A stretch of DNA of 47,762 nt. It comes from Loktanella sp. GTDB taxonomy: Bacteria > Pseudomonadota > Alphaproteobacteria > Rhodobacterales > Rhodobacteraceae. Location of the stretch: positions 1 to 47,762 of the forward strand of contig JAFPBO010000043.1 of the NCBI GenBank assembly GCA_017390475.1, written 5' to 3'. A model generated the notes under the pieces. That model was not told where the DNA came from. It did no database searches and was given only the letters and a program-made list of their open reading frames with translations. Position numbers and translations under genes: made by a program. Below, piece by piece: positions 1-47,762 of the stretch (positions are counted from its first letter, which is position 1; each line of letters starts with the position of its first letter).

Positions 1-426
1 AGCCGCAGAGCTGGCCGCATTTGCCATCAGACTGGTGGCTGCCAGTGACGCCCCCACAATGCCGGTGCCGCCGATGATTATCCCCGGCTGCGCCGCAACC
101 GCGACATCCTTATCCATCGGATTGTCGATCAGGAATTCCGAGACGCGTTCTAGGTCGTATTCCTGATCATCCTTGATGATCGCTGTCTTTGTCAGCGCGA
201 AACTTTGCGACTTGAATGACAGATAGAGCATGAAAACCGCACCAAAAAACAGTGCGACAAACACGAACCAGAGCGGCGGGATCAGCAATGGCAGGACAAC
301 AAGAAAAACCAGGGGAAAGACGACATAGGCCGCCCATGACACCCCATCGCCGCGCCATGTGACGATCTGCTGGTCACCATCCTGCTGCACATCATAGCCT
401 TGGTCGAAACGCGCTTTTGTGTTCAT
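1..426 (-). CDS. Membrane protein of unknown function, N-terminal part (runs off the window)
   Basis: An open frame begins at the ATG complementary to 424-426 and stays open for 142 codons to the first base of the window, so the C-terminus is missing. The N-terminus (MNTKARFDQGYDVQQDG) is polar. It is followed at about residues 33-68 by two closely spaced hydrophobic segments, then a soluble stretch with DQEYDLERVSEFLID, and a Gly/Ala-rich hydrophobic segment at the cut end. This looks like a small inner-membrane protein with a cytoplasmic domain. I do not recognise a family and assign no function. There is no gene between it and the small secreted protein gene downstream at 545. Confidence 0.6.
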   Translation of the reverse strand, partial: MNTKARFDQGYDVQQDGDQQIVTWRGDGVSWAAYVVFPLVFLVVLPLLIPPLWFVFVALFFGAVFMLYLSFKSQSFALTKTAIIKDDQEYDLERVSEFLIDNPMDKDVAVAAQPGIIIGGTGIVGASLAATSLMANAASSAA

Positions 427-544
427 GCCTCACCTCTTTGACAAAATGATATCCTTCGCGCGTATGCGCGTTGAAAAAGGCGCTGAGCGCCAAGTGAAAT
501 TGATTGCGGCTGAATGGCGTCAGCTGCGCTGTAGAAATCGCTCC

Positions 545-895
545 CTAGCGTTCAGAGGTCGTGCAAATACGCGTCGCCGTATTTACCCAGCAGGCACCAT
601 CGCGGGTCAGCGCTCCCAGCGGCGTATGCGCATGCGATGCACCGGCAATTTCGTTCCAGTAAGCAGTTCCCGCATCCGCGTCCTCAACATAAAGAAAGGC
701 GAAGTAGCTCTGATCAGCGCTGGTGATCTGGAAACTGCCGGAACCGTCATCCAAAGACCGGATATCGCACGGACCATCGATATAGGTTTGAGCGCCAACT
801 TCCAGCAGGCACTCTGCCGGACGGGCCTGCACCGAGGCGGCAACAAGGACAGCCATGCCGACAACGGTTGCGCATGTTGTAAAGCGTCTACTCAT
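545..895 (-). CDS. Small secreted protein with four cysteines, unknown function
   Basis: The gene encodes 116 residues starting MSRRFTTCATVVG. The start at 895 is chosen because a GGAAGGGG ribosome-binding site lies at the right distance. An ATG two codons earlier overlaps that site, and a longer frame reaching 1018 would run through the operator. The N-terminus is a typical signal peptide ending near VQARP. The mature part has four cysteines (ECLLEV, GPCDI, GACWVN, RICTT), which suggests two disulfides in the periplasm. I do not recognise the function. It is divergent from the XRE regulator at 1011 and shares its 115-bp intergenic region, so it may be a target of that regulator (inference). 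Confidence 0.6.
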   Translation of the reverse strand: MSRRFTTCATVVGMAVLVAASVQARPAECLLEVGAQTYIDGPCDIRSLDDGSGSFQITSADQSYFAFLYVEDADAGTAYWNEIAGASHAHTPLGALTRDGACWVNTATRICTTSER

Positions 896-959
896 TCCCA
901 TCCCCTTCCAGTCGGCCGCCATTGCCGCGCCGCACATCAGCCAAGCATCAATATCATTT

Positions 960-990
960 GTAGAGTATACTCCGTAGATGTATACCCTAC
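960..990. promoter_or_regulatory. Dyad operator between secreted-protein gene and XRE regulator
   Basis: An inverted repeat has 11-bp arms, GTAGAGTATAC (960-970) and GTATACCCTAC (980-990), which match at 10 of 11 positions around a 9-bp spacer. It lies 20 bp before the regulator's ATG. The layout resembles the self-regulatory boxes of small XRE or controller (C) proteins. Binding by the adjacent protein is inferred from position only. Confidence 0.55.
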
Positions 991-1010
991 AACCCGCAAA
1001 GTTCTGTCGA

Positions 1011-1223
1011 ATGAACATTCGAGAGATTTTCGCAAAGAACCTGCGCGCGGCACGACGACAGAAAGGCCTGTCTCAGGAAGAGCTTGCCCATCGCGCAGAT
1101 CTCGACCGCACCTACATCAGCTCGCTGGAACGCAACGTCTACAACCCGACAATCGACGTCGTCGCACGGCTGGCTGATGCCCTGGAGATTGAGGCGGCCT
1201 CGCTTTTGCAAAACTCAGATTGA
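1011..1223 (+). CDS. Mini XRE-family transcriptional regulator
   Basis: The protein has 70 residues (MNIREIFAKNLRAARR...), almost entirely a single lambda-repressor-like helix-turn-helix. The core runs from LSQEELAHRADL through DRTYISSLERN to NPTIDVVARLADAL, which matches the HTH_3 pattern of five helices. Its size and lack of a sensor domain resemble restriction-modification controller proteins and other autoregulators, but no restriction or methylase gene is adjacent. I chose the ATG at 1011; a frame from 978 would start inside the operator. It probably regulates itself and the divergent secreted-protein gene through the dyad at 960-990. Confidence 0.7.
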   Translation: MNIREIFAKNLRAARRQKGLSQEELAHRADLDRTYISSLERNVYNPTIDVVARLADALEIEAASLLQNSD

Positions 1224-1521
1224 ACTGGCTGGGCGAATGGAGGCAGTCGACCACAGCGTACGCACCGCAGGCGCTGCATCTGAGGTCGTGATCGCTTTAG
1301 ATTATGCAGGCGCAGCGTATGACACCAAGGGCGGTTTCCGGACTTTTGCCGCGACCGCGAAACGGTATCGGTCGACCATCGCATGCAGACGTCGCCGCTA
1401 CCGGGATTACGCCTCTCACGCCGAACCGCCGCTTCGGAACGTGAGCAATTTCTGCAGGACAACGAGCAGCAGCTGCAAGGTTTTGGGTTTGTGGGCCAGA
1501 TTTCAGCGCCTAGCCCCCTTT
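1224..1521. other. Non-coding gap between XRE regulator and SDR gene
   Basis: About 300 bp lie between the plus-strand regulator and the converging minus-strand SDR gene. Short frames here show no family signature, ribosome-binding site or convincing composition. I see no clear terminator or RNA gene. Confidence 0.4.
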
Positions 1522-2352
1522 TTATTTCGGTATGACGCTCGCTTTACCGATCATGCCCCTCATAATGATGCCCATCACCCGCACACGCCCCGCGCGGGGC
1601 AGCACTGCCAGTGACCAGCCAAGAAACTTTGCAAGAAATCCCGGCCTGACCGTGGTCTGGCGCCCCAAGGCAGCAAGTGCGCTACGTGCGACTAACTCCG
1701 GCGTCGCAGACTGCCCCATCTGCATGCCCGCGCGGGCCGCAAAGCCGGTGCCAACCGGGCCGGGGGCGACCGACAGGACATCCACGCCATGGGGGCGCAT
1801 CTCTGCCGCAACACCTTCGGCAAAGCTTTGCACGAAACCCTTCGTGGCAGCATAGGTGGCCGACAGAGGGGCACCGTTGAACCCCACGAGCGACCCGAAC
1901 AGCACGATGCCGCCGTGCTTCTCGGCCTTCATACGCTGACCAAACCCGTAGGAAAGTTCGACAACAGACCGGCAGTTCAGGTCAACCATATTGATCTCAG
2001 AGGCCATGTCCTGATCCAGAAATGGCCCGATTGAGCCAAAGCCTGCAGCGGCCACCACAAGGCCCACCAGCGTGCCTTCCGTAAGTGACATCAGGTGCGG
2101 AACGCTCGTCGGATCGGTCAGGTCCATCGCCAACACGCGCACATCGACGCCAAAACGGGTGCCCAGATCCAAGGCCATGTCCTGCAAGACTTCACCCCGC
2201 CGCGCGACAAGGATCAGATCAAAGCCATGTTCGGCCAGTTGGACGGCAAAGGCGCGGCCGATCCCGTCGCTGGCCCCGGTGATAAGGGCAGTGGGGCCGA
2301 AACGACGCCTCAGGTCGCTGTCATTGCTTGGTTTGTCGGTCATTCTGGTCAC
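1522..2352 (-). CDS. Short-chain dehydrogenase/reductase (classical SDR)
   Basis: The protein has 276 residues with one Rossmann domain. The cofactor motif GASDGIGRA is near residue 26 and is followed by a basic patch (ARRGE) that often favours NADP(H). The catalytic Ser lies in FGSLVGF and the catalytic Tyr/Lys pair in YAATK. The sequence resembles the acetoin- or ketoreductase-like SDRs annotated only as SDR family oxidoreductases, so the substrate is unknown. It lies 20 bp after the RND pump gene on the same strand and is probably the last gene of the TetR-controlled efflux operon. It might therefore modify the pump's substrate, which is inference. Confidence 0.85.
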   Translation of the reverse strand: MTRMTDKPSNDSDLRRRFGPTALITGASDGIGRAFAVQLAEHGFDLILVARRGEVLQDMALDLGTRFGVDVRVLAMDLTDPTSVPHLMSLTEGTLVGLVVAAAGFGSIGPFLDQDMASEINMVDLNCRSVVELSYGFGQRMKAEKHGGIVLFGSLVGFNGAPLSATYAATKGFVQSFAEGVAAEMRPHGVDVLSVAPGPVGTGFAARAGMQMGQSATPELVARSALAALGRQTTVRPGFLAKFLGWSLAVLPRAGRVRVMGIIMRGMIGKASVIPK

Positions 2353-2372
2353 CCTTTCCTATAGCCTTGGTG

Positions 2373-5300
2373 TCATTCGCCCGCGAGGCGGAGCGGCGTT
2401 ATTTCGGATTTAACAGCGGCAGATTGGCCGGCGTCCGGTTTGCGCCGTGGCAGGGTCAGGGCGAACATCTGGGGGGTGAAGGCGAAGGCAAGCGTCACTG
2501 ACAGCGCAACGCCGCCTGCGACGGACATGGCAAAGGGCGGCCAGAAGCCCCCACCGCCAAGGATCAGCGACAGGAAGCCCCCAAAGGTTGTGATCGTGGT
2601 CGAGGTGATGTGGCGGGCGGAGCCTGCCACCACATCAACCATAGCTGCGCGATCCCCGGCACTGGCACGCGGGTCTTCCTGCAAGCCCGACAGCACGATC
2701 AGCGCGGCGTTAATGGACACCCCGATGGACCCGATCACACCTATGATGGCGTTGATCCCGAACGGATAATTGAAGATCGCCAGAGCCAGCATCGAAAGCC
2801 CCGCCGACAAAGCCGCAACCGTGAAGGCGATCAGCGTCAGGCGGAAGGAGTTGAAGGTCATCACCACAACGGCAATCGACAGCGTGATGATCAAGCCCAA
2901 GGGGGCGATCAACGCATCGACCGTGCTGTTGCGCGCATCACTGTCGCCGCCGGTTTCCAATCGGATGCCATCTGGCGGGGCGTAGCCCTCCGCCTCTAAC
3001 ACCGCCATCGCCTCGGCGAGCGCCACAGCGGGCAGAATGCCGGGCATCAGGAAGGCTTGCACGGTGTTCACCCGCTCACCATTGCGCCGGGTAATCGTGC
3101 TTTCCGACGGCTCCAGCCGTAGCGCACCCAGCGTGGACAGCGGCACGGCAGGGAACTGGCCTGCACGCGTGACCTGTGCCGAACCCGGCGGCAGGATCGG
3201 CATGTCGCCGATAGCGACCTGATCACCGCGCAGCCCCGCGCCGAGGCGAACCCGCACGGGCAGTTCCTCCGTCCCTTCCAATAATGACCCGCCGGTGACG
3301 CCTTCCAGCCCTGCCTCCATCTGCCGGGCGACCTGGCCAAGATCGAGACCCAACAAACGCGCGCGGGCTTCATCGACCTCCAAAGTCAGCTTGGGCGCGC
3401 CTCCTGCAATGCCAGTACGCACCATGGCCACAGTGGACACTTCAGCAAGTCGCGCGCGCAAGTCGTCGCCTGCGCGGCGCAGGGCGTCGATGTCCTGACC
3501 CACAAGGCGCAACTCCACCGGCGCATTGACCGGCGGGCCTTGGGTCAGGCTACGGATGACAAAGCGTGCTTGCAGAAAGGCGGGCGGCAGACTGGCCTGA
3601 AGGTCGTTCAGCAGCCGCTCGGTCGCGGCGGGGGATGCCGTACGGATCAACGCCTGCGCGAAAGACGGAGCCTGGTCTCGGTCGCCCACCATGTTGTAGT
3701 AGAAAGCGGGCGCAGACCGGCCCACGACCCATGCCACATCAAGGATCTCGTTCTCGGACGACAGCATCGCGTCGATCTCGCGCACGACACGCATCGTCTG
3801 GTCAATGCCGGTGCCGGGGGGCAGGTCCACCTCAATATGGAACTGGTCGCGGTCCACGCCAGGAAAGAACTGCGGTGTGAGCGTCGGCAGCGACAAAAAG
3901 CCGATCACCGGCAGGACCAGCGACAGCGCTACGGTGCGCAGCGGGTTGGCCATCGACAGGGCCAGCAGCGCGCGAAAGCCACGTATCAGCAGGCCCTCGC
4001 GCGTGGGTTGGCCGTCGCCCATTTGCAGCCAACGCCCGGCAATCGCGGGCGTGATTGTGACGGCCACCACAAAAGACCAGGCCAGCATGACGATGACCGA
4101 GATCGCGATGGAGCCAACGAAATCCCCGGCCGGGCCGGGAAGCAGCAAAAGCGGCAGGAAAGACAGGATCGTCGTAACCGTGGACGCCGCAAGCGGCATG
4201 GTCAGCCGCCGCACTGACCCTGCGACTGCCGCGATCCGCGTTAGGCCGGCGCGCAGTCGCTTGCCAACCTCATCCGTCATCACAATGGCCGCATCCACCA
4301 AAAGCCCAAGGGCCACGATCAGGCCAGTGACACTCATCTGATGGATTGGCACCGCCAGCGCGTTGAGCGTCCCAACCGACGCCAGCGTCACGACCGGCAG
4401 CACCATCGCCACGATCAGCGCCGACCGCCAGCCAAGGGTCACGAACAGGACCGCCACGACCAGAAAAATACCCACAAGCATGTTCATGCCTACTTCCGCC
4501 AGACGCTCCACCGTATAGCGGCTCTGATCGAACACGGTCTCGATGGCCAAGCCCCAGGGCAGAGCTTCGGCCTGCGCATCGACAGCCGCGCGAATGCCGG
4601 TCATCCAGCGGTCAACCTGCAAGCCGACGCTTAGTTTGGTGGATACCAGAATTGCCGGTTGCCCTTGGAATAGCGCGGCCTCGGCCAGTGGCAGGCGCGG
4701 GCCACGGGTGATCTGGGCCACATCGCCCAAGAGCGTCACACGCCCCGCCGCATCCTCGCGCAGGACCACAGCGCGCAGACGGTCAAGCGAGGTGATCTCT
4801 CCCGTGATGCCGAGCACCAGATCGGTCTCGTCGCCCCGCAACCGGCCCGCCTGCACCTTGGCGTCGGCGGCGCGGATCGCTGTCGATACATCGTCGGCAG
4901 ACAGGCCAAGGGCGGCGGTGCGGTCGGGGTTCAGGGTAACGAGAACCTCCTCTTCCGGCAGCCCGTGCAGATCGACGAGGCTGGTGCCCGGCACGCGGCG
5001 CAACCTGTCGGCCAGTGCCTCGGCCTCGCGCGCGGCGCGGGTTGGGCTGAAGCCCTCGGGCATGGTCACAGCGAAGATTGCGGCGTAACCGCCCGCGCCG
5101 TCGCTGTCGAAATCGGGCTCCAGAACGCCTGCCGGAAACTTTCGCTGCGCATCGGCCACAGCATCGCGGACCTGTGCCCAAATTTGCTCGATGGTCTCGG
5201 GCGGGACGGTTTCGATCAATTCGACCGAAATGACCGAGATGCCGGTGGCCGACGTCGAAGATACCTCGGCAATTTCGGGGATTGTGCGCAGCTCGGTTTC

Positions 5301-5495
5301 GATCTTGGTTGTCACCAGAGCCTCGACGCGGGCGGGGTCCGCACCGGGAAAGACGGTGGTTATCGTCGCGAAGATATTGGTGATGGTCGGGTCTTCCTGC
5401 CGCCCGATGGACACAAGCGCCGACATACCCGCCGACAGGATCACCAAAAGCGCCAGTATCACGAGGCGTGGTTGACGGAAGAACAGCGTATCCAT
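2373..5495 (-). CDS. RND-family efflux pump, inner-membrane component
   Basis: This 1040-residue protein is a full-length AcrB/HAE-type transporter. It has an N-terminal membrane helix (LVILALLVILSAGMSALV), a porter domain starting with the GADPARVEALVT region, a first helix bundle at about 330-480, a second porter half, and a final bundle ending near residue 1015. The helix-4 proton-relay region reads GLLVDAAIVMTDE, so only the first of the two aspartates found in AcrB is present. It should form a trimer driven by proton flux and export an unidentified compound. It starts 5 bp after the membrane-fusion gene. No outer-membrane TolC-like gene is adjacent, so one must be supplied elsewhere. Confidence 0.93.
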   Translation of the reverse strand: MDTLFFRQPRLVILALLVILSAGMSALVSIGRQEDPTITNIFATITTVFPGADPARVEALVTTKIETELRTIPEIAEVSSTSATGISVISVELIETVPPETIEQIWAQVRDAVADAQRKFPAGVLEPDFDSDGAGGYAAIFAVTMPEGFSPTRAAREAEALADRLRRVPGTSLVDLHGLPEEEVLVTLNPDRTAALGLSADDVSTAIRAADAKVQAGRLRGDETDLVLGITGEITSLDRLRAVVLREDAAGRVTLLGDVAQITRGPRLPLAEAALFQGQPAILVSTKLSVGLQVDRWMTGIRAAVDAQAEALPWGLAIETVFDQSRYTVERLAEVGMNMLVGIFLVVAVLFVTLGWRSALIVAMVLPVVTLASVGTLNALAVPIHQMSVTGLIVALGLLVDAAIVMTDEVGKRLRAGLTRIAAVAGSVRRLTMPLAASTVTTILSFLPLLLLPGPAGDFVGSIAISVIVMLAWSFVVAVTITPAIAGRWLQMGDGQPTREGLLIRGFRALLALSMANPLRTVALSLVLPVIGFLSLPTLTPQFFPGVDRDQFHIEVDLPPGTGIDQTMRVVREIDAMLSSENEILDVAWVVGRSAPAFYYNMVGDRDQAPSFAQALIRTASPAATERLLNDLQASLPPAFLQARFVIRSLTQGPPVNAPVELRLVGQDIDALRRAGDDLRARLAEVSTVAMVRTGIAGGAPKLTLEVDEARARLLGLDLGQVARQMEAGLEGVTGGSLLEGTEELPVRVRLGAGLRGDQVAIGDMPILPPGSAQVTRAGQFPAVPLSTLGALRLEPSESTITRRNGERVNTVQAFLMPGILPAVALAEAMAVLEAEGYAPPDGIRLETGGDSDARNSTVDALIAPLGLIITLSIAVVVMTFNSFRLTLIAFTVAALSAGLSMLALAIFNYPFGINAIIGVIGSIGVSINAALIVLSGLQEDPRASAGDRAAMVDVVAGSARHITSTTITTFGGFLSLILGGGGFWPPFAMSVAGGVALSVTLAFAFTPQMFALTLPRRKPDAGQSAAVKSEITPLRLAGE

Positions 5496-5500
5496 GACGT

Positions 5501-6646
5501 CTACTCCGACAGAGCCAGAACAAGCTGGCCGGGGGCGACGCGGTCGGGCGCCTCGGCCACGATCCGCGCACCGGGGGGCAGGTCGCCGCGCAGGAACACG
5601 CGCCCGCCGTCGCTGTGGATGACCTCGACGGCGGCAGGGAGTGTCCGGTCGCCTTGCTCCGTGGCCTCAATAGCCATCACCGACCACGATCCGCGCGCCC
5701 CTTCACGTAAAGCGCTCAGCGGTGCCCAGAACCCGGGATCATGAAGTGTCTGCGTCAAGAACAGCGCGACCGTGTCACCCAGTACGGGCGCGGCACCTTC
5801 CGGTAGGGTCACAACGACGGACTGGCTGCGTGTATTGGGGTCGAGATCCGGTCGGATCTGGCGCAGGGTGGCCTGCAGTTCCGCACCACCCAACGCGATG
5901 GTGACGGTGTCCCCTACCGTCAGCCCAGCAACCAATTCCGGCGGCAGACCCACCCGGGCGCGGGCAGGGCCTGTGTCAAACAGAACCAGAACAGTTTGGC
6001 CTGCGACCGCCGTCTGCCCGGGGTCGGCCATCCGTGCGCCGATACGGGCGGGATAAGGCGCTATCAGCACGGATTTTTCCAGCTGCACGTCAACGCCCGC
6101 AATACGTGCGCGGACAGCCGTCATCCCGGCTTCCGCGCGCGCCAGCGTCAGCCGCGCATCGTCCTGCGCCGCGACCGAGCGAAAGCCGCGTTCCGTCAGC
6201 GCGTCATTGCGCGCCAGTGTCAGCCGGGCCATTTCTGCATCCGCGGCCAAGGCTGCCAGTTCCGCCTCCAGCGCAGCGCGTTCCGGGATCAGGGCGCTGG
6301 TGTCCAGCCTCGCCAGCACTGTGCGCGCGGCGACGACATCACCTTCGTCCACCAGCACGTCGGTGATGCGCCCGCCCAGTTCGAACCCCAGATCGGTACG
6401 CGCCGCGGCCTCCACCTGACCAGTGAACCGGCGGATGACCGTATAGCCCGGGGCCGGTTCAACCGCCATGACACCGACCGAAGTCCGCGGGGCCGCAACA
6501 CCGGGGGAAACATCGCCCTGTGCTGTGATCAGGGAAAACCCTCCGATGACGGCTGCTGCGGCCGCCCCACAGACCATGAGCGTGACCGTCACAGTCAGAA
6601 CCCGGCCAAGCGCATTTTGAAAACCTGATGCCATGCGCTGAGTCAT
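5501..6646 (-). CDS. RND efflux periplasmic adaptor (membrane fusion protein)
   Basis: The protein has 381 residues. The start MTQRMASGF at 6646 has a GGAG site about ten bases upstream and lies just inside the palindromic operator; the frame extends further upstream but would cross the operator. It has an N-terminal signal or anchor helix (VLTVTVTLMVCGAAAAAVIGG), then a biotinyl-lipoyl half (GGRITDVLVDEGDVV), a long alpha-hairpin rich in Ala/Arg/Glu, the second lipoyl half (VLIAPYPARIGARMADPGQ), and beta-barrel domains. This is the HlyD/AcrA fold that links the RND pump to an outer-membrane channel. It is the first gene of the pump operon. Confidence 0.92.
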   Translation of the reverse strand: MTQRMASGFQNALGRVLTVTVTLMVCGAAAAAVIGGFSLITAQGDVSPGVAAPRTSVGVMAVEPAPGYTVIRRFTGQVEAAARTDLGFELGGRITDVLVDEGDVVAARTVLARLDTSALIPERAALEAELAALAADAEMARLTLARNDALTERGFRSVAAQDDARLTLARAEAGMTAVRARIAGVDVQLEKSVLIAPYPARIGARMADPGQTAVAGQTVLVLFDTGPARARVGLPPELVAGLTVGDTVTIALGGAELQATLRQIRPDLDPNTRSQSVVVTLPEGAAPVLGDTVALFLTQTLHDPGFWAPLSALREGARGSWSVMAIEATEQGDRTLPAAVEVIHSDGGRVFLRGDLPPGARIVAEAPDRVAPGQLVLALSE

Positions 6647-6663
6647 GAAGAGAACGCTCCGAT

Positions 6664-6703
6664 AAAGTGAGTGATTCTTACATATGTTAGAATCACTCAC
6701 TTT
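6664..6703. promoter_or_regulatory. 40-bp near-perfect palindromic operator of the efflux operon
   Basis: The arms AAAGTGAGTGATTCT (6664-6678) and AGAATCACTCACTTT (6689-6703) are exact inverted copies. The centre also contains the self-complementary ACATATGT. The site lies 17 bp upstream of the adaptor start codon, where a promoter is expected. TCACTCACTTT also occurs in front of the tetR gene, which points to TetR binding. Confidence 0.8.
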
Positions 6704-6782
6704 GGCAAGAATAATCAAACCGTGGCGCGCGGTGCATGGTCGAATGTGCTGCCCTGAAGGTGGGGCCACTGTAGTCGCGGCC

Positions 6783-7124
6783 TCATCCGACGCGCCCCCG
6801 TTCCAGCCAGATCGCGGGGACTTCGGACCAGTCGGGTGCCTGCGCGGCAAGGTATCCAACAACTTTTCCCGTCGCGTTTCTTGGAAACAAGCGCATGGCC
6901 TCAAGATGCGGACCCGCGGTCAGATAGGCCCGCATGGCGTCCTCGTCGGTCCAGACCGAAAGCGTGTGATGAACACCGCTGATAGTGCGCGCATCAGCAG
7001 AGATGTTGCCTGGTGCATTGCGGGCTTGCACCATGGACTTGATCGCATGCGACCAGAAGGACGGGACGTCCCAGACCCGCCGCACCTGCAATCCGGTGAT
7101 GGAGACATAGACATCATTCTGCAA
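6783..7124 (-). CDS. ABM/DUF3291-like monooxygenase or dimeric alpha-beta barrel protein
   Basis: The protein has 113 residues (MQNDVYVSITGLQVRR...). The pattern beta strand, RVWDVPSFWSHAIKSMVQA, HHTLSVWTDEDAMRAYL and HLEAMR resembles antibiotic-biosynthesis monooxygenase or heme-degrading ferredoxin-like folds (about 95-115 residues), commonly annotated as DUF3291 or ABM. The catalytic class is unsure. It is transcribed divergently from tetR, and its stop is about 80 bp from the pump operator. Both genes probably belong to the same TetR regulon and respond to the same chemical stress. Confidence 0.6.
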   Translation of the reverse strand: MQNDVYVSITGLQVRRVWDVPSFWSHAIKSMVQARNAPGNISADARTISGVHHTLSVWTDEDAMRAYLTAGPHLEAMRLFPRNATGKVVGYLAAQAPDWSEVPAIWLERGRVG

Positions 7125-7290
7125 TGGGCGATCCTTTCAAGGTCAAACGGTGTGACCCCGCCTGCGGGCACAGGCGAGCGGATTTTCGGCGGGAAACGCC
7201 GCAGTGAGGAACAGTCGGGATGTGCAGTATCTGAAGCTACGCAGCTACACTTGTCAAGATATGTGAGAGGTGCTAACTTTCGTCAAGAAA

Positions 7291-7311
7291 AAAGTGAACA
7301 TCACTCACTTT
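7291..7311. promoter_or_regulatory. Second TetR-type operator, upstream of tetR
   Basis: AAAGTGA (7291-7297), a 3-bp gap, then TCACTCACTTT (7301-7311). It shares the half-site TCACTCACTTT with the 40-bp palindrome at 6664-6703 and ends 20 bp before the tetR start, which is consistent with autoregulation. It could also control the divergent monooxygenase gene. Confidence 0.65.
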
Positions 7312-7331
7312 ACTGGAAGGCCCCAATCACC

Positions 7332-7970
7332 ATGTCAGACGAAACGTCATCACAGGCTGCGCCATCCGTGACGCCCAAAGCCAGCTATCATCACGGCGAC
7401 CTCCGCGCCCAACTGATTGCCGCCGTTCGCGAGCTGGTCGAGACACATGGTCCGGATGGGTTCTCCGTGGCCGAGGCCGCGCGCCGTGCCGGCGTTAGCT
7501 CTGCAGCGCCCTACAAGCATTTCAAGGATCGTCACGAAATCCTGCGGGGGGTCGTGAGTGAGGCAATGGACCGGCTCCGCGCCGAGATGGAAATAGGTGC
7601 TGCAGCCCATGCCCCCGGCTCGCTCGAGGCCGTGGCTGCCGTGGGTCAGGCCTATGTCGATTTCGCCCGGGCAGAACCTGGGGTGTTCCGGCTGGTCTTT
7701 GGTCTGACGGAAGGGCATGAGAACGCCCCTGACCTGTTGGCCAAGGGTGAAGGCTGCTTTGGCGTGGTCGTACAGGCCGTCGCCGCCTGCCTGAGCTTGA
7801 CGCCCGCCGATCCGGATGTCCAGCGCCGCGCTTACCTGCTGTGGTCCTTCGTCCATGGCCATTCGTTCCTGACCATCGACATGAAGCACAAGGTCGCAGC
7901 CGCCGAGATCAACGATTGGGACTACCTGATGGAAATCAGTCGCGCGATTCTTGCGCCGTCTGTCTCTTGA
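7332..7970 (+). CDS. TetR/AcrR-family repressor with WHG-type ligand domain
   Basis: The protein has 212 residues starting MSDETSSQAAPSV. The ATG at 7332 follows GGAAGG; the open frame extends far upstream but crosses the operator. The N-terminal HTH spans about residues 18-65 (HHGDLRAQLIAAV, FSVAEAARRAGVSSAAPYKHFKDRHEIL), a clear TetR signature. The C-terminal half, with AEPGVFRLVFG and LLWSFVHGHSFL, matches the WHG (TetR_C) ligand-binding domain. It lies divergently from the monooxygenase and opposite the pump operon, and shared operator sequences lie at both promoters. It most likely represses pump, monooxygenase and itself until a toxic ligand binds. Confidence 0.9.
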   Translation: MSDETSSQAAPSVTPKASYHHGDLRAQLIAAVRELVETHGPDGFSVAEAARRAGVSSAAPYKHFKDRHEILRGVVSEAMDRLRAEMEIGAAAHAPGSLEAVAAVGQAYVDFARAEPGVFRLVFGLTEGHENAPDLLAKGEGCFGVVVQAVAACLSLTPADPDVQRRAYLLWSFVHGHSFLTIDMKHKVAAAEINDWDYLMEISRAILAPSVS

Positions 7971-8380
7971 ACGCTTTCATCTCGGAAATCCGGCTTCAAG
8001 GCCACCTGGTTGGCGCAGAACTGGTTTCTACCACCACGTCGCCGGCGGATTCGGACAACGCGTTTGGCAGACAGCGGACGCTTGATGCCAGTAAAAATAT
8101 CCATGTGAAGTCAGCTCAAACTGCCGTTCACGATCGACGGTCGCGCAAATGCCGACCGACCATTCAGTGATGATCGAGCAGAGGCTGTATGGAATTGTCG
8201 GTCCGATCGTGCTGGAAAAGTGATGTCCTGGCCGCCACGCAACAAGAGATTGGCGGCGTTCAACACAGCGCCGCGCACATCAGTCTCTTGCTGTCCAAGA
8301 CTGATTGGCACACACTCGCGTCTTAGATATGCAAAGACAGCTTATCAGCTGACGTTATCTGCAGAGTTAGGGAACCGCCG
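7971..8380. other. Intergenic region upstream of the PAS hybrid kinase
   Basis: About 410 bp hold no convincing gene. Short frames on both strands lack family features. The last 20 bp supply an AGGGA-type ribosome-binding site for the kinase. No RNA gene or clear terminator was seen. Confidence 0.4.
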
Positions 8381-11197
8381 ATGCCCGACCAAACTTACGA
8401 TCTAGAAACCGCGCTCGCTGTTGCATTGGCCGAACTTGATGCCGCAAGGGAAAAGATCAAGCAGCTTGAGGCACTATCCGACCTCGGCGAGCGTCTGATG
8501 GGTGCGGGCTCTTTCCAGATGGATTGGGACACCATGCAGGTGCGATGGTCGGACAACACGTTCCGCATGTTTGGGACATCCAGAGAGGAATTTGGTCAAA
8601 GCTATGCAAGCGTCACTGAATTCATACATCCTGATGACCGCGCCTCCTATGATGCAACGATGGCGCGGGTCACAGCCACGCGTGAACCGTATTCGCACAG
8701 TCATCGGATCATGCGCCCAGACGGGGAAGTCAGATATGTCCGTGAGGCTGCGGCTACCTTAGGTGGGCCGGAAGGAAATCTGTTTCTTGGCGTTACCCAA
8801 GATATCACGGATCTCGTCAAGACGAAGACGTCAGAAGCGGGGCTGCAGGCCATGGTCAAACTTGCAGGAGAAATCGCCAAGGTCGGCGGCTGGAAGGTAA
8901 ATCTTGACACCCAGACGGTTGAGATCACGCCCGTTACCGCGTCGTTCCACGACGCGCCTGAGGTACGAACGCTGCCCCTGTCAGAGGCCTTCTCGCTTTA
9001 CACTGATGAGTCATCGACAAGGCTTCAGGCGGCCGTCGCCAAAAGTATCGGAACCGGAGAAGGGTTTGACGAGACAGCGACCCTTGTGTCCCGGATCGGA
9101 CATGAACGCACGGTACAAGTGACCGGTTTTGTGGAACGGGATCAGGGCACAGGCCGCATTGTCGGCCTGAAAGGCGCAATCAAAGATATTACCGACCTTG
9201 CTGCAGCACATAAAGCTGAAGAGCATTTTCGGTCAATCTACGATCTTGTACCAGTGCTTATCTGGGAAGAAGATTGGTGCAATGTCCGCGCCATGCTACT
9301 TGATCTGCAGAGCCGCGGTATCACCGATTTAAGCGGCTATATCGGCAACCATCCGGAATTTGTGGATGCGGCGATCAAAAGCGTGCAAGTGCTGCAGGTC
9401 AATCAGTCCGGCGCAAGAATATTCGGCGCTGAGACCGCAGAAGAATTGTTGGCCGCCAAGGACCAAATCATCGATGCCCCCGAGTCGCGCCAGCTGTTTC
9501 AACGCGCCTTGATGGCTTATCTCGCAGGCGAGCGTGAGTTTGAATCCGAAAGTGTCCGCAGCGATATCAATGGGCGGCAACTCAAACTATACGTCAAGAT
9601 GCTGATACCTGACATTTCATCCTCCGATACCCGCGTCGTCTTGACTGAGATGGACGTGACAGAATTGAAAAACGCGAACGAACTGTTTCAGGTTGTGGTC
9701 AATGCAACCAGCGATGTTGTCTGGAATTTTGACGTTGGAGTTCAGAAAGTCTGGTGCAGCGAAGGTTTGAGAACGTCGTTCGGGCTTGATCCTCATGATT
9801 TTGCAAGTGGCAAAGCCGTGTGGTCGGACCATTTGCACCCGGATGAGCGCGATCACATAATGCAGCAACAAAACGATCTGCTGAACTCGACATCAACCTT
9901 GTGGAAAACAGAACATCGGTTCAGGCGCCAAGATGGCAGCTATGCCGATGTCCGAAACCACGGCACCATCATTCGCGACCGCCATGGCAACGCCACGCGC
10001 ATGATTGGCAGCATGTTGGATGTCACCAAGCAGAATATGATCGAGGCACAATTGCGACAAGCGCAAAAGCTTGACGCAGTCGGCCAACTCACAGGTGGTA
10101 TTGCGCATGATTTCAATAACTTGCTGACAGTCATCCTCGGAAGCATAGAGGTGCTAGCAGATGAGTTGGGCGATGAGCCACGACTGGAAAGGTTAGCCAA
10201 AATCTCGATCAATGCTGCCGAGCGCGGTGCAGAGCTGACCAGTCGTCTGCTTTCATTCGCACGTAGACAATCGTTGAATCCAAAGGTTGTGGACGTCAGC
10301 GAATTGCTGCTTGGCATGGATGGCTTGCTGCGGCGAACGTTGCCGGAAGATGTCGAACTTGAAATGGTGCGGCGCGGGGGACCTTGGAAGATAGAGGTCG
10401 ATGCGACGCAACTGGAGTCAGCCATCCTCAATCTTGCCCTAAACGCTCAAGACGCCATGCCGGTTGGCGGTCATTTGACGATAGAGGTCGATAGCGTCAC
10501 GTTTGACGATGAATATGTCGTCAGTGAGCCGGACGGCAAAGCTGGCCAACATGTTGTGATCAGTGTCACTGATACAGGGCACGGTATGCCAGCCGATGTA
10601 GCCAGCCGCGTGTTCGAGCCATTCTTCACAACAAAGGAAGTGGGCAAGGGCTCGGGGCTTGGTCTGAGCATGGTATATGGCTTTGTAAAACAGTCGGGTG
10701 GACATGTCCGGGTTTATTCGCAACCGGGAAAAGGAACGTCGTTAAAGCTCTACTTTCCGCGCGCGTTGGCCGTAGATGACCAGGTCGTGCAGGCGCCTGT
10801 GGTCAAGCAAGTTCCGAGAGGACAGGAAACCATCCTTGTCGTGGAAGACGACGATCTGGTTCGCGAACATGTTGTCGCCCAGATCAAAAGCTTGGGCTAC
10901 CGGGTGCTCCAAGCGTCCAATGGGGTAAAGGCATTGGAGTTGATAAACGGAAACGCAGAAATCGGCATGCTGTTCACTGATGTCGTGATGCCCGGAGGGA
11001 TGGGCGGTCGCGATCTCGCAAATGCGGCTCAGCTCCTGCGTCCTGATTTAAAGGTCCTATTCACATCTGGCTATGCGCAGAACTCTATGGTCCACAACGG
11101 AAAGCTGGATAAGGGTGTGGACCTGCTGAGCAAGCCATATAAGCGCGACCAGCTTGCCAATAAAATAAGACATTCTCTGGATACAGATTTTCAATGA
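8381..11197 (+). CDS. Multi-PAS hybrid sensor histidine kinase with receiver domain
   Basis: The protein has 938 residues and no transmembrane segment, so it is predicted to be cytoplasmic. The order is a short coiled coil, then about four PAS/PAC modules (roughly 50-145, 155-265, 285-420 and 425-545; for example HPDDRASYDA and HPDERDHIM). Next come HisKA with phospho-acceptor His576 in GGIAHDFNNLLT, HATPase_c (N box NAQDAM, G1 DTGHGMP, G2 GKGSGLGLSM), and a C-terminal receiver with phospho-acceptor Asp867 in FTDVVMPGG and Lys in SKPYK. The HDFNN form of the H-box is typical of HWE-like or PAS hybrid kinases in Alphaproteobacteria. No LOV cysteine motif was seen. The signal and partner are unknown, and no response regulator is adjacent. 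Confidence 0.9.
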   Translation: MPDQTYDLETALAVALAELDAAREKIKQLEALSDLGERLMGAGSFQMDWDTMQVRWSDNTFRMFGTSREEFGQSYASVTEFIHPDDRASYDATMARVTATREPYSHSHRIMRPDGEVRYVREAAATLGGPEGNLFLGVTQDITDLVKTKTSEAGLQAMVKLAGEIAKVGGWKVNLDTQTVEITPVTASFHDAPEVRTLPLSEAFSLYTDESSTRLQAAVAKSIGTGEGFDETATLVSRIGHERTVQVTGFVERDQGTGRIVGLKGAIKDITDLAAAHKAEEHFRSIYDLVPVLIWEEDWCNVRAMLLDLQSRGITDLSGYIGNHPEFVDAAIKSVQVLQVNQSGARIFGAETAEELLAAKDQIIDAPESRQLFQRALMAYLAGEREFESESVRSDINGRQLKLYVKMLIPDISSSDTRVVLTEMDVTELKNANELFQVVVNATSDVVWNFDVGVQKVWCSEGLRTSFGLDPHDFASGKAVWSDHLHPDERDHIMQQQNDLLNSTSTLWKTEHRFRRQDGSYADVRNHGTIIRDRHGNATRMIGSMLDVTKQNMIEAQLRQAQKLDAVGQLTGGIAHDFNNLLTVILGSIEVLADELGDEPRLERLAKISINAAERGAELTSRLLSFARRQSLNPKVVDVSELLLGMDGLLRRTLPEDVELEMVRRGGPWKIEVDATQLESAILNLALNAQDAMPVGGHLTIEVDSVTFDDEYVVSEPDGKAGQHVVISVTDTGHGMPADVASRVFEPFFTTKEVGKGSGLGLSMVYGFVKQSGGHVRVYSQPGKGTSLKLYFPRALAVDDQVVQAPVVKQVPRGQETILVVEDDDLVREHVVAQIKSLGYRVLQASNGVKALELINGNAEIGMLFTDVVMPGGMGGRDLANAAQLLRPDLKVLFTSGYAQNSMVHNGKLDKGVDLLSKPYKRDQLANKIRHSLDTDFQ

Positions 11198-11424
11198 ACT
11201 TGCGGTGGCGCAATGAACCGTTCAGCCACCCGTCAGTTGATTGACGCGGGCCAAACAAGCGTGGGCAGTAATGGCCCCAGACGTCGACCGACAGGTCACC
11301 GAGCTCCAAATCCGGATCGCCGCTACGCCCCCCCCCCCGACCGCCCCAGACGGCAAGCTATCGACCCATCTGGAGGGGGTCCTGGCGGCGCTTTTGCGTC
11401 TGAGCCTAGGGTCCAAAAGCAATC

Positions 11425-11452
11425 AAGGCCCGGGACGTGAAACCCGGGCCTT
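11425..11452. terminator. Bidirectional Rho-independent terminator
   Basis: The 10-bp stem AAGGCCCGGG/CCCGGGCCTT surrounds an 8-nt loop and is followed by a short T run. It could serve the kinase gene (plus) and, 24 bp away, the tRNA-Met remnant (minus). Confidence 0.7.
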
Positions 11453-11475
11453 TGATAAGATTGGTGAATTAGATT

Positions 11476-11520
11476 TGGTTGCGGGAGTAGGATTTGAACC
11501 TACGACCTTCAGGTTATGAG
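11476..11520 (-). other. 3' remnant of tRNA-Met(CAT): attachment site
   Basis: Read on the minus strand, these 45 bases run from the anticodon loop CTCATAA, through anticodon-stem half CCTGA, variable region, perfect T-arm (GTAGG/CCTAC around TTCAAAT) and acceptor strand, to an encoded CCA. The D-arm and 5' half are absent, and the sequence diverges exactly after the anticodon loop at 11520. This is the usual scar left by tyrosine integrases at tRNA 3' ends. An intact copy is not in the window. Confidence 0.85.
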
Positions 11521-11599
11521 ACTTAATTCTGTGATATTCTAAGTCGTTGCAGGCGCATGACTTTCCGGCTAAGCTGTTGGTGTAACTACATTTTTAGTG

Positions 11600-11670
11600 G
11601 GACATTGCAGGACATGACAGGACACACCGAGACGGACACATCTCATATCTCTGCGGACACAGCGCGGACA
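11600..11670 (+). repeat. GGACA repeat cluster, possible integrase arm-type sites (left)
   Basis: GGACA occurs at 11600, 11610, 11620, 11634, 11655 and 11666. The first three are spaced exactly 10 bp apart, one helical turn. They overlap the integrase start. Similar clusters occur at the integrase stop and near the right end. Binding by the integrase is inferred. Confidence 0.4.
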
Positions 11671-12846
11671 CGGGCAGAACCTGTCCGCGTTTCTGATAAG
11701 CTGGTACGCGACCTTCAAGCGCCTGTGCGTGGCAATCGTATAACCTACGACGCCAAGCTGTCAGGCTTTGGTGTACGCATCACCTCGGCGGGTCGTCGGT
11801 CTTTTGTTCTCAACTATTACTTCAAAGGCCGTGAGCGGCGTATCACCATTGGCAGCTATCCCGAATGGACAGTGCTTGCCGCTAAGAAGCGCGCCGAAGA
11901 GTATAAGTTGCAGGTCGCAAACGGCGTCGATCCTCTGGAAGTGCGCGAGACAGAATATAGCGCGCCGACTGTCCGCGATTTGTTCGACCGGTACGACAAA
12001 CAGAACCTCCCAAAGCTGGCACCCCGCTCGGCGGCTGACATCAGGTCGATGTTCAACAAGATTATCCTTCCGAAGCTCGGCGCAAAGAAAGTTGCGGACG
12101 TCACCTTTTCTGATTGCGAAGCGTTACACCGCTATGTCTCCCTCGACCGTCCCGTGCGCGCCAATCGGGTGATCGAAGTTGTGAGGCGATCTTTCAATCT
12201 TGCCATCAGCTGGGGCTGGATCGAACGCAATCCGGCTGAACGCATCGAACGTAACACCGAACACAAGCGCGCACGGTATCTGTCACAGGAAGAGATAATG
12301 CGTTTACTGTCTGCGCTTGACGCTCACCCGCGCCGAACGTCCTGCGATGCGCTGAAGTTCATGCTTTTGACCGGGTGTCGCCGTGGGGAAGCACTCGGCG
12401 CGAGATGGGACCAGTTCGACCCGTCTCTGCGTATCTGGACCAAACCTGCCGCGACAACCAAGCAGAGACGTGAACACCGCGTCCCAGTGTCGTCTATGGT
12501 CACAACGCTTCTCAGCAGCCGCCCTCGCACCTCTCCTTTCGTATTTCCATCCACGGAAGGGAACGCGTTGACTGATATCAAGCGCACATGGGCGGCAGTG
12601 TCGAAAACGGCGGGCCTCGAAAAAACCCGCATGCATGATCTGCGCCATACGTTCGCCAGCATTGCAGCATCACAGGGCCAGTCGCTGCCAGTAATCGGCG
12701 CGATGCTCGGACATACGCAAACACAGACCACGGCCCGCTATGCGCACTTGTACGACGATCCGTTGCTTGCGGCAGCGGAATTGGTCGGCGCTTTGATGTT
12801 TCAGCAACAGGTTAATAGGACATTAAGGGACACTGAGAGACATTGA
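11614..12846 (+). CDS. P4-type tyrosine integrase
   Basis: The protein has 410 residues. The N-terminal DUF4102-like arm-binding domain (LSGFGVRITSAGRRSF, RRITIGSYPEW) is followed by a SAM-like core-binding domain and a catalytic domain. The catalytic residues are all visible: Arg256 in TGCRRGEAL, His341 and Arg344 in HDLRHT, His367 in LGHT, and Tyr376 in TARYAHL. I chose the ATG at 11614, with AGGA just upstream; an earlier in-frame start at 11557 is possible. It lies next to the tRNA-Met remnant and should catalyse integration and excision of the element. Confidence 0.93.
   Translation: MTGHTETDTSHISADTARTRAEPVRVSDKLVRDLQAPVRGNRITYDAKLSGFGVRITSAGRRSFVLNYYFKGRERRITIGSYPEWTVLAAKKRAEEYKLQVANGVDPLEVRETEYSAPTVRDLFDRYDKQNLPKLAPRSAADIRSMFNKIILPKLGAKKVADVTFSDCEALHRYVSLDRPVRANRVIEVVRRSFNLAISWGWIERNPAERIERNTEHKRARYLSQEEIMRLLSALDAHPRRTSCDALKFMLLTGCRRGEALGARWDQFDPSLRIWTKPAATTKQRREHRVPVSSMVTTLLSSRPRTSPFVFPSTEGNALTDIKRTWAAVSKTAGLEKTRMHDLRHTFASIAASQGQSLPVIGAMLGHTQTQTTARYAHLYDDPLLAAAELVGALMFQQQVNRTLRDTERH
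12818..12842 (+). repeat. GGACA/AGACA triplet with 10-bp spacing at the integrase stop
   Basis: GGACA at 12818 and 12828 and AGACA at 12838 share the 10-bp phasing of the cluster at 11600-11624 and lie on the same strand. They sit at the very end of the integrase gene. This is a candidate protein-binding array (integrase arm or excisionase sites). Confidence 0.35.
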
Positions 12847-13145
12847 GGCCACGCGTAGTTTTTTTATTTGACACAGTCGCAGGATTCGTTTTTCGATGAT
12901 CTTGCTAACCAAGCAATGGAAAATATGGGAAATAGCACTCGGGTTTACAGAATAGAGAACGGCGCTCCAAACACACATATATAAATAAAGTCGTACCAAG
13001 ACTCCAGAGAGTGGTACAGACATGAACAAACACACACATATATAGCGCCACACATAGATAGATCTCCCCCGAGCAGAACAGAGAAATAGAACGCACAAAT
13101 GGTTAGCACCCCCTTCAATTGCGGGTGCTTTCACGCTTTGGCGTA
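12847..13145. other. AT-rich repeat region, candidate replication origin
   Basis: This non-coding region is unlike its surroundings. It contains related repeats CAAACACACATATATA (12968-12983) and CAAACACACACATATATA (13027-13044) and a weaker third, CCACACATAGATAGAT (13048-13063). Between the first two is an inverted repeat GTACCA (12993-12998)/TGGTAC (13012-13017) with a 13-nt loop. Direct repeats around a hairpin, a few hundred bases from a Rep_trans initiator gene, suit a double-strand origin or nick site. No experimental support exists in the sequence itself. Confidence 0.4.
13105..13129 (+). terminator. Hairpin before the AlpA-like gene
   Basis: The 7-bp stem AGCACCC/GGGTGCT with an 11-nt loop is followed by only a short T run (TT then C). 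It may be a weak terminator separating the integrase or origin region from the next gene, or a leader element. Confidence 0.4.
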
Positions 13146-13382
13146 ATGCACCCGCCTCAACGGGAGCGTTCTGCTTTGCTGGACTCCATAGATTTACCGT
13201 TATTCATGACAAAAGTTGAGGCTGCTGCGCTTTTGCGTGTCAGCCCGCGCACCCTGAGCCGCTGGCAGGCTGAGGGCATGGGACCACCCCGCATCAAATG
13301 TGGAAAACAGGTCCTGTATGATCGTGCAAACCTCATCAAATGGTTTGTTTCGCATCAAACAACACCACCCAGATGCAATTAA
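13146..13382 (+). CDS. AlpA/excisionase-like MerR-type HTH protein
   Basis: The protein has 78 residues from the ATG at 13146, or 58 from MTKVEAAALL at 13206; neither start has a strong ribosome-binding site. The core TKVEAAALLRVSPRTLSRW, then GPPRIKCGKQVLYDRANLIKWF, is the standard helix-turn-helix-17 fold of excisionases and AlpA activators: winged helix, recognition helix after SPRTL, and a C-terminal helix with a LIKW pattern. It follows the integrase and precedes rep, the usual place for a protein that directs excision or activates the element. Confidence 0.75.
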   Translation: MHPPQRERSALLDSIDLPLFMTKVEAAALLRVSPRTLSRWQAEGMGPPRIKCGKQVLYDRANLIKWFVSHQTTPPRCN

Positions 13383-13417
13383 CCATCCGCAGGCAATGCA
13401 CCCGCCGGACACGTGCG

Positions 13418-13498
13418 CCGCTGCCTTTAGGTAGCGGGCGGCGCGCGGGTTCGGCGGGGCGCGCAGCGCCCCTCTGGGGGGTCCTTGTAGCACCCCCC
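13418..13498 (+). repeat. Three tandem GC-rich hairpins upstream of rep
   Basis: Three consecutive stem-loops: CCGCTGCC/GGTAGCGG with loop TTTA (13418-13437, one mismatch pair), GGGGCGC/GCGCCCC with loop GCA (13456-13472, perfect), and GGGGGGT/ACCCCCC with a 9-nt loop (13476-13498, perfect). They fill the gap before the rep ribosome-binding site. They may form a single-strand origin, an attenuator, or an mRNA structure controlling Rep synthesis. Confidence 0.5.
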
Positions 13499-13528
13499 TC
13501 TAGAAATACATTAACATTAGGAAACACT

Positions 13529-14677
13529 ATGAAACCGATCTATCACGGCTTTGACGGTCTGGAATTTGCAATCTCAGCGACAATCCCCGCAAAACTGAAC
13601 GACAGCTTGGCAAAGTTGAAAGAAAGCTGCCAAGGCCACAGCCAAGAAACCTATGCTGGTTTCAACGGCGTGTTCATCATGGTCCGAGAAACCGGCGCAC
13701 GTGGCGGCTATGCATATTCATGCCGCGAAGACACAACCGGCGACTGGTTCTTCAAAAAGCCTTCTCCGAATGATCCATGGGGCGTCCGTTTCTCTGCAGC
13801 GTCCAGCGCCCTTGCAATCCTCGGCCTCGAAGGTCTGCGGCTGCGCTGTGCTGAAGTGCTCGCGGCACTTGGGATCAACGCTCCCGTTGAAGCCTATCAC
13901 CCCTCTCGCGTCGATTTTGCTGTCGATTTCCTTGCGCCCGATTTCACCGTTTGCCCCGACCACTTTGTCATCCACTCGCGCACTGGCTTAAAGTCCGTTG
14001 ACCTTATCGAAGAATTACAAGTCAACGGAAGATCGAGCCGTACTACATCGGTGACAGTCGGCAAGATGCCGGGGCGGCAATGTATTATCTACGACAAGCG
14101 CGAAGAGGTAATGGTCAGATGCAAACACGAATGGCCCGCTATTTGGGGTCGCGCAATAAACGGTCCCACCGCTCCGCCACTCGATCTGAGTGACCGTGCG
14201 GCGTCGCAAATTTGGCGGGTCGAATTGCGGGTAGGCAAACGACACCTCAAGGATGTCTGGGACATCAATAGTTGGGCATCACTTTATGAGTTGCTGCGAC
14301 GTATCTTTCTCAAGATATTGGACGACATCAAGTATTGCCAACCCTGCCCAGATACCAACCGCTCACGCTGGCCCAGCCACGCGATCTGGCAGGCCGTCCG
14401 GGAAGTGGTCGCTAACGATTTGTTCGACGCCTTGCCGACACTATCGCCAGAGGAATATATCGAGATTAAGAAAGCGCAAAAACTGGACGAGCTGGCAACC
14501 CAAACTCTCGGCCTAACCATATCTATGGCAGCTATCGACGGCTGCACTGTAGCGGAATTTGAGGCCTTTCTGGCAGGGCTTCCAATGAAATTGACCAAGA
14601 AAGCCGACGAATCGCATAGGTCATTGGCCGAACGCCTCAGTGACTCTGGCGCGAAATATAGACATTTGCGGGACTAG
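13529..14677 (+). CDS. Rep_trans-family replication initiator / NicK-like relaxase
   Basis: The protein has 382 residues starting MKPIYHGFDGLEF, with AGGA 8 bases upstream; the longer in-frame extension would read through the hairpins. Family features of rolling-circle Rep_trans proteins are present: the early GFNGVFIMV strand, the RVDFAVDF acidic/metal-binding motif at residues 127-133, and the TVGK..GRQCIIYDK motif with candidate nicking Tyr188. WRVELRVGKRHL follows. Members initiate rolling-circle replication of plasmids, or nick the origin of small integrative elements (for example NicK of ICEBs1). In this element it probably makes the excised circle replicate or become mobilisable. Family assignment is by motif reading, not by search. 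Confidence 0.7.
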   Translation: MKPIYHGFDGLEFAISATIPAKLNDSLAKLKESCQGHSQETYAGFNGVFIMVRETGARGGYAYSCREDTTGDWFFKKPSPNDPWGVRFSAASSALAILGLEGLRLRCAEVLAALGINAPVEAYHPSRVDFAVDFLAPDFTVCPDHFVIHSRTGLKSVDLIEELQVNGRSSRTTSVTVGKMPGRQCIIYDKREEVMVRCKHEWPAIWGRAINGPTAPPLDLSDRAASQIWRVELRVGKRHLKDVWDINSWASLYELLRRIFLKILDDIKYCQPCPDTNRSRWPSHAIWQAVREVVANDLFDALPTLSPEEYIEIKKAQKLDELATQTLGLTISMAAIDGCTVAEFEAFLAGLPMKLTKKADESHRSLAERLSDSGAKYRHLRD

Positions 14678-15008
14678 CTCGCAGCGAACGTGAAATGGGA
14701 CTGTCTCACGGTTGTCACCGGTCGGCCCATTACGAACCTTCAGTAAAAACATGTTGAATGTCTCCCGCCACATGCATGTGTAGAAACTCGCCCTGTTTTT
14801 CTTTCGTAATGACCCATGATTTCGACAAACCGTCGCAACCCCGACGCTTAGTTGCATGAATTCGGACGCAAGAGGAGTTGATGGGACACTCCTAGGAAGA
14901 AGGGCATTTGACTTAAAGGCCACCTTCTTGCACGTTAACCCTATACGTCATCAAGTAAAGTTGGTTCTCTGCGGCCACGACCAACGTCAACGCGAAAGGG
15001 AGCTTGAC
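14678..15008. other. Non-coding gap before the cargo genes
   Basis: This 331-bp gap between rep and the DUF262 gene holds an inverted repeat CATTACGAA (14728-14736)/TTCGTAATG (14803-14811), 66 bp apart, possibly an operator pair. A GAAAGGGAG ribosome-binding site lies just before 15009. Frames entering the DUF262 gene from here have no ribosome-binding site and no family match. The promoter of the cargo operon is probably here, as composition turns AT-rich. Confidence 0.4.
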
Positions 15009-16067
15009 ATGGATTCGAGTAAAATTCTTAAGAAATTCAAAGATGCTCAGAATAGCCTTGTAATTCAGAATTCCGATTTTTCTCTCTCGGTAATGCGTGA
15101 AATGATCATGACTGGCGCAGTAGATGTCAATCCGCATTATCAAAGGCGTGATCGATGGCCCAGAACAAAACAGTCTCGTCTAATCGAATCCTTCATACTA
15201 AACGTACCTGTTCCACCAATTTTTCTCTCTGAGCATGAGTACGGAAGTTACAGTGTAATAGACGGGAAACAAAGGCTCACAGCAATAAATCAGTTTCTTG
15301 GAGGCGAATTCGCTCTCGAAGGACTCGAGGGATTTCCCGAGCTAAATACTCTGAAATACAATCATTTACCACGAGAGATTCAGAATGGCTTAGTTATGCG
15401 GCCTTACTTAAGGGTTACCACGCTGCTAAACCAATCAGATCCAGAGCTGACATATGAGGTGTTCCTACGTCTAAATACCGGCGGAGAAAGCCTTACCGCG
15501 CAAGAAATAAGAAATGTGGCTTACGATGGTCCATTTAATAACGGACTTGTTGAAGCATCCACAAACAAATTGTTAGCACAAGCACTAAAGCTAAAGGCCG
15601 GACGAGTTTCGAAGGATATGAGTGATGTAGAAATGGTCCTTCGCTTCCTTTACATGAACTTCGGTACAATCGACATGAATTTCATGTCGCGCGGTATGGA
15701 CGACTTCATGAGAGCAAACAAAGATATCTGGTCGAATGAATTCGAAGACGCGTTCTCCAAAAGCATAGGCCGATGCTTTGATCTTTGGGGAAAGCATGCA
15801 TTTAATAAGCCCGTCGCGGATGGATGGCGATCACAGTTCATTGCGCCGATGTACGATGCTGAGATGCACGCCTGCCATAAACTGTCCGACGTAGCGTTCG
15901 CTACATTAGCTAAAAATCCGGCAAGAGTTCGCGCTGCAACCCAAGTACTTTTCGAAGAGGACGTTAAATTTGTAAAATCCGTCACACAATCTACAAATAA
16001 TCTATCAGCTATCAAGTATCGATTGGATACTATGCGGACCCTCTTGCAGGACCTTGCCGATGAGTGA
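15009..16067 (+). CDS. DUF262 (ParB/GmrS-like) protein, probable anti-phage component
   Basis: The protein has 352 residues starting MDSSKILKKF after an AAGGGAG site. The DUF262 core is clear: the NPHYQRRDRWP entry motif, IESFILNVPVPPIFL, and the nucleotide-binding/hydrolysis motif DGKQR at residues 85-89, then FLRLNTGGESLTAQEIRN. DUF262 is the N-terminal module of GmrSD-type nucleases and BREX or other defence proteins, where DGQQR-like motifs bind NTP. Here there is no C-terminal HNH/DUF1524 nuclease, so the protein is the stand-alone form. The stop overlaps the start of the HEPN gene by 8 bp, so the two are translationally coupled. The gene is AT-richer than its neighbours, a sign of transfer. 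Confidence 0.85.
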   Translation: MDSSKILKKFKDAQNSLVIQNSDFSLSVMREMIMTGAVDVNPHYQRRDRWPRTKQSRLIESFILNVPVPPIFLSEHEYGSYSVIDGKQRLTAINQFLGGEFALEGLEGFPELNTLKYNHLPREIQNGLVMRPYLRVTTLLNQSDPELTYEVFLRLNTGGESLTAQEIRNVAYDGPFNNGLVEASTNKLLAQALKLKAGRVSKDMSDVEMVLRFLYMNFGTIDMNFMSRGMDDFMRANKDIWSNEFEDAFSKSIGRCFDLWGKHAFNKPVADGWRSQFIAPMYDAEMHACHKLSDVAFATLAKNPARVRAATQVLFEEDVKFVKSVTQSTNNLSAIKYRLDTMRTLLQDLADE

Positions 16068-16977
16068 GGCAAGGAACCAACTGTTAAAAAGATTGGCCGC
16101 CCTTGAACTTGGTATCATTAATGAGAGTGTAGCTCAGCGACCACCGGCTGAAACCAACCACAATCAAGTTGCTGCGCTTTTTCGCCAGGGAATGGCGGTT
16201 GTCGCATTCGTCGCGCTTGAAGACTTTATCAAGAAGCGGGCTTCGGAAGCACTGGAAAGAATAAGTAGTTGCGGTATACCTTTCTTTGATTTGCCTGATA
16301 AATTAAAAAGAGCAACTACATATGAAGCCTATAAGTCAGTCGCGTTCCAATTGCGAATTAGGCCACCTGAAGAGAGAGAAACCTACGCGCAAGAATCTGC
16401 CGGAGCGATATTCTCGACAGCGAGTGAAAATTATAATTTATACGAGCACTCATTTGGGTTCGACGCCTCAAACATTAATTCTGATGTTATAAACAAATTC
16501 TTGTCTGCGGTTTGTGTAGTTTCTGCCTGGAATAATATGACCACATTGGCAGGACAACTTGACTTGGGCTTGAACCTACAATCCAGATTTGAATCGAGTG
16601 CGTTACTAAGACACAGAGCGGCACACGTACCGAACGCAAACGTCACAGTCGGTGAATTAGAAACTCTCAGAAAGAACTGTATCGCTATTTCGATATGCTT
16701 CGATGCTCTTTTAGAGACCGCCATGAGCGCATTCGAACGGAGAGACCACAATGCTCTCAGTCAGTCGTTGACAAGCGATGATGTAATGTTTTGCAAAATA
16801 AAATTCCTCGATGGAAAATGGAAAGTTCTCCCAAAAGGCGCAAATAGGGCATTGAGGGCGTTCACCAGTAGGTCCGACGCAGAGCATTTTGTGCTTCAGA
16901 AGGCGTGGGGAAGTCCTTGTTGCGCCATATTTTTCGGTGAAGATCGCTTTGCATCGGACTGGAAAATCATTAGGTAG
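16060..16977 (+). CDS. HEPN-domain protein (predicted RNase), partner of DUF262
   Basis: The protein has 305 residues starting MSEARNQLL at the ATG at 16060 (a TTG at 16054 is possible). It is largely helical. A first helical pair (GMAVVAFVALEDFIKKRASEALERI) is followed by the HEPN catalytic signature RHRAAH at residues 184-189 (R-x4-H), in the position typical of RiboL-PSP/MAE-type HEPN ribonucleases. The C-terminal 60 residues (DGKWKVLPKGANRALRAF..) resemble a small DUF2188-like alpha/beta domain. HEPN proteins often cleave RNA in abortive-infection or toxin systems. Pairing with a DUF262 NTP-binding protein on a mobile element suggests a two-gene defence module in which DUF262 senses or gates and HEPN executes. 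The function is inferred; the motif is visible. Confidence 0.75.
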   Translation: MSEARNQLLKRLAALELGIINESVAQRPPAETNHNQVAALFRQGMAVVAFVALEDFIKKRASEALERISSCGIPFFDLPDKLKRATTYEAYKSVAFQLRIRPPEERETYAQESAGAIFSTASENYNLYEHSFGFDASNINSDVINKFLSAVCVVSAWNNMTTLAGQLDLGLNLQSRFESSALLRHRAAHVPNANVTVGELETLRKNCIAISICFDALLETAMSAFERRDHNALSQSLTSDDVMFCKIKFLDGKWKVLPKGANRALRAFTSRSDAEHFVLQKAWGSPCCAIFFGEDRFASDWKIIR

Positions 16978-17151
16978 CATTCCTTCCATATCAGTGCAAA
17001 GTCTTCGGCTATATTCGAATTTGGTTGCACTTCGCACCTGAGCAGGCACCGATCTGCTTTTCACATTGCTGCCGTTCGTGTTAGGCGCAGCGAAGGACCG
17101 CTTGTTGCTGCCGCCATCGGCTGAGTCATTAGTTTTTTACTCTCTTAATGC

Positions 17152-17167
17152 GGACATCCTACGGACA
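17152..17167 (+). repeat. GGACA pair near the right end
   Basis: GGACA at 17152 and 17163, 11 bp apart, in the same orientation as the clusters at 11600-11670 and 12818-12842 and about 70 bp inside the right repeat. A candidate right-arm integrase site. Confidence 0.3.
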
Positions 17168-17186
17168 CGGATTTCGGAATGCAAAT

Positions 17187-17204
17187 AGCGCCCCGAGGGG
17201 CGCT
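17187..17204. terminator. Short GC-rich terminator-like hairpin
   Basis: The 8-bp stem AGCGCCCC/GGGGCGCT around GA lies 28 bp left of the 13-bp repeat. It mirrors the terminator at 11425-11452, which lies 22 bp left of the left copy of that repeat. It may end cargo transcription. Confidence 0.5.
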
Positions 17205-17232
17205 GTATATCATGTTGATACTAAATGAAAAG

Positions 17233-17245
17233 TTGGTTGCGGGAG
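17233..17245. repeat. 13-bp right copy of the tRNA-Met 3' end (candidate attR)
   Basis: TTGGTTGCGGGAG is identical to 11475-11487. Beyond it the sequence no longer follows a tRNA (AGCGCTACC...), so the site is either a short core or a remnant after decay. Confidence 0.5.
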
Positions 17246-17295
17246 AGCGCTACCACCGTAACCTACCCAAACTTTTCTGCATTATCTGATTGCAC

Positions 17296-17943
17296 TTACG
17301 GAGCGTTGCGTTGCGACGGATCTTTCGCAAACGCGTCGGTCGTTTTCGCTTCACCTTGGGCGTTTTGACGCTTGGCCGCTTCGGCCCACCAGTCAAGCTG
17401 CGTTAGCGTGCGGCCCAGATAGCCATCCCAATTTTCCGGGTCAGCTACCCAAGTTCCGTCTTCTGCCAACGCCTCTTGCGCCTTTGGGATATGCACCATG
17501 GCTGATACTGGCAGACAACCCAGTTCAGACAAAAACCCCCGCATAGACATCGCTGCCCGCGCGCCGCCCCATTGTCCTGCGGAATAGGTCACGATGGCGG
17601 AAGGTTTGAAAGCAAAGCGCGATGCACCGAAATGGTTCAGCAAATGCGTCAGAGCAGGCGACATCACATGATTATACTCAGGACTGACCATCACATAGCC
17701 ATCGGCGACCGAAATTGTATCAGCGAGATCATCGAGCGCTTTTGGCGCTTTGCCCTGCGCATAAGCGAACTGGGGTTTGAATACGCCGCCCAGATCAAAG
17801 TCGAGCGGATCAATGATCTGCACATTGTGGCCCCGTGCCGTGACAAGCCGATGGCAGGCACCAGCAACGCGCGCACCCAGTCTTGCGGGACCTGGCGGCG
17901 TGCTATCGCGGGCAGAACCCAGAAAGATTAGATAATACTTCCA
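17296..17943 (-). pseudogene. NADPH-dependent FMN reductase, start codon lost
   Basis: About 215 codons of a flavodoxin-like FMN reductase (NADPH_dep_FMN_red family) are intact: the phosphate-binding strand-loop YYLIFLGSARDSTPPGPARLG, then the VSPEYNHVMSPALTHLLNHFG flavin motif, and a normal C-terminus. No ATG, GTG or TTG stands where the protein should begin; codon TGG at 17941-17943 occupies the place I would expect ATG. The open frame continues upstream through unrelated sequence (CSGSGRGIC) with no ribosome-binding site. I think the 5' end was lost in the same rearrangement that cut the divergent DUF808 gene. Translation from CTG or from an upstream fusion cannot be excluded. Confidence 0.6.
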
Positions 17944-17984
17944 GCATATGCCGCGACCTGAGCCGGAGCAAGCAGTTCGGGCGC

Positions 17985-18760
17985 GGTGGTGATGTAGTGA
18001 TCGATGACGCGGCGGTGACGCCGACATATGTCAAGAACCTGCCCGCAGCACTGCTTTTGTCGCAATTCGCGCCTTGGCTACTGAGCCCTTGCTGACGCTG
18101 AGCGGTGCGTATCTGTGTTTTGAAGGGTCGGAAAAGATCGTCCATCTGATCCGCCCCCGTCGCGGATCACGGGCCTGCGCCCGCCACTCTTGACGCCACC
18201 CATCTGGAGGCTGACCGCGTCGCGGTGCGATCAAGTCCGTTTTTATCCTGTCGGCCGAGATCATAACAATCGTGCTGGCGCAGATCACATCCGGTAACCT
18301 GTGGGTGACGGGCGCGGCGCTGGCGCTGATGGCGGTCGGCATCACCGCACTGGTCTATGGCAGCGTGGCTGCGCTGGTCAAGGCGGATGATATCGGCCTG
18401 CGGATGGCGCAGCTGGGCCATTTTGCGCTAACCCGGTATATCGGAACCGGGATCGTCAAAACGATGCCATCGGTTCTGGCGGCGATACCGGTGATCGGCA
18501 CCGCCGCCATGCTGTGGGTCGGCGGGTCGATTGTGATCTACGGGTTGGAGGTGCTGGACTGGGGCAGGATCGGGCATCAGATCCACGATATTGCGGCGAT
18601 GGTCGTCGGCATTGTCGACACGGCAGATGCTGCCTTTGGCTGGATTGTGACCGCCGGGCTGGACGGTGTTTTCGGCCTTTTGCAGGGGCTGGCGGCGCTC
18701 CCAGTGGTCACCTATCTGCTGGCCCCGGTGGCACGGTCTATTGCCGGATCGCGGGGCTAG
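17985..18760 (+). pseudogene. DUF808 (YedI-family) membrane protein, decayed
   Basis: Fragments of one DUF808 protein occur in order in different frames: VVIDDAAVTPTYV (17988 on), ALLLSQFAPWLLSP, then a frameshift near 18087 into LLTLSGAYLCFEGSEKIVHLI, a stop at 18191, a further shift at DATHLEADRVA, and another near 18224 into the intact last part (IKSVFILSAEIITIVLAQ... to SRG). About 30 residues between TYV and ALLLSQ appear deleted and the N-terminus is missing. The last 170 residues retain four or five hydrophobic helices. Three frameshifts plus deletions make this a clear pseudogene. Confidence 0.8.
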
Positions 18761-20240
18761 GCAGGCGGCGCGGCTTTCATCGTCACGACGAGGCTCTGCT
18801 TGCCATCAGTCAGACGCAGCCTGACCCTGCCGTGATCAAGTGTCAGGGGTCTGTCATCCAGCACAGCAGATTGAATGCCATTTCCGGCCCCCGATTCATT
18901 GCGGATCGTGATCGACAGCCGCATCTCCCCCATGGTGACCGTCGCTTTCAGCGCGGGCCAGGCTTTGGGAAAACAGGGGTTCAACACCAAGTCCGGTCCT
19001 TGGCGGGTCAGGCCCAGCAGCCCTTCGATCCCAGCGCGATACATCCAGCCCGCGGATCCGGTATACCATGTCCAGCCGCCGCGCCCTTCATGCGGCGCGG
19101 TGGCATAGACATCGGCGGCCACCACATAGGGTTCGACCTTGTAGCGCGCGGCATCATCCGGGGTCAGCGCATGGTTGATAGGATTGACCAGCGCGAAAAG
19201 CGCGCCCGCCGCATCGCCGTCACCCAACCGGCACTGCGCCAGAATTGCCCACATCGCGGCATGGCTGTATTGGCCGCCGTTTTCGCGCAAGCCGGGGGGA
19301 TAGCCTTTGATATAGCCGGGGTCCTGCGCGGTGCGGTCAAAGGGCGGGGTGAACAGCAGCGCCAGACCGGGGTCAGGGCGCACCAGATGTTGCGTCATGC
19401 TGGCCATCGCTGTCACGGCGCGCACGGGGTCCGCAGCACCCGACAGCACCGCCCAGGATTGCGCGATACTGTCGATCCGGCATTCGTCGGAACTGGCCGA
19501 TCCCAGCAAGGTGCCATCATCATAGGTGCCGCGCCGATACCAGTCGCCATCCCAACCATCCCGCTCGATCGCCTGCACCAGCGCCGTGCGATGGGCGCGC
19601 CAGCGTGCTGCGCGGACCCGGTCGCGGGTGTCGGCGAAAGGGGCCAGCCGGTCAATCGTCGCGATCAGCAGCCAGCCGAGCCAGACAGAGGTCCCCTGCC
19701 CGGCTTCGCCCACCCGGTTCATCCCGTCATTCCAGTCACCCGTGCCGATCAGCGGCATAACATTGGCACCCGTCAGGTCGATGGCAAGGTCGATGCCGCG
19801 CGCGCAATGTTCAAACAGGTTCGCCCCTATGTCCGAGGTGCCAGGCTGAAAGAAATCATCATGCGCGCCGGGCGGAACGGCTGGCCCGTCCAGAAACGGG
19901 ATCTGTTCATCAAGCACCGCGGCATCGCCCGAGACAGAGATATATTCCGCAACCGCATAGCCCAGCCAGATCCGGTCATCGGAAATCCGGGTTCGCACGC
20001 CTTGTCCCGAATGCGGCAGCCACCAATGCTGCACGTCACCTTCGGGAAATTGCCGTCCGGCGGCGCGCAGCAGATGCGCGCGCGTCATCTTGGGCCTCAG
20101 GGCGGTCAGCGCCATGCCGTCCTGCAACTGATCGCGGAACCCGTAAGCGCCGCTTGCCTGATAGAACCCCGCCCTTGCCCAGATCCGGCAGGCAAGGGTC
20201 TGATACAACAGCCAGCCGTTGAGCATGATATCCATCGCCC
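18757..20240 (-). pseudogene. C-terminal GH94 part of cyclic beta-1,2-glucan synthase, truncated
   Basis: About 490 codons match the glycoside-hydrolase-94 phosphorylase module at the end of NdvB/ChvB-type cyclic glucan synthases: [48 protein letters not shown] with the general-acid Asp at about 170, [16 protein letters not shown], and [10 protein letters not shown]. Full synthases are around 2,800 residues, so the glycosyltransferase and membrane parts are gone. Upstream the sequence switches abruptly, near 20236-20245, to an exonuclease gene. The remaining frame is long and undamaged, so the deletion may be recent. The DUF808 remnant converges on it with 4 bp overlap. Confidence 0.8.
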
Positions 20241-20597
20241 GGTCGGGCCGTCCTGATAATGTTTGACGAGGTGGTGATAGGGGTTGCGGGGAAAGGCCAG
20301 CGGGTTCAGCCAGAGTGTATCAATCGGCGCGCTGACAAGATCCGTCAAGCGCGGACGGGCGGCGGTCAGATGGGGCAGATCATGGCGCAGGATGTTATGT
20401 CCGATCAGGTGGTCGGTGGGCGCCAAAGACCCTTCCAGCTGATCCAATGCTGCGTTCACGTTGCCGCCACGTGAACGGATCGTAGTCAGATCGTCATACC
20501 GCACCGCCGCAAGATCAAAAATCTTAGCACTGCGAGGGTCTACCTCTAGATCAATTGAAATGCATCGCGCCAGAAAAGTGTCCACGAATTCCGGCAT
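20241..20597 (-). pseudogene. DEDDh exonuclease (RecQ-linked type), N-terminal fragment
   Basis: The start MPEFVDTFLARC at 20597 is intact. Motif I (SIDLEV, DxE) and motif II (HNILRHDLPHL) of DEDDh 3'-5' exonucleases are present, as is LVKHYQDG, after which the homology stops. The frame then reads meaningless sequence antisense-shifted through the glucan-synthase fragment. Motif III and any helicase part, as found in exonuclease-RecQ fusions, are absent. It is a deletion remnant sharing a junction with the GH94 fragment. Confidence 0.65.
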
Positions 20598-20980
20598 GCT
20601 GATGCGCTGGTCCGATCAAGTCGTTGTAAATATTGCCACCAGTATCGTTGGCAGTTCAATCAAAGGTCAACCTGATTTACAATACAGGAGGCTGATTGCG
20701 CGATTTACACTGCACCGTTGTATTGGTCATATCCGGCATTGCCGGCCCTGACCGGATGAGGTGGGTGGCTCCTGCTCCACCGGCATCGAATGTGTGCCAA
20801 AGTGCAGTTGTTGTTGACTGCTAGAGAATCGTTGTGACAGTTTCGTTACGGGACACAAAATTTGTCCGTGGCGGTTGCACGGCAGTTCTGATGTATTGCG
20901 CGGGTGATCGCGTCCTGCGTGACGCAAGGCGTCATACTGCCGGGGAAATACATTCCAGCTTCAACCACGGAATTGCATGT
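20598..20980. other. Intergenic gap between the decayed genes and phoB
   Basis: I see no gene here. The region follows the phoB stop and the 5' end of the exonuclease fragment. No convincing terminator or Pho box was found. Confidence 0.35.
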
Positions 20981-21703
20981 CTAGCCTAAAGCATAGCCTG
21001 CACCGCGCACAGTGCGCACAGGGTTGGAACTGTTTTTGATCATCAGTGATTTGCGCAGCCGCCCGACATGCACATCAACCGTGCGGGACCCAACATAGAT
21101 ATCCTGGCCCCACACCGCATCCAGCAATTGTTCCCGGCTCAGAACCCGGCCAGGTCGCTCCAACAACGCCAACAGCAGGCGGTATTCGGTTGGGCCCAAA
21201 TGCACCTCAGTATCGCCGCGATAAACACGGTGGCTTTCGGCATCGACTTTGATGTCTTCAAATTCCAGCGTCTCGCCCACCAGCGCCGGGTTTGTCCGAC
21301 GCAGCAAGGCTCTGATCCGCGCCATCAATTCGACCACAGAATAGGGTTTCTTGACGTAATCATCCGCGCCGACCTGCAAACCACGCACACGATCCGGTTC
21401 TTCTGACCGCGCAGAAAGCATGATGATTGGGATGGACCGGGTTTTAGGGTTCGCACGAAGTTGGCGACAGACTTCGAACCCGGAAAGGTTTGGAATCATC
21501 CAGTCAAGAACGATAATGTCAGGGGCCTTTTCGGCGACCAGAAGAAGCGCCTCGTCACCGGTGCCCGCTGAAAACACATCAAAGCCGTCGGCGGTCAGAT
21601 TATACGACAGAACCTCACGCTGGGAAATTTCGTCTTCCACGACAAGAACTTTCGGACTTACACCACGGTCCTTTAATTTGAAGGTTTCACTGAATAGTGT
21701 CAT
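20981..21703 (-). CDS. phoB: PhoB-type phosphate response regulator
   Basis: The protein has 240 residues. The receiver domain has acidic pocket VVEDE, phospho-acceptor Asp in IIVLDWMIPN, Thr/Ser switch LSARS and Lys in VKKPYS. The OmpR/PhoB winged helix is clear at LGPTEYRLLLALLERPGRVLSREQLLDAVWG and RTVDVHVGRLRKSL. The ATG overlaps the phoU stop as ATGA, so the start is fixed by coupling; the N-terminus is about 13 residues longer than in typical PhoB. It is the last gene of pstSCAB-phoU-phoB. No phoR follows, so the cognate kinase must be elsewhere. Confidence 0.92.
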   Translation of the reverse strand: MTLFSETFKLKDRGVSPKVLVVEDEISQREVLSYNLTADGFDVFSAGTGDEALLLVAEKAPDIIVLDWMIPNLSGFEVCRQLRANPKTRSIPIIMLSARSEEPDRVRGLQVGADDYVKKPYSVVELMARIRALLRRTNPALVGETLEFEDIKVDAESHRVYRGDTEVHLGPTEYRLLLALLERPGRVLSREQLLDAVWGQDIYVGSRTVDVHVGRLRKSLMIKNSSNPVRTVRGAGYALG

Positions 21704-22416
21704 GCATCTGCACCCGGCGGATCAGTGATCATGCTGGTGGATTCACCTTTTTGTCGCGGTGCAGGCTGTTCACCTGTCTCGACGAAAATGATCTGCTCAC
21801 CGATTTCGGTGACATGGTCGCCCATACGTTCAAAATTTTTCGCGATGAACAGAAGGTGCATGCAAACGGTGATGCTGCGCGGATCTTCCATCATATGGGT
21901 CAGCAATTCGCGGAACATCGCATTGGTCATCTGATCTACTTCGCGGTCTTTGTCCAACACCGCCTTGGCCAGTTCCAGATCGTTGCGCACATATGCGTCC
22001 AAAACATCTTTCAACATCGACTGTACCAGGGTGGACAAGCCTTTGACCGCGGCGCCGGCACCTTCGACAAGGTCGCTTTGGTTCAGGACAGGCACGCGTT
22101 TGCCAAGGTTCTTGGCGTAATCGCCCAACCGTTCCAGATCGCCCGCGACCTTCATCACGCTGACCACCTGATGCAGATCGGATGCGGCAGGCTGGCGCAG
22201 CGCCAGCATCCGCACCACGGCGCTGTTGATTTCGGTTTCCAGCGCATCGATCTGTTTGTCGCCAGTGACGACCGTATGGGCCAAATCCTGATCGCGCGTG
22301 ACAAAGGCTTTGGTGGCCTTTGAAATCGCCGCCTCAACCAACCCGCCCATCCGCAGGACGGCGGTCTGTAGTTCCTGAAGGTCGTGATCGAAGGCAGTAT
22401 TTGTATGAGGCTTCAT
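21700..22416 (-). CDS. phoU: PhoU phosphate-signalling protein
   Basis: The protein has 238 residues starting MKPHTNTAFDHDL (AGGA 9 bases upstream; an earlier GTG/ATG at 22437 is less likely). It consists of two similar three-helix halves with the metal-binding E/DxxxD signatures, seen as LERLGDYAKNLGK and FERMGDHVTEIGEQ. PhoU transmits Pst occupancy to PhoR and restrains phosphate uptake. It sits between pstB and phoB. Confidence 0.94.
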   Translation of the reverse strand: MKPHTNTAFDHDLQELQTAVLRMGGLVEAAISKATKAFVTRDQDLAHTVVTGDKQIDALETEINSAVVRMLALRQPAASDLHQVVSVMKVAGDLERLGDYAKNLGKRVPVLNQSDLVEGAGAAVKGLSTLVQSMLKDVLDAYVRNDLELAKAVLDKDREVDQMTNAMFRELLTHMMEDPRSITVCMHLLFIAKNFERMGDHVTEIGEQIIFVETGEQPAPRQKGESTSMITDPPGADA

Positions 22417-22459
22417 CGCAATATTCCTATCTGGCAAGAGACACGCGGTGGATCAGCTT

Positions 22460-23287
22460 TTAACCGAACCGACCAGTGACGTAATCATGCGTTTGTTCTT
22501 TATGCGGTTTGGTAAAGATCGTGTCGGTCGCACCGTATTCGATCAACCGGCCCAGATACATAAAGCCGGTATTGTCCGACACACGGGCCGCCTGCTGCAT
22601 GTTATGGGTCACGATGACGATGGTGTATTGACCACGCAATTGGCTGATCAATTCCTCGATCTTGGCCGTCGCAATCGGATCAAGCGCGGAACAAGGTTCG
22701 TCCATCAACAGAACTTCGGGATCAGAGGCAATGCCGCGCGCGATGCACAGACGCTGCTGCTGACCACCGGACATACCAAGCGCGCTTTCGTTCAGGCGGT
22801 CCTTGACCTCATCCCAGATCGCGGCGGAGCGCAGCGAACGTTCGCAGACTTCATCAAGAATAGATTTCTTGGTCACGCCATCGACCCGCAAAGGATAGAC
22901 CACATTGTCATAGATCGACATCGCGAATGGGTTGGGTTTCTGGAACACCATCCCCATCCGTTTGCGCAGCGCGATCACATCGACGCCGGGGCCATACATG
23001 TCGAAATCACCGACATCGATCCGGCCATCGATTTTCAATTCGTCAATCAGGTCGTTCATCCGGTTCAGGCTGCGCAATAAGGTGGATTTGCCACAGCCCG
23101 ATGGCCCGATCAGCGCGGTGACCTGACCTTTCTGGATTTCCATATCAATACCGTGCAGGGCTTGGCTTTGGCCATACCACAGTTTGAAATCCTTGATCTT
23201 CAGCGCGATCCCTTGGTTGCCTTCTTTGACATGATAGGATGTCGGCTCGATCGGCCGGACTGGCGCTGCTTCTGTCATCGTGTTCAT
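22460..23287 (-). CDS. pstB: Phosphate ABC transporter ATPase PstB
   Basis: The protein has 275 residues. Walker [11 protein letters not shown]-loop VFQKPNPF, signature [11 protein letters not shown], Walker [14 protein letters not shown] and switch His THNM are all intact. The ATG at 23287 follows GGAGAAATAAA. It energises phosphate uptake through PstCA. It lies 15 bp after pstA. Confidence 0.97.
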
Positions 23288-23302
23288 TTTATTTCTCCGG
23301 AA

Positions 23303-25060
23303 TTAGAATTGCGAACCAGCGTATTTTTTCTTCAGGCGGTTGCGCACATAGATCGCTGTAGCGTTCATCAGCACGATCAGCCCCAACAGCAACAATGTCG
23401 TCACGAACACCATCGGCTTGCCCGCCTCGGAATTGCGCGACTGGAAGCCCACGTCGAAGATGTGGAAACCAAGATGCATAAAGCTGCGCTCTAGGTGGAT
23501 GAAGGGGGCGAACCCGTCAATGGGCAAGGCGGGGGCGAGTTTCACAACACCGACCAGCATCAGCGGTGCCACCTCACCCGCACCGCGGGCCATGGCAAGG
23601 ATCATCCCGGTCATGATGCCCGGCAGTGCCTTTGGCAGCACGACGTAGCGTATCGTTTGCCACTTCGACGCACCGCAGGCGAGCGAGCCTTCCCGCATCG
23701 AACGGGGCACGGCGGACAAAGCCTCTTCCGTTGCCACAATCACCACCGGCACCGTTAACAGCGCCAGCGTCAGCGACGCCCAGAGCAGGCCACCCGTCCC
23801 GAAGGTCGGCGACGGCAGTCGTTCGGCATAGAACAACTGGTCAATCGTGGTCCCCATCGTGTAAGCAAAGAACCCCAGACCGAATACACCGTAAACAATC
23901 GACGGCACCCCGGCGAGGTTATTCACCGAGATCCGGACAATCGACACCAGCTTACCCTGTTTGGCATATTCGCGCAGATAAAGGGCGGTGATCACCCCGA
24001 ATGGAGCCACAAAGACGACCATCAGCATGGTCATCGCCACGGTGCCGAAAATCGCGGGCAGCACACCGCCTTGGGTATTGGCTTCTCGTGGTTCAGTGGT
24101 CAGGAATTCGCCCCAGCGCGACAGATAGATACCCGCTTGTTGGAACCAGTTCACATCATTGGCGGCATAAAACCGAACGATCTGGCTGAGATTGGTGTCA
24201 ACAGTTCGCCCGTTCACCTCTTCCAAGATCACCCGGTATTGGCTGTCGATAGCACGGATATCGGAAATGCGCTGCTGCACTTCGACGAATTCGTTTTGTA
24301 GTTCGGCGATCCGCGCATTGTTGACCTCAACCCGGGCCAGATAGCGCGGATCGTTTTCGCCATATTGCAGCAGGGCCTTGCGGCTGTCGAGGCGCGCGCG
24401 TTCCTGGTTATGGTTGATGCGGCCGATGTCGCGCCGCTCCAACCGACGAATGTCGGCAAAACGGCTGCGCGCTGCGCGCTGTTCGCGCTGCATCAGGCCC
24501 TGATCATAGGCAGTTTCTTCGCCACCGATTACGAGGCTGGCCGGAAAGCCAACGAAAGTGCCCCATTGCTGACGCTCGAACAGGTAATATCCGCTGGGAC
24601 GTTCGACATTGGCGATATCGAAATCAGCGGCCCAAGTGAAATCGTCACCGTACAGGTCAAAGTTCGCGGTTTTATACAAAGTGCGGTTGGCGAAGCCGAA
24701 GTTGTCTTCGATTTCCTGACGTTGCGCGTCGTTCAGCCGAGCCAGCACACTTTCTCCGACGGTGAAGGTGTTATAGCGCGTTGGTTCACCCGCAATGACA
24801 GTGCCATCTACAAGTTCAACCTGCTCAATTGGCTTGGGCCAGAACGTTGTGAACCCGTTCCACGCGATGATCGCAAGAAAGCCCGCGATCAGAATGATGC
24901 CAATCGCCAAGGCACCGCCAAAGCCCCAGAGTGCGGGTTCACCGACCGCCGACAGATCGGCGGTGAAGCTGCGGACCCTTTTGCCGCCGGTGCGTGTTGC
25001 AGGCTTGCCGGTGCTGACACCGATCGCTGCGGTCGAGATGCTGTCTTCAGGATTTGCCAT
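23303..25060 (-). CDS. pstA: Phosphate ABC transporter permease PstA (long form)
   Basis: The protein has 585 residues, about twice the E. coli PstA length. One membrane helix near residues 48-70 is followed by a roughly 260-residue periplasmic or soluble insertion with a coiled coil (RLERRDIGRINHNQERARLDS). The permease domain begins at about 340 (GTVAMTMLMVVFVAPFGV), and the EAA-like cytoplasmic loop is PRSMREGSLACGASKWQTI. Long PstA and PstC pairs are common in marine proteobacteria. GAGG ribosome-binding site at the start. Confidence 0.93.
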   Translation of the reverse strand: MANPEDSISTAAIGVSTGKPATRTGGKRVRSFTADLSAVGEPALWGFGGALAIGIILIAGFLAIIAWNGFTTFWPKPIEQVELVDGTVIAGEPTRYNTFTVGESVLARLNDAQRQEIEDNFGFANRTLYKTANFDLYGDDFTWAADFDIANVERPSGYYLFERQQWGTFVGFPASLVIGGEETAYDQGLMQREQRAARSRFADIRRLERRDIGRINHNQERARLDSRKALLQYGENDPRYLARVEVNNARIAELQNEFVEVQQRISDIRAIDSQYRVILEEVNGRTVDTNLSQIVRFYAANDVNWFQQAGIYLSRWGEFLTTEPREANTQGGVLPAIFGTVAMTMLMVVFVAPFGVITALYLREYAKQGKLVSIVRISVNNLAGVPSIVYGVFGLGFFAYTMGTTIDQLFYAERLPSPTFGTGGLLWASLTLALLTVPVVIVATEEALSAVPRSMREGSLACGASKWQTIRYVVLPKALPGIMTGMILAMARGAGEVAPLMLVGVVKLAPALPIDGFAPFIHLERSFMHLGFHIFDVGFQSRNSEAGKPMVFVTTLLLLGLIVLMNATAIYVRNRLKKKYAGSQF

Positions 25061-25075
25061 GATTTCGACCTCGTC

Positions 25076-27691
25076 TTACAGGTTAGCCGAGCGCTTGCGA
25101 TAGCGCTGGCGGATCAGTTCGGCACCCGTGTTGATCACGAATGTCATGATGAAAAGCGTCAGCGCAGCAAGAAACAACACGCGGTAGTTGGTGCCGTCCT
25201 TCACAGCCTCGGGCAATTCGATGGCGATGTTGGCCGAGAGGGTCCGCAGACCGGAAAAGATGTTCCATTCCATAATCGGCGTGTTACCGGCGGCCATGAC
25301 GACGATCATCGTTTCGCCCACTGCGCGCCCCATACCCATCATCACGGCAGAGAACACACCGGATGCAGCCGTCGGCAGCACCACCCATTTGGCTGTCTGC
25401 CAAGGGGTTGCACCACTGGCAAGGCTGCCTGCCCGAAGGTGACCAGGAACTGCGTTCAGCGCATCCTCGGCCAGCGTATACATCGCCGGGATTACCGCGA
25501 AGGCCATGACGAAACCGACGACAAGCGCATTCCGCTGCTGATAGCTGTCTACAACATTGCCGCGCGGATCATAGCCAAGTGCCGTCAACAAAGCCGCGAC
25601 CACATAGCTCAGGACCAATGCGCCGATGAAGAAGGCAACCCAGCGGATCGCGTCCAACCGGCCCGCTGCGGCACGGTCCAGATTACGCATCCGGTCGCGC
25701 AGCACATGGCCGAACACTTTGTGAAAGCCCCAGGACACGATCAGATAGGCCAGTGGCAATTGTAGCAGGAACATGAACGGCGTGCCGGTGCCCTGCCCGT
25801 TGGTCCAGCCTTTGAAGTCGCCGTTGAACAAGACCAGTTCAAAGATCGGCCCGACGGTATAGGCAAACAGGCAGGACAGGATGATCGCCGCGCCCATCAA
25901 CAGGAACTTCGGCATCCCGTCATAGCGCAGGGCCAGTTGCTGCGGCAGCATCTGCCAGGCAAAAGCCCCGATCATCAGCCCCATCGGCACGGCGATAAAA
26001 CCCAGCAGTACAGCGGCAATCCATTCCTCTACCAAGGGTGCCAGCACCAGTGCGGCCAGAAAGCCCAGCACAACGGTGGGCAGGCTTTCCATCAGCTCCA
26101 TCACCGGTTTGACGGTCGCGCGCACACCTTTATGCACGAATTCGGATGTATAGATCGCCGCCATGATCGCAATCGGCGTGGCGAACAGCATCGCATAGAA
26201 CGCCGCCTTCAGCGTGCCGGCGATCAGCGGAACCAGCGAATATTTCGGCTCGAACAGATCGGTGCCGGATGTCGATTGCCAGGTAAAGCCGGGCTCGGAA
26301 TAACCTTCATACCAAAGGCGGCCAAAGATCACCGAAAGCGACACTTCGGGGTGGGGCGAGCGATATTGCCAAGCATCGACATTGCCAAAGGTGTCCAGCA
26401 TCAGCACACCGTCACTGCGCGGAAACAACATCGGGATCGCATCAACATCAGCCGGGCTGGTGCGTTCGAATTGGAACAGAATTTCGTCGGATGTCGAATA
26501 GCGCACCCAGACCGATCCATCCGCCGACAATGTCGTCAATGTCTTGTCGCGAATGGCTTCGGACATGCCGATGATCGCATCGCCCTGCGGTGCATGGCTG
26601 CGTGCCCGGACCATTTCAAACCGGTCAGAACCGCGGGCATTCGCCGGTTGCAGACGGAAAAACACGTCGACCGACCCATCCTCGCCCCCGGCCACAAGCG
26701 CCAGTTCACCGTTGAGGAAATTCATCGAGCTGATCCCGATACCATCGTCAAAGGCGCGGAACCGTTCGGCCAGCACAGGGTTGTTTTCATTCCGGATATC
26801 AAAGCGGTAGATGAAACCGTCATCGGTGGACACAAACGCACGGTCACCACCGCTGGCCAGCAAGGCGCCGGTCACCTCGACCCCTTCGTCAAGGTTCAGG
26901 GGCGGCATTTCCGTGGTTGTGGTGGTCACGGTTTCTTCATTCGTCATCAGGTTGCGGCGGATCACCGACCGGCTGACGCGCGCGATACCGTCAGCATCGA
27001 CAGAGATAAACGCGCTGGTCGGGCGCTCCGCAGTGCCACCTGTGCGGTAATCCAGCGCCACGATACGCGCTTCGGAGATTTGTTCTGATTCACCCAATTC
27101 ATTGATCGGGATGATGGTGCGAAAATCGCCGGTTTGCACCTGACTGTAAATTTGTCCGCCAGAGACCATGTCACGCGCGTTCAACTGGCGCATATCGCCG
27201 GGCGCAGCAGAGGCCGGAACACTACGATTGTCAAAAGCGATCTGTCCGAAGCGGACGGTCCCATCGGCAAAGCCAACGGCGATGTTCCTGCGATCCAGCG
27301 TGCCGCCCACGGCGGTCACAATGGTCTCACCGATATCAAACTGGTCGGTGACAATCACCTCGCCCGTGGCGACATGAAAGGTCGTGACCGATCCATCACG
27401 GCTGACAGCAGTGGCAAGAGATTGAAATTCATCGGCATTCAGCCAGACGGCATCTGCAGCCTCGGGGACAGCGTAATTGACTTGGCCCGTTTCTTCGCCG
27501 GGTGACATCAATGGTGCCACAACCCGGAACAAAAAGACCATGATGCCCAGAACGGCAACGATGACCATCAGACCACCAACGGTGATGATCCATTTTGCAA
27601 TGCGGTCACCGTAAATGACGGTCCACCGTGTCGATTTGCTGCGTTTCACGGGCAGGCCCCGGTTTTGCGGTTGCACGTTCGCGTCAGTCAT
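25076..27691 (-). CDS. pstC: Phosphate ABC transporter permease PstC (long form)
   Basis: The protein has 871 residues. An N-terminal helix is followed by a very long periplasmic domain with beta-propeller-like repeats (residues about 70-450: SLATAVSRDGSVTTF, GFADGTVRFGQI, SSMNFLNGELALVAGG). The permease part follows from about 495 (LIAGTLKAAFYAMLFATPIAI) to the end, with EAA loop PGHLRAGSLASGATPWQTA. The insertion makes this the long-form PstC usual in Rhodobacterales and Vibrio-type operons. It is second in the operon after pstS. Confidence 0.92.
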   Translation of the reverse strand: MTDANVQPQNRGLPVKRSKSTRWTVIYGDRIAKWIITVGGLMVIVAVLGIMVFLFRVVAPLMSPGEETGQVNYAVPEAADAVWLNADEFQSLATAVSRDGSVTTFHVATGEVIVTDQFDIGETIVTAVGGTLDRRNIAVGFADGTVRFGQIAFDNRSVPASAAPGDMRQLNARDMVSGGQIYSQVQTGDFRTIIPINELGESEQISEARIVALDYRTGGTAERPTSAFISVDADGIARVSRSVIRRNLMTNEETVTTTTTEMPPLNLDEGVEVTGALLASGGDRAFVSTDDGFIYRFDIRNENNPVLAERFRAFDDGIGISSMNFLNGELALVAGGEDGSVDVFFRLQPANARGSDRFEMVRARSHAPQGDAIIGMSEAIRDKTLTTLSADGSVWVRYSTSDEILFQFERTSPADVDAIPMLFPRSDGVLMLDTFGNVDAWQYRSPHPEVSLSVIFGRLWYEGYSEPGFTWQSTSGTDLFEPKYSLVPLIAGTLKAAFYAMLFATPIAIMAAIYTSEFVHKGVRATVKPVMELMESLPTVVLGFLAALVLAPLVEEWIAAVLLGFIAVPMGLMIGAFAWQMLPQQLALRYDGMPKFLLMGAAIILSCLFAYTVGPIFELVLFNGDFKGWTNGQGTGTPFMFLLQLPLAYLIVSWGFHKVFGHVLRDRMRNLDRAAAGRLDAIRWVAFFIGALVLSYVVAALLTALGYDPRGNVVDSYQQRNALVVGFVMAFAVIPAMYTLAEDALNAVPGHLRAGSLASGATPWQTAKWVVLPTAASGVFSAVMMGMGRAVGETMIVVMAAGNTPIMEWNIFSGLRTLSANIAIELPEAVKDGTNYRVLFLAALTLFIMTFVINTGAELIRQRYRKRSANL

Positions 27692-27770
27692 CTGGGCCCC
27701 CAGGACATGGAATAATTGCCAAAAAAGGGGCAGAGCAGCGTTTCCGCCGCTCTGCCCTCAATCATTCGGA

Positions 27771-28736
27771 TCAGTTAAGACCGAATGCTTCCAGATCGAC
27801 ATCAGCAACCGCTGGAACCACGGGGAAGAACCCAGCGCGCATCACGTCAGCCTGGCCTTCTTGGGTGTAGACGTATTTGATGAATTCGCCACGCAGCGGG
27901 TCCAGATCTTCGTTCGGGTTCTTGTTCACGTAGATATACAGGAACCGTGCAAGTGGGTAGAAACCAGCAGCAGCATTTTCGCCAGACGCTTCGTAGCAAT
28001 CACCATCCATGGACAGTGGAACAGCGCGCACGTCAGCGGTCATGTAGCCAATGCCGGAGTAGCCGATGGCATAAAGGTCGGAACCGACACCCTGCACAAC
28101 GGTCGATGAACCTGGCTGCTCACGCACTTCCGAGCGGAAGTCACCGTCAAACAGAGCGACTTCTTTGAAGTAACCATATGTGCCGGAAGCAGAGTTACGA
28201 CCGTAGAGAGAGATCTGCTGGTTAGCGAAATCGCCATCCATGCCCAGCTCACCCCATGTGTTGATGCCAGCATCTGCACCACCGTTTCGGGTGGACGAGA
28301 ACACAGCGTCAACTTGCTGCAGGCTCAGACACTCAATCGGGTTGTCTTTGTGGACAAACACAGCCAGCGCGTCGATTGCGCCACGGATCGGTGTCGGTGC
28401 ATAGCCGTAACGGGCTTCGAATTCTTCGATTTCGGTGCCACGCATGGCGCGTGACATTGGGCCGAACTGGGCTGTACCCTGAACCAGCGCTGGTGGGGCT
28501 GTGCCCGAACCGGCACCCTGAACTTCGACGGCAACGTTTGGATAGAAGCCACGGAAGCCTTCAGCCCAGAGGGTCATCAGGTTGTTCAATGTGTCGGACC
28601 CGATCGATGTCAGGTTGCCGGACACGCCAGAGGTTGGCTCGTAGCTGGGCAGGTCGGGGTGAACGGTTACCTGTGCGACGGCAGTGGTGGCCAGCATGCT
28701 GGCAACGACAGCGATGGAAGCGGCAGAACGTTTCAT
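27771..28736 (-). CDS. pstS: Phosphate-binding periplasmic protein PstS
   Basis: The protein has 321 residues from ATG 28736 (GGAG upstream; a longer frame reaches 28868 through the promoter). The signal peptide runs MKRSAASIAVVASMLATTAVAQ. The phosphate-loop elements of the PstS family are present: NLTSIGSDTLNNLM, SRAMRGTEIEEFEARYG, GRNSASGTYGYFKE and IGYSGIGYMT. It captures phosphate for PstCAB. In this island its selectivity over arsenate would matter. A Pho box lies 80 bp upstream. Confidence 0.96.
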   Translation of the reverse strand: MKRSAASIAVVASMLATTAVAQVTVHPDLPSYEPTSGVSGNLTSIGSDTLNNLMTLWAEGFRGFYPNVAVEVQGAGSGTAPPALVQGTAQFGPMSRAMRGTEIEEFEARYGYAPTPIRGAIDALAVFVHKDNPIECLSLQQVDAVFSSTRNGGADAGINTWGELGMDGDFANQQISLYGRNSASGTYGYFKEVALFDGDFRSEVREQPGSSTVVQGVGSDLYAIGYSGIGYMTADVRAVPLSMDGDCYEASGENAAAGFYPLARFLYIYVNKNPNEDLDPLRGEFIKYVYTQEGQADVMRAGFFPVVPAVADVDLEAFGLN

Positions 28737-28815
28737 GGTCTCTCCTAAAATCTGTGCTGAAAACGACACGTGCATGTCGATTACTGATCCCGCATGACGG
28801 TTTTGCAAAAAATAT

Positions 28816-28833
28816 ATGTAAGTTTTATGACAA
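28816..28833 (-). promoter_or_regulatory. Pho box upstream of pstS
   Basis: On the minus strand TTGTCATAAAACTTACAT fits two 7-bp PhoB half-sites (TTGTCAT, CTTACAT) separated by AAAA, against the known CTGTCAT-N4-CTGTCAT pattern. It lies about 80 bp before the pstS ATG. PhoB encoded at the end of the same operon would close the loop. Confidence 0.75.
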
Positions 28834-29012
28834 TCCCCTCCATGGCGAGACGATAGCCGCCTTGCCATCGGCAGCCCATTTAGTGGCCGCTGCAGCGGCC
28901 CGTGCGCCGGGTGTCTTTAGTTGCAACGCAATTACGCTTGTCCAAGCGCCCCTTGCATCGTCGAACGCCGATCTGTATGTATCGGCTAACGACGATATGC
29001 AGGAGAGACATT

Positions 29013-29381
29013 ATGCTTGACCAAGAAACAATCACGCAGCACGAAGCGGCACTAATTGCGTCCATTGCAAAAGGCTTGGCGCATCCAGCACGAATCAGAA
29101 TCGTTTCATTTTTACTGTCGCGTCCGGGCTGTATTGGAGGCGATATCGTGGATCAGGTCGGTCTGGCGCAATCGACGGTGTCCGAACATCTGCGAGTTTT
29201 GAAAGATGCAGGGATCGTTCAAGGCACAATCGAATATCCGCGCATCTGTTATTCCCTGAATCCCGCCGCCCTGTCACCAATCAGAAAGCTGATCGACACC
29301 ATCGCGGCAAGATCGCCCGACAGCGATATCGAATGTCGCACGGCTGATGAACATGCGCTTACGGCAACCTCGATCGACTGA
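29013..29381 (+). CDS. arsR: ArsR-family arsenic-responsive repressor
   Basis: The protein has 122 residues from MLDQETITQHEAAL, with a perfect AGGAGAG site. A winged helix-turn-helix is clear: AKGLAHPARIRIVSFLL, then GDIVDQVGLAQSTVSEHLRVLKDAGIVQG. Cysteines occur at GCIGG, ICYSL and ECRTA, which could bind As(III), but the ELCVC site of the plasmid R773 type is absent. It is divergent from pstS and first in an operon with acr3, so it is probably an arsenite-derepressed regulator of the export genes and perhaps of pstS. Confidence 0.88.
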   Translation: MLDQETITQHEAALIASIAKGLAHPARIRIVSFLLSRPGCIGGDIVDQVGLAQSTVSEHLRVLKDAGIVQGTIEYPRICYSLNPAALSPIRKLIDTIAARSPDSDIECRTADEHALTATSID

Positions 29382-29441
29382 CTGCATTGGCAGACGGGAC
29401 CCGCGCGGCGCCAGAAATTGAATGCTATAAAGGAACATTAA

Positions 29442-30518
29442 ATGCCTGTTTTTGAACGCTACCTATCTGTCTGGGTAGCACTAGCGATTGTCGCCGGATT
29501 GGCGCTTGGCCAAATCGCACCTGCGCTGGTAAATTTTTTGGCGTCGTTGGAATATGGCTCGGTCAACTTCGTCGTCGCTATCCTGATCTGGTTCATGGTC
29601 TATCCGATGATGGTGTCAGTTGACTTCACGAGCCTCAAGCGGGTTCATGAACGCCCCAAAGGCATGATTATCACACTGGCTGTGAACTGGCTAATCAAGC
29701 CATTCACCATGGCCCTGCTGGGGCTGTTGTTCTTTAAATGGATCTTCGCCCCTTTCATCGAACCCGGCACATCAGGCCAATACATTGCGGGCCTGATACT
29801 GCTAGGGGCGGCGCCTTGCACTGCGATGGTCTTTGTCTGGTCACAACTGACCAAGGGTGATCCGAATTATACGCTCGCTCAAGTGTCGCTGAACGACGCG
29901 ATCATGGTCTTTGCCTATGCGCCCATCGTGGCCTTGTTGTTGGGTGTCACGGATATCGTGGTGCCTTGGGCGACGCTGATCTTGTCGGTCGGGCTTTATG
30001 TCGTCATCCCCTTGACGGCGGGTATCGTCACGCGCGTCGTGATGACCCGCAGTGTGGCCAATCCGGCAGCGGGTGAAGCTGCGGTCGCCACGTTCACCGC
30101 GACGGTCAAGCCATTCTCGATCATCGGCTTGCTCGCAACTGTAGTCCTGCTTTTCGGCTTCCAGGGCGAGGTGATCCTGTCCCAACCACTAGTCATCGTG
30201 ATGATCGCGATCCCGCTGTTGATCCAATCCTACGGCATGTTCGCGATTGCCTATTGGGCGGCAAAGGCGTGGCGCGTGCCGCATAACGTCGCCGCGCCTT
30301 GTGCCATGATCGGCACGTCGAATTTCTTTGAACTCGCCGTCGCGGTCGCCATTGGGCTGTTCGGCCTGAACTCTATCGCTGCGCTTGTCACCGTCGTCGG
30401 TGTGCTGGTCGAGGTGCCGGTGATGCTTTCGCTGGTATGGTTTGCGAACTGGACGCGCCACTGGTTCCCGGCCGAGGAAACGGCGATCCGCGAACGCAAA
30501 TCTTCGGCTAAAACCTGA
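29442..30518 (+). CDS. acr3: ACR3-family arsenite efflux transporter
   Basis: The protein has 358 residues with about ten hydrophobic helices. ACR3 signatures are visible: the helix-4 region [15 protein letters not shown] carrying the conserved cysteine, [16 protein letters not shown], and [19 protein letters not shown]3 (also called ArsB in some annotations, BART superfamily) exports As(OH)3 using membrane potential. It lies 60 bp downstream of arsR and 43 bp before the arsC-like gene. Confidence 0.95.
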
Positions 30519-30561
30519 TGCCTTCCAACCATGCCTATTCACCCCGATAAGGACTGAAATA

Positions 30562-31406
30562 ATGCGTATTCTTTTCCTCTGCGTCGCGAATTCCGCCCGC
30601 AGTCAGATAGCCGAAGGCCTCGCCCGCGCCATGCTGCCCGCATCAATCGAGGTGGCCAGCGCCGGCTCCGCCCCTGGCCAAATCAATCCGCTGACGATTG
30701 AAGCCCGGCCGAGGTGAACATCGACATCTCCACCCAACGCGCGAAAGCACTGGAGGACGTAACACCCGAAACCGCCGATCTGATCGTCACCCTTTGCGCC
30801 GAAGAGGTCTGCCCCTTCGTCCCCGGCCCGGTGCGCCGCCTGCATTGGCCTATCACCGACCCGTCAGCCGCGGGCGACATTGCTGCGTTTCGCACTGCCC
30901 GCGATCAGATCAAGGCACGCATCGAGGTGATGGTGGGGCTGATCGACGTGTCGGAAGGTCCGGCCGGAACCGAATTCCACGCCAGCCTGCGGGTGCGCGA
31001 TCTGGCCGCCAGCACACGGTTTTACGCTTGGCTGCTGAATACATGGCCAAAAGAATGGACGCATCGCTATGCGACCTTCATCCGGCCCGATCTGAACCTG
31101 AACTTTGTCATCATGGTCGCGGATGATACCGTGCTGCATCACGACACGCTCTATCACCTTGGCCTTGCCCTACCCGACCGCGCGGCGGTGATCGACGTCT
31201 ATCACCGGGCGGTGGCCATCGGCGCGCAGGTCTCAAAGCCACCCCGCACAACATGGAAAGGCACACCGCTGCATGAATTGTGGCTGACCGACCCCAACGG
31301 CACATTGATCGAAATCTACGCCCGCCTGACGGGTGATGAACTGGCCACCATGCCCGCAGATCAGGCGCCGGATTATCTGGTCCCCGGCACCGCACCTGTG
31401 GCCTGA
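30562..31406 (+). pseudogene. LMW-phosphatase ArsC fused to VOC domain, frameshifted
   Basis: The first frame [15 protein letters not shown] has the Cx5R loop (Cys7-Arg13) of low-molecular-weight phosphatase-type arsenate reductases and reads to a TGA at 30715. The +1/-1 shifted frame continues the same protein ([28 protein letters not shown], then WPITDPSAAGD), so one base is missing near 30705-30710 (expected GCC CTG GCC GAG GTG). After about 145 residues a glyoxalase/VOC domain follows (FHASLRVRDLAASTRFY..., YHLGLAL, ELWLTDPNGTLIEIYARL), as in ArsI-like or extradiol folds, but without the ArsI vicinal cysteines. Sequencing error is possible. Confidence 0.7.
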
Positions 31407-31408
31407 GG

Positions 31409-32488
31409 TCAGACCGCAGGCACCGCCTGCTCGGCTGCAGCGATCAGCCGGGCGGCAAGGCGGCCATAAGCCTCTGCCATCGGCCCCGTGCCCATGGCGA
31501 CCGGCACGCCGTCTTCACCGGCGCGCATCACTTCCATCGCAAGTGGCAGTTCGGCTAGCAAAGGCAGGCCGAGCCGCGTTGCCTCGCGCGTGACACCACC
31601 ATGGCCGAACAGATGCGCCTCATGCCCGCAATTTTCGCAGATATAGACAGACATGTTTTCGATCAGGCCGATGACTTCGGTCTTCAGCTCAGCAAAAGCT
31701 GACAGCGCCTTTTTCGCGTCGATCAGTGCCATATCCTGCGGCGTGGACACGACAATCGCGCCGGTTACATCGAAATGCGTGCAAAGCGTTAGTTGCACAT
31801 CGCCAGTGCCCGGCGGCATATCGACGATCAGCACATCCAGATCACCCCAGCGCACCTGCATCAGCAATTGCTGCAACGCGCCCATCAGCATCGGGCCGCG
31901 CCAGATCACCGCCTGCCCGTCCGGCAACATATTGGCGATCGACATAAAGCGGATGCCATGCGCCTCCAGCGGCAGGATCACCTTGCCATCGGGCGAAGCG
32001 GGCTGGCGATGCACGCCCATCATCTGCGACTGGCTGGGGCCATAGATATCGGCATCAAGCAGCCCGACTTTCCAGCCTTGCCGTGCCATCGCCACCGCCA
32101 GGTTGGCCGAAACCGTAGATTTGCCAACGCCACCTTTGCCCGATCCGATCGCAAGGATGCGTTTCACACCGGGGATCTGGCGTTGGGTCGGCGCGCCTTC
32201 GGGGTGGCGTCCGATGGTGATATTGGGCGGTTCTTTCGCCGCTTCATGCGCGGTGACGACGATCTGCACGGAACTGACACCGGGAAGGGCCATCAGCGCC
32301 GTTTCGGCTGCGGATTTGACCTGCGTCAGCGTGGCAGCTTCGGCTTTGTCGCGCGCTTCCAGCACGAAACGCACTGTGCCTTGGTCGCACGCCAGCGCCC
32401 GCACGCGGTCTTCAGAGACCAGATTGCCACCGCCAGGCAGGGAAATCGTGGTCAGGCAGGCGCGGATCTCGGTTAGTTCAAGCATCAT
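31409..32488 (-). CDS. Mrp/ApbC-type Fe-S cluster carrier ATPase
   Basis: The protein has 359 residues. The N-terminal DUF59/MIP18-like part (about 1-85) is followed by a P-loop NTPase with deviant Walker A GKGGVGKST, switch VDMPPGTGDVQL, and the C-terminal CENCG (CxxC) cluster-binding motif. It assembles or transfers [4Fe-4S] clusters. It ends 2 bp from the VOC gene on the opposite strand and follows moeA by 9 bp, so it belongs to the molybdoenzyme operon and may load its many Fe-S subunits. Confidence 0.92.
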   Translation of the reverse strand: MMLELTEIRACLTTISLPGGGNLVSEDRVRALACDQGTVRFVLEARDKAEAATLTQVKSAAETALMALPGVSSVQIVVTAHEAAKEPPNITIGRHPEGAPTQRQIPGVKRILAIGSGKGGVGKSTVSANLAVAMARQGWKVGLLDADIYGPSQSQMMGVHRQPASPDGKVILPLEAHGIRFMSIANMLPDGQAVIWRGPMLMGALQQLLMQVRWGDLDVLIVDMPPGTGDVQLTLCTHFDVTGAIVVSTPQDMALIDAKKALSAFAELKTEVIGLIENMSVYICENCGHEAHLFGHGGVTREATRLGLPLLAELPLAMEVMRAGEDGVPVAMGTGPMAEAYGRLAARLIAAAEQAVPAV

Positions 32489-32497
32489 AGTTCCAGT

Positions 32498-33733
32498 TCA
32501 AAAAGGCAGAAAGTCGATCAGATGACCGGCGGGCATATAGTCGGCATCGGCGGGGATCATTGCCAGACCGTTGGCTCGGGCAAGCAGGGCGATCCGCGCA
32601 GCAAAGGTCGGCGTCATCAATTGTGCCCGCGCCAGCCCGTCCGCGCCGGGGGGCAGCAGGGTCGCGGGGCGAAACTCCGCCCGCCCCGGCCTGCGGGACA
32701 GTTCAGCGTCTAGGCGGACTGTGGAAAACCTTAACCCCGGCGCAGCAATGCCCGCCCGCGCGCGCAGCACAGGCGCGCCAAGGCAGGTCCAAGTCACGAA
32801 TGCTGCAACAGGATTGCCAGGCAACCCGACATAAATCGCATCCCCCAAACGCCCCAACTCGACAGGCTTACCCGGCTTGATCGCGATCCGCAGCGCATCC
32901 ACCTTACCGCCCGCCGCGCGCAACAGACGCGGCATGTGATCCTCATCGCCGTCGGCCATCCCACCGGTCGAGATGACCAGATCAGCCCATCCCGCTGCCG
33001 CAATTAGGGCGGCGGCCAGTTGCGCGGGATCATCCGGAATCCCGCCCATGTCCCGCAATTCAACCCATGGGTCCTGCAATGCCGCATTGAGCAGATAGCG
33101 GTTGGCGTTCCAGATCTGCCCCGGTGCCAGCGCCTCGCCAGGATCGCGCAATTCTGATCCGGTGCAGAACAACGCCACACGGACCTGGCGGAATACCGCG
33201 ACATTTGCCGCACCTGTGGCAGCCAGCACACCCGCCTCGCGCGCGGCAATCACACGGCCCAAGGGCAGTACTTCGCCGCCTTGCGGCAAATCCTCGGCCT
33301 GTTTGCGGATATTGACGCCAAGGCGGGGACGCTCAAGCAAGGTGATCCTGTCGCCATCACGCTGCACATGTTCCTGCATGACGATGCAATCCGCGCCAGA
33401 CGGCACAGCCGCCCCGGTCAGGATGCGCAGGCACGCCCCTTGCGGCAGGTGCATCCCCGCATCTCCGGCCGTCACACGTCCGGCGACTGACAAATGCCAA
33501 GGCCCGGTCCCGGCAAGATCGGCAAGCCGCAATGCATAGCCATCCATCGCTGAATTATCAAACGGCGGCAGTGGCAGCGGCGATATTGCAGGCCGTGCCA
33601 GCACCCGCCCGGTGGCCTGTGTCAAGGGTAGACTGTCCACCGCCGTCACCGCCTTTGCCAGCGTCAGACCGATGGCCTGCGCCTCTTGCCAGCTTATCAC
33701 CGGAGCGGGGCCGGATGTGGTGCAATCCTTCAT
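32498..33733 (-). CDS. moeA: Molybdopterin molybdenumtransferase MoeA
   Basis: The protein has 411 residues. MoeA motifs: DNSAMDGYALR, GAAVPSGADCIVMQEH, CTGSEL, STGGMADGDEDH and GLPGNPVAAF. It inserts molybdate into adenylylated molybdopterin. It is an extra copy by context, lying 6 bp after the TorD-like chaperone gene inside the arx operon, where it likely ensures Mo-cofactor supply for the large subunit. AGGA sits 8 bases before the ATG. Confidence 0.95.
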   Translation of the reverse strand: MKDCTTSGPAPVISWQEAQAIGLTLAKAVTAVDSLPLTQATGRVLARPAISPLPLPPFDNSAMDGYALRLADLAGTGPWHLSVAGRVTAGDAGMHLPQGACLRILTGAAVPSGADCIVMQEHVQRDGDRITLLERPRLGVNIRKQAEDLPQGGEVLPLGRVIAAREAGVLAATGAANVAVFRQVRVALFCTGSELRDPGEALAPGQIWNANRYLLNAALQDPWVELRDMGGIPDDPAQLAAALIAAAGWADLVISTGGMADGDEDHMPRLLRAAGGKVDALRIAIKPGKPVELGRLGDAIYVGLPGNPVAAFVTWTCLGAPVLRARAGIAAPGLRFSTVRLDAELSRRPGRAEFRPATLLPPGADGLARAQLMTPTFAARIALLARANGLAMIPADADYMPAGHLIDFLPF

Positions 33734-33739
33734 TTCATC

Positions 33740-34576
33740 CTAACAATTGGCGCGTCGCGCCTCAAACACATCCTGATCCCAGCCGTCATTGGCGGCGACG
33801 TGATCCCAGGCCAGACCGTCGCGGTCGAGCATAAAGGCAATTTCAGCAAGATCGCTGGCGGTAAGCGCACCGACCCCGCGGGCTGATCCGGCGGGCAGTG
33901 TCGCCAGACCGGCCTTGATTTCAGCCATTTCAGGGGCAGCGGTCAAACCTTCGACCGCCAGCCAAATGATCCGCGCCAGATGCGCATAGACAGGGTTCAC
34001 GCCATGATTGCGGCTGGCAGTCTCCAGATCGCGCAGGAACGGGGTGATCCAGCGACACAGGTAATCGGTGATGATCTGATCGGCTTGCGACAAATAGGCA
34101 CGCGCATTGATATCTTCGCCGCCTTGCGCCTTTTGCCCCGCTTGTTCGTAAAGCAACGCCAGAAAGTCCGCCTGCACACCGACCGTATCATTGAGGTCGC
34201 GAAAATGGTCATGGCGTTCGAAGCCATGCGCCGCGTAGGACTTTTCAAGCGCCTGTGCCGCGGCACCCTGCAAGCCGCCGTCGATATAAAAACAGGTATT
34301 GACCATCACTGGCGTCGGCGGTGTCAGAAACAACGCCGCATAAAGTTTCTGCAAAGCCAGCGGATCGCGCAATTGCGAAGCAGCCGCGCGGAAGGCGGCA
34401 GTCCCTTCGCCGAGTTGCAGGCCAAGTTCTTCGGCAATGGCCGCAAGATCATCGGGCAGATCGGTCTGGAAAGCGTGCAGATAAGCATCATCCGTGCCCG
34501 GTGGCGCAAAGGCACGCGCAAGGCAAAGCCAGAAATCGCGCTTGGCAAAGGCTGTGGCGGCGATTGAATTCAACAT
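33740..34576 (-). CDS. arxD: TorD/DmsD-family chaperone (ArxD-like)
   Basis: The protein has 278 residues from MLNSIAATAFAKRDFW with GGAGGGATAAG upstream. It is all-helical and longer than most TorD proteins (about 200). Features include the LYAALFLTPPTP segment, FRDLNDTVGVQADFLALLYEQA (like the ExxxxDH region) and the helix CRWITPFLRDLE. TorD-type proteins bind the Tat signal and apo form of the Mo enzyme. It follows the NrfD subunit by 60 bp. The name arxD is by position and analogy. Confidence 0.75.
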   Translation of the reverse strand: MLNSIAATAFAKRDFWLCLARAFAPPGTDDAYLHAFQTDLPDDLAAIAEELGLQLGEGTAAFRAAASQLRDPLALQKLYAALFLTPPTPVMVNTCFYIDGGLQGAAAQALEKSYAAHGFERHDHFRDLNDTVGVQADFLALLYEQAGQKAQGGEDINARAYLSQADQIITDYLCRWITPFLRDLETASRNHGVNPVYAHLARIIWLAVEGLTAAPEMAEIKAGLATLPAGSARGVGALTASDLAEIAFMLDRDGLAWDHVAANDGWDQDVFEARRANC

Positions 34577-34636
34577 CTTATCCCTCCGGGAATTGCGTGA
34601 GGCCGGGTCATGCGCTCCGGCCACTTGTTTGCACCA

Positions 34637-35791
34637 TCACGCGCGGTCTTCGGCGCCCAATTGCCATGCGGCGAAAGCATAGACGCTGTTGGCCAGCCCC
34701 ACCGCCAGCACCAGCAAGGCCCATTCCCCGACAGAGGGGCTGTAATGCAGCAATTCCGGTGCCCAGGTGCCTTTGAACAAAGGCACCTGCTGGCCGCCGA
34801 TGATGAATTCATAGCGGCTGATCAGCAGCCCGACCATCACCAGAAAAGCAGCCAAAATCTGGATCATGCCGTTGGAACGGGTAGATTTCAGCACCATGAG
34901 CACAAAAGGCAGCGCAATGCAGCCCCACATGGCAAAGTGGAACAGCGGGTTGGCCACCAGATATTGCCAGACCTGCATCCCTTCGGCATTTGACCACAGG
35001 CCGGTCACCGCGCGTCCGGCATGCAGGATAAAGTGCAGACCAATGGAAATCGCGAACATCCGCGCCAGCGTGCCTTCGAACAACAGCCGGGTTTCGGGGC
35101 GCATATTGCCATGGTTGAACCCGTTCTTAAGGTGGCTGAAAAACACCGTAAAAGCCAGCGCTCCCATGAAGCTTTCGATCAGGAACACTACAGGCACATC
35201 GCCGCCAAACCACATCGGGCGCATCGCCATCATGCCGTAAACCGACCCCGCAACCAGCGTGACGATAAAGGCGAGTGCGGTCATCGGTATCATCAGGACG
35301 CTGCCTTTATCTTCGCGGGTGTTGATCTTTCCCAGAAGGACCAACGCCAGGAGCGCCGAATAGGCCGCGACCAGCAGCACCTTCCAGAACAGGGGCGACG
35401 CAGTTTGCAGGTTCAGCGGTGTAGCCCAGATCGCCACGAACGGATTACCCAGTTCCAGAAACAAGACCGCAACCCCGCCGATGATCGCTGCAAAGGCCAG
35501 CCACAGGCAGCGCCGGGCGACGGACCGAAACTCCTCCAACCCGAAGACATAGTAAAGCGAAGCCACCATCACCAATCCGGTCGAGGTCAGCAAAAAGTAG
35601 TCATAAACGACGATCGCAAAGCCCCAGAAAATCCCCGCATTGGTGGTGTTGAACTGCACCTTGCCAAAGGTGAACAGCTCATAAAGCACATAGCCCCCGC
35701 CAATTGCGAGCAGGACCAGCGCCACCACCAGATGCATTGCAAAGTGATTGCCCCGTGGTGCGCCGGGGGCGGTATCTGTCATCATAGTCAT
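34637..35791 (-). CDS. arxC: NrfD/PsrC-type membrane quinone subunit (ArxC-like)
   Basis: The protein has 384 residues with about eight to ten hydrophobic helices and no cofactor cysteines. NrfD features: IFWGFAIVVYDYFLLTSTG, ELGNPFVAIWATPLN and ISRYEFIIGGQQVPLF. It anchors the electron-transfer subunit and exchanges electrons with the quinone pool. It lies 20 bp after the Fe-S subunit gene; GGGAGGGAATG precedes the ATG at 35791. Confidence 0.85.
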   Translation of the reverse strand: MTMMTDTAPGAPRGNHFAMHLVVALVLLAIGGGYVLYELFTFGKVQFNTTNAGIFWGFAIVVYDYFLLTSTGLVMVASLYYVFGLEEFRSVARRCLWLAFAAIIGGVAVLFLELGNPFVAIWATPLNLQTASPLFWKVLLVAAYSALLALVLLGKINTREDKGSVLMIPMTALAFIVTLVAGSVYGMMAMRPMWFGGDVPVVFLIESFMGALAFTVFFSHLKNGFNHGNMRPETRLLFEGTLARMFAISIGLHFILHAGRAVTGLWSNAEGMQVWQYLVANPLFHFAMWGCIALPFVLMVLKSTRSNGMIQILAAFLVMVGLLISRYEFIIGGQQVPLFKGTWAPELLHYSPSVGEWALLVLAVGLANSVYAFAAWQLGAEDRA

Positions 35792-35811
35792 TTTTCATTC
35801 CCTCCCATAAC

Positions 35812-36570
35812 TCAGGACCGGCGCGAGCGGTTGCCCGGCACCACAGGTGACCCGCCACCCGACAGGTAATAGACCTTGGGCTTATTGCCGGTCTCTTCTT
35901 TCAGGCGCACGCCACCTTTGTCAGCGATCAACTGATTGACGTAGCTGTCGGGGTTATCCAGATCGCCAAAGAAACGTGATTTCGGCGCACAGACCCGCAC
36001 GCAGGCCGGAGTAAATTCCTTTGTCTCTGGGTTGTCTTCGTCCAGATCGGCGACACCTTCGGGGGCTTGGCTGATCTTGTGATAACAAAAGGTGCATTTG
36101 GACACGACGCCCTTGGGCTGGATGCCGATCCCCTTGGACGCATCCTCGTATTCATCGGGCATCTTGAAGGGCGGGTTCCAGGTTCGTTTGCCATCGCCGG
36201 GATAGGTGGCTTTGACATCGGGTTGCACCACAGGCGCTTCGTCCATGTAGAAGCGGACGCCATAGGGGCAGGCGACCATGCAATATTTACAGCCAATGCA
36301 TTTGTTCCAGTCCACCAGCACGACGCCAGTGCCTTCGTCCACATAGGTTGCCTTGGTCGGGCAGACGGATACGCAGCTTGGATTTTCACACTGCATGCAT
36401 GGGCGCGGCAACCACGACAGGTTCAAATGCGGATATTCGCCTTCGGAATAGAAAAGCACGTCCTGCCAGTTCTCGCCCGGAAGGCGGTTGTTTTCCATCG
36501 CGCAGGCCGTAGTGCAGGCCTGACACCCTGTGCAGGTTTCCAGGTCAATGACCATTCCCCATTTTGCCAT
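35812..36570 (-). CDS. arxB: 4 x [4Fe-4S] ferredoxin subunit (ArxB-like)
   Basis: The protein has 252 residues. Cluster motifs are C13TGCQACTTAC, then PCMQCENPSCVSVCP, KCIGCKYCMVACP, and KCTFC...PACVRVC, the four-cluster DmsB/PsrB/NrfC pattern. It passes electrons between the Mo subunit and the membrane subunit. Its gene follows the large subunit by 14 bp and is in the order A-B-C-D expected for arx and related phs/psr/ttr operons. Confidence 0.9.
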   Translation of the reverse strand: MAKWGMVIDLETCTGCQACTTACAMENNRLPGENWQDVLFYSEGEYPHLNLSWLPRPCMQCENPSCVSVCPTKATYVDEGTGVVLVDWNKCIGCKYCMVACPYGVRFYMDEAPVVQPDVKATYPGDGKRTWNPPFKMPDEYEDASKGIGIQPKGVVSKCTFCYHKISQAPEGVADLDEDNPETKEFTPACVRVCAPKSRFFGDLDNPDSYVNQLIADKGGVRLKEETGNKPKVYYLSGGGSPVVPGNRSRRS

Positions 36571-36584
36571 AATCGTATCCTCCC

Positions 36585-39239
36585 TCAGGCCTTGGTCACG
36601 TTGACCTTGCTGGAATAATAGTTTGCCTGCCCGGTGATCCGGTCAGACACGTTCACGGTCGCTTCGCCCGCATGTTCAGTTGGCACCGCCTTGGACCAGC
36701 GGCCCGCAGCCCAATGGCCATATTCCATCGGCAGCACGATCGTATCGGGCCGTACGCCCTGAAAATACCGCGCCGTCACCTCGACCGAGCCGACATCAGA
36801 GGTGATCTTGATCCGGTCGCCATCACTGATGTTGCGCGCACGCGCGGTATCGGGATGGATTTCGCAGAACGCCTGCCCGCGGCCACCGATGGTGGGTTGC
36901 AGATGCGCGATCACCATCGGGATGTTGTGCCCGCGACCTTCGGCATGCAGCGCCACTTTGGGCGTGACCAGATGCAGATCGCCGCCACCGTGATGCACCG
37001 GCTCTTCCCAGATCGGGAACATCAGATTGGCCGGGTCTCGCCCGGTTTTCTCCGCGATCCAATCAGAGTTTTGCTCCATCAGGCCAGAGCGGAATTCGAA
37101 CTTGCCAGATGGTGTCGGAAACACGATCTGTTTCACCTCTTCCGGCGTCATCTCGATACTGTAATCCGTGCCATCCCATTTGTAGAACGTGCCACCGATC
37201 TGGCGATAGATGTAACGGCGCTTGTACCAGACGCCCTTTTCCTTCCAGGATTCAAAATCATTGACCCCGTTGTCACCTGGATCAGCGCGGAACCCTTCGG
37301 CCAGATGGCGCAGCACGTTTTCGGTATCGCCAAGTTCGCGGTAATATTCGCCCATCGGCCCGTTGATCCGCTTGCCAATCTCGATCAGCACATCGCCGTA
37401 ATATTTGGTGTCATGGATTGGCTCAATCGCGGGGACCCGCAGCTGGGTCATGGGGAAGCCCTGGAACGGATAGGTCGGCGAGTCCTGCAAGCGTTCCAGA
37501 TAGGTGTGATCTGGCAGGATGAGATCTGCGTAATGCCCGGTTTCCGACGGGAACGGCGAAGTGTCGATAATGAAGACGTCTTTTAGCGCCTCTTCCCAGA
37601 CCTGCCCGTTCGGAGCGGTCCAGATCGGGTTGGTCAGGTAGAACATCATCGTGTCGAGCTTGTAGGGATCACCCGCCAGATGGTTCGGCCCGACATCCTG
37701 CATCATGTTGTTGGCCATGAGATAGCCATCCTCATGCCCCTTTTTGTCAATGCGAGGAAAATCCTTCCAATTGCCGTTCTGTGCCCAGTCATCCATGTAG
37801 TCGTTGGCATCGGCAGGCATCGGGCCATAGCTGGGGCCCATCTGCCCCATCATGCCGCCTTTGGCATAGAAAGCCCCCACGAGCGCATTCAACGAATGGA
37901 TGGCCATGCCGTTATAGATGCCGTTCGAATGGGCATGCGCGCCGCGTTCGTAGATTGCCATGGCCGGGCGCGTGGTGCCGAATTCACGCGCGACGGTGCG
38001 GATCGTCTCAGCCGGTATATCTGTCAGCTCTGCCGCCCATTCGGGGCTGCGGTCCTTCAGTTCGATATTCCACCATTCGACAAGCCCATGCACCCAGCGT
38101 TCATTGAACCGACCGGTAGCTACATTGGGGACCGGCCCGTCTGCGGGTTCATCATCATAGACCAGCGCATCAAGTGGAACGACAGTGCCGCCTTCGGGCG
38201 AATCGAGCGACGGCTCCTGCGGAAGGTTAGCCTCTTGATCAACGCTGGTGCTGTTTGGCACGGGCTGGGCTGTCGCGGCAACTGGCACGTCCTGACCGGG
38301 AACGAAGCGGTTCACACCGTCGTCGAAATCGCCAACAAAGCTTTTCTCCCACAGCCCTTCGGCCAGGATGACATGAGCGATTGCCAGCGCCAGCGCACCA
38401 TCCCGGCCCGGCTTGATCAACAAGGCGCGGTCGGATGCCGCAAGCGTGGTGTTCATATGCACATCAACAGCCGTCACGCGGGTTTTCGGCGTCTTGCGGC
38501 CACGGATATGGCCCCAGACCTGCATGTTGTTGTTATAGGGGCGGAACGCCTCCAGAAACCCTACGCCGAACATCAGGATATAGTTGGTATTGTTATAGTC
38601 GTAAGAATTATAGGCGGCGTTGCCCTCAACCATTTTTTTGGAAATAATCGATCCGTCCGAACACATCGAGCTATGCCCGATCGCCACGTTGGGCGATCCG
38701 TAAAGCTGACCGAAAGCGCCGTGCAGCCCGGCACAGGACGCCCCCCAGCCACGGCCATAAAGCAACGCAAAACGGTGGCTTTCACCAGCATCGCGCAGGT
38801 TGTTCAAGCGGCCTGCGACGGTATCCAGCGCCTCGTCCCACGAAATCGGCACGAAACCAGGATCTTCATCGCGGCCCTTGCTGGGGTTGGTGCGCTTCAT
38901 CGGGCCGCGCCAGCGGTCTGGGTCATATAGGACATAGGTCCCAAGCGGCCCCTTGGGGCAGAGTTTGCCGTTCGAAATCGGGTGATCCGCCGTGCCATAG
39001 ATCGCATGCACCCGGCCATCGGTGGTGTAGACGTCGATGCCGCAACGCGCCGGGCATTGGTGACAGATGTTCTTGGTGATCACCGTATTGGGTTTGGCGC
39101 GCGCGGTCTGCGCCTCGGCGCTGGTCGCTTCCATTCCGGTGCCGGGTATGCCGACAACGGCAGCGGCGGTCGCCGCGCCGGTCACACCTGTGGCCTGAAG
39201 AAACCTGCGGCGGCTGACATTGGTGTTGATTTCATCCAT
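36585..39239 (-). CDS. arxA: Arsenite oxidase large subunit, ArxA type (DMSO-reductase family)
   Basis: The protein has 884 residues. Its Tat signal is SRRRFLQA at 9-16. The [4Fe-4S] cysteines are C59, C62, C66 and C94 (NICHQCPARC...KLCPKG), and the probable Mo ligand is Cys193 in GHSSMCSDG. YGRGWG at 161-166 matches the XGRGWG motif that, as I recall, is reported to mark ArxA against ArrA. The bis-MGD domains are complete (FDD...VVPLDAL, HTYLERLQDSPTYPFQG). It should oxidise As(III) to As(V) in the periplasm with quinone as acceptor, in the reverse sense of the related ArrA. It has a long acidic/proline insertion at about 318-375. It starts 8 bp before the B' stop. Alternative: another PsrA/PhsA/TtrA-like reductase. 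Confidence 0.78.
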   Translation of the reverse strand: MDEINTNVSRRRFLQATGVTGAATAAAVVGIPGTGMEATSAEAQTARAKPNTVITKNICHQCPARCGIDVYTTDGRVHAIYGTADHPISNGKLCPKGPLGTYVLYDPDRWRGPMKRTNPSKGRDEDPGFVPISWDEALDTVAGRLNNLRDAGESHRFALLYGRGWGASCAGLHGAFGQLYGSPNVAIGHSSMCSDGSIISKKMVEGNAAYNSYDYNNTNYILMFGVGFLEAFRPYNNNMQVWGHIRGRKTPKTRVTAVDVHMNTTLAASDRALLIKPGRDGALALAIAHVILAEGLWEKSFVGDFDDGVNRFVPGQDVPVAATAQPVPNSTSVDQEANLPQEPSLDSPEGGTVVPLDALVYDDEPADGPVPNVATGRFNERWVHGLVEWWNIELKDRSPEWAAELTDIPAETIRTVAREFGTTRPAMAIYERGAHAHSNGIYNGMAIHSLNALVGAFYAKGGMMGQMGPSYGPMPADANDYMDDWAQNGNWKDFPRIDKKGHEDGYLMANNMMQDVGPNHLAGDPYKLDTMMFYLTNPIWTAPNGQVWEEALKDVFIIDTSPFPSETGHYADLILPDHTYLERLQDSPTYPFQGFPMTQLRVPAIEPIHDTKYYGDVLIEIGKRINGPMGEYYRELGDTENVLRHLAEGFRADPGDNGVNDFESWKEKGVWYKRRYIYRQIGGTFYKWDGTDYSIEMTPEEVKQIVFPTPSGKFEFRSGLMEQNSDWIAEKTGRDPANLMFPIWEEPVHHGGGDLHLVTPKVALHAEGRGHNIPMVIAHLQPTIGGRGQAFCEIHPDTARARNISDGDRIKITSDVGSVEVTARYFQGVRPDTIVLPMEYGHWAAGRWSKAVPTEHAGEATVNVSDRITGQANYYSSKVNVTKA

Positions 39240-40323
39240 GTGGATATTCCTCCCCTTCGTGCAAAATCTTGTGTTGGCGCCGCATCAGACCATGGCCAAG
39301 TGCTGCGATAGCGTTGTCGCGGGCACAGGCGGTGCAGGTGGACTGGCCGACGTTGGGTGTGAAGCGTGACCGGCAGAGGCTGCAGGTCGCGCGGGGTTCG
39401 GTCAGAAGAACATCAGATCCGGTAAAATGCCATGATTCAGCAGGCTCGAAGGCAATCAGCCCGGTCGCGACGCAGATACCGCATTCTGTGCAAGCGGTCG
39501 GATCAAAGATCAGCGCGCGGCTTGCCGCATCCTCGGTCACTTTCAGCGCATTGGTGGGGCAGAGGCGCGCCAACACATTCAAATCGGCAACCGGGCCGGT
39601 CACCTGCGCCTTCGGGAAAAGGCTGCGCGGCACGGCGTTCGTTCTCGCAATCCTGGCAAGCTGCGCTGCGCGCTGTGCAAGCCGCGGCGTGACGGTTTTG
39701 TCAGGGATGTTATCGACGGGAACGTTGAGCGCATCATTGTCCGCCAGCGCGTTGAACAATCTGCGCCGCGATGGGTTATCGGTGGGGGCTTGCGGCGCAG
39801 GCTTGGCGCGCCAGTCCGACAAAGGCTCTTGCGCGACATGCACCCGCTGCGGCACATCAAGTAATGCCATTTCTGCATTCACTTCACCCACCGTCTGCGC
39901 CCAAGGCGTCGACACGCCGCCCGAAAGCGCACAATCACGGCACCAGCCACGATCCACCAGCGTCACATCACCCTGCTCCAGCGCCGCGCGCAAATGCCCA
40001 TCGGTCAATCCGCCCAAACAGGGCACTGCACGCCCTGCGGGCTTGCGGACGCGGGCACAATCCAACCGCGCGGCTGGACCGAAAAACGCGACATTGATCG
40101 CACCCGTCGGACAAGACGGCGCGCAAAGCCCGCAGCCAGAGCAGGCCTCCACTTGAATGGTCACATCCCGGCCGTGAATGGCGATCGCATATTCAGGGCA
40201 CGCCACAGCACAGGCGTTGCAGGCGGCATCGGGCCGCTGCACCGTCAGACATGCCGACAAGGCAAGCCGCATCGGCACAGCTGACGCGTTTCGCGCAGTA
40301 TTTCTGGCGCGGATGGCTGTCAT
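39232..40323 (-). CDS. Multi-[4Fe-4S] ferredoxin protein (ArxB'-like)
   Basis: The protein has 363 residues from ATG 40323, with GGGAGGGATC upstream; a longer frame to 40521 is upstream DNA. Four cluster motifs: CNACAVACP, CSGCGLCAPSCP, CTECGICVAT (fourth ligand displaced), and the C-terminal CSLC...CTACARD. The middle part is basic. It begins the operon and its stop overlaps the arxA start by 8 bp, so the two are coupled. An extra ferredoxin gene upstream of arxA, named arxB', is reported for arx clusters; the name here is by that analogy. Without a signal peptide it is probably cytoplasmic or exported only with a partner. Confidence 0.7.
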   Translation of the reverse strand: MTAIRARNTARNASAVPMRLALSACLTVQRPDAACNACAVACPEYAIAIHGRDVTIQVEACSGCGLCAPSCPTGAINVAFFGPAARLDCARVRKPAGRAVPCLGGLTDGHLRAALEQGDVTLVDRGWCRDCALSGGVSTPWAQTVGEVNAEMALLDVPQRVHVAQEPLSDWRAKPAPQAPTDNPSRRRLFNALADNDALNVPVDNIPDKTVTPRLAQRAAQLARIARTNAVPRSLFPKAQVTGPVADLNVLARLCPTNALKVTEDAASRALIFDPTACTECGICVATGLIAFEPAESWHFTGSDVLLTEPRATCSLCRSRFTPNVGQSTCTACARDNAIAALGHGLMRRQHKILHEGEEYPHG

Positions 40324-40464
40324 GATCCCTCCCTGGCGGCAGGTGCATTGCTGCACGTGCTGGCTTGGTCCCCGAGTGCAGGATAGCAGATTGCATGCCG
40401 CGCCATACCGAAACACACGGTGGATTACGTCGCATATCCCACTGATTTTTATGTATATATCAGG

Positions 40465-40484
40465 GCGTCCGGATTTCCGGACGC
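40465..40484. terminator. Hairpin between the sensory operon and arxB'
   Basis: GCGTCCGG/CCGGACGC, an 8-bp perfect stem with loop ATTT, lies 20 bp past the arxR stop on the minus strand. The T run after it is poor (CCTGATATATAC), so it may be a weak terminator or a regulatory dyad in the arx promoter. Confidence 0.45.
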
Positions 40485-40504
40485 TTGCGTCCGACATGCT
40501 TGCG

Positions 40505-41758
40505 TCAAGATTGCGGATCAATCCCGAGCTTTTGCATCTTGTCCCACAGGGTAGACCGGCCGACCTGCAGCAGCTTTGCCGCTGCGGTCAGCGACCCGTT
40601 ACAATGCGCCAAGGCCCGTTCGATCTGCACTCTTTCAGCAGCATCCCGGGTTTCGGCCAAAGGCACGAAGCTGCCATCGTTGGGGCTACGAGCATCGCCG
40701 ACACCTTCGGGGAAAAGGTCGGTGGGGAACAACATGTCCCCCTCCGCAACCGCCATCGCTCGCATCAAGCGGGACCGTAATTCGCGCCCGTTTCCCGGCC
40801 ACTCATAGACCCGCGCAGCCGTATCTGCCTGCGCAGACACACCCCGCAAAGGTTGGGCACGGCGCGCATTCATCCCGTCAAACAGCCGTGCCAGCAGCCA
40901 TGACACATCGTCAGGGCGCGCGCGCAGCGGCGGGATCGTGACCGGTAGAACCGAAAGGTGAAAATAAAGATCGGGCCGCAGATCACTGGGGCTAAAATCC
41001 GGCCCTGCGGTGACAACCAACCGTGGACCGCCATTGCCTGACCACATCCTTGCCAACAGTGCGCTTTGCAATGCGTCAGAGGCGGCGGTGATCTGTTCCA
41101 GCAGGATCACACCCTCGCCTGCCCGTGCGAATAGCCCGGTTTGGGGCGTAAACAGCGTATCATGCAGCACATTGGCACTGTCGCGGGTCAGATCGCACGT
41201 CACAAAGGGCGCAGCACAGCGGTCCGACAGACGGTGCAGGCGTTGCGCGACAGCACGTTTGCCGGTGCCTGCCTCGCCCAGCAGCAGCACCGGTTCATCA
41301 CGGGCTGCGACGCGCACCAGATCCGCATCCAGCGCCTTGCAAGCTTGTGAGACGCCGAACCACGCCCCGGTTCCTGCATCGGGCAAAGGCGCTGTCACCT
41401 GCACCAACCGGGATATGATATCAGTGATCTCGAACGGCTTGAGGACGTAATCCGCGGCACCTGAACGTAACAAGCGCACCGCTTGATCGGTCGCACCGGC
41501 ACCAGTCATAAAGACAAAAGGCGGCGGATGGCCATGATCGCACAGGCGCAGAAACAGGTCCTCGCCCGACCCATCGGGCAAACGAATATCACAAAGCACT
41601 GCGTCAAAAGGGATACGCGGCGTCCGCAATGCCCCAAGCGCGCGGTGCAGGGTTTTATGCCAGACGACCCTTGCGCCTTCCAGCTCCAGTCGTTGTAACA
41701 ATGACGCGCCCATGATCTCGTCATCTTCGATCAGCGCGATATGACGGCCTTCAAGCAT
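40505..41758 (-). CDS. arxR: NtrC-family response regulator (ArxR-like), no GAFTGA motif
   Basis: The protein has 417 residues from MLEGRHIALIEDDE. The receiver domain has Asp57 (LCDIRLPD), Thr85 and Lys107. The AAA+ domain has Walker A GEAGTGK at 161-167, but the Walker B region reads GVILLEQI rather than GTLFLDEI, and no GAFTGA sigma-54 contact motif is seen between them. The Fis-type HTH is intact at the C-terminus (GSLTAAAKLLQVGRSTLWDKM). Known NtrC-like proteins without GAFTGA (Rhodobacter NtrC, HupR) act with sigma-70. Its start overlaps the arxS stop by 8 bp. It probably controls arxB'ABCD. Confidence 0.82.
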   Translation of the reverse strand: MLEGRHIALIEDDEIMGASLLQRLELEGARVVWHKTLHRALGALRTPRIPFDAVLCDIRLPDGSGEDLFLRLCDHGHPPPFVFMTGAGATDQAVRLLRSGAADYVLKPFEITDIISRLVQVTAPLPDAGTGAWFGVSQACKALDADLVRVAARDEPVLLLGEAGTGKRAVAQRLHRLSDRCAAPFVTCDLTRDSANVLHDTLFTPQTGLFARAGEGVILLEQITAASDALQSALLARMWSGNGGPRLVVTAGPDFSPSDLRPDLYFHLSVLPVTIPPLRARPDDVSWLLARLFDGMNARRAQPLRGVSAQADTAARVYEWPGNGRELRSRLMRAMAVAEGDMLFPTDLFPEGVGDARSPNDGSFVPLAETRDAAERVQIERALAHCNGSLTAAAKLLQVGRSTLWDKMQKLGIDPQS

Positions 41759-43175
41759 CGTCTTGGGTCCACAGTGGCAAATCAACCTCGATCATATGAT
41801 AGCCGGCGTCAGTCTGACCAAGCGCGATCCGCCCGTCCAGCTGGTTTACCAGATCGCGGACCAACCGCAGACCCAGACCGCCCCCCGGCTCTACCGGATC
41901 ATCGCTCAGCAACCGGGGCCGTAGATGCGCGGGCAGACCGGGGCCACTATCCCAGATACGCAGGTGCATCATCTGATCCCGCGCCGCAACATGTAGACCC
42001 AAGCGCCCGTCCACAGGCGTCGCGCCCGCAGCGTTCAGCAACAAATTAAGAACGATCTGGCGGACAGGGCCTGCAAACAAACCGCTGCAATCAGCGTTGG
42101 TGATTGCGACATGCCAATCAAGGCTCTGGTTCAGCCGCTCGACCTCTGGCCGGATCAGCTGGTGCAGGTCATCAAAATCCGCAGGTGTCAAGGGCAACGC
42201 GGATTGATCGCTGCGGTGCATATGCAGCGTCGTCTGCACCACCTCGCGCATCTGTTTCAATCCACGTTCCAGAATACCGGCAGACTGCTGCACGACATCG
42301 GGACGATCTGGATAGCGTTGCAATGTATCGGTGGCGTTTAGCAGACCACCCAGCGGATTGTTGATCTCATGCGCCAGCGTCCCAGCAAGACGGCCAAGGC
42401 TGACGAACCGTTCGCGTTCCGATAGCCGCTTTTCGGTCAGACCACGCGCCTCTACCGCACGGATCATACCGTTGTAGGTCTGGTAGAGATTGGCGAGTTC
42501 GGTGTCATATTGCGGGATCATCGCCTCTGGAAAGGCGCGCGACGCGCCACCGGGCTGTGACATCTCGCGCGACAGTCGCCCGATCGGAGCCAGCACCCGG
42601 CGGATTAGGACGTATCCAGCGGACGCCAGAACAAGCGTCGCCGTCAGATTGCCCGCTATCAGCCAAAACCATGTCTGGCGCCGTTCTGCGGCCAGTTCGG
42701 TAACGTCAAAGTCGATGATCAAGGCGGCGATTGTCCGGCCCTGAAAGTCAACATTCTGCCGCAGGGAAATCTGATCCTGCGCGCTGTCATAATTGAGTTG
42801 TCCGACAGGCGTTGCCGCATTAATCAGGGCAACGCCCGGCGCACCGACCGGATGGATATCCGGCTGCGTGGCTACAATCACCCTGCCCTGCTCATCGACA
42901 AGTGCCGCAGCAACGGGGGAAAAGCCACCGACTCGCTGCGTGGCGCGGTCCAGCACATCGAACATTTCCCAAATGTCCTGACGCTGGATCAACGGCGCCA
43001 GCGTCGTTGATAAAGTCGCAAATTCCGATTGCGCCAGATCGGAAAGCTGGCGTTCCTGCGACCGCACCAGCGCGGTCAAAACAAGCTGCGAGGCGATGAT
43101 CCCCATCACCACCATCAGCCCAGAGACCATCAAAGGCACCCGCACACTTAGCGGCAAGGTCAAACGCAGCGGCAT
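41751..43175 (-). CDS. arxS: Sensor histidine kinase (ArxS-like)
   Basis: The protein has 474 residues from ATG 43175, five bases after the arxX stop; an earlier in-frame GTG at 43199 overlaps arxX. Helix 1 lies at about 13-37, a periplasmic domain of about 130 residues, helix 2 at about 170-192, a HAMP-like region, HisKA with phospho-acceptor His269 in GTLAHEINNPLGG, and HATPase_c with N box NLLLNAAGATP, G1 DSGPGLP and G2 GGGLGLRLV. It should respond to the periplasmic sensor encoded just upstream and phosphorylate ArxR. Confidence 0.88.
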   Translation of the reverse strand: MPLRLTLPLSVRVPLMVSGLMVVMGIIASQLVLTALVRSQERQLSDLAQSEFATLSTTLAPLIQRQDIWEMFDVLDRATQRVGGFSPVAAALVDEQGRVIVATQPDIHPVGAPGVALINAATPVGQLNYDSAQDQISLRQNVDFQGRTIAALIIDFDVTELAAERRQTWFWLIAGNLTATLVLASAGYVLIRRVLAPIGRLSREMSQPGGASRAFPEAMIPQYDTELANLYQTYNGMIRAVEARGLTEKRLSERERFVSLGRLAGTLAHEINNPLGGLLNATDTLQRYPDRPDVVQQSAGILERGLKQMREVVQTTLHMHRSDQSALPLTPADFDDLHQLIRPEVERLNQSLDWHVAITNADCSGLFAGPVRQIVLNLLLNAAGATPVDGRLGLHVAARDQMMHLRIWDSGPGLPAHLRPRLLSDDPVEPGGGLGLRLVRDLVNQLDGRIALGQTDAGYHMIEVDLPLWTQDDA

Positions 43176-43179
43176 CCGG

Positions 43180-44046
43180 TCAATCCCGCTCCGCAACACG
43201 GGACATCAACGCCGCGATGCTGTCAAAGCTGTCAGGCTGCGGCAAAGCAAAGCCATCCAGTTGCAGCTGGCCCAAAACATTGCGCCCAGACGCAGTCTGA
43301 TCCAACGTGAACAGCGCATCGTTGATGGCGCGCGTGGCCGATGCATTGCGCGCTTCAGTAGCAAAGACAAAGGGTGGAAATCCGTGCCAGCCTGATCGCC
43401 ACAAGACCCGCGTCTGCGCGATCAGTTCCGGCTCTGTGCGGGCCAATGCGTCGTAGACATAACCATCGACGCTACCCGATGTCGCAAGCCGCCGCGCGAC
43501 GGCGCGCACTACATTGCGATGTCCAAAGGTGAAAAAGCTGCGCGAGAAATAGCCATCGGGCCGCTCGTTGCGTGCCACAAGTTCAGCAACGGTCACAAGG
43601 TGCCCTGAATTTGAGTCGGGGTCGGAGTAAGCATGAATATCTCCACGCAAGTCAGCAATTTCGCTCGCTTGCCGGTCATCAGCTGTGATGATGTAACCAC
43701 GATACCGCGGCGCACCGTTCCAAACCGGTAAGGCAAGCGCCTGCAATCGATCCGCGTGCTGCAATAAGGGATAACCGCAAAGCCAGGCGGCATCCAATTC
43801 GCCCAGCAATAATAATGCCACAACCTCTTTGTAGGTGCGTCGCTGGACAAATTCTGTGGCGTGACCGGTCACGGCCTGAATGTGATCGCGCAGATATTCC
43901 AGCACCACCCATTCGTTATCAAGAAAAACCGGGGTCAGACCAATGCGCAAAGGCAGTGCGTCTTGTGCCATCACTCTGTGCGAAGCGCATATAGCGCCAC
44001 CTATTGCAGCCAAGAAGTATCGCCGGTCAGAGGCATATTTTATCAT
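43180..44046 (-). CDS. arxX: PhnD-like periplasmic sensor protein (ArxX/AioX-like)
   Basis: The protein has 288 residues from ATG 44046 with AGGA 9 bases upstream; the frame continues upstream without a ribosome-binding site. A signal peptide at about 1-27 ends near VMAQDA. The fold is the phosphonate-binding PhnD type: GLTPVFL, TYKEVVALLLLGELDAAWLCGYPLL, GYIITADD, SDPDSNSG. Cys90 in AWLCGYP falls where AioX proteins have the As(III)-binding cysteine region. With the kinase and NtrC-type regulator that follow it forms an X-S-R triplet as in aio and arx clusters, so it is the probable arsenite sensor. Confidence 0.8.
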   Translation of the reverse strand: MIKYASDRRYFLAAIGGAICASHRVMAQDALPLRIGLTPVFLDNEWVVLEYLRDHIQAVTGHATEFVQRRTYKEVVALLLLGELDAAWLCGYPLLQHADRLQALALPVWNGAPRYRGYIITADDRQASEIADLRGDIHAYSDPDSNSGHLVTVAELVARNERPDGYFSRSFFTFGHRNVVRAVARRLATSGSVDGYVYDALARTEPELIAQTRVLWRSGWHGFPPFVFATEARNASATRAINDALFTLDQTASGRNVLGQLQLDGFALPQPDSFDSIAALMSRVAERD

Positions 44047-45548
44047 TTTACCAATCCTAAGCACGACCTTAATCCAGTTACCGTATCCATGCCACCGCAG
44101 ACCACCGGTCTGACCAAGGGCTTCAACTTGCCTCAAGGCCAAGTTTAGATGTGGTATCCGTCGAGCGGATCATACTGGGCACCAATGGAGATTTCGGGCA
44201 CTCTTTAAATTGACAGATGGCAATCGCCAGAAAATCAAACACTATTGGTTCCCATCTGGGTCGGAATGGAAACCTAAATTTCAGCAAAAAATGACGCACA
44301 TTACTTCAAATTAACGGCAAGGAGAGGCGCGCCCAGATCCCATGAAGCTCTGTTTTAAGTTCATCGCGGTTTCGAATTAAAGCCCATGCATGCCCCCACA
44401 GAGCCTATAGAGGGCTCCCGATTTTACAACTACGCCAATCATTATCTTCTGTCCCGCAGATCAATATCAAAGAGCGCATAACATCTGTATCAAAAGCAAA
44501 TGACAGGGTGAGTTGGTCTTCTTCACGGATACAAATCATGACATGGTCCACCACGCCGCCCCCTTGGCAATGCTTTCTTCACCGCTGAGAACGTTGTCTG
44601 AGACGACGCGGGTGGCCGTCCCCTCGGGCTTTGCAACTGTGGTAAACAAACATGTTGAAGCGCCGGGAAGCGATGCGACGTCAGGATCACAGCCCGGTGC
44701 CAGAAATTATGTCCGTTCCGCATTGATTTGTCTGGTTTGGTGGGGATGAACGTAAATAAAGCTCAAAAACCGACCTTTATTTACGTCCATCCGTATATAT
44801 CACCTATATTTCGGCGAAACGGCACATGCGTGTATGGACAGAGTTTCATCCTGAAGGCATTCGATTTCTCGCAGATCACCAATAAAAGGTTCATAAATGC
44901 ACGGAGCCCCTCCCATCAGCGGCCAAACAATCGCTGATCAGCTGTAAAATACTGATAATATTGACTTCTTTCTACTTCCCCGTTCAAGGAAAACCTTTTG
45001 CAGAAGAATCCGCAAATCGTCCGTTAACCGAGCTGTCAAAGCTTTGAGTGCTCGACAATATAGGGTTATGGCCGAAAACGGGTGTTTTCCCACTGCTTTT
45101 AGGATCGCGCCATAAGCTTGGCAGGCGCTTCAAGGCTGACGAAACGACATATGTGCATCGAGGCACACCACTGGTCAGAACCGCCCATTTAATGACCTTG
45201 ATCATGCAGCCTTCGCCACTTTTCGTCCAAGTGACGCGGCCCACTCCAGCCTCTGCACAACAGCGAACCTCCGCAAACTGGCCAAGACCTTTCCTGCACG
45301 GCAGCAAACGCGCCAAGCCTGAGAAGAAAGGCGCCTGCGCTGAAATTCAAGCAGCTATTTCTGCAATCGCAAACGTTAGTTTTTCCACAAAATTGGCGGA
45401 CTCCGGACATTCGCGGCAACTGCGAAGGCATCCTGTCAATGGCGTGAAAGCGGCCATTCGCACTTCATCTTCAATGCCCCCATGCTGAACCAGGCACGAA
45501 GGTCAGCAATGCGCAGAAAGCGAGCTTTGCAAAGTTTGGCAGACGGCC
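44047..45548. other. 1.5-kb gene-poor region, contains inverted repeat
   Basis: Several short frames occur on both strands but none shows a family pattern, signal peptide or ribosome-binding site. The one clear structure is an inverted repeat, ACGTAAATAAAG (44750-44761) and CTTTATTTACGT (44775-44786), perfect 12-bp arms with a 13-nt loop. The first bases upstream of arxX should hold its promoter, which I could not define. Confidence 0.45.
44750..44786. repeat. Perfect 12-bp-arm inverted repeat
   Basis: ACGTAAATAAAG and CTTTATTTACGT are exact reverse complements around a 13-nt loop. The stem is AT-rich with no T run, so it looks more like an operator or element end than a terminator. Confidence 0.55.
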
Positions 45549-46073
45549 CTACAGCCCACACGTCGCCGCATAAGCGAATGTGCCCCAAGCCACCGTCAAG
45601 AAAACGCACGGCAAAAAAGCCAAACATTGCATAGTTCCCTGCCAAAGGGGGCTTTGCACAAACCTCAGCATCAGGGCGCTCACACCCAAGAAGACGCCGC
45701 AGATTGCGGCGTTGGTGATCGAGTCGCCTGCGAACATAAAGTACTGTTGACTCATCACAGGTGCGTCAAAGGAAACATGTATGTTTGATACCACTTGATA
45801 TAGTTGTGCAGTGAAAACCCCGATCATCACTGCCCCCGCGCCGAGGGCGAAGTATGTCACCTTGCGCCGCCTTCCTCCGGCCCATGACATTATTGCAAAT
45901 CCAATGGCCCCGCTCGCCGATCCAAGGAATAACAAAGGGACGAGCCAAAAGATGACAGGAACGGCAGATACCACGCCTGCGGGAGGCCAGACCGTAGCAT
46001 CCGTGGCCGCCGGTTCGACACAAGATGACAGCCACCAATAAATCCATCCTGGAAGCGCGAAGAAATCCGTCAT
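45549..46073 (-). CDS. Four-helix membrane protein, unknown function
   Basis: The protein has 174 residues from MTDFFALPGWIYWW (46073). The frame extends to 46403, but the extra part is arginine-rich and resembles intergenic sequence. Hydrophobic segments lie at about 32-52, 60-85, 88-105 and 120-165, with short loops and the motif GGRRRKVTYFALGAG. The N-terminus contains SSCVEP. No family is recognised and no close neighbour suggests a role. Confidence 0.5.
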   Translation of the reverse strand: MTDFFALPGWIYWWLSSCVEPAATDATVWPPAGVVSAVPVIFWLVPLLFLGSASGAIGFAIMSWAGGRRRKVTYFALGAGAVMIGVFTAQLYQVVSNIHVSFDAPVMSQQYFMFAGDSITNAAICGVFLGVSALMLRFVQSPLWQGTMQCLAFLPCVFLTVAWGTFAYAATCGL

Positions 46074-46568
46074 TTGAACCCAATTCTCATAAAGGGCTAG
46101 CTGGCCCAAAGTTGCTGCTTCGGGCCAGCTAGGCCATAAAGCACGAGGCTCGTCGTTTGATGACGTTATCAACTGAAACCGTTCGCATAAAGGCGGTATT
46201 TTGAACACGCGGTGCCTGGCGGGTGTCTCATAATCAGTAGTCTCGTGATGCCGGTGCCGTCGTGCCGCATCATGTCCGCTTCGGGCTGGCACACCTGCCA
46301 TTCGGCTCTGAATCGGCGCGCTGCAACGCCGCAAGTCGGGTTTGAGCCCAAAGCCGCCATTCTGAAAGCTCCACAGACGTGAACTCGTTTGTGTGCGCAG
46401 CAACCTAGGACCCTAAAGTAATGTTTTGAGCGGCAACCCGCATCGTCGTATTGCTAAAGCAGTAAATTTTGCTTTCGATTACCCAAAAAGCTAAGTTTAA
46501 CATTCAGAGGGTGATGCAGAGTAATGTTTCTGCATCTCGATCTAAATGTAACGATTTAAGGATAAATT
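46074..46568. other. Intergenic region before the secreted-protein gene
   Basis: This region of about 495 bp has no convincing gene. The last 15 bp contain AAGGATAAATT, which serves as ribosome-binding site for 46569. Confidence 0.4.
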
Positions 46569-47396
46569 ATGAAAAACCACTCGACATTTAGAGCAGGTTG
46601 CGCAATGTCGCTGGCAATTTTCTGTTGCGGAGCCTTAAGTGGTTCCGCCCGGGCTGACGGAAGCGATTTTGTGATGGCAGAGAAATGGCCAGACGCAAGA
46701 GCGCCACTGGAGGCGGCAATCGACGTGGCGAGCAGCTGGCCTGAAAGTCTTGCTGATCTGCCAAATTTTGGTTCAGCGTTCACTGAAATCATGACCGAGG
46801 CAGATAAGAGTATCTGGAACGCACTGACTGGTGATGAGGGCTGGACAAATCGGGCGCAGTCGCCCCGCATCCTGAACTGGACTGGCCGTGGAAATCCGCC
46901 ACCCACCGCCTACTGCCGCAGGTTCGGACCGGCAGCTTTGGAATTGTTGGAGTTACCTTTTCCTGACTGGATGGGCGCTTTTGAAACGGCCACAGATGGC
47001 ATGGAACTGGATTTTCTTGTCCGCCTTCATGCTGAAGAAGAGTGGTCACAAATCTACGGCGCAAGATCACTGAGCCCGCGAGCACCGGCTGGAACGATCG
47101 CGGCAATGGACTGCATGTTTCTACCTCAGATCGAATTTACTTCGCAGCAGGCGCTTTATGATGAAATCGAACAGATCCATCAGGAATTTTTTGTGAATGG
47201 ATGGTTTGTTCCGGACGTCTTAGGATTTGGCCAGGTCTCGTGGTTCAGTCTGGTCGATCATACGAGCCGTCCGGGCACTGCCTTCCAGGTGATGATTACG
47301 GTAGATTCACCAGAACTGGGCAAACGAGGTGATGATAGATTTCAAGGAAGCTTCCAGATCCAGATTTCATCATGGCTTCTGAACTCTCTTGGATGA
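46569..47396 (+). CDS. Secreted protein of unknown function
   Basis: The protein has 275 residues starting MKNHSTFRAGCAMSLAIFCC, with AAGGAT 8 bases upstream. A signal peptide of about 28 residues ends at SARADG. The mature part is acidic, with aromatic-rich stretches (SSWPESLADLPNFGSAF, LPFPDWMGAFETA) and two cysteines in the mature region (YCRRFG, DCMFLP). I do not recognise a domain. It is isolated from other genes, and its stop is about 110 bp from the transposase remnant. Confidence 0.6.
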   Translation: MKNHSTFRAGCAMSLAIFCCGALSGSARADGSDFVMAEKWPDARAPLEAAIDVASSWPESLADLPNFGSAFTEIMTEADKSIWNALTGDEGWTNRAQSPRILNWTGRGNPPPTAYCRRFGPAALELLELPFPDWMGAFETATDGMELDFLVRLHAEEEWSQIYGARSLSPRAPAGTIAAMDCMFLPQIEFTSQQALYDEIEQIHQEFFVNGWFVPDVLGFGQVSWFSLVDHTSRPGTAFQVMITVDSPELGKRGDDRFQGSFQIQISSWLLNSLG

Positions 47397-47506
47397 ATAC
47401 GTCTGCATGGAGAGAATTTTATTCTGGCGATCACAAGACGCAGAATGCATCTGTCCGGTCTAAGCTTCAACCTGACGCTGGTTGCGTTAGCACGACCTCC
47501 CAAAAA

Positions 47507-47762
47507 CTACCGTTTTAGGCACGTGGGTTGTGGCAAGGGGTTTCTGTCCGGTAGCGGACCTTCGTCGGCTACACGGCGAAATCCAGCTTCGAGCCCACAT
47601 TGATCAATGCTGCAAGCTGTTTGTAGCATGAGGCGCATCTGATTAGCGCTGGCCTTGGTGCAGGACGTTCGGTCCGAAGCGAGATGGGTCTTCCATCCCT
47701 TGATGTGGTTCTCAGCCTGACCGCGGGCAGAGTAGATTTTCTCGTAAAGATGCTTGCCGCGC
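47507..47762 (-). pseudogene. IS1380-family transposase, C-terminal remnant cut by the window edge
   Basis: On the minus strand the sequence GKHLYEKIYSARGQAENHIKGWK, then THLASDRTSCTKASANQMRLML, matches the conserved C-terminal region of IS1380-group transposases (YxxVYxARGQAENHIK). After MRLML the similarity ends, where YWL would be expected, and the frame runs into non-transposase sequence to a stop at 47507. The N-terminal part lies beyond the window, so whether the gene is complete there is unknown. Confidence 0.65.

Follow-up and report, generated by a model that had tools for sequence, protein, structure and literature searches.

The window, i.e., the whole 47,762-nucleotide stretch of Loktanella sp. 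DNA that was analysed, carries the genes of an Arx-type arsenite oxidase behind a sensor module otherwise typical of alphaproteobacterial Aio. Because arxXSR lies on the same strand as the oxidase genes, is of the alphaproteobacterial AioXSR type and comes with the corresponding palindrome, the chassis around the arx catalytic genes is of the aio type. The whole is quite probably an arsenite-inducible operon feeding quinone, governed by a switch that would be independent of sigma-54, with an activity and a promoter type that we infer.

The ten genes (arxX-arxS-arxR-arxB2-arxA-arxB-arxC-arxD-moeA-mrp, 31409–44046) all have open frames on the minus strand, which bears out the complete one-strand order read in the initial annotation (with arxB2 as arxB'). 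They follow one another closely (spacings in order from arxX to mrp: −20, −35, 181, −8, 14, 20, 12, 6, 9), and their family matches in profile searches are far above chance level (Table 1). Position 44046, at which that annotation ended, is an ATG of arxX, the longest ORF of which begins at 44142. For arxB2, the listed ORF starts at 40521, and an ATG preceded by a good ribosome-binding site is at 40323. No Rfam family or tRNA gene was detected in the window.

Table 1. Features of the arsenic island and of the arx operon, in window positions
Feature	Position	Strand	Basis
pstS-pstC-pstA-pstB-phoU-phoB, phosphate uptake, arsenic island	20981..28868	−	pstS over cut-off; others named from ORFs matching annotated pst/pho genes of locus L085
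arsR	28902–29381	+	ArsR match
acr3	29442–30518	+	TIGR00832, 389.5 bits (cut-off 282.8)
arsC/arsI region	30714–31406	+	ArsC/ArsI matches
mrp/apbC-type Fe-S carrier ATPase	31409..32488	−	profile match; 61% to own-genome C8 copy
moeA, molybdotransferase	32498..33733	−	profile match; nearest rows L077 and L147
arxD, TorD-like chaperone	33740..34624	−	Nitrate_red_del, E 1.3e-15
arxC, NrfD/PsrC membrane anchor	34637..35791	−	NrfD, E 1.1e-19
arxB, Fe-S electron-transfer subunit	35812..36570	−	Fer4_11 etc.; 62–95% identity to arxB of other loci
arxA, molybdopterin catalytic subunit, 884 aa, Tat, [4Fe-4S], YGRGWG	36585..39239	−	motifs, profiles, tree
ArxA insert, ~55 aa, limits approximate	38118..38282	−	alignment
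arxB2 (arxB'), ferredoxin-like Fe-S protein	39232..40323	−	Fer4; tblastn hits on B2 at other arx loci
predicted ArxR operator GTCCGGAAATCCGGAC	40467..40482	−	palindrome searches, likeness to AioR site
arxR, response regulator of NtrC type, no GAFTGA loop, altered Walker B (ILLEQI)	40505..41785	−	Pfam, alignments
arxS, sensor histidine kinase	41751..43199	−	HisKA + HATPase_c; X+S tree
arxX, AioX-family periplasmic arsenite sensor	43180..44046 (ORF open to 44142)	−	phmmer, pocket residues

Sensor module, operator and regulator

ArxX matches AioX (6esv) with a phmmer E-value of 1.5e-84 and conserves all seven residues of the AioX arsenite pocket (Tyr88, Cys106, Tyr131, Ser161, Ser163, His192, Asp210; list from an excerpt of PMC5908839, mapped by hand on the 6esv alignment with an offset of 21). 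In the tree of X and S (R omitted), the modules of five Rhodobacterales Arx and four Rhodobacterales Aio come together (bootstrap/SH-aLRT: 99/99), with the Arx modules nested among the Aio modules (98/96), and this group joins the other alphaproteobacterial Aio and locus L062 (100/100). Moreover, an AU test rejects a single clade of all Arx-linked modules (XSR: p 8e-151; X+S: p 4e-6 and 4e-50). An arxR was counted in 37 arx loci, L068 (arxR match of 106 bits) being left out, and 23 of the 37 went into the XSR and X+S trees; L154 was not used, no aio genes adjoining. The XSR of Rhodobacterales arx loci is shown by sequence to be of the alphaproteobacterial AioXSR type, not of the gamma-/betaproteobacterial ArxXSR type. 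Judging from this, the catalytic genes of arx and aio may be interchangeable behind one sensor.

Like the window, loci L007, L009, L055, L085 and L062 have arxXSR co-directional with arxB2ABCD, in place of the divergent arrangement common in Arx; because XSR is missing from some arx clusters and placed otherwise in others (PMC6549141, excerpt), a divergent arxXSR is not required for Arx membership. The regulatory module, absent from the claim of the initial annotation, is the unusual feature of the locus.

The predicted operator is close to GTTCGGATTTCCGAAC, the AioR site known from footprinting (PMC5335332), the changes being at one symmetric arm pair and in the spacer. In its exact form (GTYCGGN4CCGRAC), the palindrome occurs nine times in 80 loci (1.36 Mb), besides the window's own copy, and eight of the nine lie between arxR and arxB2 of five co-directional loci. 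Unlike the window, where there is a single good palindrome, each of its four Rhodobacterales relatives contains two copies at a distance of 33 bp (a mismatch occurs in one of these pairs); L062 likewise has two, at a distance of 32 bp and with one mismatch. As the palindrome of divergent arx loci, the same motif was rejected: in the 450 nt next to the first oxidase gene, none of the 32 has an exact copy, GTTACCN4GGTAAC being found instead in 22 of them.

In alignments, ArxR has no GAFTGA loop and its Walker B motif is altered (ILLEQI, with DE missing). The loop is absent from 5/5 Rhodobacterales ArxR and 4/4 Rhodobacterales AioR, while GAFTGA or one of GAFSGA, GSFTGA and GSFSGA is found in all 33 other ArxR counted and in 5/5 other AioR. 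With such a Walker B the regulator might be failing, yet in the nine Rhodobacterales loci that have it the frames are open. With regard to the promoter, a sigma-54 score of at least 10/12 within 150 nt is reached by 0/9 loci without GAFTGA vs. 26/37 with it (Fisher p 1.5e-4, a value that does not come from independent cases because the loci are related); the strict score is also missed by 11 of these 37. L055 does have a 10/12 match, but inside arxR. A sigma-70 promoter signal above chance was not seen either, the scan of 31300–45000 giving six sites vs. 6.2 expected and none on the sense strand of the arxR–arxB2 gap; one 10/12 site lies ahead of arxX (44470–44441).

It is very unlikely that ArxR still works with sigma-54, rpoN being missing from the draft only and the loss of the loop being without effect. 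To be sure, the window has a sigma-54-like match at the usual distance (9/12, weak, shuffle p ~0.11), and three relatives without GAFTGA (L055, L007 and L009) have rpoN. However, this genome, 99.99% complete, has no match to PF04552, while the same search finds rpoN in five of the seven other arx genomes searched and in 4/14 controls, and both loop and Walker B are altered in all nine Rhodobacterales regulators examined. Loss of rpoN alone was rejected as the explanation of the GAFTGA loss, because those three relatives lack GAFTGA with rpoN present. Rhodovulum steppense DSM 21153 gave two matches to rpoN. By comparison, palindromes and −24/−12 boxes were reported in all 12 aioBA operons with aioXSR examined by Li 2013, and accounts of aio operons under XSR control have so far described dependence on RpoN (e.g., PMC3834237, excerpt). 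Among the matches listed in a search limited to open-licence papers, we recognised none on a sigma-54-free AioR or ArxR. A Herminiimonas paper (PMC2848651) reportedly deals with arsenite oxidase and GAFTGA.

Identity, setting and range of the oxidase

Tree, motif, operon and arsenic-island context all back the Arx identity first proposed, and the enzyme is, by sequence, a genuine Arx-type arsenite oxidase, which would oxidise arsenite. ArxA has the expected Tat signal, CxxCx3C...C cluster and YGRGWG (SRRRFLQ, C-x2-C-x3-C-x27-C, YGRGWG), even though its TAT_signal match (21.1 bits) is slightly under the cut-off of 22.7, and the arxB2ABCD gene set of Arx is complete. In a quick tree, it falls inside the ArxA clade of 80 rows (SH-aLRT 100), 11 Arr rows standing apart; it groups neither with ArrA nor with the PhsA row, which together with four other distant rows formed the outgroup of this tree, TtrA and AioA not being among its rows. 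Left out were 12 of the 23 Arr rows, the fragments L057, L077 and L084, the paralogs L023 and L051 and the genome's own Nas. GRGWG is present in all 80 ArxA rows that span this part (79 of them distinct, with the window among them; three fragments stop short), where 23/23 Arr rows have RGRY.

The idea that the enzyme is a respiratory arsenate reductase (ArrA-like), or acts on antimonite, sulfur species or another oxyanion, is highly improbable. The nearest solved structure is indeed an ArrA (6cz7, presumably that of Shewanella; 342 bits), and the best NCBIfam match is the ArrA model, at 412.6 bits vs. a cut-off of 1600; nevertheless, the placement within ArxA, GRGWG instead of the RGRY aligned at that spot in 6cz7, and B2 with an AioX-type sensor bearing the arsenite pocket, amid an arsenic island, argue against an ArrA. 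XGRGWG vs. (R/K)GRY is a published distinction between ArxA and ArrA (PMC6549141, excerpt). From neighbours in the tree such as Ectothiorhodospira and Thiocapsa, ArxA appears to belong to group 2 of Ospino 2019. Its Pro/acid-rich insert, near residues 320–374, is also found in L006 and, in a shorter version, in L007 and L009, and its position matches that of the insert in Sulfuricella-type ArxA.

Two claims of novelty did not stand. An extended range is not new, arx in Alphaproteobacteria being already in print, i.e., those listed in ARX group 2 by Ospino 2019 (PMC6549141, excerpt) and Magnetospirillum in Badilla 2018 (PMC5908839, excerpt), and there are other Rhodobacterales carriers (Rhodovulum steppense, Cereibacter azotoformans plasmid pORIO3, several MAGs). 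Similarly, a dedicated MoeA and Mrp cannot be considered special to this Arx: moeA has precedents in the NT-26 aio operon (moeA1; PMC6011840, excerpt) and in alphaproteobacterial aio loci, and both genes recur in the genome, each with two additional copies (high-scoring ones for mrp), of which one moeA and one mrp lie close to a formate-dehydrogenase-like gene on C18. The rows nearest to moeA are L077, an arx-linked Rhodobacteraceae fragment, and L147, an aio-linked Glp; L077 is the only one with moeA among five other Rhodobacterales arx loci reaching past arxD, and only one of four Rhodobacterales aio loci has it, moeA being a weak part of the case for an aio-type chassis. None of the 80 arx loci, some of which are incomplete, gave a match to mrp when searched.

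We give hardly any credence to the operon being transferred cargo that is silent or in decay, despite a patchy distribution (1/56 genomes of the genus and 2/394 of the family sample, own genome included), the altered Walker B, the single palindrome, the broken arsC/arsI frame next door and an integrase on the contig. Indeed, ten frames are open, the pocket, cofactor and motif residues are kept, and ArxB is 95% and ArxA 85–86% identical to the nearest relative over the portion that the latter holds.

Beyond the operon, the genome has no AioA match over the cut-off, but has pufLM with bch/crt-like neighbours. Arx thus occurs together with a reaction centre, a combination expected for photoarsenotrophy (light-driven arsenite oxidation). 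RuBisCO gave no match to PF00016 in the genome, and CO2 fixation by RuBisCO is, judging from gene content, not an outlet for arsenite electrons here.

Possible working and relation to known systems

In the arsenite-inducible, sigma-54-independent operon that we favour, arsenite would bind ArxX in the periplasm, leading ArxS to phosphorylate ArxR, which, on the palindrome 159 bp upstream of arxB2, would bring in RNA polymerase of the housekeeping form, in the manner reported for NtrC of R. capsulatus. Tat-exported ArxAB would oxidise arsenite to arsenate, the electrons passing via ArxC to quinone and from there to cytochromes, to oxygen or to the light-driven reaction centre. Arsenite could in this way serve light-driven energy conservation without RuBisCO autotrophy.

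The five Arx and four Aio loci of Rhodobacterales all keep the palindrome, have no strong −24/−12 box and encode regulators devoid of the parts for sigma-54 use; for one of the nine, the genome has no rpoN match. These loci make a direct test case, with a second regulator besides NtrC, for the conversion of an NtrC-type regulator to another form of polymerase. Chances are about even that the Rhodobacterales arsenite switch (Aio or Arx) was freed from sigma-54 and ATP-driven promoter opening before arx was plugged in, which would allow electrons from arsenite to enter a light-driven quinone cycle in a bacterium that has neither sigma-54 nor RuBisCO. If so, its arsenite use would be photoheterotrophic rather than autotrophic.

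Rhodobacter capsulatus NtrC, a sigma-70-activating regulator without GAFTGA (via PMC10274813, excerpt), has in common with ArxR the loss of this loop in a Rhodobacterales NtrC-family regulator, but regulator and stimulus are different, Walker B is altered too in ArxR, and sigma-70 use by ArxR is presumed. ArrA (6cz7) is of the same enzyme family and the nearest in sequence among solved structures, yet has RGRY where ArxA has GRGWG, in a separate clade. With Arx group 2 (PMC6549141, excerpt), the window shares the arxB2ABCD set and order, GRGWG, Tat and tree position, whereas arxXSR is upstream on the same strand instead of divergent, the palindrome is the AioR-type GTYCGGN4CCGRAC instead of GTTACCN4GGTAAC, moeA and mrp follow downstream, and ArxA has an insert that the excerpt of that paper confines to group 3. 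A like case is Magnetospirillum, in which the Arx-linked XSR also groups with alphaproteobacterial AioXSR (Badilla 2018; PMC5908839, excerpt). Finally, alphaproteobacterial aioXSR-aioBA operons (NT-26, Ensifer, Bosea, Acuticoccus and Rhodobacterales plasmids) share the palindrome type and XSR phylogeny; as in the window, X-S-R precedes the oxidase on the same strand (8/8 loci) and MoeA/Glp often follows it (5/8; behind arxD here). Their catalytic genes are aioBA instead of arxB2ABCD, and the four loci from outside Rhodobacterales keep GAFTGA (or GSFSGA) and a −24/−12-like box, whereas the window is without GAFTGA.

The arx operon and its occurrence

The initial annotation described a complete Arx cluster read in one direction, and open reading frames together with family matches bear out all ten genes in the order arxX-arxS-arxR-arxB2-arxA-arxB-arxC-arxD-moeA-mrp. 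Adjacent genes overlap or are separated by 6 to 20 bp, with the exception of arxR and arxB2 (181 bp). The operon is surrounded by arsR, acr3 and an arsC/arsI region as well as by pst-pho genes, and we regard the whole as an arsenic island. Within the arsC/arsI region, an ArsC-type start lies in one frame and the ArsC end with an ArsI-like domain in another, whereas the fused frame is unbroken in the compared arx locus L056; this break may be real or a sequencing error. Elsewhere, a tyrosine integrase gene, a Pfam-less ORF and genes for GmrSD_N and HEPN_RiboL-PSP proteins suggest an inserted cassette, possibly including a defence pair. A tRNA search across the window found none.

Features of the window discussed in the text
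Feature	Position	Strand	Remark
Inserted cassette (apparent)	11557-16977	+	
Split ArsC/ArsI-like frames	30502-31406	+	
arx operon	31409-44046	-	
Conserved block before arxB2	40379-40409	-	starts GGTATG..C..GCAT
Predicted ArxR operator, one exact copy	40467-40482		arxB2 start lies 159 bp downstream; palindrome scan

The occurrence of the enzyme here, initially read as a range extension, is not news: the relevant sections of Ospino 2019 (PMC6549141) already report arx in Alphaproteobacteria, listing some genomes without arxD or without the regulatory genes, and those of Badilla 2018 (PMC5908839) report it in Magnetospirillum, ArxX, ArxS and ArxR clustering with their counterparts from alphaproteobacterial aerobic arsenite oxidisers. 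Cereibacter azotoformans ORIO (Owens River) also carries arx, ars and pst genes on the conjugative plasmid pORIO3. The record of this plasmid (L085, NZ_CP089969.1), typed as conjugative, holds arx, ars and pst-pho together, and pORIO3 is a possible vehicle for arx transfer. The distribution is patchy (1/56 genomes of the genus and 2/394 of the family sample, the window genome being counted in both).

The ArxA protein and its setting

The nearest solved structure to the window ArxA is the arsenate respiratory reductase ArrA (6cz7, E 4e-101), in the alignment of which YGRGWG falls opposite RGRY. A scan of genome contigs confirmed 94 relatives, from which the best 80 (79 distinct loci) were taken. 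A tree of 96 rows was computed from 80 ArxA rows, 11 Arr rows and five distant outgroup rows, TtrA and AioA rows being left out. The 80 ArxA rows form a single group (SH-aLRT 100) separate from the Arr rows, and the outgroup rows attach weakly. GRGWG is present in 80/80 ArxA rows covering the site (79 distinct; three fragments stop short) and RGRY in 23/23 Arr rows. The Arx identity first proposed is upheld by phylogeny and motif alike, and by sequence the enzyme can be considered a sound Arx member. Two compared arx loci, L060 and L063, have an ArrA-like gene (RGRY, Arr clade) within the same 19-22 kb, and would thus hold an arsenic oxidase and a reductase side by side.

The seven Rhodobacterales ArxA rows form one clade (100) inside an alphaproteobacterial group with Geminicoccaceae and locus L062, further alphaproteobacterial rows (L024, L035, L058, L068) lying elsewhere in the ArxA clade. 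As this part of the tree holds Ectothiorhodospira, the window ArxA probably belongs to group 2 of Ospino 2019 (PMC6549141). Relative to R. steppense, it has about 55 extra residues near 320-374, common to L006 and shorter in L007 and L009. Sulfuricella denitrificans and three ArxA of its branch (L082, L050, L051) have an insert at the same place, which is Lys/Ala-rich whereas that of the window is rich in Pro and acids. The pertinent part of PMC6549141 restricts the long insertion to group 3, yet the window has one; the site therefore resembles a permissive loop that has taken up an insert on two or more occasions.

Regarding physiology, pufL and pufM occur among bch- and crt-like genes in the window genome (names from reading of the ORFs), in which a RuBisCO search gave no match; reaction-centre genes occur in 4/6 other Rhodobacterales arx genomes searched and 6/15 of all genomes in that search. 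Molybdopterin-binding domains were matched in five proteins: besides ArxA, two resemble formate dehydrogenases, one resembles an assimilatory nitrate reductase and one is tentatively SoeA-like (best family score only 51 bits, to PhsA). Nap and Nar are presumably absent, a conclusion qualified by the partial reading of the four others, which fall below curated cut-offs. By the known role of NrfD anchors, ArxC would pass electrons into quinone.

A putative aio-type switch

The regulatory module comprises the sensor ArxX/AioX, the kinase ArxS/AioS and the NtrC-type regulator ArxR/AioR. Of the 37 arx loci whose arxR was counted, it is divergent in 32 and co-directional in five (L007, L009, L055, L085, L062); the window is the sixth co-directional case. 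In the loci of the aerobic-type oxidase Aio, the regulators are co-directional and ahead of aioBA in all eight alphaproteobacterial loci read (the unannotated aioX of L151 being counted from a tblastn match) and divergent in the one betaproteobacterial locus. In the tree of the three proteins, five Rhodobacterales Arx modules join four Rhodobacterales Aio modules (100), then other alphaproteobacterial Aio and L062 (100), as opposed to 18 other Arx modules (one alphaproteobacterial, L035) and the betaproteobacterial Aio; a single clade of all Arx-linked modules is rejected (p-AU 8e-151). In a second tree, gene fragments were better recovered and the regulator was omitted, so its shared degenerate domain cannot cause the grouping. 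The main split (100/100), the union of Rhodobacterales Aio and Arx (99/99) and the rejection (p 4e-50) stand. Since trees and co-directional order match alphaproteobacterial aio, the arx catalytic genes sit behind an aio-type switch. Moreover, Arx is nested inside the Rhodobacterales Aio rows (98/96) with L147 outside, which would favour aio as the donor, a polarity resting on one row.

A MoeA/Glp gene lies behind aio in 5/8 alphaproteobacterial loci (L147, L149, L150, L151, L152), and moeA lies past arxD in one (L077) of five other Rhodobacterales arx loci reaching that far. In the MoeA tree, the window protein groups with the L077 fragment and a Pseudosulfitobacter aio-linked Glp (SH-aLRT 93), separate from the two other MoeA copies of the genome, deeper forks being weak; inclusion of moeA in the aio-arx exchange is only suggested. 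A formate-dehydrogenase-like gene of the window genome (L112, G000:C18:38000-56000) has moeA and mrp nearby, paired as in the arx operon, and on Sulfuricella pSCD (L137) moaA lies immediately 3' of arxD, a cofactor gene attached to arx.

Sigma-54 signatures and operator candidates

GAFTGA, the sigma-54 contact loop, is absent from the ArxR of the window, L007, L009, L055 and L085 and from all four Rhodobacterales AioR. Every other counted ArxR (33/33: 30 GAFTGA, two GAFSGA, one GSFTGA) and AioR (5/5: four GAFTGA, one GSFSGA) has the loop. The Rhodobacterales regulators lacking it retain the receiver Asp stretch; the five ArxR keep Walker A as GxxGTGKR, and the DE of Walker B is replaced by EQ or ER in ArxR and by other letters in AioR. 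Sigma-54 promoter scores of at least 10 out of 12 within the final 150 nt are reached by 0/9 loci without GAFTGA versus 26/37 with it (p 1.5e-4, a guide only because the loci are related); a wider scan gave a 10-of-12 match within arxR of L055. The sigma-54 DNA-binding domain had no match in the window genome and was matched in 5/7 other arx genomes searched (completeness not given), those of L006 and L056 giving no match; the plasmid record is uninformative on rpoN, the sigma-54 gene. As L055, L007 and L009 have rpoN without GAFTGA, the change does not stem from rpoN loss. According to the relevant part of PMC10274813, R. capsulatus NtrC without GAFTGA uses sigma-70 with ATP binding but not hydrolysis (citing Bowman and Kranz 1998), and Caulobacter NtrC needs both. 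Among the open-licence papers listed, we found no description of a sigma-54-free aio-type switch, which would be easy to test. The conserved block before arxB2 is similar in the window, L055 and L007, sits about where other loci carry the sigma-54 box and contains the weak 9-of-12 match of the window; it may represent a substitute promoter or a vestige.

The palindrome GTYCGGNNNNCCGRAC occurs twice, 32-33 bp apart, between arxR and arxB2 of five co-directional loci, with one mismatch in 2/10 copies. Exact matches number nine in 80 loci (1.36 Mb), eight of them between arxR and arxB2 of co-directional loci; a search of this interval in the window gave no good second copy. An exact copy also lies within 450 nt of aioB in 3/4 Rhodobacterales aio loci, and between aioR and an IS element in the fourth (L147). 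Divergent arx loci (among L010-L080) instead carry GTTACCNNNNGGTAAC in 22/32 cases, once or twice, some 100-310 nt upstream of the first oxidase gene. It is their probable ArxR operator and, to our knowledge, has no earlier description.

The DNase footprint of A. tumefaciens GW4 AioR, as given in the pertinent part of PMC5335332, is GTTCGGATTTCCGAAC, and the L062 copy is letter-identical to it. The AioR consensus GTTN10AAC is fitted by the GTT...AAC forms of L062, L085 and Rhodobacterales aio and also by GTTACCNNNNGGTAAC, whereas the window, L055, L007 and L009 have GTC...GAC forms, which deviate from it at paired third positions.
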